Below are positions 1-64,000 of a stretch of DNA of 64,000 nt, piece after piece. Source of the DNA: Loxodes magnus (lineage: Eukaryota; Ciliophora; Karyorelictea; Loxodida; Loxodidae); the NCBI GenBank assembly GCA_946699065.1, contig CAMPDV010000251.1, positions 124,001 to 188,000 of the forward strand, given 5' to 3'. The notes beneath the pieces were generated by a model, which saw only the letters and a program-made list of their open reading frames with translations, was not told the DNA's origin and made no database searches. The translations under genes were made by a program, and so were the position numbers. Every line of letters starts with the position of its first letter. Position 1 is the first letter of the stretch.

Positions 1-2836
1 TGTCTTTTATATTAATTTCCTTTGTATCATATTTACCATATTTATTGTAGTTTTAACTGATATTTCTACATCATCTGATGAAATAAAGACTACTGAATAA
101 TTACCGCTTTAACTAATTATTCTAGTGTATCCTTAATAAACATTAAAAAATTTTTAATTTGAAACGTATAAGAAGAACTTTTTCTTTATTTTAAAAAGTT
201 TATATTTAGTAAATTTAAATTTCATTTTTTTAGTAAATGGCACCTTCTGTATTTTAGCAATATTTATGAAGCATTAAGTACTCTATATTTTCAAATTTGT
301 AAAAGTATTATAATAATAACAGCTTTTTAGATTTTTTAGTATAAATAGCATCAAACAAAAAATAATTAATGATTAATCAAAATATAATCCTATAATAGTA
401 AAAATAAAATGTTGTTTATGTTTATTTATAAATTTAAAAAATTAGCTAATGTTTCCTTAATCAGTTTCATTAAAAATATATGTGTTATTTCTATTTTTTT
501 CTCATTTGAACAGTTTATCCGAATGAAATATAAATACTCCTTGTCAATACCAAGCAAAATTATAATAGAATACATTATTTATTAGTATCTCAAACGTAGA
601 TTAGAGGAAATAATTAAACCCTCAATTAAAAATTATATTATTGGTACAATATACATTTCTTATCTTATTTAATATAGAACTTTTAGCAAACGTATCTACT
701 CCATAATATTCAGAAGTATTCTTTTCTGTTTTAAATATCAGCTAATGTATTAACTATCTAATTAAAATAAAGCTATATCAAATAATTATTTAAGTTAGAA
801 TAAAAATATTCCTTATGATAAACATTTCAGAATTAAGACCCTATTTTTATTGTAACCATTATTTCATTTAATAATAAAAATTCCACCAATAAAAGCTTTA
901 CTTTATAAAGAAGTAATATTTTTAATATTCCTATATAAGAATTTATAATAAATATTGTATCTCCAGATTAATACTCTTATTTAAAGATAACACACAATTT
1001 TAGATTAAATATGGTAAATTCTAAATTTAAAAGTCTTAAAATATACATTTTTATTTAGTAATTATTGAAGATTTAATAGTGGTAGATAAAACTATTAAAA
1101 AGGTTTAACTTTTTAGATAAGACAGAAATGTAGTTTAATTTAGATTAGATTATAAGGTAGTTTTAGTAATTAGAAAGCATAAATTCTATGATACTAGTGT
1201 ATAAGTAGTTGTAAATTACTATTAAAAGATTAAGAATGTAAAATGTTTATTCTTATATATTATCATAGTAAATAAATACTAAATCCACCTTAAAGTATCT
1301 TATATATTACTAGCGCTTTTTGTAGGTAAAAGATAATTTCTTAATTGTATTAATGATTTATATCTAGCTTAGATTTGAAGATGATCTAATATTATACTGT
1401 TGTAATGTTTATTTTTATAAAGGTTTTTAGAACTTGGTCTTAAAGTTAGCTTAAAATAATAGGAGTTAGTTTTGATAGGAAAGACTATATATGAAGACTC
1501 TAATGATTGATGAATTTAAAGCATATATTAAATAAGATATTATAAAAGTATACAAATTATACAAATACATAGTAATTACAATTACTCCCTACTAATTCCT
1601 TTGCTTACTAATATTACTAAACATTATAAGTAAAACTATTTATATCTCAATCTTTATGCTCTATCATACTTTAGATCTTTCATTTCTCCTTGAAGGATTA
1701 ATCTTGCAAGTGTTAAGTGAAATAGTTAATTGAATAACTAAAAGTCATATAGTAGAGATAACTGTAAGCTTGATTTATATTAGTAATATTGAAACTCATT
1801 TATAATAGCCATTCTTAAAAATAGTCTTTCAATCTAGTTTCACTAATCTAAATTTAAAGCTATATGCTGCAAAATGTAATTCATTATATCCAAAAAGTAT
1901 TAAACTCCATAGTAATTAGTACATTTATTTTAGATTTAATTACTCTTTTACATTTTATTATTTAATTATATACTCTATACTAAAATAAATTAATGCTCTC
2001 TTAAATAACCTAATAGAAGCTTCTAATTTAGGCTAAAATGTACTTAAAAATAGTAATTATCTAATAAAAGAATCAAAGAACTATTAAGAAGAGCATTTCT
2101 CTGTTAATAGCATTCCACTTTAATTATTTTAAAAATCAAAGTTAAATAAAAGTTATACAGCATTTAATTAAAGCTAGTCTTGGATATAATCATAATGCTA
2201 TGCAATTCCTTTTAAAATATAAACATTATCACTATATCATTTCTATTATTGCAATATTGTTAGACTCTTACTTAGTTGAGAAATATACCTACTACAGCTA
2301 TAAGGGAAATGTAACTTATAGCTATTTAGCTTTGTAAATATAACAGCCATTAGTTTAAATAAGACTAGATAATTAAGCTAACTAGCATATTATCTTAAAA
2401 CTTTTATTTTTAATATAGTAAACTAAGAACATATTTAAATGAGTCTATAATTTGGATAAATTAAAAATAAAAAAGACTTAATAACAAATTAAAGAAACAT
2501 CTTAGTGACAATGCTAGTCTGTAGGAATTTATAAAAAACTTTAAACTTATAGACATTATATTAATTATAAATTTATATAAATAAACTTATTATCTACAAA
2601 TTATAAAACCTGCCTAAAATTATTAACTCTTAATGTGAATTTCCTAGTACAATTCAAACTTTAATTATTCCTTAAAATTAGGCCATCTATAAATTTACTA
2701 AACCATTTTATATACTCTTTTAATACCTTAGATAATTAATGCCCGAAGATTAAAATTAAGTAAAAATAATAAAATTTTATTACTTAAAGATTAAAGTGAA
2801 ATTAATAACTATTTATAAAGTTAGTTTAGCCTTTCC
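1..2836. other. AT-rich region, coding status undecided
   Basis: GC is about 20-23%, similar to the coding parts of this window and higher than the 12-15% of the clearly empty stretches. Because TAA, TAG and TGA can all be sense codons here, openness of a frame says little. Two stretches read protein-like: minus strand from an ATG at 225 to the window edge (75 codons, no TGA), and plus strand about 1840-2580 (around 250 codons with a single TGA). Neither shows a domain I recognise. From about 2230 rightwards the sequence is weakly alignable to the left flank of the second gene copy (28290-28400 and 37102-37600), so this is also the left part of the segmental duplication. Confidence 0.3.
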
Positions 2837-5800
2837 TCATGCTTGCTTTTCTTAAACTTCTTCTTTATCTAATACTATTACATATTCCTTCCCACTTTCA
2901 TCAACAATTTCAATTTCCTCTCTAAAGTTTTAATCCTCCGAGCGTAATGGTTAATTTACAGATTTAGAATCTTCTAATTATAATGTTTTGCTAGGTCTAA
3001 TAGTAAATTATGCTTTTTCAAAGTATACCTCTTTTTGATCTTCTTAAGTATTCATAATTTCACCAGCTTCTTTAATTTGATTAAAGAACTTTATTTATGA
3101 TGAATCAATTTTACTATTTTCTTATAAACAAAGCTCTTAGCTTTGTAATTCTTAATATTGGTTTGTAGTTTCGTTAACGAACTTCAAAATTTTCTAATAC
3201 TTAGGATTTAGCTCCATTTTATAAGAAATCAACTCTTAATTTCCTATTTCTTATTTTACTATGTTAAAAACTTACCTTCAGAATAACTCCTTAATTTTTG
3301 CTAATCTATTGATTTAACTAGTTTTTTCCAACTCATTTCGTTATAAATATACTTAATTAATAGAAATACTAAAACAAGAACTATTAAAATACTCATTAAA
3401 ATTCCTGAACTAAATCTTAGTTTATCAGAAAATGAATTGGTTTATACACATCTTTAAAGATTTGTAAATTTACATTTCTTTTGGTACTTTATTTAATCTT
3501 GCTCACAGTCTCCTCCATCATATTTACATTCTTCATTGTTACACTTTTAATCACATATTCCATTTTATATAAATGATAGAAACTGACATCCTGTATTTAA
3601 ACATTTCTATTATTAATCTTTTATTTTTCAATCTAAACATTCAAGATTATCATAGTTGCACTCTTTAATATTACATCCAAAATCACAAATTAAGTTATTA
3701 AAGTGTTGTTGAATACATCCCTTTTATGCACAATCTGTTAAGTAAGTCAGCTAATCATCACAATCTCCTTTATCAAACTTACAATCTATATTAAAGCATT
3801 ATTAATCACATTTCTTATTTCCTAATAATTAACTAGCACAAGTACAATTATTACAATCTCCATTATCTTTATTACATTCTGGAATGTTACATTTCTAATC
3901 ACATATTCTATCTCCTAATCAATACTTAGGACATCCTTTCTATTCACATCTTTCATAATTAACTAATTTATTTTATTACTCATCTTAATCAAAATTTGCA
4001 CAATCTCCTCCATCAAAATCACATTCTGTTACATTGCATGAAACATCACACTCTCCATCGTAAACTCATGATCAATAACAATTTTCACTACATAAATCAT
4101 ATTAGCAATCAGGTAAATCATATTAGCACTCTTTATTTAAGCATTATTTATCACACTTTTGATTATTTCTTAACTATTAATTACAGTTACAAGTGTTTTA
4201 ACTTCTATAATAAAAATTACAATCTTCTCCATCATAAAGACAATTGAAGTTATAGCAACTGTAATCACATAATCCATCATTTATTCAATTTATAGAGCAA
4301 TCTTAAGAACATTTATTAGTAGAAGGAAGTATTTAAACATTTTAGTTTAAGCAATCTAGATAATCATATTTACAATTCTTTTCATCTTTACAATAAAAAT
4401 CACAAACTCCATTTTATAACTAACTTAAATCACAACCAGTAGAACATTCGCAATCTCCATAATCATAATTACATCTTTCTACATCACATTGAGTGTCACA
4501 AAATCCATCTCCTAAATAATAAGCTTAACATTATTCAGAGCATTCGCAATCTCCATAATCGTAATAGCACTCTTAAGTCAAGCAATATAAATCACATTTA
4601 CTATTTCCTAATGATGTAGCGTTACATCCAATGGAGCATTCACATTCATAAGAATCGAAGTTACAACCAATTTAACTACAATTATAATCACATTATCCAT
4701 TTTTAGATATCATTTAACATTCATTAGAACATGAGCAATCTTCTTCATCATAATTACATTGTTATTTATAACATTCAGGATTACAAAATTCATTATTCAA
4801 AAATAAGAAATGACATGCAATAGAGCATCAACAATCTTAGCCATCATAATTACATTTGTAGTTATCACATGAGAGATCACAAATTCCATCTCCTTATTTT
4901 AAAATACATTCTGTAGAACATTAACAATCACTGTTATCATAATTACATTATTCATTATTACACTAAAAATCACAATTTCCATTTCCTAACATATCAAAAG
5001 TGCACTATTTGCTGCATCTACAATCCCAATTGTCATAATTACAAAGTTCATTATTGCATCATTAATCACAAATTCCATTTCCTAGCCAAATTTCATTACA
5101 AGATGCTGGACAGAGACAATCTCCTTAATCTCAATTGCATTACTCAAAGTTACATAATTTGTCACACTAAGAATCACCTAGTCAAAATACGGGACAATAA
5201 AGTGCACATCTACAATCAAAATTATCATAATTACAATCTTTAAAGTTGCATTACTGGTCACATTTTCCATCTCCTAATAAAGATTAATCACATTATTATA
5301 AGCAGAGACAATCTCCTTAATCATAGTCACATAATTAAAAATTGCATTCATCGTTGCAAACTCCATTACCTAGCAACTCATTTGTGCATCCTACTACGCA
5401 AAGGCAATCTCAATTATCATATATACAGGATAAAGAATTACAATCTGTATCACATTTACTATTTCACAACAAATTACTTTCACAGATAGGTGAACATTGG
5501 CAATCTCAATTATCATAATTACATTACTCATAATAGCATTCTAAATCACATAGTCCATTTAATGAAAATTAATCTGGACAATCTTCTGCACATCTGCAAT
5601 TAAAATTATCTCAGTTACAGTCACTTAGATCACATTCTTTATCACATTTTCCATTTTCTAGCATATCTTAAGTACATGTAAAAGGACAATTGCAATCTCC
5701 ATTATCATAATTACAATATTCATTATTGCATTTATTATCACATATCAAATTGCCTAAATAATAATTAGGGCATTCTTTTGCACAAGTACACATCCAATTA

Positions 5801-8800
5801 TCATAAATACAGCCTTTAAAATTACACTCTATATCACATTTTTCATTGTATTTTAAATCTTAAGTACAATTTTAAGAGCAAGAGCAACTTCAATTATCAT
5901 AAGAACATTATTCAGTATTGCATTCATCTTGACATATTTCATCTTATCATAGATTGAATGAGCATTCTTTAGAGCAAAAGCAATCTTAATTATCATAGTT
6001 GCATTATAAAATATTGCATTGTAAATCACAATTTTAATCTCCTAATTTTAACAAATCACAAGAAAAGAGGGAGCATTAGCATTCTCCATTATCATAATTG
6101 CATTATTCTACATTGCATACTTTACTGCATTATTAATCACTCAAAAAGTTGTTTTAGCAACCTTTTGCGCATGTGCAATCTCAGTTATCGAAATCGCAAC
6201 TTTAAAAATTACACTCTTCATCACATTTTCCATTCTAATACAATTCTTAAGTGCAGTTTTATGGACATAAACAATCTCAGTTATCATAATTACATTATTC
6301 AAAATTACACAAACTATCACATATATTATTTCCTAATATTCAAGGATAGCATCCCATAGTACATCCACAATCAAAATAATCAAAACTACATCCAGCATAA
6401 TTACATTCAGAATTACAATATCCATTTCCCATTAAAGTGAAGTTGCAATTCTCTGGACAAGCACAATCATAGTAGTCTCATTAACATTATTCTACATTGC
6501 AATCGAGATTGCAAAATCCATCATTTAAATATTAATCTGGACATTATAATGCACAAGTACACTTTCAATTATCATAATTACAATCTTAAGTATAACATTC
6601 TTCATCACACTTTTCAGTTTCTTCTGAATCTTGTCTACAGGATTAAGAACATTGGCAATCTCCTTTATCATAATGACATTGCTCATTATTGCATTCAATA
6701 TCACATACGTTGTTTCCTAATTATTCTTTTTAGCAATTTCCGTAACATCCACAATCAAATCCATCGAAATTACATTGTAAACTATTACAGGTTTCTTCAC
6801 ATATATTATTTCCTATTAAAAATTTAATGCATGTTTATGAGCATAAGCAATCAAAATTATCATAATTACATTATTCTGAATTGCAAGCATTTTCGCATTT
6901 TCCATTTTCTAAAAAATTATTCTAACAACCTTAGGCACATGAGCAATCTCAGTTGTCATAATTACAACCTTTAAAATTGCATTCTTCATCGCATTTTCCA
7001 TTCTACTACAAATCTAAAGTACAATTAGATGGACATAAGCAATCTCAGCCATCATAGTCACATATAGATATATTACAATTTTCACTGCATACTTAATCAC
7101 CTTTCATGTAAGGTGGGCATCATTCTTAGCAATTACATTCCTATAAGTCGAAGTAACATCCAGAAACATTACATTCTTCGTTACACTATCCATTTCCAAT
7201 TCAGGAAACATCACAAGAATATGGACATTCACAGTCTAAATTATCTCATTCACATTCTTCAACATTACATTCTTCGTTACATTATCCATTATCTTTCAAT
7301 TTATTCGAACAATACTTTGCACATGTACATTTTCAATTATCATAATTACAATACTTAAAATTGCACTCTTCGTCACATTTTTCATTCTCTCTCAAATCTT
7401 AAGTACAAGATTATGGACAATTACAATCTCCTTTATCATAACTACATTGTTGCATATTACATTCAGTGTCACAATATCCATTTCCTAGCCAGTCATTATA
7501 GCAATTTATCTAACATTTACAATCAAAGTTATCTCAATTGCATTCATTTGTATTACAATTTTCATCACATTCTCCATTTCCGAGTAATAATTAATCACAT
7601 TATGAAAGACATTCACAATCTCAGTTATCATAATTGCATTATTCTACATTGCATTAATTTTAGCAATATCCATCACCTAATAATGTTTTAGGACAGATTT
7701 ATGAACATGCACAATCCCAATTATCATAATCACAACTTTATGAATCACATTCTTCATCACATTTTCCATTCTATTACAAATCTTAAGTACAACTCTATCT
7801 ACATTAACATTCTCAATTATCAAAGTTGCACTATTCTACATTACACTCTGTATTGCATAAAAAATTTTCTAAAGCTTCAGTAGTACAATTTTAAGAGCAA
7901 AGGCAATTTTTATTATCATAATTACAGACTTCAAAATTACATTCTTCGTCACATTTCTCATTTTCTAGTAGAGTTAAAGTACAAGATAGTGGACATAAAC
8001 AATCACCATTATCAAAATTACATTATTCAATATTGCACTCTTAGTTACACACTCCGTTACCTATGTTATCTTATCAGCATTTCATAGAACACTTGCAATC
8101 AAAATTATCTCAGTTACATTATTATAAATTACATTACTAATCACAAGTTAGATCTCCTAATAATGATTAATCGCATGTTAATGGACATTAGCAGTCTCAA
8201 TTGTCAAAATTGCATTATTCAATGTTACATTATTAATCACATCTACCATTTTTTGAAAAATACTCTAAACATGAGTAACTACATGCTTTTTATTAATCAT
8301 CCATTACAAAATCTTTTTTTGAAAATCCTAGAACATAATTATATCAGTAGCATCTCTCTTCAAATTCATTTAAACAAGTTTAATATCCCTTAGGAAATGT
8401 TTCACTGTTTCCAAAAATAAAAATTCCTACTATTGCATGTACTATCAAAGCATAAGGTATCAAATTTTGAATACTAATGTGTATATTAAATGAATATTTC
8501 TATATTTTCTTATAGAAAGTAAGTAATAGATATTTATCTGATAAATATGCAATAATAAGAGTAAAAGTAGATATTATTATAATCAAAGGAATACCAGAAG
8601 AATAAACTAAGGAAGTAAAAACTATTGCACATATAAATGCACTTTATTATGGCAGATCAAATTCAGAACCATTTAGTTCGTTATTTTAGATTTAAGTAAC
8701 AATTTTTTTAGATTTTCACTTTGCTATTAGTAGTTTGAAAGGTTTCAAAATAACTTTAAGTAAATTAGGAATTACTGATGCTACAATCAGAGTTGTAGTT

Positions 8801-10560
8801 ATTCCTTTTCCAACATTGATATATCAATATCTTACAAATATTTCCCTATAAAGTTAATCAATTAATAAAATAGTAAAGGCGTAATTAAAGAACTAGAATA
8901 TGAATATCCTTTATCATAATATTTTTTAAGATTCTACTTATTCATGTTTCCTTTCTATTTTGTTTAGTTTCTTTAAACTAAAAATTATAACTCTGTTCCA
9001 AAAAATTATTACTAAACCTATTCCTATTTAAATAGCTCAATGCTTTAACAAATCTTCTCTAAAATTGTTACAAAATTTAGCTTCATCAGATTTACCTTTC
9101 AAAATATCATAAACATCTTATTAATAGCACCAGCAATAATATCCTTTAGAAGAAGTATCATATTAATAAGTTTCTTTAGCATATTCTTTCTATAAGTCTT
9201 AAATTTTTATTTTACTATCCTTTAAAATGTTTTTATTAACAGCTATGTAATATTACTCGCATTCAGATTTGGTTGGAAAATTCACGTTTTCGGCTTAATT
9301 GATAGATCAAATTAAAAGTAAGGAAATGCCTATTATAACCCCTGAAATAAGCGATACAAATAAAGATTATAGCTTTTATTTCCAATAAGATACTTCAAAG
9401 TTTTCCCAACATATCTAAGAAGGTTCTTATGCTTCTTTTACAATAAGAGGTTGATTTTGATTCCATTAAATTTCTTTAGGTTACATTTATGGAAAATATT
9501 AAGTTTCTCTATAATCGTTTATGCATTTAATTTACGATTGAATATGCTCAAAAATAATGAAAACTTTAACTATTTCTTATTCTTGATTTTATTCTTTCAT
9601 ATTAGTTTTCCTTACTTCATTTAGAATATTCGTGAGTTTTTATTCATTTTTTTTATTTTATTTTCCTCTTGATTAAAGTTAGTTTTAAATTTCTTATTTT
9701 ATTATTTTTATTTATAATTTATCAACGTCTTTGTAACATTTTTAATAAAAGGATAAGTTTTAAATTTATCTTCCTATTACTATTTCATTAATTTATCCAT
9801 ATTTTCCAAAGAAATTTCTTATTTTATTTTCATTTATTCCTTACTTTGGTAATCCTCTTATTTCAACACTATATTTTCCTACTCTATTCTCTTAAAACTT
9901 AAATCTGTGTAATCTTTTTTTCGTTTTTAGTCAGTAACAAAATAAGAAAAATAGAAATACTATGCACTAAGCAAAGTCTAGTAGTCCTTCTTACAAATTT
10001 CTCAATTTTGTTTAGTTTATAATATCTTATTCATATAACTATTGCTGTTCATCTTTGTCTAAAGAACTTTTAACATTTTCAATTTCTATTCCTCGTAACT
10101 TATATCACTTATAAGTATATTTAGTAGTATCTCCTTTCAAATTTTATGTTTTTGTATAATTTTCATCGAAAATTCAAAAGTCTACTATCTTTTTCCCAGT
10201 ATCAATATTTCCAATCGTAAGAGATTCTAAAATTCCTGCTTCATCTTTTTCATAACCTTTTCCTTGATAATTAAAGTAAATATTTACTATATTTATGCAA
10301 CTTAAAATGACAAAAATGAATATTAATCATTTTACTTAATTGAAATAGAGCTCGACTCCTATTCCAAATTATCTTACATTTTTAGGGGAAACTTGAATAA
10401 TTTATAAGCTTCTTTCTACTTTTAGATCTTCAGCTTGTTTCACTTCTTCAGTATCTTTATTTTTTCTTTCTTGCTCTTATTACAAATTACTTTCCACGTT
10501 TTCTACCTTTTTTGAGTCTTCTTTATGTACGTTTACAAAAGGATCCTTGGGGTAAAACAT
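2837..10560 (-). CDS. Giant OSCA/TMEM63-like membrane protein with ~47 Notch-type LNR repeats
   Basis: With TAA/TAG=Gln and TGA=Trp the frame runs from ATG at 10560 to TGA at 2839-2837. Minus one 17-nt intron it is 7707 nt (2569 codons). Residues 1-77 are polar and Gln/Glu/Lys-rich; membrane spans lie near 79-98 and 190-210. Residues about 228-270 look like the RRM-type cytosolic fold of OSCA/TMEM63 (YSVEIRGLP). A CWENF motif near 385 resembles the IWENL motif of that family. Further spans lie near 410-428, 505-522, 545-560, 580-600, 635-670 (FDLP..SAF, YSSGIPL) and 695-715. Residues about 765-2350 are LNR-like repeats, probably extracellular or lumenal; a last span lies near 2387-2407, followed by an acidic Gln-rich tail. 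OSCA/TMEM63 proteins are mechanically gated cation channels and LNRs bind Ca2+ in Notch; a sensory or adhesive surface role is inference only. Paralogue at 37655-45387. The superfamily call is from motifs, not alignment; an anoctamin-like relative is possible. Confidence 0.85.
3259..3275 (-). other. 17-nt spliceosomal intron
   Basis: On the minus strand this reads GTAAGTTTTTAACATAG, with canonical GT...AG ends. Removing it joins ...SYSEG-side codons to a clean tail of about 155 codons that contains no TGA and ends at TGA 2837-2839. Leaving it in gives a different tail with two Trp-TGAs. The paralogue has the same intron at the same place with one base changed (38077-38093), and downstream of it the two proteins stay alignable only in the spliced frame. 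Very short introns (15-16 nt) are known in heterotrich ciliates. Confidence 0.85.
3500..8275 (-). repeat. LNR-type cysteine repeat array, about 47 units
   Basis: Units are mostly spaced about 96 bp (32 residues). The consensus is approximately CxxxC, LLGNGxCDxxC, then NxxxCNYDNWDC. This matches the Lin12/Notch repeat layout: a CDxxCN pair, a final DxxDC acidic cluster that binds Ca2+ in Notch, and about six cysteines per unit. The position before the last DC is Trp or Gly. Trp there, and in the alternative CNWDN form, is written TGA at least 15 times and TGG only about three times. Units at the C-terminal end (3500-4400) are longer and less regular. Notch has three LNRs, so an array of this size is exceptional. 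Confidence 0.85.
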
Positions 10561-10612
10561 TTTATAATTAAATGAGAGTCACTGGTATTTAAATAAGGTA
10601 ATTACGCTCATT
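10561..10612 (-). promoter_or_regulatory. Conserved 5' flank of the LNR gene (putative promoter/5' UTR)
   Basis: The ~50 bp just upstream of the ATG are almost identical to the paralogue's upstream sequence at 45388-45440, while sequence further upstream has many substitutions and indels. On the minus strand the block contains TTTAAATACCAGTGACTCTC and ends TTATAAAATG. Conservation suggests a core promoter or 5' UTR; no transcription start can be read from sequence alone. Confidence 0.3.
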
Positions 10613-13600
10613 ATATCATAAATATTAGTTATTTATTACATTGTAATTATTTTAAATTTAATTATAGACTTTTAATTATTAATTTAAGCTTCTACTATGC
10701 TAATGTATGATATTATAACTTCATAATATAAATAATTAATTTTAATTATTTATTTATATAAGATAATCATTCTTTATTTACACTGCTTTTATTAATTTTA
10801 CATTTATCAAAAATTTCATACCTTTATTAGATATTTTACATCCCTATCTTGCTCCTTTTTTAATAACTATAATTAGGATAATTTTTATGAAATATTTGCT
10901 AAGAGAAAATAAATAAAAATAAAAGCTTTTAATTTTCTCATTAATGAATTATAAATTTTAAGATTGCTTGGTAGAATCCAGTTTTGTTCCTTTATTGCAA
11001 TTAAAAGTAGCTTATTTAGTTTTCTGAGATAAACTTTTTAATTTGGAATATAAATATATTAAATATTAGTGTTTTTTTCTAATTTTTAGACTTAAAGCCT
11101 TTGAATAAATATATCTGTATTTATTAATATAAATTAAATATTAAACTACTTAATAGCTACTATTGCTTTATAAATATATGTTTAGTTATGCTTTTAATAA
11201 TTTTACCAAACTTACACCTTTCTTAAATCCTAAGCTGCTTAAACTTTATTCTCCTTTTTGGCTTTTATTTTTTAATTAATTTATTATATTCATAGCAGAA
11301 TTAATTTGCTCTGTGAAAGAAAATAAAGAATTGATAATATAAAAATTAGCTTTTCATAGCAAATACACTATTAATTTAGGTTAAATATGCCTAATATTTA
11401 GTTTAACTTAGAACTAAGCTAAAGCAACTTATTATTAATTAAATAGCCCAAATAATTTCTATTTTATACTTCTTTATTATTTTTTGGAATTGATTTAATG
11501 AAATATTCTGAATAAAGAAAAGAGAGATAAATTTTAAAAGATATAGTAAATTAATAAAGGCTTAGTAATTACATCTAATGATATATCATTTAGTAGTAGC
11601 CACTTTAATTTTAAGGTTTAAATCAAGTTAGTTTTAAATTAAGATTCTACTAATATTAGATTTATTCCTTTATACTCAAATAACATGTAGGCTTGTATTT
11701 AACTCTTAGAGATTCTTAGTAGAATCTATCCATCATTTTATTTTCTTGCTGATGTATAGAAATAATTATGCAAGCCAAATAATTATTCTTATTCAGCTCC
11801 TACTAATAGATAGGCTGATCAAAATTTAAAGAATCAATAAATCAAGCAGAAGAAAGATAAAATTAATTATGAAATAGAGATATTTGTTTAGGCTATTCAA
11901 TGCTAATTAAATAAAAAGCTATATTAGTATCATTAAATCCAACATCTAATTAATACATTTATTTATTCTAATTAAGCTTTAATTATTAAAAACCATTTTG
12001 ATTGCTATAAGTCTATTAGCTATTAATAGCCTGATTATTTTATATTTGCCTTAGATTATTAAAGTCTTAACTTCTTTTTTACAATTAAGCTTTTAATTTC
12101 ACATTGCTTAATTTATTAAAATCTAAGACTTATAAGCTTTGGATATAATTAATGGTTGATTACTCAGTATATTAAATATAATAGATATATTTTCTTATTT
12201 CAATAAGCATAAAGATTTAGTTATTGTTTAATAAATAAAGCAATGCATATTAATAGATTTAAATTAAATACACTAAACTAAGAACTAACACTATTATAGT
12301 TATAAAGCAAATACAATTAGGATTATAGTTCATTATTATTATTATCCTTGCTGAATTAACTATTAATAATAAGGCTTAAATTAACAGCAATTTTTGGATA
12401 GAATTATTATTTATATGGTACTATTAAGAATGTATAAAGTATTAAAGGAAAATCAAATTTAGAATCAAAATCTATAATTAACAATTATAGATATCATATA
12501 AGTAAAATTTTAGATATATGCTATTTAGAGATAAATTTAATTATTATTGCCTTACCACTTTCATCATATTCTAACTTTTTAAAAACTATCTATAAAAATT
12601 GAGAAGAAATAATTATAGCTATATAGATAAAATTAATTTAGAACTAATGCTAAAATCAATGTATTAAGATTAGTTATGAATTGTTATATCTCTATATGTA
12701 GATTTAAATAGCTAAATGCTTGGAAATAAAATAAACTTACTAGTATATCAATTTTATCTAAATTAAATCTAAGAAAGAACTTTATTTCACAAATAAGCAT
12801 CACATATATATTCTACTTAGCTTCTATATTAATTAATTAAAATAAACCTTATAATTATTTAAAATAGTAGCCTTCAGTCAAATAAATCTGTTCTAATTAT
12901 TCTTATACAAATAAGTTAGAAGTTCTTTAGTTTAGTCCATTATTTTGATTTATTTTTGAAGAAAGAACGTAAATTTATAAAAAAATTAATTTATCCCTCA
13001 TATGCTATAAATTGATTATCTAAAAGTAAAATAATTTAGATAAAAGCTACATCTATTAGATTAATTAAAATTACTTAAAGGTATAAAGATCAGATTTTTA
13101 TACTTTTATTTGATATACTTTGATTTATATAATTTTTAAATCTGGTATATTCCATTCAACTTCTTAAACTTTAAGATTTTATTTTTATATATCTATTTCA
13201 TTAATTTATCTCTATTCTTTCATAGTTTTAAACTATTTTTCTACCTAAAAAATTAATAATTTTAGATCTAAGTTAGTAACTCTGATCTTTAACTAATAAA
13301 ATAAATTTAAGATTAAACTTAGTAAAGTTCAGAGAATTAAAAATATGAAAAGGCAATTTAATGAAAATGTAATAAAATAGTTATATCACCTTAGTAGTTA
13401 TAGATATTCCTTTCAAAGTTCAGTCTTAAGATAATATTAATTTAATAATTAAATGTTTACTAAAAATAATCTTAAACAAATTAGGATTTTTAACTATTCA
13501 TTTATTAAACTAAATTCCTAGAAATGCATAGCTCCTTTCTGTTTATTTTATAAGCTTTATAGTTCTTTTTTAACAAATAAATTTAGTATAGTTGTATTTA

Positions 13601-13860
13601 ACTTCCTGGAATATTCTAATTTTAGCTTTTATAAATAAAGTTACACTTCAATTGAAAAAATACAAATATTAAAAGAGTTAGAATCATATAATTTCAAAAT
13701 AATCCCATATTTCAGGATACCCATTTAAATTATTAAAATTAGATAAAATCATTAAAATCACTTAAATTCCTAATCAATTCCAATGTTTTTATCAAAGTTC
13801 AAACATAAGAAATAATTGAATAAAACAAATAAAAAATTTTCAGTTTAAAAGAAAAATTGT
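10613..13860. other. Non-coding upstream region shared with second copy
   Basis: This stretch aligns with 45440-48360 along its whole length, but with indels that are not multiples of three (for example an 11-bp difference near 11140 versus 45975). That argues against protein coding. GC is about 20%. A block of about 310 bp (11830-12140) is present here and absent at the matching point near 46700 of the other copy. No RNA gene or domain is recognised. Confidence 0.5.
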
Positions 13861-16800
13861 AGGATTATATAAAAACTTCAAACAAAGTTTGTGAAGAAAA
13901 TTAATTTATTATTCATCTTAATTCTTATGATCGTTTTGTATTTTTTCCAAACAAATAGTGTAGCAACTTTTTTCTATCTATAATTATAGTTAAAAATACT
14001 CACAAGTTAGTTTAAGAAAGTTTACAACTTATTTAAGGTTTGAAACAAAAGAATCTTTAACAAGAATTTTATATTTAAAATATGAAAAAATTACACAAAT
14101 TAAATTAGTAGTTCATGCTAAATTAAAAAGTAAAAAATTAAAGATTTTATATTTTTAACTTAAAAGAAATAAAAAACAAACTTCTTAAATTTTAAAGAAT
14201 CATAAAAATAAAAATAAATTTCGAATATGAAAAAATTTAATTCTTTAGGTGATAAATTTAATAAAAAGATGTAAGATGCTTTTCTTAAAATATTCTATAA
14301 ATTGTTAAAGCATCAACAATTAGATGGAATTATTTATTAATAAAAATTAAAAATTTAGAAAACAAATTTTCTCCCAAAAAATGATGTAAAAATGTATTAA
14401 TATTAAATTTTAGTTAAAATGAAATAAATAAGTTATAAAAATTTAATATGTTTTAATAATAAATAAATTAGCTTTAGAATAACAAGAAAAAATAAAATTT
14501 CATATAGTTTACGTAAATTTGTATTAAATATGCAAAAATATCTAATTAAATGATTTTACTATCTCTTAAAAAACCAGATTTATAGTTATGAATAGCTTTA
14601 ATGAAGTTTGGTAAAAGATTATAGTTAAATAATCAAATTAAATTTAGTAAGTTTAAGCTTTCTCTCTTATTTTAAAAGCTAAACAATAAGATAATTATAA
14701 ATTATAAAATTTTTAAAAGAGAATATTCCTCTTTGTATATCAAGTAATTAAAATTATTTATTTATTTATTTATTTTATTTTATGTAGTTATATTAAATAA
14801 TTAAATCCATTATTTTTCTCTTCTAAATATAATCATTTTTTTATTTAATAATAAAATGTAAAATATTATTTAATTCAGAGATTATTTTATATAATTATTT
14901 ATTTTTTAATTATTTAAGTTTTTATCATCATTTTAACATGTTTTCAAGTAGAAAAATTAGATCTAGATCAGAACTATTTAAACTCAAACAAGTAATTTGA
15001 AAAAATTAATATTTTATACGATTAACTATTATTAATTTGAGATAGTTTATTCCATGAAAAAGAGACTTAATTTTCAATAAAAAATAGATTTATATAACTA
15101 AAAGTAATAAACTTATTTTAATTAAAAAATATTTAAGAAATATTTCCTTTATTAAATTTAGGAAATTTTTGCAAAATTTAAATTTAGTAATAAAAAAATC
15201 AAATTTTTTGCTTTATAATATTAAACTTTATAAACATTTTTAATAATGAATATTGTAAAATAATTTAGATGTGATATGACTAAAATGGACAGATTAAATT
15301 TTGAAATTTTTATATTTTATAATTTTAAATTTATTAATTGATTATGGATTTTTTTCTGTAAGTCGATTATTAAAATTAAGCTATTAAAGTTCTCATATAA
15401 ATAATAATATTATGCAATTTACACTCAAATACTAAGGTTTTTAACTTTAAAAGATTTTATTACTAATAATTAAAGTTATTATGTTTAAAAACATAAGTTT
15501 TTGTGTAAATTTTTATTCTTATATTTATAATTTTTATTAATTTGCTTTGTTATACAAATAAACCATTATCATACATTTTTATTATTATTTAGAGAATATC
15601 GTAGTAAAGAAATTATTATAAGATTTTTGAATATTTTTAGGGAATAAGTTTGATCTTTAAATTAGTTTAAAATTTGAAACTTTTTATTTAACTAAATTTA
15701 AAATAATTATAGCAAAAATTTAGATTCTAAGATTATTAAAAGATAATTATAATTTTATAGAAATGCTTTGCTTTGCTAATTGAAATATACTTTTATCCTT
15801 TATAATTTTATTTTTGCTACTCTTATAATTTAAAAAAAGAAATAAATCTTTTTAGTTCAATCTAAATAAACTTAAAAATAAATAATTAATTAATATAAAA
15901 TAGCAAAATTTAAATTTAATAATTAAATAAGATGCTTATAAAAAGAAAAGTAATACTTAATTATAGAATTAAAAATAAAGATATTCCAAGTGATATAAAA
16001 TATATTTGTATTTTATTAATATAATATCATTTTAAAGTTTATTAAGATTTATCTATAAAAAATTTATTTAATTTTATAAAAAAAATAAATATTACATCAA
16101 CCAACAATATAGCAACTTTAAAATAAATTTTAGTATATTAATTATAAAGATATTGGTAACTAAATTAGATTTAGAAAATAATTATTAATATTTGTCTCAT
16201 AAACTTAATAAGACTTAATTTGCTATATGTAATTATTAATAGTCATTATGTATTAGATTTCATTTTATTTTTAATTTTGTTTGATTTTATTTATTTTTCA
16301 TTTATTATCTAAAAGTCTTATAATTAAAAAATTTGATGCTTAGTTTATTTATTTAAAATTAAATTTATTTATCTTAATTGAGATTAAAATGACTATTTAA
16401 AATAGATAAAGCTATTTATAATTAAATAAATAAAGTTAATTATTTAAGATTTTATCCAAAAGCTAAATTATTAAAGAGTAGCATGGATTAAGATAAATAT
16501 ATTAACTAATTATATAAATATATCTATACATTATTTAGAAATAATTTAATAATTGGTGTTACCTAAACTGTTTAATAAAAGCTTTAAATATTATAATTTA
16601 ATAAAACATTAATAGAACTGTCTATTCTAAATAATATCCTACTATAAAAATTAAGATTTAAATTATTTATAAATTTAATTATTAAACTAAAGATAGTTAT
16701 ATAAGAATAAATTATAATAGATTTATAAATATTTTTTAAATACATATATTATAACAATTGAAGGCTATATAAATATTTAATATTTACTATTTATATTCTC

Positions 16801-19800
16801 TTACAATTTTAAAAATATATGAGAAATTAAAATTATAGTATTAAACTACAAGAATATTTAGTCTAATATTTATTAAATTATTAAAATTGTATTTATTTTT
16901 TTTAAATATAGAGAATTAAAAAAAATTAAGACAATAAATATTTAACTAATAATTTAATTATTTAACCTATTTATCAATTTAATATTTAATAAATGTAATT
17001 TTCTTTCAAGTTGCTATTAAATTATTTTAAAATAATTTTAAATTATATCTTCAAGATATAATATATAAGCATTATCTTCACATTCTTTTTATTTAGTTTT
17101 ATTAATCTTTTCTATTTTTTAACTGAAGAAAATAGAAATATTAAATATTATTTTGATTTAATCTTTTATTCAAATATAGCAAACTCATTGGTTAGTCTAA
17201 CTTTAAAATTTCTATCGTATTTTTTAATTTGAAATTTTAATTTGATATATCATGAAATTATATATGATTTAGTTTTTATAGTTTCTTTAAAGAAGGTATA
17301 ATTATAAAAATATTTAACAAATTAGATAAATTTTAATATAATATAAAATAGATATAAATAAGTTTATTATGTTTGTTGCAAAATATCTATATTAATACAA
17401 TAATATTTAATTTTTATTGGAATTTTTTAATTATGCAACTTGCTTAATTTACTAAACTTTCTAAATAATTATTATTAAATAAAGAAATAAGATTAAATGC
17501 GCTAAGGTAATCTTTTTGTTTGAGTTATTTAATTGTTTTAAAATTAAAAAATTATAATTCTGCTTTTTGAGATTATTTCTAGATTTATCAGAATTAGGCT
17601 GAGATATTTAATAAATAATAATCTTAGCTGATGCTTTCAATTTTAATTATAAACATGTAATGCTAAAAATAATTTAACTTTAGTTTTCTAAATTTAATAA
17701 AATTAATAAATCTATTTGCAACAATAAAATTTCTTAATAAATTAAGTTTAAGTGAACAGTTTTTCTTATATTGTATTTTAGTATAATTAATATTAAATTT
17801 ATTTTATAATTATTAAAGCTTTAAGAGTAAATTATTACTTTTCCTCTAAGTTAATAACAATATATTTAAACATTTATTTCAAATATATAAAATTTTATTT
17901 AATCTATCACATAAAAATAATACTCCTTCTAAATTTAGTAAGGGAATTATCTATATTCGAAGAATCTAAATTCTAGGTACAATTAAATAATAAAAATAAA
18001 TTTTTCAAATCACAGAACTTAATATTTCACTCAAGATTAATTAAATAAACATTTCTAAATAATCTAAAATATAAATAAATAAGTTGCTTTATCTTATTTT
18101 CGCGAGTAACAAATAGATAGTGATTCTCTTTTCTACATTTTTGTAGCAAATATAGAGAAATAATTATAAATAACTTAAAAATTAAATTAAAAAAGTTTGA
18201 TTTGCTATATCAATTTACCTTAGACTAAAATTATAATAAGTACTTGTATAACCTTATTTTATATCTTATCATTTAACAATAAATTTTCTTATATATTTTA
18301 AGTTAGTTTGCCTATTTTTATAAAAATATATAAAAACTAAAGAAATTATTAAATTATATATAGCCTTCTAAAAGTTAAAGGTCTTAATAAATACTTTAAT
18401 TGCTTTTTATAGAAGATTATTTCAATTATTAATATAAAAACTTAAGAAAAATACTTTTATTTAAAACTTAGATATAAACATCTAAAATTGTAGTTTCGCA
18501 TTATTTTCATAGAAAACTGAAAGAAAATTAGAAAAAATTCTGAATTTTAGGTTGGATATTTAAATAATAAAAGCTAATGTAATTAGTATGTGTTTCTAAA
18601 TACATTTTAGAGACTATATAAATAAAAATAAATTATGAAATAATTAAATAATTAATTAAAGAAATAATTAAATAAGAAAAATATAATTAAAAAACTTATT
18701 AAAGTGATTTATAAATAAATATGATAAAAGCGAAGAAAAAAATCAGAATTTATAGAATTTTCTTTTCAAGAAAATTTACATTTAATTAATATATTATGCA
18801 TAATATAAAATTTAAGATCATAAAATAATTATAAAAGCATAAATTTAAGAACTTTTATCAAATATAAATAAATTAAAAATATAAGACAATCGTATTCTAG
18901 CTTATTCTAAAATGACTTCTAAAATATTACCAAATTATCCAAAATTAAGAAGCAAACTAAATAAAATCTAAAAATAGAAAATTTTATATCTATCTTTCTT
19001 TATCTCTATTTTTGCAACCTCAGATAAATTTAATAATAATAAAATTATATATAATTCTTCCAAATTAATATTTAATTAATATGCTGCTTTTATTGCGTCT
19101 TTTTAAGAATTAAAAAAATTAAATTATTTACCTAATAAACAAATTTTTTCTAACTATCTTTAATTTTTATTAAGTATAATAATTTATATCATTTTTTAAT
19201 TTGCTTTTGTTATTCTTATTTTCTGGAATTGAACTTATAATTAATATTTTTAAATTAAGAAATTCATTTATTAGATAAAATTCGCTTAGTTAGTCTCCAT
19301 AATTAATAAATTTTATAAGTGATTATTTAATTTAAAATTAATTTTCTCTGATATTTTATGATTTTTCATATACAATAGGACTTAATTATTATTTTATTAA
19401 GTATTATATTTTTATTTATCAATTTCTCTTTAAAATTATAATATTTTATCTTCTTAGAGTTTAATTTATTTCCTTCTATTTTTATTTTTTATATAAACTT
19501 GTTATATAGACATTAAAATATTATTTAACTTAGACAATACAAATATTAAATCATTATCAAAATGTAAATTAAATAATTATTAATTTTAAAACATTAGCTA
19601 ATTAATAAACCAAGTAATCATATTTTAGAATAAATTTAGATAGGCCATATATTCATTTTATAAATGGCATAATAAATAAGTGCTTAGCAGATGATTAAAA
19701 GCATATTTCCTTTTCTTAATTTAAATTCTGAAAAACATTAAAAGGAATCTGATGTAAATTATAAAAAATTAAATAAAATAATGAAAATAAAAATTGAAAA

Positions 19801-20259
19801 TAATATTTAAAAAAAAGAATATCATTATTAATAAGAGAATAAAGATGGATAATTTATACTAATTGTTTTCTATATTTATTAGTATACATTTTTAAGAATA
19901 TTATTTTATAACAATTTAATTATTTTAATAGACAAATTACTTAAAATTATTTTAAATTAAGAAGTAAATTATTCTTAAATAAGACTAAAGTGTTTCTCAA
20001 TTATTTTTATTTTAAAAATTAATAAAAATATATATTTTAAATAATAATAGAGAAAATTAAAATAGAAACAAAGAAAGATATTTTATAATAGATTTAAGAA
20101 ACAATTTATAAGATAATTAAAGATAATTTAATTATTTTTCTTAGATTTTAAATCTTATTATTAATTTATCTATATTTTAAAACCTGAAAATAAATAGTTT
20201 TTTATTCATATTGGTTGTTATTAGTTATTGATTTTTAACTTGCTACATAATAAATAAAT
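13861..20259. other. Very AT-rich non-coding stretch
   Basis: GC falls to roughly 12-16%, with long A/T runs and no protein motif in any frame. From about 14290 it is alignable, with many gaps, to 55610-58910 in the second copy, showing that it belongs to the segmental duplication. In copy 2 the equivalent of 13780-14290 is expanded to about 7 kb by retroelements. I see no gene, tRNA or structured RNA here. Confidence 0.5.
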
Positions 20260-20273
20260 ACCTATTACTCTTA

Positions 20274-21095
20274 AAAAAAAATGGCGGAATGGGACAAAGG
20301 CTTTCTCGACTAAAAGGCTTCTCGTAGCTCCTTAGATCAATCTTTCCAGCTCTAACAAACTCCAACAAAGACAAAAAGAAATAATATTGTAAAATCTAAG
20401 AAGAAAAATAATTTCCTTCCAAGATTTCAAAAAAGAGTTACACCTTCGAACAACTTATGAACTTAGATAAAAAGTCTCTTGTTTAAATCATTTTTGTTTA
20501 CATTGATAAAGTAGAGAACCTCGAACATTACTTCATGAGTTTACAATAAGACTTATAAGATCATGTCGAGGATGAGAGACCGCATAATGAATTTGTGACC
20601 AAAGAGGACATTAACAACAGATATTAAGAAATAGAATGCGATATAGTAAGAATTGATGAATAAATGGGAACAGATTTCTTAAAGTATGAAAACGCATTTT
20701 AACAAATAACGGACATAAAAAAGAGACTAGGAAAATTAGAGGAATAAGACCTAAAAAGAAAAATGATCCAATGGTAATAGAAGAATAACTTATGACAACA
20801 GAAAAATCTTGAAAGTAAAAATGTTATATATGCGGCAGTTTATTCCATTTATGAAAAAAGTGTAGGATGAATTGGTAAATAAGAAAAAATATTTGGAAAG
20901 AACTTACAAATTTTTATACTTCCTCGGATGGTTAGCTTTGAAGAAAAAAGATAACTCCAAGACCATTCAGAAAGCTCGGAAGTGAACTTGGGTGGAGACA
21001 CCGGCAAGTTCGAGACCCTGTAAAAGGTAATGCAGGGGTTATGAACCTATTAAGGAAACATTCAATTATCCATAAAATTTTTAATTTAATTTAAA
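20274..21095 (+). mobile_element. Gag-only (half-LINE-like) retroelement with TSD
   Basis: A block of clearly higher GC (about 34%) in AT-rich DNA, starting A8-ATGGCGGAATGG. It carries a decayed Gag-like frame with coiled coil and a CCHC knuckle, but no reverse transcriptase. It is flanked by ACCTATTACTCTTA (20260-20273) and ACCTATTATTCTTA (21096-21109), a 13/14-bp target-site duplication. The matching site in the second copy (near 58905) lacks the insert, so the empty site is visible within the same window. Near the end, GACCCTG...CAGGGGTT (about 21015-21042) can form a small stem, as in related elements. Mobilisation by the LINE's enzyme is inferred. Confidence 0.75.
20281..21050 (+). pseudogene. 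Gag-like ORF1 with CCHC zinc knuckle, frameshifted
   Basis: Starts MAEWDKGFLDQK and has a Lys-rich head. A coiled-coil segment (FEQLMNLDKKSLVQII onward) lies in another frame from about 20410. The stretch starting DPMVIEE, in a third frame, leads into the knuckle at 20822-20863: CYICGSLFHLWKKC, i.e. CX2CX4HX4C with Trp encoded by TGA. The order head, coiled coil, DPM(M/V)IEE, knuckle matches the element at 49.1 kb. At least two frameshifts make it non-functional as read. Such proteins bind retroelement RNA. Confidence 0.65.
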
Positions 21096-21109
21096 ACCTA
21101 TTATTCTTA

Positions 21110-24100
21110 TTTTAATATCTTTTTAAAAGTGAAGAAAGAGACCAAATTAATTATTATATATTTTAATTTTTCATATTAATAAAAAAAATAATAAAATATA
21201 GGATAAGGATAATTTATTTAAAAAGAATGCAATAATTTACTTAAGGAATTGGATAGAAATCAGTAATTTAAAATTTTAGATCTTAATTTTATAAAAAACT
21301 AAAGATTAAAATTAGAAATGGTTAAAATACTTTAATTTTTGTTTATTTTTTATTTTATAAAAAATTATTTTTCCTAAATAAATAATTAATTGATATTTAT
21401 AAATTAAACAAAGTATATTTATTTCATTTTTTAATAATTATATCCCTAATTAGTAAATCGAAAGCTTTTTAATTTTAATTTTTAATTTTCTAATAAATTT
21501 TTTTCTTTCTCTTTCTCTTTTACTTTATAAAAGATTTTTAAAGTTTTTTGTAAAATAAAGAAGATAAAGATGACAGTTAAAATTCTTAAAACAACTAAAG
21601 TTATGCAAAAAATTTAAATTATTTAAGTTTGAAAGCTATAAACTTAATATAATGATTAGCTTTTTAATTAATATTAATACTTATAAAGTTATTTTATAAT
21701 TAAGTTTAAATTAAATATTGATCTTATACATGCTATTTTGTGATGAATCTTTTAAATTAAGATTATATTTATTTTAATTTTATTTATTTTAATTTAGATA
21801 CTAATAAAAAAGGAAAGATATGTATAAACATAGATTTTATTTATAAAATACAAAGATAGAAATTTTGTTAATTCCTCTTAAAATTAATTAAGTTAAAGAC
21901 AATATAAAATATTATAAAATATTATAAAATATAATAATAGTTTATATATTTAGATTGTTATTAAAAATAAAATAAAGAATAAGTATTTTATATAAATACA
22001 ACATTGTACATTTATAAAATTAGCAAGGCTGTATTTATTAATTTTAAAATATTTTAGTAATAAAAAGTTATTAATTAATTAAAATTTTGTATATGATTTT
22101 ACTTTTAATGATATCCATGTAATTTATTTAAATTATATTCTAATTTTAGTTTGATTACTAAAATTTAATATTTATAATATATCATTGCTTTTTTATTTTA
22201 TTTTATTATTATAAATAAAATAAACTTAGAAAATAAAATAAAAGAAGGTTATTATCTATAAAATTTTGTATAGATAAATATAAAATCTAAATACATTAAG
22301 CATGAAAAATTAAGATATTAATTAATTAAAATTACTCTTATTATTTTATTATTTAATTAGCTTCTTTATTTTGAAAAATCTATAATTAAATCAGAAGTGC
22401 AAGGATAAATATAATTAAAAAAAAAATCTTAGCAACTGAAATAGCTATAAAAATTAAATAGTAAGAACTGAATAAGATTTTAATAAAAATGGAAAGGAAA
22501 TTATGAGTCAATTAATTAAAAAAAGTTTATTTACAACTTTATATTAAAAAAAATAAAATTTTGATTTAATTTTAACTTATTTCCTAAGATTTGAAATATA
22601 TAAAATATACACATAAAATAATCTTAGGAATAGATTGAATTGTAAATAGCTTGTAGATAAAATCTTTATAAGTGAAATGATTCAATAAATAAATATATTT
22701 TAGAAATAATTTATTAATTCTATATGAAAGTTTAATATCCTTAATAACTAAAACTTATGTTTAATTGAAATAATAAACTAAAAATAATATGAATATAAAC
22801 AAATTTTTCTAATTAAATAAAGATATTTTAATTTATAATTATTTATTTAAAATATTAAAGTTACAATAATAATTTCTTATTATAACGCTTTGCTCTTTTA
22901 ATAATAGATATATATATCATTTAAACTTTATCTTTGTAAATTCTTATAATTTTTCTAGAGGTAAATATCTCTTTATTAGTTCTAATAAATTTTAAATTTA
23001 TAAATAAGTAATATGTATATGTAAATTAGTAAAATTAGCAGCTTAAAATTATATTATTATTATCCTCCTTTTCATTAGTTGTGGCTTTTCTTACTTTTAA
23101 ATAAATTTAAAAAAATCAAATTTTAATTTAAAATCTCTCTTTAAGTTTATTTTTCAAAAGTTTAGATGTTTATAGAAATAAAAACTATATATAGTTAAAT
23201 TAAGTTAAAACGATATTAATATCCACTATAGAGCATTTTTCAAAGTTATAAAATGATTTAGGTTTAAGAACTTTAATTAATTTAGATATCTTTAAGGGTA
23301 AAAGCTGGTAATAGTATAAGCTAATTAAAAATAATTATATCTTAGTTTGATTATAGTTATGCAGTTTATTAATATAACCAAATTTTTAAATTTATTATGA
23401 TATATCTTTCAAGGATTTTCTTATTTATTTTAATAGCAAAAATAAATGATTAAATGAGAGTGTGATGAAATTTAAATTAAATATAACTTTATTAATGATA
23501 AAACTTTAATAACTTAAGATAAATTTAATACAGATTACTATTAATACCTACATAATAACTATATAATTTTACCTTTCTAGTTAGTCATATTTATTTGCTA
23601 TTTATAACTATTTTTAGTTCTAATTTTTATTTAATTTAATAGCTTAAAATCTTATAACTTATAATATAATATCTGATTTATTTATTTTATTTAAATTCAT
23701 TTATAAAGCTAAGGTTAAATTTACTTTATAAAAAGAAACAAAAGTTATATATAAGTATAAATTTTAGAAAATATTATTATTTATATCTACCAAAAATAGA
23801 AATTAATAAATTATAAGATATATAACTAAATAGATTGTAATAAAAAGCTATTCATTATAATAATATAACTTAGAGATATTTAAAATTACTAATGCTAGTA
23901 TAAATTGCTTTATTATAAATTTAATTATAAATATATTAATTAGGAATAAGAGTGTTATTATCTGCCCATTCTAAAAGATGCTATTATAATTTATGATTAT
24001 TATATTTAGTTATTTGAATTAAGATAAACATAAATATAGAAATAAATATAAATTTGAAACCTTTAAAAGCAATTATCTTTTAAAAATTTAAAGCTATGCA

Positions 24101-25499
24101 AGTATTTAAAATTAATTATTTAACATTTAAAATTTTATTTGGAAAATTCCAAATATAATTATTAAAAGGGGAGTTTATAAAATTAAATTAGCTCTTTTTT
24201 TCCTTTTAATTAATAAAAATTCTTCAATCTTTTAAAAATTTTCTGAAACACGACGAGAATATACATAAAAAGACCTGATCCTGGATATTTGACTAATATT
24301 TTTCTTATTTAGTATATTAATTAGCTAGTAACTAATTTACTATTTATTCTTTATAAAAATTCTATATTAAGTAGGATGCTATTTTCATTAAAATAGATTA
24401 TATAGATTAAATTTTAATCTTAAGATAAAATTTATAAATATAACCCTCATTCTCTTTTTCTCATTTAATTTTGATTTTCCTTTTTTAAATAAAATATAAA
24501 GAAAGATTTAATAAAAATGTAGCTTTAATAATTAATCCCAATTAGCAAATAAATTATTTTAAATCTAAATACAATTTTATTATAATTCTTAACTAAAATT
24601 TATTACTAAAAATCATTAAGAAAGCTGAGGTTTATTAATTGAGTGCTTGTCATTTAAATAAGCGTAATTATATAAAATATATACACATATAATTATATAC
24701 ATTTTTAGGAATTTTAGATTAAAAATTTATAGCTTTTTAGCTTTCCAAATAATAAATTCTTATATAATAATAATTGCAAGATTAGATAAATTTAGATATT
24801 TATTAAGTTTAAGTTAATTAATATATTTGATAATAAAAAATTAAATTAAAGCTTTTAAATTATTTTAAGAATAATCGAAATTAACTTAAGAGAAACCAAA
24901 TTATTATCTTAGCTGATAATTTTAGTTTTCTAATTTTAAAGTGTTAAATAATTTAATTTTTAAGAATAAAATTTAGTTTATGCAAACTAAGAGTGTTTAT
25001 AACTTTTTTATTTTAGCTTTTTAATAGCTAGATAATCCTTAAACTTAATTTTTATTAAACTTAAGTTTCATTAGTAGACAGTTTTTCTTTAATAAAGTAG
25101 CATATGTATTAAAATTAATTAAAAAATATAAATAATTTTGAAATGTTCTAATATATACAGTTTCTATCTCTATGCTCAAAAATAAAGATTTAAATAAAAA
25201 TATATAATATTTGAGTTTTAATTAAGTTAAAAAATAACAATTTTTAATAAATGTTAGAAATAATATATTATGAATAATTGAAATAAAATGTATAAATCAT
25301 CTTTTAACAATTTCGTTATTATTTTCTTAATTTTTATAGAACTATAGCTTAATAATTTTCTTCTTCTATATTTTTGTAAGAAATATATGAAATATTTATA
25401 AAAAGCCAATGATAATTAAGATGAATATTAGATAAATAAAATTTGATTTCATATACCAAAGTCTCTTAAATATTAAAATATAATAAATTAATATAAGTA
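21110..25499. other. Very AT-rich non-coding stretch
   Basis: GC is about 13-18%. The first ~300 bp align loosely with 58920-59200, continuing the segmental duplication past the retroelement. A small patch of higher GC at 24245-24285 has no recognisable content. No domain, RNA gene or tandem array is seen. Confidence 0.45.
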
Positions 25500-26550
25500 A
25501 TTTGGTAAATCTCTTCTCTTTATAATAAAGATTCTTATATATTTTAGTTTAGTGATATCTCTTTAATTCAAATTAATTTTTAACTAAATTATTAATTCTA
25601 ATTATTATAATCCTACTATTCTTTGTGATTACTTCAATGCTTTACTACTTAACTATGTAATAGGCTCATATCAAGAGAAACACTCAAATAATATTATATT
25701 TTATAATAGCTAAAGAGATTATTATTTTAAATGCTTTGGAAACTAACACTTTTATTCACAAACAAATGGCTTATGCTATTGTAATTACTACTTCTTAGCA
25801 ACTTCATATCTTAATTCAGATAACTTTTTTGACTTTATACTAATACAAGACTAAGACTTACATACTGAACACTTAGCATGATATTTAAATATAACATGGG
25901 AAGTTCTGAATAAAGATAAAAGAAACGCTAACTCTTTAAGATTTCCAAATTAAAAAATTAAGAAATCAGATTTTATTAATATAATCTTTCATGGGACATT
26001 TTTAATAATCTGAATTACTAGATTAAGCAACCTTGAAAATCAATACCAATTTACCTGTGATCTTATTAATTATAATATTGAGATAGTACTTTAATTATAA
26101 ACACAAAGGAAAATACTGTAAATTGTCGGATTTTTTAACCAAGTTATTCTCTTAAATCATAAAAGATTATTAAAATATATAAAGCGTTTTGCCTTATATG
26201 GTTGTCATAATTAGGAAATTACAAACCTTTATTAGATTAAAATTTTATCTAATAAAGGCAACTTATGCAAATGTTGGAAAGGCAAACAATAAAAAGTAAA
26301 AAAAGAAAAGCATAGAGAACTCAACATAAATCAGTAAATAAAGTTAAGGCAAGCGAAAAACAAACTTAATTCAAAATTCGAAATAGAATGAATTTTAACT
26401 CCAGTTAACAACAAAAATATATTGAAAACTAGGAAGTTATTGCTTTTGGTAAAAAGTCAAACTTAAGTAATGAAGATATTAAATTTTTAAAAAGAAAATA
26501 GAAGGAAAAATAGAAAATAATCTATTATATTAAATCGGTAATAAAATCGT
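25500..26550 (+). CDS. Possible coding exon or gene remnant, unknown product
   Basis: GC rises to about 25% between two poorer stretches. One frame (codons in phase with GATTACTTCAATGCT near 25627) reads about 340 residues with only about three TGA codons and a balanced composition: repeated Cys/Tyr/Asn near the start (FKCFGNQHFYSQTNGLCYC), a hydrophobic segment (FINIIFHGTFLIIW) and a Lys-rich end (CKCWKGKQQKVKKEKH). Near 25950-26400 another frame also looks protein-like, so a frameshift or chance is possible. No start codon is clear and no family is recognised. It could be the remains of another mobile element. Confidence 0.3.
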
Positions 26551-26664
26551 CTTTAAAAAGGCCTCTTTTTGCAATATTGGAAATTAAATCATAAAAACTC
26601 AATTAGCTAACAATAAAACTGCAAGTAGTATGATATCTGAACTCATTAAATTGGCTAAGAATTT

Positions 26665-27641
26665 AATAATAATAATAATATTAATTTATGTTTTCCATTT
26701 TAGGGATTTTCAATCCCGTCAGGAAGACGGCAATTCATGCTCCCTGCTGTTAAATATAAAGTTTGGGTCGCCCAATTTTTGCGAGATTGGGAACTCGGAT
26801 TTTTCCAGGTTTTCCCTCCTTTAACTTGCCTTGGTTCTTTCTTGATTTTTTATATTGAACCATCCGGGTTACAATATATTCTTTTCATTCTTTTTTCATT
26901 CTTTTTTCTTATTTTTTCTTCTTTTTTTACTCTTTTATCCAAAGTTTCTTTATTTCTATTAGAATTTCCAATACTTTCGCTAAAGATATCATACGCTTCC
27001 TTAGCAGAAACATTTCTTTTTGATTTTTAATTATCTTTCTTGATGGGTTTGCTCTTTTTTGGCTTCAATTTCCATTTATATAGCTCCAGTTTCGCATTGA
27101 TCTTTCTTTAATGTTTACAATTTCTCTTCTATTTTTTCGAGTCTGTTATCTAGTTCAGTCTGTTTCTGAAGCTAATTTTAGGATTAGCTATTCTGACTTT
27201 CTGATATGTTTCAAAAGACGCCTAGTTCTCTTTCCTAGGACATGAATCTTGACTCCATTCCTTCAGCTGGATTAAGTTCTTGCATTAGCTTCTCATTGTC
27301 CTTCCTAAGCTTTTTGACCTCTTCCTGGAGGTTTAATACAACTTTAATGAGCTGTTCCATGCTCCTCTGACCAGAAGGGTTAAAATCTGAGATCTCCTGG
27401 TGCAAAGCAGATTTCACCTGTTTTCTAGGTTTCTCCTAAGACGTTGGAATAAGCACATGAGTGCTTTTCTGAGTCTTTTAAGTTCTTCGTAGCTCTATTA
27501 TATTTAAGGTTGTTAAGATTATTAAGAAAAAGGCTAGGGTTAAGTGTAAGAAAATTACCCGAGATTTGTTTTTGGTTTCCTCTCTTTCTTCGAGGAGGTG
27601 GTAAAGAAACCCTTTTTGAAGCCTTCCATTTTTTAATTTTT
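26665..27641 (-). mobile_element. Gag-only retroelement copy, minus strand, with TSD
   Basis: Reads on the minus strand from AAAATTAAAAAATGGAAGG (about 27641) to a (TTA)n-like tail at 26665-26690. Flanks are GCTAAGAATTT (26654-26664) and GCAAAGAATTT (27642-27652), a 10/11-bp target-site duplication. The 3' end carries the hairpin GGGATT-ga-AATCCC near 26700. It is a clear relative (about 85% by eye) of the element at 53669-54636, including the 170 bp next to the tail. No endonuclease or reverse transcriptase is present. Confidence 0.75.
26700..27630 (-). pseudogene. Gag-like ORF1 with coiled coil, frameshifted
   Basis: Begins MEGFKKGFFTTSSK, followed by a Gln-rich segment (SQQSQQPQIQQ). After a frameshift it continues through EKPRKQVKSALHQE and a heptad-rich coiled coil (MEQLIKVVLNLQEEVKKLRK), then MESRFMSQERELGVFWNIS and a Lys-rich region. 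The C-terminus in the best frame contains KLGDPNFIFNSREHELPSSW, where Trp is TGA. The zinc knuckle seen in related copies is not evident here. The same blocks occur in order in the 53.7-kb copy, with the frame broken at a different point, so both are decayed descendants of one intact ORF. Confidence 0.6.
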
Positions 27642-27652
27642 GCAAAGAATTT

Positions 27653-28402
27653 GATTAAACGCAATTTAAAAGAGATTAAAAATTATATAAATTAAAAAGC
27701 TAAGCAAAAATTAATTATTGAACTTATCTAAAAAAATTATCTTATGAATATGGTGAACAGATACATCTATTGAGAAGAAAATGATAAGAGAGTATTCCCT
27801 AATGTAATTCGTCCAAAATTAAAAAATACTTTATTTAAAAGACAATTTTCATTTTAAACTGAAAACATATCCATATAATTTTAAAATGAACTCAGCTTAC
27901 GCCATTTTTAAAACTAATTCTGTGCATTTTGCTTTTGAAGTTAGGATTTTGATGATTATAAACACGTATTAAATAACTTTTACTATAGAGATATTATTTA
28001 GGTATTTTTTAGTAGTAGAATAATTGATTACTAAATCTTAATTTAAAACTACTAAAAATACATTTACCAAAATATACTAAAAATTAAATTTAAAATGGAC
28101 AAGCTCATTAAAAAAATTTTCATGGAATTACTTAAAAAGTGCTTAGAAATTAAAAAAATTAAATAAAATCCTTAGATTAATAAAAATTTATAAAAGAAAC
28201 CTGCTAATAGGATATAAAGCAAGATAATTGGGATTATAAGAATTGACGAGCATAAATTTTTATTTTTTTGCATAATTTGCTTTATTAATTTCAAGGGGTT
28301 GTGCAGATACATCACAATATTGCTAAATATTGAAACTCTTATAGCTTATTATTAGTATTATTAATATATACCTTAAAAATTTATCTTTATTATATTTATT
28401 TT
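27653..28402. other. Flanking DNA between retroelements
   Basis: AT-rich sequence between the Gag-only element and the LINE insertion point. From 27695 onwards it is repeated exactly 3269 bp later (30964 onwards) because the tandem duplication includes the LINE's left flank. The last ~110 bp are weakly alignable to about 2230-2430 in the first copy of the segmental duplication. No gene seen. Confidence 0.4.
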
Positions 28403-28420
28403 TAAAATGGCTCTTAGTAA
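28403..28420. repeat. LINE target-site duplication, left
   Basis: TAAAATGGCTCTTAGTAA, matched by TAAAATGGCTATTAGTAA at 37102-37119 (17 of 18). A further copy lies at 31672-31689 because of the tandem duplication. The ATG inside the target site is in frame with the element's long ORF. Confidence 0.85.
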
Positions 28421-30963
28421 TTTGAAAACTATCCTCTGCTTTCGCATGTCGCTCAACTCGGCAGTAGATAATAACGAACAGCCAAAGACATGAAGGAGCC
28501 TTCTCATCTCACCCCAAAAATACGCTGGAAACTATAATGTACTAAAGCATTAAAAAATAGTATTACTTCTGAAAGTAAACAAAACACTATAAGGAGGAAT
28601 GGAAAGACAACAACAAATCTATAACCAAAAAAGCAAGAGACAATATAGGAAGAAACTAACGGCTCTAGCAACAGTACAAAAGAATGAATATGAAGAAATT
28701 GTCCAAATAGTAGGCATGAATAAGCAATAGGATCTGCAAACTGTGCATGAAAATGCTCAGTAAAACTTCTCCAAATGAATGGGAGTCGCCTACTTCAACT
28801 CCTACCTTTAACAGGCATACGGCAATCAAAACATAAATAATTAAATTATCGGATAAGATGAAGCAATCCAAGAATTTTTTAAATAACTGAAATAGAATTA
28901 CGATTAAAACATTGCAAGGGTTTAAGTCCTACAAACAGGAATAGTACTTATAGCATTTAAAAACTCAGAAGCATATGAACAGTTTGGACAAAAAACTAAA
29001 TGGAAATATAAGACGTTGGTTATACCAATTGAAAAAAGAAATATAGACTAATATTACAACTACTCAAACTACCCAGTGCACTATAACCTAGATATTGACT
29101 TAACAACGGCCCAAATAGAAGTACAGCTAACAAAATTTGGTAAAATTATCTAAACGGTCATTAATACCTACGAAAGTACAACCTGATTAAATGGCAAAAT
29201 AACTGTATACTTGCAACTTGCAACTTGAAAGACAGGAAGACACTTAGAAAATCCCAAACTCAATAAAAATTCTGGACAAGACGGTTAGACTAAATCACCC
29301 AGCTATATGAAAATGCGAGAACTGCTAAGCAGTAGGGCATAGCACATATCAGTGTAAAAGAAGGGAATCAATCTAAGCAATTATAAAGGATGCAGAAAAT
29401 CTTCAGAACAATGTGATGTAGATTGAGCTAAGTAGCAATTCTTTGCAGGATGTGAAAGAAGAAGCAAAAATAGGAATTAAAAAAGAAGAACAAGTTATGT
29501 AAGAGACTCCTAAGTAATTTCCTCAATAATCAATAAAATAATATTCCTAATTTTAAACAAAATGGAATTATTTCTAATCTCATGAGCTTCTAGTACAAGC
29601 TTTATAATGCAAGACAAACTTCTAAAGCTGACGAAAAATGGTAAGAAGAGTGATATATAACTACAAGAATAAATAACATAAGTTGTAAGATAAAAGAAAT
29701 ATCTCACTTAAAAAACACATAGAAAACCAAAGCTGAACTCCAAAACACTGATGAAACTAAAGAACTAATCAGTAATAATCTCGACAGAAAGCATATACTT
29801 GAATTTAAAAAAAGAATAAAACCCTTAAAGACTATGGATTTAAATCTTAACAAATAATTTCACAAAATAACCTACAAAAAGTTGAACAAATAATAGCACC
29901 AAAAATCAGCATCACAGGCGACTAATCTAATATAGAACAAGATTAAAATTAAATCAGTCATACCCAAATAAACTCAATAGATAACTCTTCTCAAATAGAA
30001 TGAGAAAGAATAAATTTAGGCACCTCCAATATAAGAGGAATAAGATCAAACAAAGCTTAACTACTAAAGTTTATGGAAGAAAAAATGATAGATATTATGG
30101 CGTTATAAGAAATACATGTAGCGTAATTCGAAGATATGCCACAACTATTTGGATTCAGAGCGTGTATAAAGTTAGGCACAAATCATAGTAAAGGAGTAGC
30201 ACTCTATATCAGAGAAAAATGACTAGATAGAGTAAAAGAAATAGAAATAGAGGGTCTCAATTAAATAGAATTATACCAGGGCAGTCGTATAATAGGTATA
30301 AGTCTGGATAGCAGATTAGCAATAATAAACATTTATGCTCCGACAACCTAAGAGTAAGCACAACTGGATATTTTCTATGACGGATTACGACAATTTGTAC
30401 ACACAACAATCGGTCTAGGATTTCAAATAATAGTAGTGGGTGATTTCAATGCTCACATACCATAATTTCTACTAAATGAACTAAATATAGCATGGTAACA
30501 TTTACTAAATTTTATGCAAGAATTTGATCTGACATGCAAAGACCCAACACAAGATCCAACATACATCACAATTTAAGGTAGAAGCAAATTAAAAATTGAC
30601 TATTTCTTAACAGATCCATTTATATCACCCAATATCATTAAAACTTAATTTTACCAACGCAGAACAATAGGAGATCATCAACCTAGAAGATTAATATTAC
30701 AAATAGTTAAAAAAAGTCGTGAATATATCTAGAAAAATAGAATTTGATTTATAAAACTCAAACAAGAATTGGTCTAAGAAAAATTTCAGAAATAGCTTGA
30801 GGAAACGGACATAAATCAGTTCTCACATCTAAGCACTGAAGAATTTTATGTCAAATGATAAGAAAAAATCTATTAAAACGCAGTCTTAGTATGTGGTCAC
30901 ACTACCTAAACAACAAGAAAACATTATTACTCAGATGAAACAAAGTAAGCAAGGAAAAGATTC
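28407..30963 (+). pseudogene. Truncated LINE polyprotein (duplicated 5' part)
   Basis: Same sequence as the first half of the polyprotein at 31676. It has a Gag-like region, the 7-nt duplication at 29211-29224 that shifts the frame, the knuckle CENCQAVGHSTYQC at 29314-29355, and an endonuclease with GDFNAH at 30439-30456. It then runs into the repeated left flank at 30964, so it lacks reverse transcriptase. Confidence 0.85.
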
Positions 30964-33900
30964 AAAAGCTAAGCAAAAATTAATTATTGAACTTATCTAA
31001 AAAAATTATCTTATGAATATGGTGAACAGATACATCTATTGAGAAGAAAATGATAAGAGAGTATTCCCTAATGTAATTCGTCCAAAATTAAAAAATACTT
31101 TATTTAAAAGACAATTTTCATTTTAAACTGAAAACATATCCATATAATTTTAAAATGAACTCAGCTTACGCCATTTTTAAAACTAATTCTGTGCATTTTG
31201 CTTTTGAAGTTAGGATTTTGATGATTATAAACACGTATTAAATAACTTTTACTATAGAGATATTATTTAGGTATTTTTTAGTAGTAGAATAATTGATTAC
31301 TAAATCTTAATTTAAAACTACTAAAAATACATTTACCAAAATATACTAAAAATTAAATTTAAAATGGACAAGCTCATTAAAAAAATTTTCATGGAATTAC
31401 TTAAAAAGTGCTTAGAAATTAAAAAAATTAAATAAAATCCTTAGATTAATAAAAATTTATAAAAGAAACCTGCTAATAGGATATAAAGCAAGATAATTGG
31501 GATTATAAGAATTGACGAGCATAAATTTTTATTTTTTTGCATAATTTGCTTTATTAATTTCAAGGGGTTGTGCAGATACATCACAATATTGCTAAATATT
31601 GAAACTCTTATAGCTTATTATTAGTATTATTAATATATACCTTAAAAATTTATCTTTATTATATTTATTTTTAAAATGGCTCTTAGTAATTTGAAAACTA
31701 TCCTCTGCTTTCGCATGTCGCTCAACTCGGCAGTAGATAATAACGAACAGCCAAAGACATGAAGGAGCCTTCTCATCTCACCCCAAAAATACGCTGGAAA
31801 CTATAATGTACTAAAGCATTAAAAAATAGTATTACTTCTGAAAGTAAACAAAACACTATAAGGAGGAATGGAAAGACAACAACAAATCTATAACCAAAAA
31901 AGCAAGAGACAATATAGGAAGAAACTAACGGCTCTAGCAACAGTACAAAAGAATGAATATGAAGAAATTGTCCAAATAGTAGGCATGAATAAGCAATAGG
32001 ATCTGCAAACTGTGCATGAAAATGCTCAGTAAAACTTCTCCAAATGAATGGGAGTCGCCTACTTCAACTCCTACCTTTAACAGGCATACGGCAATCAAAA
32101 CATAAATAATTAAATTATCGGATAAGATGAAGCAATCCAAGAATTTTTTAAATAACTGAAATAGAATTACGATTAAAACATTGCAAGGGTTTAAGTCCTA
32201 CAAACAGGAATAGTACTTATAGCATTTAAAAACTCAGAAGCATATGAACAGTTTGGACAAAAAACTAAATGGAAATATAAGACGTTGGTTATACCAATTG
32301 AAAAAAGAAATATAGACTAATATTACAACTACTCAAACTACCCAGTGCACTATAACCTAGATATTGACTTAACAACGGCCCAAATAGAAGTACAGCTAAC
32401 AAAATTTGGTAAAATTATCTAAACGGTCATTAATACCTACGAAAGTACAACCTGATTAAATGGCAAAATAACTGTATACTTGCAACTTGCAACTTGAAAG
32501 ACAGGAAGACACTTAGAAAATCCCAAACTCAATAAAAATTCTGGACAAGACGGTTAGACTAAATCACCCAGCTATATGAAAATGCGAGAACTGCTAAGCA
32601 GTAGGGCATAGCACATATCAGTGTAAAAGAAGGGAATCAATCTAAGCAATTATAAAGGATGCAGAAAATCTTCAGAACAATGTGATGTAGATTGAGCTAA
32701 GTAGCAATTCTTTGCAGGATGTGAAAGAAGAAGCAAAAATAGGAATTAAAAAAGAAGAACAAGTTATGTAAGAGACTCCTAAGTAATTTCCTCAATAATC
32801 AATAAAATAATATTCCTAATTTTAAACAAAATGGAATTATTTCTAATCTCATGAGCTTCTAGTACAAGCTTTATAATGCAAGACAAACTTCTAAAGCTGA
32901 CGAAAAATGGTAAGAAGAGTGATATATAACTACAAGAATAAATAACATAAGTTGTAAGATAAAAGAAATATCTCACTTAAAAAACACATAGAAAACCAAA
33001 GCTGAACTCCAAAACACTGATGAAACTAAAGAACTAATCAGTAATAATCTCGACAGAAAGCATATACTTGAATTTAAAAAAAGAATAAAACCCTTAAAGA
33101 CTATGGATTTAAATCTTAACAAATAATTTCACAAAATAACCTACAAAAAGTTGAACAAATAATAGCACCAAAAATCAGCATCACAGGCGACTAATCTAAT
33201 ATAGAACAAGATTAAAATTAAATCAGTCATACCCAAATAAACTCAATAGATAACTCTTCTCAAATAGAATGAGAAAGAATAAATTTAGGCACCTCCAATA
33301 TAAGAGGAATAAGATCAAACAAAGCTTAACTACTAAAGTTTATGGAAGAAAAAATGATAGATATTATGGCGTTATAAGAAATACATGTAGCGTAATTCGA
33401 AGATATGCCACAACTATTTGGATTCAGAGCGTGTATAAAGTTAGGCACAAATCATAGTAAAGGAGTAGCACTCTATATCAGAGAAAAATGACTAGATAGA
33501 GTAAAAGAAATAGAAATAGAGGGTCTCAATTAAATAGAATTATACCAGGGCAGTCGTATAATAGGTATAAGTCTGGATAGCAGATTAGCAATAATAAACA
33601 TTTATGCTCCGACAACCTAAGAGTAAGCACAACTGGATATTTTCTATGACGGATTACGACAATTTGTACACACAACAATCGGTCTAGGATTTCAAATAAT
33701 AGTAGTGGGTGATTTCAATGCTCACATACCATAATTTCTACTAAATGAACTAAATATAGCATGGTAACATTTACTAAATTTTATGCAAGAATTTGATCTG
33801 ACATGCAAAGACCCAACACAAGATCCAACATACATCACAATTTAAGGTAGAAGCAAATTAAAAATTGACTATTTCTTAACAGATCCATTTATATCACCCA

Positions 33901-34232
33901 ATATCATTAAAACTTAATTTTACCAACGCAGAACAATAGGAGATCATCAACCTAGAAGATTAATATTACAAATAGTTAAAAAAAGTCGTGAATATATCTA
34001 GAAAAATAGAATTTGATTTATAAAACTCAAACAAGAATTGGTCTAAGAAAAATTTCAGAAATAGCTTGAGGAAACGGACATAAATCAGTTCTCACATCTA
34101 AGCACTGAAGAATTTTATGTCAAATGATAAGAAAAAATCTATTAAAACGCAGTCTTAGTATGTGGTCACACTACCTAAACAACAAGAAAACATTATTACT
34201 CAGATGAAACAAAGTAAGCAAGGAAAAGATTC
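30964..34232. repeat. Tandem duplication unit 2 (3269 bp)
   Basis: Second unit of the exact tandem duplication. It is continuous with the reverse transcriptase half of the LINE, so the full-length element is read from unit 2 onward (31690-37101). Perfect identity means either a very recent event or an assembly artefact. Confidence 0.9.
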
Positions 34233-37060
34233 AAAAGCTAAGCAAAAAAAGTAAAGCAATTAATAAGACAAGGCGAGCTAGAAACAATTCGTGAAATTAA
34301 ACTAAGATAGGAACTTAGGCTCAAATATAGATAACATATGAAATAAGACTGCAAAAACTAATTCAATATTTTTCTCGACAAAATAAATAAGGGGAACCTT
34401 AATGACACCTGAAAAGGATTAAGGAGATAATTTAAAAGAGGGAAAATAGCACCATGAACATTAGTAAATGGAGAAGACATTCAACATTTCAAAATAAGCT
34501 GAGAAAATCTTTATAAGTATGGAAACAACAATCTACCAAACTAATTCAAAAATTAGCAATCAATAGAAATCAAGATTACTGATATAGAATAATGCATCAG
34601 AAAACTAGCCCAATGAAAAGCAGCCGGGCCTGACCAAATAGAAGCAGGTACAATTATGTCAGGAGGGAAGCAACTGATAATGGTAACTGCTTAACTAGTT
34701 AAAAAAATATTAGAGATAGGAACTATTCCTAAAAAAATTAAAGAATCATACATAGTACTTATACACAAAAAAGGAAGCTCAAATGATCCAATGAATTATC
34801 GACCCATTTCTCTTATTAACCATATCTTAAAAATTATAAACATATGAATATTTGAATAACTAAATTCATATTTAATACGACAGGATGATGAATTATAATA
34901 TGGGTTTAAACCAAGTAAATCTTGCGCCCAACAAATCTTCAATATAAGGACAATATAAGAATGGCTCTACTAAAGCAACACAGAAGTAGTAGTAATATTT
35001 ATTGATATTAAGAAAGCATTCGACTCTGTAATAAGATCAGATATATGACTTTCCCTAAATGAAATCGAGGTGCCAGAAAAACTAATAAAATTACTAGCAG
35101 AAATATATAGAGAAGAGGACATCAAATTGAAAATAAATGATCTTATATCAGATAAATTTGAAACGGAGAAAGGAGTTAAATAAGGATGTACATGCTCCCC
35201 TAATCTTTTTAATATTATAATAAATATACTTTTAAAAGAATTAAGATAAAAATAGATCGGAATAACAATGGAACTCGAAACAGAATACAGTATAAGGCAA
35301 AGATATTGTGATACATTGGCTTACGCGGATGATATAGCATGCATAGTTCAGCCGGAACAAATACAAGAACTAAGTGATATTCTAACAGCATGATCTAAAA
35401 AATACAAAATGTAAATAGCAGATAAAACGAAATGAATACTATGAAATGGAAATAGTATAAAAAACTAAACAATAATAAATATAGATGGAATGTAAATAGA
35501 AAGGGTGAAAACTTTTAAGTATCTTGGACATTGATTACAGGAAGAAATATCTTTTGAAAAGCATTTAGAATCTAGAATCTCTGAATGTCAAAAAACACAA
35601 GCATGAATCTTAAACAAGATTAAAATATAAAAAGGTATCACCCCCTATAATGCATAGATGATACTAAAAGCCTTTGTAAACTAAATTTTTGGATATGGAA
35701 GTGAATGCATTCCATTTATAGAAGAAATCATAAGACAAGTTATTCTAGAGGAACTAGAAATAATTCAACGAAGATCTCTTAGAGCAATAATAGATGCTCC
35801 ATTCTGTATTCAAAACAAAATACTTGAAAATGAATTACAATTTACTAAAATGTAATACTATTTATGATAATATATGCTGATGTTCAGACGAAAATTACTC
35901 CTAAACTCGGAAACAACTATGGATGGTTGAATGTGATAAATCACAAAATAAAAAAACTTTTTATTTGAAATATACTCATAAAAGTGCTAGAAAAACTACG
36001 ATTAAACGATCAAATTTTAATGCAAGACGAGTGAAATGGTTAAAAAATAAAAATAATAATAAATGATGCTATAAAATTCCATAATAAAGTAGAGACTTTA
36101 ACTCTTATGGAAAATATGACAACAACCTTTATTTATAGAAGCCAATTACTTGAATCCTTTATAAAAGGTCCTCCAAATTACCTAAGATATAATAAGCATA
36201 GAAAATAAGAAATTTGTTATCTATTCAGATTAAGAGCCAAATATAGCGGTGCAGCACAGACAATGAAAGTAAGGCATTTAATAGAAAATAACATATGTAA
36301 TATGTGCAGAAATGGGATAGAGGATGAGGCCCATATAATCGAGATATGCGAATAATATTAATAAGAAAGAGAAGAATTGTAATAAAAATTAAATACGATA
36401 GAACAAAATTAAACCTAAATAAATATTATGTAGACCAAACTAAATTTATTCAAAATAGTTTGAGGTAATTTTGAATTTGAAAATTGAATTCGGTCTTTTC
36501 AAATAGATCAGAGAAGCTCAATAGATGCATGAATTAAAGATTTTATTAAAAACATACTAGAAAAAAGAAGACGGGGATATATAAACAAAATCCTTCCTTT
36601 TAATAAAATAATAGGTAAGGATTATAGAGCTGGCTCAAGTGAGCACACTTGAATATTCAAAAAGCTAGTCAATGAATAAAAATAAAAAGTAGAAAAAAGA
36701 AAATGAAATTTATTTGACAAATAGATAGAATAAAACTTAAAAAATACAAAAAAGAGATATACAGATGAAATGTAATTAAATGAAAAAGCGAAAAAGATAA
36801 AAATTTAATAAATAATAATTTATGCTCAATTACTCTAAAGAGATCTTTTAGAAGAAATTGATCCTGAGCTCTCAAATTAGTAGGTATTAGATATGCTAGA
36901 AGAGGAACTTGATGAAGCACAAGAAATTCAAAGAGACCAGATGAAGCTAGAATAATTTCTAGCCTATTATTAACATATAAATTTTGTTTCTTTAACTTCC
37001 GTGGTGATCCAAATAAAGGTGATACCACGATAATTTAATTAATTTATTTATTTTATGTGA
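31676..37060 (+). pseudogene. LINE polyprotein: Gag-knuckle-endonuclease-reverse transcriptase, two frameshifts
   Basis: ATG at 31676 lies in the target site. The N-terminal part starts MALSNLKTILCFRMS. A 7-nt tandem duplication (32480-32493) shifts the frame. From the knuckle (32583-32624, CX2CX4HX4C) through the endonuclease (SNIRGI, LQEIH, NIYAPT, GDFNAH at 33708-33725, IDYFLTD, GDHQPR) to the reverse transcriptase there is one frame. RT motifs: WKAAGPDQI, YRPISLIN, FIDIKKAFDSV, GVKQGCTCSPNLF, YADD at 35322-35333, KTK and FKYLG. Trp in WKAAGPD and other usual Trp sites is TGA; Gln in KQGC is TAA. A second indel near 35945-35965, in an A/T run, precedes the C-terminal finger CX2C...HX4C (36296-36349). 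TGA at 37058-37060 ends the last frame. The enzyme nicks target DNA and copies the RNA there. With two frameshifts it is inactive as read, unless they are sequencing errors. Confidence 0.85.
37000..37029 (+). other. 3' stem-loop of the LINE
   Basis: CGTGGT (37000-37005) pairs with ACCACG (37024-37029) around a loop containing CAAATAAAGGTGA. The Gag-only element at 61.2 kb ends with the same loop and a stem of different sequence that still pairs (61869-61896). In many LINEs a 3' RNA hairpin is what the reverse transcriptase recognises; that role here is inferred. Confidence 0.6.
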
Positions 37061-37101
37061 AAAAATTTAAATTAAGAAGAAATTTAAATGAATTTTAAGA
37101 G

Positions 37102-37119
37102 TAAAATGGCTATTAGTAA
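37102..37119. repeat. LINE target-site duplication, right
   Basis: TAAAATGGCTATTAGTAA, differing by one base from 28403-28420. It marks the end of the LINE insertion and the return to sequence alignable with about 2440 onwards of the first copy. Confidence 0.85.
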
Positions 37120-37654
37120 AATTTATTAATTTTAATGTCTCAACAAATAAAAAAGGATTTAATAGAAAACTAAAGAAACATAAATTTTAAATGTCAATGC
37201 TTATTTGTAGGAATCTTATAATGAAATTATTTGAAAAAAGATTATAATTTATAATGAGTATAATGATATTATATCAATTACAAATCTTAAAATCTTAAGT
37301 TTTTATCTATAAGGTTATAAAAGGTGTTAAGTATGTAATGCTTCATAAAAAAAATGGAAGAATATAAAATATAACAAGATTATACTCTAAGCGATTCTTC
37401 TTTATCCTAGGATAATCCGAAAATTATTAAATCTTATTGAATTTAATTTTTATAACTAAAGTTTAATTATTGCTTAAAATTAAAATATCTTTAAATTTAT
37501 TAAAGTGCTTTATATACTTTTTTAAAAGCTTAATTAACTAATACAATACTTGATGCTTGAAATTTAAAATTAAATTTAAATATTAAATTTAAATATTTAA
37601 TATTAAATATTAAAGTTAAATTAATAATTATTTATAAAGTTTATTTAGCTTTTC
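37120..37654. other. 3' flank of second LNR gene
   Basis: AT-rich. It aligns with about 2450-2836 of the first copy (for example AAAGAAACAT and TGTAGGAATTT/TGTAGGAATCT), with moderate divergence. No gene recognised. Confidence 0.4.
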
Positions 37655-40600
37655 TCATGCTTACTCTTCTTAAGCTACATCTTTATCTATCGTTACTAGA
37701 TATTATTTCTCACTTTCATTATCAATTTCATTTTTATTACTATATTATTGATTCATTGAGTTTACTTGTTAATTTACCGATTTATAATCTTCTGATTATA
37801 TTTTTTCGTCTTATTTTAGAGTAAATTATGTTTTTTTAAAATAAACTTCTTTTTGATCTTCTTAAGTATTTATAAGTTCACCAGCTTCTTTAATTTAGGT
37901 TAAAGTTTTTGCTTATGACGAATCAACTTTTGTTTTTTCTTATAAATAAAACTCTTAACTTTGAAGTTCTGAAAATTGACTTATAGTTTCGTTAACGAAC
38001 TTCAAAATTTTCTAATACTTAGGATTTTATTCCATTTTATAAGAAGTCAACTCATAATTTCCTATTTCTTATTTTACTATATTAAAAACTTACCTTCAGA
38101 ATAACTCTTTAATTTTTCTTGATCTATTGATTTAACTAGCTTTTTCCAACTCACTTCGTTATAAATATACTTTATCAGTAGAAATACTAGAACAAGTGCT
38201 ATTAAAATACTCATTAGAATTCCTGAACTGAAGCTTAGTTTATCAGAAAATGAATTGGTTTGTACACATCTTTAAAGATTTGTAAATTTACATTTCCTTT
38301 AGTACTTTATTTAATCTTGCTCACAGTCTCCTCCATCATATTTACATTCTTCATTGTTGCACTTTTAATCACATATTCCATTTTATATAAATGATAGAAA
38401 CTGACATCCTGTATTTAAGCATTTCTATTATTGATTTTTTATTTTTCAATCTAAACATTCAAAGTTATCATAATTACACTCTATGATATTACATTCAAAA
38501 TCACAAATTAAGTTATTAAAATGTTGTTGAATACATCCCTTTTATGCACAATCTTTTAAGTAAGTAAGTTAACCATCACAGTCTCCTTTATCAAACTTAC
38601 AATCTATATTAAAGCATTATTAATCACATTTCTTATTTCCTAATAGTTAACTAGCACAAGTACAATTACTACAATCTCCATTATCTTTATTACATTCTGG
38701 AATGTTACATTTCTAATCACATACTCTATCTCCTAATCAATACTTAGGACATCCTTTCTATTCACATCTTTCATCGTTAGCTAATTTATTTTTAAAGTTA
38801 CTTTACTATCTGTCTTAATCATCATTTTCACAGTCTCCTCCATCAAAATCACATTCTCTTACATTGCATGAAACATCACACTCTCCATCATAAACTCATG
38901 ATCAATAACAATTTTCACTACATTATACATATTGACAGTCAGGCCAATCATACTAACACTCTTTATTTAAGCATTATTTATCACACTTTTTATTATTTCT
39001 TAACTATTAATTACAGTTGCAAATGCTTTAGCTTCTATAATAAAAACTACAATCTTCTCCATCATAAAGACAATTAAAGTTATAGCAGCTGTAATCACAT
39101 AATCCATCATTTATTCAATTTATAGAGCAATCTTAAGAACATTTATTAGAAGAAGGAAGTATTTAAACAGTTTAGTTTAAGCAATCTAGATAATCATATT
39201 TACAATTCTTTTCATCTTTACAATAAAAATCACAAATTCCATTTTATAACTAACTTAAATCACAACCAGTAGAACATTCACAATCTCCATAATCATAATT
39301 ACATCTTTCTACATCACATTGAGTGTCACAAAATCCATCTCCTAAATAATAAACTTAACATTATTCAGAACATTCGCAATCTCCATAATCGTAATAACAC
39401 TCTTAAGTCAAGCAATATAAATCGCATTTGGTATTTCCTAATGATGTAGCGTTACATCCAATAGAGCACTCACATTCATAAGAATCGAAGTTACAACCAA
39501 TAAAGCTACAATTCGAGTCGCATTATCTGTTTAAAGATAGAACTTAACATTCATAAGGACATGAGCAATCTTCTTCATCATATTTACATTGGTAGTTATA
39601 ACATTCAGGATTACAAAATCCATTATTCAAAAATAAAAAATGGCATGCAATAGAGCATCAGCAATCTTAACCATCATAGTTGCATTTGTAGTTATCACAT
39701 AAGAGATCGCAAATTCCATCTCCTTATTTTAAAATACATTCCGTAGAACATTAACAATCGCCACTATCATAATTACATTATTCATTATAACACTAAAAAT
39801 CACAATTTCCATTTCCTAACATATCAAAAGTGCATTATTTGCTGCATCTACAATCTCAATTATCATAATTACAAAGTTCATTATTACATTATTAGTCACA
39901 TATTCCATTTCCAAGCCAAGTTTAATTGCAAGATGTTGGACAGATGCAATCTCCTTAATCTCAATTGCATTACTCAAAGTTACACAACTTGTCACACTAA
40001 GAATCACCTAGTCAAAATACGGGACAATAAAGTGCACATCTACAATCAAAATTATCATAATTACATTCTTTTAAATTACACTGCTGATCACATATTCCGT
40101 TTCCTAATAAAGATTAATCACATTATTATTAGCAGAGACAATCTCCTTAATCATAATTACATAATTAAAAATTGCACTCTTTGTTACACATTCCATTACC
40201 TAACAACTCATTTGTACATCCTACTACACAAATACAATCTCAATTATCATATTTACAGGATAAAGAATTGCAATCTGTATCGCATTTACTATTTCATAAT
40301 AGATTACTTACACAGGTAGGTGAACATTGACAATCTCAATTATCATAATTACATTACTCAATATCACATTCTAAATCACATAGTCCATTTAATGAAAAAT
40401 AATCTGGACAATCTTTTACGCATCTACAATTAAAATTATCCCAATTACAATCATTTAAATCACATTCTTTATCACATTTTCCATTTTCTAGCATATCTTA
40501 AGTACAAGTTATAGGGCAATGGCAATCTCCGTTATCATAATTACATTATTCATTATTACATTAGTTATCACATATCTAATTACCTAAATAATCATTTGGG

Positions 40601-43600
40601 CATTCTATTGCACAAGTACATATCCAATTATCATAATTACAACCTTTAAAATTACAATCAGTATCACATTTTTCATTTAATTTTAAATCTTATGTACAAT
40701 TTTAAGAGCAAGAGCAACTCCAATTATCATAATAACATTATTCAGTATTACATTCTTCTTGACATATTTCATCTTATTATAAATTTAATGAACATTCTCT
40801 AGAGCATAAGCAATCTTAATTATCATAGTTACATCATAAAAAATTGCATTATTAATCACAGTTTTAATCTCCTAATTTTTAAAAATCACAAAATTAAGAG
40901 CATTAACAATTTCCATTATCCCAATTGCACTATTCTCTATTACACACGCTATCACATAATGAATCATATAGAAGGCTGCTTGAGCAACCTTAGGCACATG
41001 TGCAATCTCAGTTGTCATAATCACATCCTTTAAAGTTACATTCTTCATCGCATTTTCCATTCTAATATAACTTTTAAGTACAATTAGATGGACATAAACA
41101 ATCTCAGTTATCATAATTACATTATTCTACATTACACTCAGAATCGCATTAAGCATTTCCTATTTCGAAAGGGTCACATCCTTTAGAGCAAATGCAATCT
41201 AAATAATCATAATTACATTAAGCATAATTACATTATTCATTACATAATCCATTTCCTAGTAAAGAGGAATTGCAAAATTCTGGACAAGAACAATCTCAAT
41301 TATCTCATTCACATTATTCTACATTGCACTCAGAATTGCAATTTTAATCTCCTAAATAATAATCTGGACATCCTAACGCACAAGCACACTTTCAATTATC
41401 AAAGTTACAATCTAAAATATTGCATTCCTTGTCACATTTTATATTTTCTTTTAAATTTTAGTTACATGATTCAGAACATTAACAATCTCCATTATCATAA
41501 TTACATTAATCAATGTTGCATTCAATATTGCATACATTGTTTCCTAATTTTTATTTTAGACAATATCCATAGCATTCGCAATCAAGTCCATCAAAATTGC
41601 ATTGTAAATTGTTACAAACTTCATCACATATATAATTTCCTATTAAAAATGTAATACATGTTTATGTACATAAACAATCAAAATTATCATAATTACATTA
41701 ATCTGAATTGCAAACACTGTCACATATTTCGTTTTCTAAAAAATTATTTTAACAACCTTATGCACATGTGCAATCTCAGTTGTCATAATCACATCCTTTA
41801 AAGTTACATTCTTCATCGCATTTTCCATTCTAATATAACTTTTAAGTACAATTAGATGGACATAAACAATCTCAGTTATCATAATTACATTATTCTACAT
41901 TACACTCAGAATCGCATTAAGCATTTCCTATTTCGAAAGGGTCACATCCTGCCTAACAATTACAGTCAAAGTAATCATAGATACATCCAACATAATTACA
42001 TTCTTCATTACATAATCCATTTCCTAGTAAAGAGGAATTGCAAAATTCTGGACAAGAACAATCTCAATTATCTCATTCACATTCTTCAACTTCACATCCT
42101 CAATCACAGTTTCCATCACCTTTCTAAATATTTGAGCAATACTCTGCACATGTACATTTTCAATTATCATAATTGCAAGGCTTAAAGTTGCACTCTTCAT
42201 CACATTTTTCATTTTCTCTCAAATCTTAAGTACAAGATTATGGACAATTACAATCTCCTTTATCGTAACTACATTATTCTATATTACATGGAGCATCACA
42301 ATATCCATTTCCAAGCCAATCATTATAGCAATCTATCTAGCATTAACAATCGAAGTTATCTCAATTACATTCATTTATGTTGCAGCTTTCATCACACTCT
42401 CCATTTCCTAATAATAATTAATTGCATTATGAAGGGCATTAGCAATCTCAATTATCATAATTGCATTATTCTAAATTACATTCATTTTAACATTTACTAT
42501 CACCTAATCATGCTTTAAGACAATTTTAGGAGCACGTACAATCCCAGTTATCATGATCACAATTTTATAAATCACATTCTTCATCGCATTTTCCATTCTA
42601 TTTCAATTCTTAAGTACAACTTTATCTACACTAACATTTTCAATTGCTAAAATTGCATTATTCTACATCACACTCTTACACGCAAATAGAATTTTTGAAA
42701 GCTAAAGATGTACAAAATTAAGAGCAAAGACAATTTTAATTGTCATAATAACAGACTTCAAAGTTACATTCTTCATCACACTTCTCATTTTCTAGTAAAG
42801 CTTAAGTACAGGATAGTGGGCATTAACAATCATCGTTATCAAAATTACATTATTCAATATTGCACTCTTAGTTACACACTCCGTTACCTATGCTATCTTA
42901 TCAACAATCCATAGAACACATGCAATCGAAATTATCTCAGTTACACTATTATAAATTACATTGCTAGTCACAATTTAAATCACCTAATAATATTTAATTG
43001 CATGTTAATGAACATTAGCAGTCTCAATTATCAAAGTTACATTATTCAATGTTACATTATTAATCACATCTACCATTTTTTGAAAAATATTATAAACATG
43101 AGTAACTGCAAGCTTTTTATTAATCGTCCATTGAAAAGTCTTTTTTCGAAAAACCTAGAGCATAATTATATCAGTAGCATTTATCTTCAAATTCATTAAA
43201 GCAAGTTTAGTATCCCTTAGGAAATATTTCACTATTTCCAAATATAAAAATTCCTACTATTGCATGTGCTATCAAAGCATAAGGTATCAAATTTTGAATA
43301 CTAATGTGTATATTAAATGAATATTTCTATATTTTCTTATAGAAAGTAAGCAATAAATATTTATCTGATAAATATGCAATAATAAGAGTAAAAGTAGATA
43401 TTATTATAATCAAAGGAATACCAGAAGAATAAACTAAGGAAGTAAAAACTATTGCACATATAAATGCACTTTATTATGATAAATCAAATTCTGGGCCTTT
43501 TAATTCATTATTTTAAATCAAATTAATAAGATCTTTAGATTTTCACTTTGCTAATAATAGTTTGAAAGGTTTAAAAATAACTTTAAGCAAATTAGGAATT

Positions 43601-45387
43601 ACTGTAGCCACAATCATAGTTGTAGTTATTCCTTTTCCAACATTGATATACCAATATCTTACAAATATTTCCCTATAAAGTTAATCAATTACCATAATAG
43701 TAAAAGCGTAATTAAAGAACTAGAATATGAATATCCTTTATCATAATATTTTTTAAGATTCAACTTATTCATGTTTCCTTTCTATTTTGTTTAGTTTCTT
43801 TAAACTAAAAATTATAACTCTGTTCCAAAAAATTATAACTAAACCTATTCCTATTTAAATAGCTCAATACTTTAGCAACTCTTCTCTAAAATTGTTACAA
43901 AATTAAGCTTCATCAGATTTACCTTTCAAAATATCATAAACATCTTATTAATAGCATCAGCAATAATATCCTTTAGAAGAAGTATCATATTAATAAGTTT
44001 CTTTAGCATATTCTTTCTATAAGTCTTAAATTTTTATTTTACTATCCTTTAAAATGTTTTTATTTACAGCAATATAGTATTACTTGCATTCAGATTTGGT
44101 TGGAAAATTCTCATTTTCTGCTTAATTAATAGATCAAATTAAAAGTAAGGAAATGCCGATTATAACTCCTGAAATAAGAGATACTAATAATGATTATAAA
44201 TTTTATTTCCAATAAGATATTTCAAAATTTTCCCAAACTATCTAAGAAGGTTCTTATGCTTCTTTTACAATAAGTGGATAATTTTAATTTCATTAAATTT
44301 CTTTAGGTTACATTTATGGAAAATATTAAGTTTCTCTATAGTCGTTTATACACTTTATTTACGATTGAATATGCTCGAAAATAATGAACACTTTAAATAT
44401 TTCTTATTCTTGATCTTATTCTTGCATATAAGTTTTTCTAACTTAATTTAGAATATTCATGAGTTTTTATTCATGTCTTTTATTTTATTTTCCCCTTGAT
44501 TAAAGTTAGTTTTAGATTTCTTATTATATTATTTTTATTTATAATTTCTCAACATCATCATAGCGTTTTTAATAAAAAGATAAGTTTTAATTCTTTCTTC
44601 CTATTACTATTTCGTTAATTTATCCATATTTTTCAAAGAAATCTCTTATTTCATTTTCATTTATTCCTTACTTTGGTAATCCTTTTATTTCAACACTATA
44701 TTTTCCTACTCTATTCTCTTAAAACTTAAATCTGTGTAATCTTTTTTTCGTTTTTAGTCAGTAACAAAATAAGAAAAATAGAAATACTATGCACTAAGCA
44801 AAGTCTAATAATCCTTCTTATAAGTTTCTCAATTTTGTTTAGTTTATAATATCTTACTCATATAACTATTGCTGTTCATCTCTATCTAAAGAATTTTAGA
44901 CATTTTCAATTTCTATTCCTCGTAACTTATATCACTTATAAGTATATTTACTAGTTTCTCCTTTCAAACTTTTTGTTTTAGTGTAATTTTCGTCAAAAAT
45001 CCAAAAGTCTACTATCTTTTTTCCAGTATCAAGATTTCCAAATGTTAGAGATTCTAAAATTCCTGCTTCGTCTTTCTCATAGCCTTTTCCTTTAAAGTTC
45101 AAATAAATTTTTCCTATACTTATGCAACTTAAAATGACAAAAATGAATATTAATCATTTTACTCAATCGAAATAGAGTTCAATTCCTATTCCAAGTTATC
45201 TTACATTTTTAGGAGAAACTTGAAGAATTTGCAGATTCTTTTCTTCTTTTAGATCTTCTGTTTGTTTCACTTCTTTAGTATCTTTATTTTTCTTTTCTTA
45301 CTCCTATTTCAAAAGACTTTCCTTGTTTTCTACCTCTTATGAGTCTTCTTTATGTATGTTTACTAAAGAATTCTCGGGGTAAAACAT
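37655..45387 (-). CDS. Giant OSCA/TMEM63-like membrane protein with LNR repeats, paralogue
   Basis: ATG at 45387, TGA at 37657-37655. Without the 17-nt intron it is 7716 nt (2572 codons), three codons longer than the first copy. Same order: polar N-terminus (MFYPENSLVN), membrane spans, RRM-like domain, CWENF-like site, multi-span core with YSSGIPL, LNR array, last span, acidic tail ending EEQA before TGA. Nearly all indels against copy 1 keep the frame, and the two proteins look about 85-90% identical by eye, whereas the flanking DNA is much more diverged; this indicates purifying selection on both. Internal TGA stands at Trp sites as in copy 1, and the tail after the intron has no internal TGA. 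Function unknown beyond the domain inference given for copy 1. Confidence 0.85.
38077..38093 (-). other. 17-nt spliceosomal intron
   Basis: Reads GTAAGTTTTTAATATAG on the minus strand, differing from the intron of the first gene by one base and in the identical position. It is required to keep the C-terminal tail in frame to the terminal TGA. Confidence 0.85.
38325..43115 (-). repeat. LNR-type cysteine repeat array of second gene
   Basis: Same 96-bp period and consensus as the array of copy 1. Within it 40994-41182 is identical to 41762-41950, and about 41235-41315 to 42003-42083. Both pairs are offset by exactly 768 bp, i.e. eight units, indicating recent internal exchange or conversion. 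Confidence 0.85.
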
Positions 45388-45440
45388 TTTATAATTAAAT
45401 GAGAGTCACTGGTATTTAAATAAGATAATTACGCACATTA
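45388..45440 (-). promoter_or_regulatory. Conserved 5' flank of second LNR gene
   Basis: Nearly identical to 10561-10612 up to about 50 bp from the ATG; beyond that the two copies diverge quickly. Candidate core promoter/5' UTR on conservation alone. Confidence 0.3.
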
Positions 45441-48400
45441 TGATATAATATTAGTTATATATTACATTGTAATTATTTTAAATTTAATTATAAGCTTTTA
45501 ATTATTAATTTAAGCTTCTGCTATGCTAATGTGTGATATTATAGCTTCATAATATAAATAATTAATTTCAATTATTTATATAAGATAAGCATGCTTTATT
45601 TACACTGCTTTTATTAATTTTACATTATCTAAAATTTCATGCTTTACTAGATATTTTACATTTCTATCTAGCTCCTTTCTTAATAACTATAATTAGGATA
45701 ATTTTTATGAAATATTTAGTAAGGGAAAATAACCAAAAATTGAACTTTAAATTTTCTCATTTATTTATTACTAATTTTAAGATTACTTGGTAGAATCTAA
45801 TGATTTCTCTTTTTTTATTTTAAATAAAACTAGCTTATTTTATTTTCTGAGATTAACATTTTAATTTGGAATAAAAAGATATTAAATATTAGTGTTTTTC
45901 TCTAATTTTTAGATAGTAAAGCCTTTTGATAAATATATCTCTATTTATTAATATAAATTAAATATTAAACTAGAGACTTGTAACTTAATAGCTACTTTTA
46001 ATTTATAAATACATGTTTAGTTATGCTTTTTATAATTATTTTACCAAATTTACACCTTTCTTAAATCCTAGACTACTTAATTTTTATTTTGCTTTTAATT
46101 TTTTACTTTAATTTTTTAATTTACTATTTATATTCATGACAAAATAGATTTACTCTTGGAAAGAATATAAAAAATTGATAATATACAAATTCGCTTTTCG
46201 TAAAATATACACTATAAATTTAGCTTAAATATACCTTATATTTAATTCAATTTAGAACTTAGTTAAACAACTTATTATCAATTAAATGCTACAAATCCTT
46301 TCTATTTTGTACTTCTTTGCTGTCTTTTGGAATAACTAAGGAATTTATTTAATTAAATAATTCTGAAGAAAGAAAGAGAGATAAAATGTAAAAAGATATA
46401 GTAAACTAATATAATTTTAGTAGTTTACATCTATTGATATATCGTTTAATAGTAGCCACTTTACTTTAATTATGTAGAATCTAATTTTAGATTTAAAATA
46501 AAGTTAGTAAAATTAAGATTCTACTAATATTAGATTTATTATTCCTTTATACTAAAATAAGATGTTTGCTTATATTAAACTCTTAGAGATAGTTAGATAA
46601 ATCTATTCTATAATTTTATTTCCTTGCAGATGTATAGAAATAATTATACAAGCCAAGTAATTATTTTTATTTAACTCATACTAATAGATAGGTATATCAA
46701 AATTTATAAGTTTTAAATATAATAAATGTTTGGCTTCTTAGTATATTAAATATAATAGACATATATTCTTATTTCAATAAGCATAATTAAAGACTTAAGA
46801 TTTAGTTATTATTAATAAATAAAGCAATGTATATTAATAGATTTAAATTAAATACACTAATTTAGGAACTAACACTGTTATAGTTATAAAGGAAATAAAA
46901 TTAAATATATTTATTATTATTTGTGTGAGTTAGCTATTTAGTAATAAGCCTTAAATTTAAAGGATTTGTAGTTAGAATTAGTATTTATATGCTACTATTA
47001 AGAATTTATAAAATATCTAAATAAAAGTTAAATTTAGTATATAAATCTATAAATTAACAATTATATTTATTATATAGATAAAACTTTAGATGTATGATAT
47101 TTAGAGATAAATTTAGGCTATTATTGTCTTACCACTTTCATTATATTCTAAATTTATTAAAATTATCTATAAACATTAGAGAAGAAATATTTATAACTAT
47201 ATAGATAAAATTAATTAGAATATATTCTAAAATAAAAAGTATTAATATTAGTTATTAATCTTCATACCTCTATGTATAGGCTTAAATAGCTAAAAGCTTA
47301 AATATGAAATAAACTTACTAGTATATAAATTTTATCTAAATTAAATCTAAGAAAGAACTTTATTTCACAAATATAAAAATAAGCATCATATATATATTCT
47401 ACTTAGCTTCTATATTAAATAATTAAAATAAAGTTTATAATTGTCTAAAATAGTAGATTTCAATCAAATAAGCATGTTCTATTTAGTTTTATAGAAATAA
47501 GTTTGAACTTCTTAACAATAGTCTATGATTTTGATATATTTTGAAGAAAGAACGTAATTAATAATTGAAAATAATTAATTTATCACTCAGATATTATAAT
47601 TCGAATTATCCTGAAGTAAAATAATTTAGATATAAGTTGCCTCTATTACATCAATTAAATTATTTATAGGTATAAAAATCAGATTTATTACTTTGATTTG
47701 ATATACTTTGATTTATATATTTTAAATCTGGTATATTATATTCAATAAGCTATTAAAACATTTATTTTATATCTATTTCATCAATTTCCCTCAATTCTTC
47801 ATAATTTTAAATTGATTTATCTAATTAGAAAAATTAATAATTTTAGATTCTAAGTTAGTAGCTCTGTCTTTAACTAACAAAGCAATTTAAGATTAAACTA
47901 GAAAAGTTCACAGCCTTAATAAATATAAAAGGTAAATTGAATGAAAACTAAATAAAATGGTTATATCACCTTAATCCTTAAATATATTCCTTTCATAGTT
48001 TATTCTTAAACTAATATAACTTTATTAATAAAATATTACCATAAAATAATCTTAAAGAAACTAGGATTTTAACTATTCTTTATTTATTAAACTAAATTCT
48101 AGAAATATATAGCTTTATATGTTTATTTATAAGCTTAATAAATTGTTTACTATTAACAAATAAATTTAATATAGTTGTATAAACTTTCTGAAATATAATA
48201 ATTTTAGCTTTACTAATTAAGTTAGTCTTTAATTGAAAAATCAAGAGATTGAGAGAGTTAGAAACATATAATTTCAAAATAATTTAATATTCCATGAAAC
48301 TTATTTAAAATTATAAAAATTGCATTAAATCATGTAAATCACTTAAATTCCTACTAATTTTTCTTAGGTGCTATATTTAAACAAAAAGGTATAGTTATTT

Positions 48401-49073
48401 AAGAAATTGGATATACTAAAATGATTCTTAATTTAAATAATAAGCAATACAACAATTTATTATACTATCTCAAATCTTCTAAAATACCTTTTCTCCTTTC
48501 CTTTCTACTGATTCATTAAATAATTCTTTTATCAAATTCCCTTATTTAGTTAATTTATTTATATTAAAGAAAATTAAAGGCTTAATAAAGTAGAAAATAA
48601 TAGTAAGCTAATACATAAAGAAAGATATATAGAAAAAATTATTAAAAGAAGCAATATTTTTTATGAATAAAGCATTCTTTTAGCTTTTGATTATAGAAAA
48701 GACAAATTTTTATGAGTTTTTAATATATTCAAATTAAAAAAATGGAATTAATTAAAAAATCTTTGAAGTTCTTAGCAATAAATTTTCATCAATATATAAT
48801 TTTTTTCTTTTTCTATTTGGTAGAAAAAAGTTTAATCCAATTTTAGCTTCTAAAAAATACTTTAGGTATTTTAAGAGACTTTTATTACTAATATTATAAT
48901 AAATTTCTCAATATTAATACAATTTTGCTCCTTCAAAAATATTAGAGCCAGATATAATTAAAGCTAAGGTTATTAAAGCTATTTATTTAACTTTAAATTA
49001 TATAAACTTAAGTTTATTTATTATGCTTATCCAAGATAAATCCTTAGTTTTATATGTATTATTTCAAAAATAA
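45441..49073. other. Non-coding upstream region of second copy
   Basis: Alignable to 10613-13780 until about 48355, then unique AT-rich sequence until the retroelement at 49088. Indels between copies are not multiples of three. No gene recognised. Confidence 0.45.
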
Positions 49074-49086
49074 ATTTAAATCCTTT

Positions 49087-49670
49087 ATGATGGAAAAACT
49101 AAACTTAGCGGAAGGAATAGAATCCAGACTTATGTCCTAAGAAAGAGAACTAAGCGCTTTCTGAAACATATCTTAAGACCAGAGTAGCTAATCCTAAAAT
49201 TAGCTTCAGAAACAATCTGATATGAGTATTAGACTGGAAATACTAGAAAATAAATTAGATGAACAAAGGGGAGATCCAATGATGATTGAAGAGACCAATA
49301 GGAAGACTAAGGTTAAACTCCAAAAAGTAGTGAAGAAATGTTACTACTGCAATTCGACAGAACACTTATGAAGACGCTGCAAGGAATTCCAAAATTTCAA
49401 GACGTAGTACTGGAATAAATAAAGAACCATACAAGCACAGTAGAGGAAGAAAAAACAAATATAGTAGAGACAAATAAGAGAAAGATTATACTTAAATGAA
49501 TAAGGATACATTTACAAGAGAAAATTTAATTAGAAATAAGGCTAGATCCGGAAATGACAAGATTAATGGGAGGAGAGAGGAGTAGAGACTTCTAAAACTT
49601 TATTTTTAACACTGGAGCAATCTGGTGTCCAGCATGAAGAGGTGAAAATCCTCGAAAATTGCTAAACTTA
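49087..49670 (+). pseudogene. Gag-like ORF1 with CCHC zinc knuckle
   Basis: Starts MMEKLNLAEGIESRLMSQER, the first ATG overlapping the target site. It continues through a coiled-coil-like stretch and DPMMIEE to the knuckle at 49339-49380: CYYCNSTEHLWRRC, CX2CX4HX4C with Trp encoded by TGA. A frameshift near 49430 precedes the C-terminal block SRDFQNFIFNTGAIWCPAWR, which corresponds to the FIFN...W block of the 26.7-kb copy. Confidence 0.65.
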
Positions 49671-49685
49671 ATTTATCCTATTATT
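49088..49685 (+). mobile_element. Gag-only retroelement with perfect 14-bp TSD
   Basis: Flanked by ATTTAAATCCTTTA at 49074-49087 and 49686-49699. It is only 598 bp long, with an ORF1 fragment, a terminal hairpin (GAGG-tgaaaat-CCTC, about 49642-49656) and a short TTA-rich tail. Either 5'-truncated or a compact non-autonomous element; enzymes for movement must come from elsewhere. Confidence 0.8.
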
Positions 49686-49699
49686 ATTTAAATCCTTTA

Positions 49700-51480
49700 C
49701 ACAAAAGCTCAGTAAAATAATAGATGATATAAATAATTTTAAATAAAAATCAATTAATTCTTAAAATTTATTATTTCTTAAATTATTTAAGCAATATTCA
49801 ATCCAATAAACAGAAGCTTTGAATTTTACAAATTATAAATTTCGTGGGAATCCTTACATTTATAGACAAAAATTTCAGAATAATAAATTAAAAAATTGAA
49901 TATATCCGCTTGTAATTTAATTCAAATTTAAAATAAATAGAATAAATAAGTAAAAGAAAATACTTATTTTTATGATTTAAAACCTGCTTAAAAAGAATAA
50001 ACAAATCTAAATAAATAATTATAATTTAAATTACTCTAAAATTTATTTGAACTATTAAAATGAAAAGCTTTCAGTAAGATATTTATTTATTATCAATCTA
50101 ATTTTTCTCTATATTAGCTTACTTCTTATCTTGGATAATCTAGCAATTTCTTAAAATTATTTTAGAATGATCTAGAAAGTATTAGTTTGATAATATCCTT
50201 TATCATAACAATTGACTAATTAGCTTAATTTGTTATGCTTTATATTATTCTATTATTTTTATTTAAGAATTATATTTTTATAGCTGCGATATATAAGCAA
50301 CTCCTGAATTATAATTATCTTTTATTAGCATTTTTGTGTATTCTTAAGTTAAATCTATTTCTTAATATTTGCTTTATTCATATATACTCTTAGATCACTT
50401 TATAATTAATTTTTTATATAGATTTTATCTTAAGAGCATGTAATCTAAAATTAAAAGCTTTTAATTAATTTTAAATTTTAATTTACAGTGTCTCTAATAA
50501 AAAATATTAATATTTTCTAGAAACAGTATATAAACTACATAAACTCTAATTATATCTAACTATAAAAGCATTCAAACAAATATATATATAATTTTTCTTA
50601 TATTGTTTACTATAATTTTTAATTATTATTAAGCATAAATAAATGATTCTACATTTATTGCTAACTATTTTTAATTATATTCTAGTATTCCTTTAATTTT
50701 AATAGATCAAAGTAATATTTTTAATTTTAAAATAAAGTTACTCTTGAATTTTAACTAAATCTGAAATATTTATTCTTTATAAAACTTAGAAATACTTTAA
50801 GATCAATAAAGATAAAATTTAAATTCAAATCAAAGAGAATAATTTCTCTAATTAATTTTTACAGTTATAAGATTATTTAAAAAGACTCTAACTTACTCAT
50901 AAACAATCTTTAGCATTAATCTTTTATCTTTATCTTTAGGTAACTTGCAATTAAATAAAAAAAACCAAATATTTAATCTTAGTTATTGCTGGTTGCTTTA
51001 AAACAAAATTAAATTTATTTATTTCCCAAAATTTAAATAATTTTAAAATAGAGATTTAGATAAATTAAAACTTAGAATTTTCTAATATTTTATATTGTCA
51101 ATTTACTTTTTAGATTCATAAATATCTCTATAAAGCCAATTTATAAAACTTTAATTTATGTTTTTTGCTTACTTAGTTAGTATGAAATTTCCACTTTTTT
51201 CTTGTATTATTTTCACTTATTCTAAACACATAATCTACTAGTTCTCAAATTTTATAAATTATTTACTAGAATTTTTATTAATCTATATAATATTTCTTAG
51301 TATTAATACTCCTAAATTAAAAAAAACGAAACTTAAAGAATTACTAGTTTAGTAAGTAGCAGTGAAAAAATAAAAAGTTTAAATTTTTATGTTAGATATT
51401 TTAAATTTATAAGTATTGAGAAAGAAATAAAAATTATAATCGATTAATTAATTAATTAAATTAGCGTGGTACTATCATTG
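49700..51480. other. AT-rich stretch without recognisable content
   Basis: GC about 15%. No domain, RNA or tandem array. It lies inside the 7-kb block present in copy 2 but not at the matching place (about 13800-14290) of copy 1. Confidence 0.4.
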
Positions 51481-51506
51481 TTTGGTTCACCAAGAAAAAA
51501 AAAATA

Positions 51507-52322
51507 CTAAATTAAATGTTTATGGTTTTGAGGAATCTCAACCTCATTTCCACTACCAACCAGCGATCGCTCCTGGAGGCTTAAAATAAAAATTCGGGTC
51601 ACCCAGTTTTTTCTGAGTTCCGGAACTCGATTGGAAAATTCTCTTTCTATGAATTCTTCCGTCCATCGTCACATAAATTATTGTTAATTCTCTTCATACT
51701 TCTTCGCTATTTCTCTTCATCTGTTTCTTGTATATCTTGCATCTCTTGTAATTGTGGAATAAAGCACAGGTAACATCTCTTGAGAATCCTTCTAATATTA
51801 GTTGTTTCTATTTGCCTATCGTCTTCTACTTCCATTTTTATTTCTTAGATTAAAGGTTCTATTCTTTTTTTGTCCAAGTTGTTTTACTTAGATTTCTTCT
51901 TTGACTAATCTTTCTTCAGTATTTTAACTTTTTTCTAATAATTTTTTATTTTTTTACCTTAATATTTTGACTTCTTCTTACAGAATTCGAACAGATTCAA
52001 AAGAGTTTCAATTAGTATTTATTATTTATTTTTCTGTTTTTATATAGTTTTTGCATTATCGGATTTCATATAGTTACTAGGTCTTGGTTTAGGAAGAAAG
52101 TCAATATTTATTATTCTTTTTGTTCTTTTTCTGATATTTAAGTTCTTATTTTATTTAAGATTGTCTTTAATTTTCTACTGTTGGAGGTTATTAAGATTAA
52201 GAAAATTATTATTTTAGTAAATAAGACGTGATGGATGAAGAATTATAAGTCTCTGGCTTTTGCTCCTTTATCTATGGAGTCTGTAAAAACCCTTCTTAAG
52301 ACCTTCTACCCTTTTTTATATG
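51507..52322 (-). mobile_element. Gag-only retroelement, left arm of inverted repeat
   Basis: Minus-strand copy of the same element as 54665-55501, about 98% identical by eye (for example one substitution in GAATTCTTCC/TGTCCATCG). Its 5' end (52322) and 3' end (51507) fall at the same points as in the other copy. Imperfect flanks ACCAAGAAAAAAA (from about 51489) and ACCACGAAAAAATA (from about 52324) may be the target-site duplication. Content: the C-terminal half of ORF1, with KLGDPNFYF and Trp-rich GWQWKWGW. Confidence 0.65.
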
Positions 52323-52329
52323 ACCACGA

Positions 52330-53515
52330 AAAAATATAGAAGCCAAATTTAATTATTAATAATAGGCTAGAAATGTTTCTAGCTTCATCTGGTCTCTTTG
52401 TTTATTTTCTTCTTCTCTCCATTTTTATAATCAAAATTGTCTGCCTTCACTCTTTAAATTCTTGCAATTCTTCCAAAGGCTGGAGTTAGAGAACATTCCA
52501 CTATTTGTGTCAAATGAATCAATTAGATTAAATTCTTCTAAATAATAGTTATTTGTATTTCAGTCATGTCTTTGTTGTTTTCTAAATTCCTGATCAGAAT
52601 AGCGACATGCAAAATCAGGAAAAATCTGAGATCTGGATTTCAATTCCATTTAGTCGATCTCTTGTATCGATAGAGAGAACCCTCAAACAAGTAAGACTTA
52701 TCACTCAATGGGTCCATCCTTACTTGTTCGTGGTGGCATCTATTGCAAGAGTACTTGCAATGCAGTTATGACTGAACCGAATTACCTAGAATCCATTTTA
52801 AAAATGAATATATATACAATACATAATCTTGCTAATTCTCTTCATGTTTTTAATTCTTATTGTCACTAAATTTTTTTAAACTACAGCATTATTTGAGTTA
52901 GTGTTTTGTCGATTTACAACAGTAACAATTTTTTACCTGCTTATATGGTTTTCGCTTTTTTTATTTAAATTTTGGTAATTTTTCAATTCTCTTTGTTATT
53001 TCAGTACTTTAAACTTCTATGCTTTCTTTTTCTGATACTAAAGCTATATAATTCTAAGATTCATTAATTATCATAGATATATCCTAAATTAAGTTATCTA
53101 CGATTATATATGCAGCTGCTCTTCTGCTACCACTTTATTTTTTAATTTATTGCTTTCTCTAATAAGAATTTTTTAATATAGGACTTCGATTCTTAGATTC
53201 TTATCATATATTCTCTTATTCACCTAAAGATTGAAGATTATCTAATCCTACTAGTTTAAAGTTTATTTCATTTTTTTTAATTATTCCCTTGTGACTTTAC
53301 TTTTAATTTCTTTTAACGAAGTACTTTTGAAGGCCCTTTTAATTTTTTGCCTTAAAACGAAGAAGAAGGTTTAGGTAACTTTTGATTTTTTTCTTCTTCT
53401 CTTTGAACCATTTTTCTATCCTTTCTTAATTAGTTTATGATGTTTAATTGCTTTCTAATTTTCACCAATTCCATTTTTTTTCTAATATATTAGTATTATA
53501 TTAATAGAAATTTTA
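52330..53515 (-). mobile_element. Gag-only retroelement with knuckle and LINE-like C-terminus
   Basis: Minus-strand frame starting MELVKIRKQLNIINQ (about 53480), coiled coil, then the knuckle at 52886-52927: CYCCKSTKHQLKQC (CX2CX4HX4C). Further down a frame ends QRDQMKLETFLAYYQQ (about 52345-52395). The LINE polyprotein has nearly the same string, QRDQMKLEQFLAYYQ, close to its own C-terminus (about 36935-36975). So this element joins a Gag head to the tail of the LINE without endonuclease or reverse transcriptase. Several frameshifts; boundaries approximate. Confidence 0.6.
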
Positions 53516-53668
53516 TAATGATAGTTATTAAATTTATAAGGGATTTAATACCATAGCATTATGAGTATATCAAAATTTATTATTAGCAGCTGTATAACTT
53601 TTGCTTAACTCGAACTTTATCAATCAATAAAAAAGAATGTTATTAACAGAATAGAGCAATACTCTTTA

Positions 53669-54636
53669 TAATAATATTAATTTTAAGTTTTCCGTTTTAG
53701 GGATTTCCAATCCCGTCAGGAATACAGTAGTTCATGCTCCCTACTGTTAAATATAAAAGTTCAGGTCGCCCAATTTTAGCGAGATTGGGAACTCGGATTT
53801 TTCCAGGTTTTCCCTCCTTTAACTTGCCATGGTTCAATCTTAATCTTTTATATTGAACCATCCAGGTTGCAATACATTCTTTTCATTTTTGCTTCTTCTT
53901 TTTTCTTCTTTTATTGCTCTTTTATCCAATAGTTTCTTTATTTCTATTAGAATTTCTAACACTTCCGATAAAAATGTCATACGCTTCCACAGCAGAAACA
54001 TTTCTTTTTTATTTTGAATTATTTTTCTTGATTTGTTTGCTCTTTCTAGGCTTCGATTTCCATTTGTATAGCTCCAGTTTCGCTTTACTCTATCTTAAAA
54101 GTTTGCAATTTCTCTTCTACTTTTCCGAGTCTGTTATCCAGTTCAGTCTGTTTCTAAAGCTAATTTTAGGATTCGTTAGTCTGACTTTGTGAGGTATTCC
54201 AAAAGGCGTTAAGATCTCTTTCCTAGGACATTAGTCTTGACTTAATTCCTTCTGCTAGGTCAAGCTTCGCCATCAGCATATCATTGTCCTTCTTCAATCT
54301 CTTGACCTCTTCCTGGAGGTTCAGTACCACTTTGATGAGCTACTCCATTCTCATCTGGCCAGAAGGGTTGAACTCTGATACCTCCTGGTGGAGAAAAGAC
54401 TTCATCTGTTTCCTCGATTTCTCGCTTGAGGTTGGAGTTTCCGTGTGCATATTCTTCAAGATTGGCTTTCGTTCGTTTTGTTAGATTCCAAGTTGTTAGT
54501 TCAGTGTTGGTTAAGGTTGTGATAGAGAAGATTGTTAAGATTATTAAGATTTGGTATCTTCCTCCCTTCCTTTTTGGCTTAGGAAGAGGTGGTATAGAAG
54601 CCTGACTTGAAACCTTCAACCATTTTTTTAATGACT
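53669..54636 (-). mobile_element. Gag-only retroelement, minus strand, perfect 14-bp TSD
   Basis: Flanked by AGCAATACTCTTTA at 53655-53668 and 54637-54650. Relative of the element at 26665-27641, with the same start (ATGGTTGAAGGTTTCAAG), Gln-rich stretch, coiled coil and 3' hairpin (GGGATT..AATCCC near 53700), ending in a TTA-type tail. The target site is directly adjacent to that of the next element. Confidence 0.8.
53700..54620 (-). pseudogene. Gag-like ORF1 with coiled coil, frameshifted
   Basis: Starts MVEGFKSGFYTTSSQ; after an early frameshift a long frame reads SQQSQQSSLSQPQPTLNQQL, then MHTETPTSSEK, FLHQEVSEFNPSGQ and the heptad-rich MEQLIKVVLNLQEEVKRLKK, followed by IKSRLMSQERDLNAFWN. 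The C-terminal block is shifted again relative to the 26.7-kb copy. No knuckle found. Confidence 0.6.
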
Positions 54637-54664
54637 AGCAATACTCTTTATTATTAGTGCTTTG

Positions 54665-55501
54665 ATTTTATAAAAAGGGTAGAAGGTCTTAAGAAGGGTT
54701 TTTGCAGACTCCATAGATAAAGGAGCAAAAGCCAGAGACTTATAATTCTTCATCCATCACGTCTTATTTACTAAAATAATAATTTTCTTAATCTTAATAA
54801 CCTCCAACAGTAGAAAATTAAAGACAATCTTAAATAAAATAAGAACTTAAATATCAGAAAAAGAACAAAAAGAATAATAAATATTGACTTTCTTCCTAAA
54901 CCAAGACCTAGTAACTATATGAAATCCGATAATGCAAAAACTATATAAAAACAGAAAAATAAATAATAAATACTAATTGAAACTCTTTTGAATCTGTTCG
55001 AATTCTGTAAGAAGAAGTCAAAATATTAAGGTAAAAAAATAAAAAATTATTAGAAAAAAGTTAAAATACTGAAGAAAGATTAGTCAAAGAAGAAATCTAA
55101 GTAAAACAACTTGGACAAAAAAGAATAGAACCTTTAATCTAAGAAATAAAAATGGAAGTAGAAGACGATAGGCAAATAGAAACAACTAATATTAGAAGGA
55201 TTCTCAAGAGATGTTACCTGTGCTTTATTCCATAATTACAAGAGATGCAAGATATACAAGAAACAGATGAAGAGAAATAGCGAAGAAGTATGAAGAGAAT
55301 TAACAATAATTTATGTGACGATGGACAGAAGAATTCATAGAAAGAGAATTTTCCAATCGAGTTCCGGAACTCAGAAAAAACTGGGTGACCCGAATTTTTA
55401 TTTTAAGCCTCCAGGAGCGATCGCTGGTTGGTAGTGGAAATGAGGTTGAGATTCCTCAAAACCATAAACATTTAATTTAGTATATTATTATTATTATATT
55501 A
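54665..55501 (+). mobile_element. Gag-only retroelement, right arm of inverted repeat, with TSD
   Basis: Flanked by TTATTAGTGCTTTG at 54651-54664 and 55502-55515 (the match is extended by TTA through the tail). It starts about ATAAAAAGGGTAGAAGG and ends in a (TTA)n tail after the hairpin TGAGG-ttgagatt-CCTCA (55440-55457). An uninterrupted frame from about 54970 contains a partial knuckle (FHNYKRC), KLGDPNFYFKPPGA and GWQWKWGWDSSKP with TGA as Trp. The knuckle's first CX2C (CYLC) sits in another frame, so a small deletion has broken it. Confidence 0.75.
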
Positions 55502-55515
55502 TTATTAGTGCTTTG

Positions 55516-58500
55516 TTTCTTTTTATTAGATGATTATTACTTTATTAAATATATTTTAGCCTCAATTAGAAGTTTCTACTATCACTCTATCTTAAAATAT
55601 TTTTAATATTTCTAAATATATTTAAACATCAACAATTAAATGGAATTATTTAGCAGCAAAAAATAAAAAGTTCGAAATATAACTTTCTAACAAAACTGAT
55701 AAAAATGTATTAATATTAGCTTTTAGTTAAAATAAAATAAAAAGTTTATAAAAATTTAATATATTTTAAAAATAGTTAATTAGCTTTAGAATAGCAGAAA
55801 ATATAAAATTTCATAGTGGTATATATAAATTTATAATGAAATTTATTTTTAATTAAAACATTTTACTATTTCTTAGAAAAAATCAAATTTAAATTTACTT
55901 AATTTTTGATGAAGTTTGTTTATGTACTTTATTTAAATAATGAAATTAAATTTATTAAGTTTAAATTTTCTTATTAATTTCAAAGGCCAAATATAAAGAT
56001 AATTATAAGCTTTAAAAATTATAAATAAAAGGATAAACTTTATTATATATAAAATATTTAAAATTTTTTTAGTTTAAATAAAAAATAATGTTTTAATATG
56101 TTTTATTTTTATTAGATTATTTATTTTATCTAGCTATATTAAAAATTAAATCTTTCTCTTCAAGCATAAAGTCATTACTTAGCTTAATAGTAAAGATGAA
56201 ATTTATTTTAGATTTAAAGCAGATTGGATATAATTATTTATTTTTTAATTATTAAGTTTTGCATCAATCTTTTATTTTAGATTATTTATTTATTTTAAAA
56301 TTAAATATTTAAATTCACCATTTCTATTTATTTTTTGGATTTATCAGAATTAATTTGAAAGTATAATAAATATTCTTACATTAGCTGATGTTTTATTTTT
56401 TTAATTTTATTTCTAAAAGTGTATTTATAATAAAAAAATAATTTATCTTCTGTTTTAAAATTTAATAATATTAGATAATTTTAAATGCACAAGAAATTTA
56501 AATTTTAGGAATTAAGAGTAAGTTCATTACTTTTATTTTTGCTTTCTTTTAAACAAAATTATTAAAAAGTTTATAATAAATTAAATATTTTCCTCTAAGT
56601 TAATGAAGGTAAAATTAAAAATTGACTTAATAAATTAAAAATTTTATTTTATTTATTAAATATAAGTACTAACTCTTTTAAATATAATTAAATACAATCT
56701 AAATAATCTAATTTTTATTTTAAATTTAATTAAAAGATTTCTTATTGCCGAACTTCATATTTCATTCATGTTAATTAAAAATAAAACTTCGAAATCATCT
56801 GATAAGTAAATCTGTGAAATTTTCTTGAACAATAATAGACTGTGATTCATTTCTTTTATGATTTAAGTAATTTTATGAAATAAATTCTAATTAATTTGAA
56901 TGTTAAATAAATAAAACTCTTTATTATATAAAATTACCTTAAGTTAGAAATATAATAAATAACCTTATAATTTTAGTTTATTTTTTCTCACTTAATAATG
57001 AAATTTTTTATGGTACTTAAATTAGTTACTAGCTTATTATATAAAAATAATTAAACATACTAATAAAAAATAAAAATAAATATAATATTCTAAAAGTTTA
57101 AAGTCTTACTAAATACTTTAATTTCATTTTTATAGGAATTAAATTAATTCTATAAACAAAAATTTAATAAATCAAATTTAATTTTAAGCTTATATATACA
57201 AATTTTTAATTATAATTTATGTATATTTTTCATGAAAAAACTAAACGAAAATAATTAAAAATATTTATAATTACTAGATTTAATATTTAAATTTCAAAGT
57301 AGAAAATAGCTTTCATGCACTTTAGTAAAAATTCTTATATTTTAGAAAATATATAAGTATAAGTAAATAAATTAGAAATTAAAAACATTTTAAGTTTAGA
57401 ATAAATCCCCTTTAGAAGAAAATTCAGGAAAAATATTATTAAAAAGAGATTTAATTTAGATATGATAAATGAAATTAAAAGGAATCCTCGCACACAGAAT
57501 TATAAATACAAAAAAAATGTGCAAAAAATATAAGAAAAAAATGTGAAACATAAAAACTTTAGAAATTTCATCGATTATAAATAAATTAAACAAAACAAAA
57601 CATCAAGACAATAATACTCTAGCATATTTAAAACAACTTTAAAAAAATTGTTAAATTTACCATAATTAAGATAGAAGTTAAAATAAAAAAATATAAGATT
57701 GTAAAATATACTCCTTATTTTAGCTTTTTTAAGAGAAAAAAAAGTATCAAAAATATATATAATTTTAATTATTGCTAATTAAATCTACTTTTTTATATTT
57801 TTTTAAGAATTGAAAATAATAAATTTATTAATTTAATTAAAATTAATATTTTAAACTATATTTAACTTTTAACAAAATATAAATGATTGATATCCTTTTT
57901 TAAGTTAAATTAAAATTTATTTTTCTAAAATTTAAGTATGTATATAAAAAATTTGAATAAAGAATTTTATTATTCGATAAATATTGTTTTATTAATTTCC
58001 TTTTATTATAAATTTCATAAATAATTACTTTTTTTAATTATTTACATCTAGCATATCTAAAATTAATTTTATTCTCTAGATTTATTCAACAAAACCTGAT
58101 TTTATTTTTTTAATTTAATATTTTATTAATTTTTGCTTTAATATTTGTCATTTTTTCATTAAAAAAGAGGTATATTTTAATTTTTCATAGTTTTATTTTC
58201 TTCCTTTAACTTTTATTATTATATATTCACTTATGAATATAAATGGTTAAATTATTTTTAATTTTAGATAATACAAATATAAAATTAATTTCAGAATATA
58301 AAGCTAAAAAACTTACTAATTTTTAAAATCACAGCTAATTAATAGTAAAAAATAAACCATTTAAGATAAATTTTAAATAGGCTACACAGAATTTTTTATA
58401 AATGTTATAAATAAATTAAGTCATCAAAAGATGACCAAAAGCTAAATCCTTATCTTAATTTAAATATTTGAATGTATAAAACATTGGATACGTTTATTTA

Positions 58501-61195
58501 AAATGAATGAAATAGAGAAAAAATAAGTTAGATAATATTTAAATAAAGTTAGTTTAATTATTAATTTAGAGAATTAGAGGATATATTATTAATTAATAAT
58601 TGTGTTATACTTATTATTAATTATTTAATTATATTAAGCTATCTCATTTAAAGTCTTTTAATAGATAAAAGAAGAATCAGATTATTTTAAATTGGTATAA
58701 CATTTTATTCTTAAAGAAATTCTAAAACTATTTCTTTATCATTTTTCATTGAAATAATACTTGATAATCTTTTTTATGCATAATAAAGATAAAAATATAT
58801 ATAACTACAAGCCAAATTATTTTATAATCAAAAAATAAATTAATTTTATTTGGTTTTTCTAAGTAATTATTAGTTATTTTGTAACATAATAAATAAATAA
58901 ATAGCTATTATTTAATATTTAATAAATGATAAAAGTGAAGAATAAGATTAAATAAATTCATTTTTATCTTTTAATTTTTCATATTAATAATTTGATTTAT
59001 ATCTCATTTATTTTTCTGAAAAACACAAACAGAGACTTTAATTAAACTTTGTTTATTTAGCTAGAAAAATAATCCATATTTATTTATTTAATCCTTTTTT
59101 CTCTCAATCCAAGTAAACTTACTAAAACTAACCAAATGTTTATAATAGTTTTTAATTTTTTTACTTAAACATTTCTTTATCTACATTAATATAATTGATA
59201 TTATTACTTATAAACTAGATAAAATTAAAATAAATTTATTAAAGGTATATTAGTTCATTAATATTAGAAAACTAAATAAAAGCTTAGAATAAAATACTTG
59301 ATACTTATAGTCATAGAAGACTAATCAAAGAATTGAAATTCTAGTACGATTATTCCTATCTATTTCTTAAATTTTTCTGATTAAAGCATATTTCTTAAAA
59401 TAAAATTATATAGTTCATACTTAATTATTTTCTTTATATATTTCTTTGAATTTGATAATATTCTTGTCACTATAGATTGAGAAAAGTTTAGTTATGGATT
59501 ATTTATTAAGTAATTATTCTTTTGATTTATCTTTATATTATAATGTTTTAGTTAGAAGTTGAAATTATTTTACTAATAAAGTTCCTATTTTATCAGTATT
59601 GGCTAAGCCAAAGAAATATCTATAATTCATAATAATTGTTTTCTTCTTTCTTATTTACTAAATTAATTAATTTTTAAAGCTTTGGATTTGAAAAGAGTAA
59701 TGAATCTGAATAGTTATTAGATAATATCATTATTTATAAATAAAATAAATAAGCATTTAAAAATAGATTCTTCTTATTATCACTAAGATGCAATTAGATA
59801 GAATAGAAGATATTTAAATTCTATCTCTTATTTTATATTAAAGCTATAAAAATGTTAATAATAGTAAACTAGAAATTAGAATCTTAACTTAATAACGCAA
59901 AATATTAACAATTAGAAAGTACAAAATTAAAGGCATTAATTGCAAGTATCTATAAATTTCTAGTTTATATTAAAATAAATAAAACCATAATAATTTAATA
60001 TTTATTTCTCTTTTCTTTTTTGAAAGAAATTCATAAAATAGTACCATTTTAGTTATTCAAAAATAAGCAATAATTATAAAAATATAAGTGATATTATGCA
60101 TTAAAATTAAAGTTATTAACTAAAAGAAAATGAGATAAACTTAATTAGATATACATTGTATTTTGCAGATATAGTTAATTTTATTTATCTATCTAATTTT
60201 TTTAGTGCAATTATCCTTTAGCATTTACTCAATTAAATAAATAAAAAAATTAGAAAAATTAAAAGTACTTAGCAGAATCTAATTTGAAAGAAAAAGATGC
60301 AGATAGCTGCTATTATGCCAAATGCTTTACAATTTTTTAAAGTTTTTTTAGATCTCTAATGTTCTAACTATTTAAATCTAAAATTTATTTTAGCAACATG
60401 TCATTAATATTTGCATATATAATAAAATTAATTTTATTTCTAAGTTTCTTTAATAAATTATTATTTTATATTTATAAATTGTATTCCAAATACAAATTTA
60501 GGCTATATAATTTAAATGAAGTATAGTCTAAACTTTCATTTAGTGTCAAATAATCTTAGACTAAATAGTAATAAATAAAAGAAAATTAAAAAAGAGATAG
60601 CAAATATTTCATTTAAATTATCTATTATATAAATATTTTTAAACAATTATGGACTAACTATCAATCATATAGCTATTATCAGCAATAAAGTTTTGTAAAA
60701 TATGTAAAAACAAATAAAAATAGATTAAAAAATAATAAGTTTTTAAACTAAGAAAATATTTAGATTTAATATTTATAGTTGAAAGTAAAAAATTTAAAAA
60801 TAGAAAATTTTTTATTGTTTGATTTATTAAATAAGTAGTTATAAACTGAATTTTAAATTTAAAATAGTTACAATTTGGCAAGGAAGAAAAATTTATATTA
60901 TAATATAAGTAATTACTTGTTTTACTACATTTATCTAATATTTATTTAGATAAAACTATTAAAACAATTAAGAAGATATGATTCATTTGAAAATTTAAAA
61001 AATATAGTAAATTAAAAGTTTTAAGGCTAAAGTATAAAAATTAAAAATTGACAAAACTAATGCTAAATGAAATAAAAAATACTTCTAAATTCCTTTCTTA
61101 TTTACTTAGGATCTTTATTTATTTTTATTTTAATGGTTTAAAAATTTTAGTTTATTTTTAGTATTTATTTTGTTATATTATATATAAAAAAAATC
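55516..61195. other. Very AT-rich non-coding stretch
   Basis: GC about 13-17%. The part 55610-58910 aligns loosely with 14290-20250 and about 58920-59200 with 21110-21400, continuing the segmental duplication. Nothing gene-like is recognised in any frame. Confidence 0.45.
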
Positions 61196-61281
61196 GAAAA
61201 TTACTTGTAAAAAATCTCTTCTCAAAAGGAACATCTAAGTCAAGTTACGATTAATAAAAAATACTTTAAGAACTCCAAGTA

Positions 61282-61872
61282 ATGCAATTATAAAATTTTA
61301 AACTTTTAAGAACTTTACAAAAACTCGAAAGAAAAATAGAACACCTGATGATTAATTAATAAGAAAAAAAAATTGAAAATAAATAGTTAGGAATTATCAG
61401 GATAGAATAATTAGAAACAAAATATAATCAATTCGCAGAGTTAACTGAAAGCATATAAATGCAAAAAAAGTAGATGAATGATCTGATGGATGTAGAGCAA
61501 CAGCCTACAACAAATTATATTCCCTATTGGAAAATAATGAGATGTTGATAATGCAAGCAACCAGTGCACAAAATTAGAAGCTGCTTCCAATTCTAATGAA
61601 AATAAAAGAAGATTGTAGAAAACTAATGGGAAAATATTTTCAGGATTTATTGCAATCAAGAAGGTAAACTATATAGGGAAAAAATACTCCAGCTAAACAA
61701 AGAAACTCCAAACATATGGCATGCAATTAACGAATTTAATAAGAAATGAATGGGAATCAATCTATCAGAAACTTTCAGAAAAAATAGATTAAAAATCCTT
61801 AGAATGTATGATAAACAAGATCCAAGCAAATATGAAGTCTCTTTTATTTAACATTAAACTTTTGATTTGTGA
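61282..61872 (+). CDS. Gag-like ORF1, uninterrupted, with CCHC zinc knuckle
   Basis: ATG at 61282, TGA at 61870-61872, 196 residues, in frame throughout. N-terminal coiled coil (LLRTLQKLERKIEHLM, LGIIRIEQLETKY). The knuckle at 61543-61584 is CWQCKQPVHKIRSC, CX2CX4HX4C, with the first Trp written TGA. A Lys/Asn-rich C-terminal part includes KWMGINLSETFRKNR. The frame is probably open further upstream (SSYDQQKILQELQ), so the true start may be lost by 5' truncation. The terminal TGA lies inside the 5' strand of the 3' stem-loop. Expected role: RNA-binding protein of a non-autonomous retroelement; expression unknown. Confidence 0.6.
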
Positions 61873-61896
61873 TTAATCAAATAAAGGTGAAATCAC
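61869..61896 (+). other. 3' stem-loop of the Gag-only element
   Basis: GTGATT (61869-61874) pairs with AATCAC (61891-61896) around AATCAAATAAAGGTGA. Compared with the LINE hairpin at 37000-37029, the stem has G-C changed to A-T on both sides while the loop is kept. Confidence 0.6.
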
Positions 61897-62379
61897 GTAA
61901 ATTAATTAATTCATTCATTCATGCTTATTTATTATTTAAATATAAATATACAGGATTCAATTTAATTTTTACAATTTATATAATTTATGATTATCTTTCT
62001 TAGTCAAAAAAATAATAAATTAAAAGAAAAAAAAACTCTTTTTTGCCAGTCTCTTGAAGATCTTTCCGTTTCATAATAAAATTATTATATTTAAGTGACT
62101 TTGATAATTACCAAGAAATTATCTTAAGTACCTTGAAAAATTAAATTTTAATTTATAGAATTTTTAACGTTTAGGAAAAATAGATATCTTTCTCTATTAA
62201 ATGAAAAAAATGTTTATCTCTACTTTAAAAAATTATTTAGCGATAATAAAAAAAGAAAATTCAAAATAATTAAAATATTAAAAAATCTTTCATTAAAGGA
62301 ATTTTAAATAATTCAAACTTTCAAGATATTCTCAAAAGTATGTAATAATTTAAAGCATTTTTATTATAAAATATTTTTT

Positions 62380-62700
62380 AAAACCGCCATAGTTTTTCGA
62401 AGGTGAACAACAAGGTCATCTTCATCAGAGGTTGGGGAAGTTAAGTACCCATAATCGACTTTATGTCTTCCTCTGCTTTGGTTTGACCTTGAGACATAAG
62501 ATTCTTAGACCTTCGACGTTGGCTTGAATTGGTTTCGTTTATTTTTAATTCTGGAACGAAAAAGAAATAATATTGCGAGCTTCATCAGAGGTGGGGATTT
62601 AAGTACCCATAATTGACACATGTCGTCCTCTGCTTTGGTGATGCAATGAGACACAATCCTGCCATGTCCTTGGACCTCCAGCAAGTATTAAAGATTACGA
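62380..62700. repeat. GC-richer island with a repeated ~160-bp unit
   Basis: GC about 40% in a 15-20% background. Units at about 62420-62525 and 62580-62687 share CTTCATCAGAGG, TTAAGTACCCATAAT, CCTCTGCTTTGGT and then TGAGACA...CCT. CAGAGG can pair with CCTCTG within each unit, and GGGG..TACCC inside it, so a structured RNA is possible. No protein frame or known RNA is recognised. Confidence 0.6.
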
Positions 62701-62714
62701 GTATTCTTAAATTA

Positions 62715-62867
62715 TATCAGTATTGAACATTTTTATCAGTACTGAATAATTATACCAGTATTGAACATTTTTATCAGTACCGAATAATTATACCAGTATT
62801 GAACAAGGTTTATCAGTATCTGATAATTTTATCAGTAACAAACATTCTTGTCAGTATGAAACATTTT
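62715..62867. repeat. 19-bp tandem repeat, eight units
   Basis: Units begin TATCAGTA or TACCAGTA and are spaced 19 bp (one gap of 20). Alternation of TATTGAACATTTT and TACTGAATAATTA types in the first units gives a 38-bp higher-order period. The last three units are degenerate. Confidence 0.85.
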
Positions 62868-62875
62868 TTTTTAAA

Positions 62876-62907
62876 GAGCTGCGCACCAACGAGAGTGCTA
62901 CGCGCTC
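62876..62907. other. GC-rich hairpin
   Basis: GAGC...GCTC outer stem, GCG/CGC after a bulge, with GCAC-caacgaga-GTGC as an alternative inner stem, preceded by a run of T/A. In a genome this AT-rich such a stem stands out. It could be an RNA end structure or a mobile-element end. Confidence 0.5.
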
Positions 62908-62929
62908 TATAATCAAATTTATTTATTTA

Positions 62930-64000
62930 TTTTATTTATGATATTTATTTTATTTTGATTGTTTTAAAAAATGAATAAAAAGTTAGAAAAAACTTAAAAT
63001 AATATAATCTAGTAAAGATAAGCTGCTTAATTTAATATAAAGATTTTTAGTCTCGATTAAAAATAGACAGGTAATAGGATGAACTAGATATTTCTTAAGT
63101 TAAAATAAAAAGGAAAAATTATAAAAATTTTGTATTATAAAAAGTTTATAAAATTTGAAGTCCGAATAATTAACTTTATAGAGAAAAGATCCTGAAAAAT
63201 AAAAAATTTTCTAAAAAAACCAAATTAATATCATAATAATAACAAGAAGATAAGAGATTTTGCTATAAGATATAGAAGCTAAATATAAAGATATACACAA
63301 TTAAAATTAGAGTTTAATAAAAGGAGTTTCTCTTAAATATCTTAAATGAAAATCATATTAAAAAGAATAAATTCTATAAATGCTAGCCTAAAATAACTTT
63401 GAATTGATAATGAAAATAATAAAATATTTATTTCCTAGTTAAAAGGAGAAAAATCCAAAATTAATTTTAGTTTTATTTTATTTATTTTGATTATTTTTCT
63501 AATTTTGTGCAATTGATTCATTCTAATTTAGAAAGTTTTATTATATTTTTAAAGTTAGATTTTTAGTAATAAAAGCATTAATAAAATAGGTATTTTCATA
63601 TAAAAATATAAACTAGATCCTCCGCAAAATTATTAGAGAAAGTTTTTCCTGCCTTTAAAATAATTATGAAAGAAAATATTTCGTTGCCATCTAGTTATTT
63701 ACGATTTTATTTTTTCTTATAATTTAATTTAGCTATTAATTTCATTATACAATCTGGATAAATTCGTATCATTTTTAATTTTTCCAAAATAGATAGTTTG
63801 AAAAACATTTACTTATATTTTTTTTCATTTCTAGAAATAAGACACTGAATCAATAATTTGTTATTCTTAACTTAACCAATAAATGAAAAATTAAAATTTT
63901 TCTTAAAATAGCTTTCTATGTTTTTACCAAAAAGCTACTAAACTTTTCTTTATTCATTTTTTATTTAATTGAGCGTTTTTTTTATTTTAAATACTAAATT
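62930..64000. other. AT-rich stretch to window end
   Basis: GC about 16%, no recognisable gene, repeat or RNA. Confidence 0.4.

What the first reader, a model, noticed from the sequence alone, without database searches (positions are those of the whole stretch)
2837..10560. TGA used both as Trp and as the stop codon; TAA/TAG as Gln
In the LNR array, TGA occupies the conserved Trp/Gly slot (YDN-TGA-DC) at least 15 times and TGG about three times. TGA also sits at usual Trp sites in the LINE reverse transcriptase (TGA-KAAGPD) and in four zinc knuckles. Both paralogues nonetheless end at a matching TGA. TAA encodes the Gln of KQGC in the reverse transcriptase. This fits the ambiguous code reported for karyorelict ciliates and excludes the Tetrahymena code.
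Basis: partly seen in the sequence, partly recalled or inferred. Interest (0 to 1): 0.9.

Follow-up and report, generated by a model that had tools for sequence, protein, structure and literature searches.

The report
Known ciliate code: UGA double meaning
The genes here do read TAA and TAG as glutamine and TGA as both tryptophan and stop, but this is the already published genetic code of the ciliate Loxodes magnus, whose genome this appears to be.

Summary
The window lies in a 705.7 Mb, 7843-contig assembly that matches the published 706 Mbp Loxodes magnus macronuclear assembly; that paper states Loxodes uses NCBI table 27: UGA is the only stop and can also encode Trp.

Tested here: two minus-strand paralogues (10560-2837 and 45387-37655) each have 42 in-frame TGA, a 17-bp intron at the same place and a matching terminal TGA. 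18 of 42 TGA in each fall in two LNR slots (1.6 and 1.5 expected). One slot is otherwise almost always Tyr/Phe, with no Gly in 95 repeats. Between paralogues TGA exchanges with TGG 7 times of 18 differences, with Cys or Arg codons never. dN/dS is 0.25 overall and 0.41 beyond the last sense TGA. In 38 kinases the DxWS Trp column holds 12 TGA, 25 TGG, 1 Tyr.

Corrections: the slot before D-C holds 12 TGA, not at least 15; the TGA-KAAGPD site is Lys in LINE-1. tRNA-Trp was not found. A lead: UGA use differs sharply between gene classes.

The parts
3276..10560 (-). Gene 1, first exon: OSCA/TMEM63-like membrane part (weak) followed by LNR array, with 42 in-frame TGA
   Evidence: Notch (LNR) E 3.3e-229
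3259..3275 (-). Gene 1, 17-bp intron GT..AG
   Evidence: 17 bp is the published mode in L. magnus
2837..3258 (-). Gene 1, second exon, ends at stop TGA 2837-2839; no sense TGA in it
38094..45387 (-). Gene 2 (paralogue), first exon, 42 in-frame TGA
   Evidence: Notch (LNR) E 1e-228
38077..38093 (-). Gene 2, 17-bp intron at the matching place
37655..38076 (-). Gene 2, second exon, ends at stop TGA 37655-37657, matching that of gene 1
33270..36230 (+). LINE frame with endonuclease and reverse transcriptase; 19 TGA and 3 TGG in frame; TAA at the Gln of KQGC
   Evidence: RVT_1 E 6.9e-34, Exo_endo_phos E 5.4e-12
20822..20863 (+). Zinc knuckle with TGA inside
   Evidence: pattern match only
49339..49380 (+). 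Zinc knuckle with TGA inside
   Evidence: pattern match only
61543..61584 (+). Zinc knuckle with TGA inside
   Evidence: pattern match only
53959..54000 (-). Zinc knuckle with TGA inside
   Evidence: pattern match only

Best explanation
The window is nuclear DNA of the karyorelict ciliate Loxodes magnus, which uses the ambiguous karyorelict code (NCBI table 27). TAA and TAG are read as glutamine. TGA inside a coding sequence is read as tryptophan, and TGA near the 3' end of the message is the stop. Shown here: codon meanings by alignment, matching terminal TGAs, and constraint through and beyond the internal TGAs. [quoted passage not shown] Inferred: the paralogues are working genes.
For: Assembly size and published code; 17-bp introns as published; TGA at LNR Trp/aromatic slots; TGA-TGG exchange between paralogues 7 of 18 differing pairs; dN/dS 0.253 overall, 0.233 between first and last TGA, 0.413 after the last; kinase DxWS column 7 TGA, 22 TGG, 1 Tyr of 30, 12, 25 and 1 of 38; Trp enriched 69-fold at kinase TGA columns and 67-fold at LINE RT TGA columns; Gln the most enriched residue at TAA and TAG columns in both; both LNR genes and two eRF1 copies end at TGA.
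Against: No tRNA-Trp was found by two similarity searches, which shows little. Raw residue weights at TAA/TAG columns of kinases are led by Lys and Glu, not Gln. In LINE RTs Leu and Ile also have high raw weight at TGA columns, and only 52 of 86 TGA lay in columns with enough sense codons to be scored. 4 of the 18 differing TGA pairs between paralogues are TAA. The reported loss of UAA just before stops is not seen in these two genes. The species name rests on size, introns, LINEs and code, not on a marker gene (one search failed).
Confidence: 0.96

Rival explanations
1. TGA means glycine (or another residue) in the LNR array, since one slot also holds Gly in many repeats.
For: The slot before D-C holds 13 Gly in each gene, against 12 and 13 TGA.
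Against: The other TGA-bearing slot has Tyr, Phe, Trp, Lys or His and no Gly in 95 repeats; GGA replaces TGA in 1 of 18 differing pairs, TGG in 7; kinase and LINE columns point to Trp.
Confidence: 0.01
2. The genes are pseudogenes with stop codons, and the code is Tetrahymena-like with UGA only as stop.
For: UGA is 1.6% of codons here, far above 0.12% reported for Parduczia; other LNR genes of the same genome hardly use it.
Against: dN/dS 0.25, and 0.41 even after the last sense TGA; one TGA per 60 codons concentrated at Trp sites; TGA in kinases and RT frames genome-wide; published code.
Confidence: 0.02
3. The code is the Condylostoma type, in which TAA and TAG can also be stops.
For: Same sense meanings. 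From recall, a small minority of karyorelict transcripts was reported to use stop-UAA.
Against: The four gene ends examined (two LNR paralogues, two eRF1 copies) are at TGA; the published account names UGA as the only stop.
Confidence: 0.02

Closest known systems
Karyorelict nuclear code, NCBI table 27, in Loxodes magnus (PMC11441545; sections on results parts 1-2, assembly and gene prediction read, rest not)
   Same: UGA as Trp and as the only stop, UAR as sense, 17-bp introns, large LINE-rich genome of 706 Mbp
   Different: No difference found. The paper reports UGA and UAA depleted before stops; the two genes here lack UGA there but have UAA at -5
Parduczia sp. and Condylostoma magnum codes (PMC4967479; passages seen)
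   Same: All 64 codons are sense; context sets termination
   Different: Reported overall UGA usage 0.120% and 0.042% of codons; in the two LNR genes it is 1.64% and 1.63%. Whole-transcriptome means against two genes, so not like with like
4-bp anticodon-stem tRNA-Trp(CCA) (PMC13092985; passages seen)
   Same: That paper, citing Swart et al. 2024, says it was identified in Loxodes
   Different: Not found in this assembly with the two queries used
OSCA/TMEM63 channel family (Pfam RSN1_TM, PHM7_cyt, RSN1_7TM)
   Same: All three models match in order across the two paralogues
   Different: All below cut-off; a long LNR array is attached; no OSCA or TMEM63 chain among solved structures at E up to 1

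Membership tests
Karyorelict code, NCBI table 27 | UAA and UAG encode Gln | tested here: met
   Gln most enriched at TAA and TAG columns in kinases and LINE RTs; TAA at RQGC Gln of the RT; paralogue exchange of TAA with CAA 16 times, but also AAA 13 and GAA 9
Karyorelict code, NCBI table 27 | UGA encodes Trp | tested here: met
Karyorelict code, NCBI table 27 | UGA is the only stop | tested here: met
   4 gene ends examined, all TGA; a third eRF1_1 match (L039) looks like a Pelota gene (recalled) and its end was not examined
Karyorelict code, NCBI table 27 | Sense UGA lacking just before the stop | tested here: met
   No sense TGA in the last 257 codons of either LNR gene; only two related genes
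Karyorelict code, NCBI table 27 | Closeness to the poly(A) tail decides sense or stop | not testable with these tools
   No RNA data
Tetrahymena-type code, table 6 | UGA is only a stop | tested here: not met
   42 in-frame TGA in each of two constrained genes
4-bp anticodon-stem tRNA-Trp(CCA) | tRNA-Trp gene with this stem, no tRNA-Trp(UCA) | tested here: inconclusive
   ARAGORN finds no tRNA in the window; human-like and yeast-like queries gave no match
OSCA/TMEM63 channels | RSN1_TM, PHM7_cyt and RSN1_7TM above cut-off | tested here: inconclusive
   All three in order, none above cut-off; structure prediction not accepted

The most novel reading that the evidence does not exclude
UGA for Trp is strongly split by gene class within this one genome. 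LINE reverse transcriptase domains (86 TGA, 13 TGG in 13 domains) and the OSCA-like LNR genes (42/11 and 42/14; 20/0 in a third copy on the same contig) use UGA about as often as A-ending Lys and Glu codons would predict. Other LNR loci, as A-rich at that position, use UGG almost only (1 TGA, 60 TGG in five loci), and 30 kinase domains lie between (21 and 61). If real, ambiguous UGA carries a cost, slow reading or loss to termination, that most host genes purge and that retrotransposons and some genes tolerate, or that even throttles their output.
Probability: 0.3. Interest if true: 0.45.

Novelty: already known. Interest (0 to 1): 0.2.

Why it matters
It confirms, from genome sequence alone, a published and striking code in which one codon is both sense and stop. 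In practice, genes of this genome must be translated with table 27. The uneven use of UGA between gene classes, if it survives an unbiased survey, would give a way to measure the cost of an ambiguous codon.

Tried and rejected
Glycine for TGA: rejected by the aromatic slot and the paralogue exchanges. Pseudogene with stops: rejected by dN/dS and other gene families. Contamination as the reason why some LNR genes lack TGA: not favoured, since contigs C26, C76 and C585 carry both LNR matches without TGA and RT matches with 6 to 8 TGA; but the five loci counted lie on C143, C1624 and C1023, for which I have no such check. Extending kinase frames to get an unbiased UGA rate failed (307 codons).

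Limits of the counts: 8 of the 38 kinases were picked partly for high TGA counts, so those totals serve for the meaning of TGA, not its usage; the first 30 are biased against TGA because the search scores a TGA as a stop. The same bias holds for the TGG-type LNR loci. There I counted L001, L003, L005, L007 and L008 of 8 fetched; L002, L004 and L006 were left out as copies or overlaps, and with them the sum is 1 TGA and 95 TGG. L073 was read but is not used.

Failed: rRNA search, tRNA-Trp, structure prediction. Two papers on the code (eLife.93502, pcjournal.141) are not held; the first is cited through PMC13092985, the second from recall.

Full report
What was checked. I rebuilt the two paralogous genes, tested codon meanings in them and elsewhere in the genome, and asked which organism this is.

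Which genome. The window is G000:C251:124001-188000, in an assembly of 705,730,643 bp and 7843 contigs. Seah et al. 2024 (PMC11441545; outline, two of three parts of the results, two methods sections and passages seen) report a Loxodes magnus MAC assembly of 706 Mbp, thousands of LINE-type RT and endonuclease domains, and introns with a mode of 17 bp, and state that Loxodes uses table 27: the only stop, UGA, can also encode Trp. The window's introns (17 bp), LINE and code agree. The identification rests on these and not on a marker gene; the rRNA search gave no usable answer.

The genes. Gene 1 runs from ATG at 10560 to TGA at 2839-2837, gene 2 from 45387 to 37657-37655, both on the minus strand, each with a 17-bp GT..AG intron near the 3' end. 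They have 2568 and 2571 codons before the stop. Pfam finds an LNR (Notch) array at E 3.3e-229 and 1e-228. The N-terminal membrane part matches PHM7_cyt in both, RSN1_TM in gene 1 and RSN1_7TM in gene 2, each below its cut-off, which suggests but does not prove an OSCA/TMEM63-like channel.

TGA is tryptophan. Each gene has 42 in-frame TGA; TGG numbers 11 and 14. In gene 1 the slot before D-C has 12 TGA, 3 TGG, 13 Gly, 7 Phe and 13 others of 48 repeats; the slot before D has 6 TGA, 31 Tyr, 10 Phe, 1 Lys. In gene 2 the figures are 13 TGA, 3 TGG, 13 Gly, 7 Phe and 11 others of 47, and 5 TGA, 2 TGG, 31 Tyr, 7 Phe, 1 His, 1 Lys. So TGA keeps company with aromatic residues in the second slot and never with Gly. 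Eighteen of 42 TGA fall in the two slots in each gene, 1.6 and 1.5 expected. Between the paralogues 33 TGA pairs are kept; of 18 that differ, 7 are TGG, 4 TAA, 3 TTA, and one each GAA, GGA, TAT, TTC; none is a Cys or Arg codon. dN/dS is 0.253 overall, 0.408 before the first TGA, 0.233 between the first and last, and 0.413 in the 257 codons after the last. The first sense TGA comes after 77 codons, so nearly the whole protein lies behind one.

Other genes. In the 30 best-scoring kinase domains there are 21 TGA, 7 of them at the DxWS column, where the rest are 22 TGG and 1 Tyr. With 8 more kinases, chosen partly for high TGA, that column has 12 TGA, 25 TGG and 1 Tyr, and Trp is enriched 69-fold at TGA columns; in 13 LINE RT domains, 67-fold, over the 52 of 86 TGA that could be scored. 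The 150 RT matches listed, of 3403 candidates, each have 3 to 9 TGA inside.

TAA and TAG are glutamine. Gln is the most enriched residue at TAA and TAG columns in both families, though Lys and Glu lead in raw weight in kinases.

TGA is also the stop. Both LNR genes end at a matching TGA. Of three eRF1_1 matches, two are eRF1 copies with 20 and 21 UAR codons, 4 TGG each and no sense TGA; both end at TGA with one or two more TGAs within the next five codons. The third match looks like Pelota (recalled) and its end was not examined. No sense TGA lies within 257 codons of the LNR stops. UAA, reported to be depleted for about 20 codons before stops, is present at -5 in gene 1 and at -16, -5 and -2 in gene 2.

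Mechanism. Swart et al. 2016 (PMC4967479; passages seen) propose that translation is the default at these codons and that transcript ends make eRF1 win.

A lead. UGA as a share of Trp codons: LINE RT domains 86 of 99, the window's LINE frame 19 of 22, LNR genes 42 of 53 and 42 of 56 and 20 of 20 in a third copy on the same contig (L072); but 21 of 82 in 30 kinases, 0 of 8 in two eRF1 copies, and 1 of 61 in five other LNR loci. Third-base use in Lys and Glu codons does not explain this: the G-ending share is 0.18 and 0.20 in the LNR pair and 0.27 in kinases, 0.11 in LINE RTs, and 0.11-0.17 in the five UGG-type loci. The kinase and UGG-type loci were found by a search that scores TGA as a stop, which biases them against TGA, and the five LNR loci include near copies. 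In searches I saw no title or abstract that states this split, and none in the passages read for it of PMC11441545 and PMC4967479; other papers listed were not read for it. So this is a lead, not a result.

Verdict. It is the published code of what appears to be the published genome.

Noticed in passing
window 27691-30959 and 30960-34228: A stretch of about 3.27 kb of a LINE is present twice head to tail, with one mismatch in the first 3200 bases compared; real tandem duplication or assembly effect.
   Followed up: partly
window 2837-10560 and 37655-45387: Possible OSCA/TMEM63-like membrane protein with a very long LNR array before its last membrane span; the family matches are weak. A third copy lies on the same contig outside the window (L072).
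   Followed up: partly
G000 contigs C64, C78, C103, C158 and others; L009-L038: The tRNA search returned 63 matches; 12 of the loci were typed and each holds tRNA-Lys(TTT) at the match. Some copies lie in arrays spaced 527, 1752 or 1753 bp.
   Followed up: no
L040 and L041 (contig C196): Two close eRF1 copies on one contig; in both the stop TGA is followed by further in-frame TGAs.
   Followed up: no
L001-L008 (contigs C143, C1624, C1023): LNR genes that use UGG almost only for Trp, 1 TGA and 95 TGG with copies and overlaps included, unlike those of the window.
   Followed up: partly
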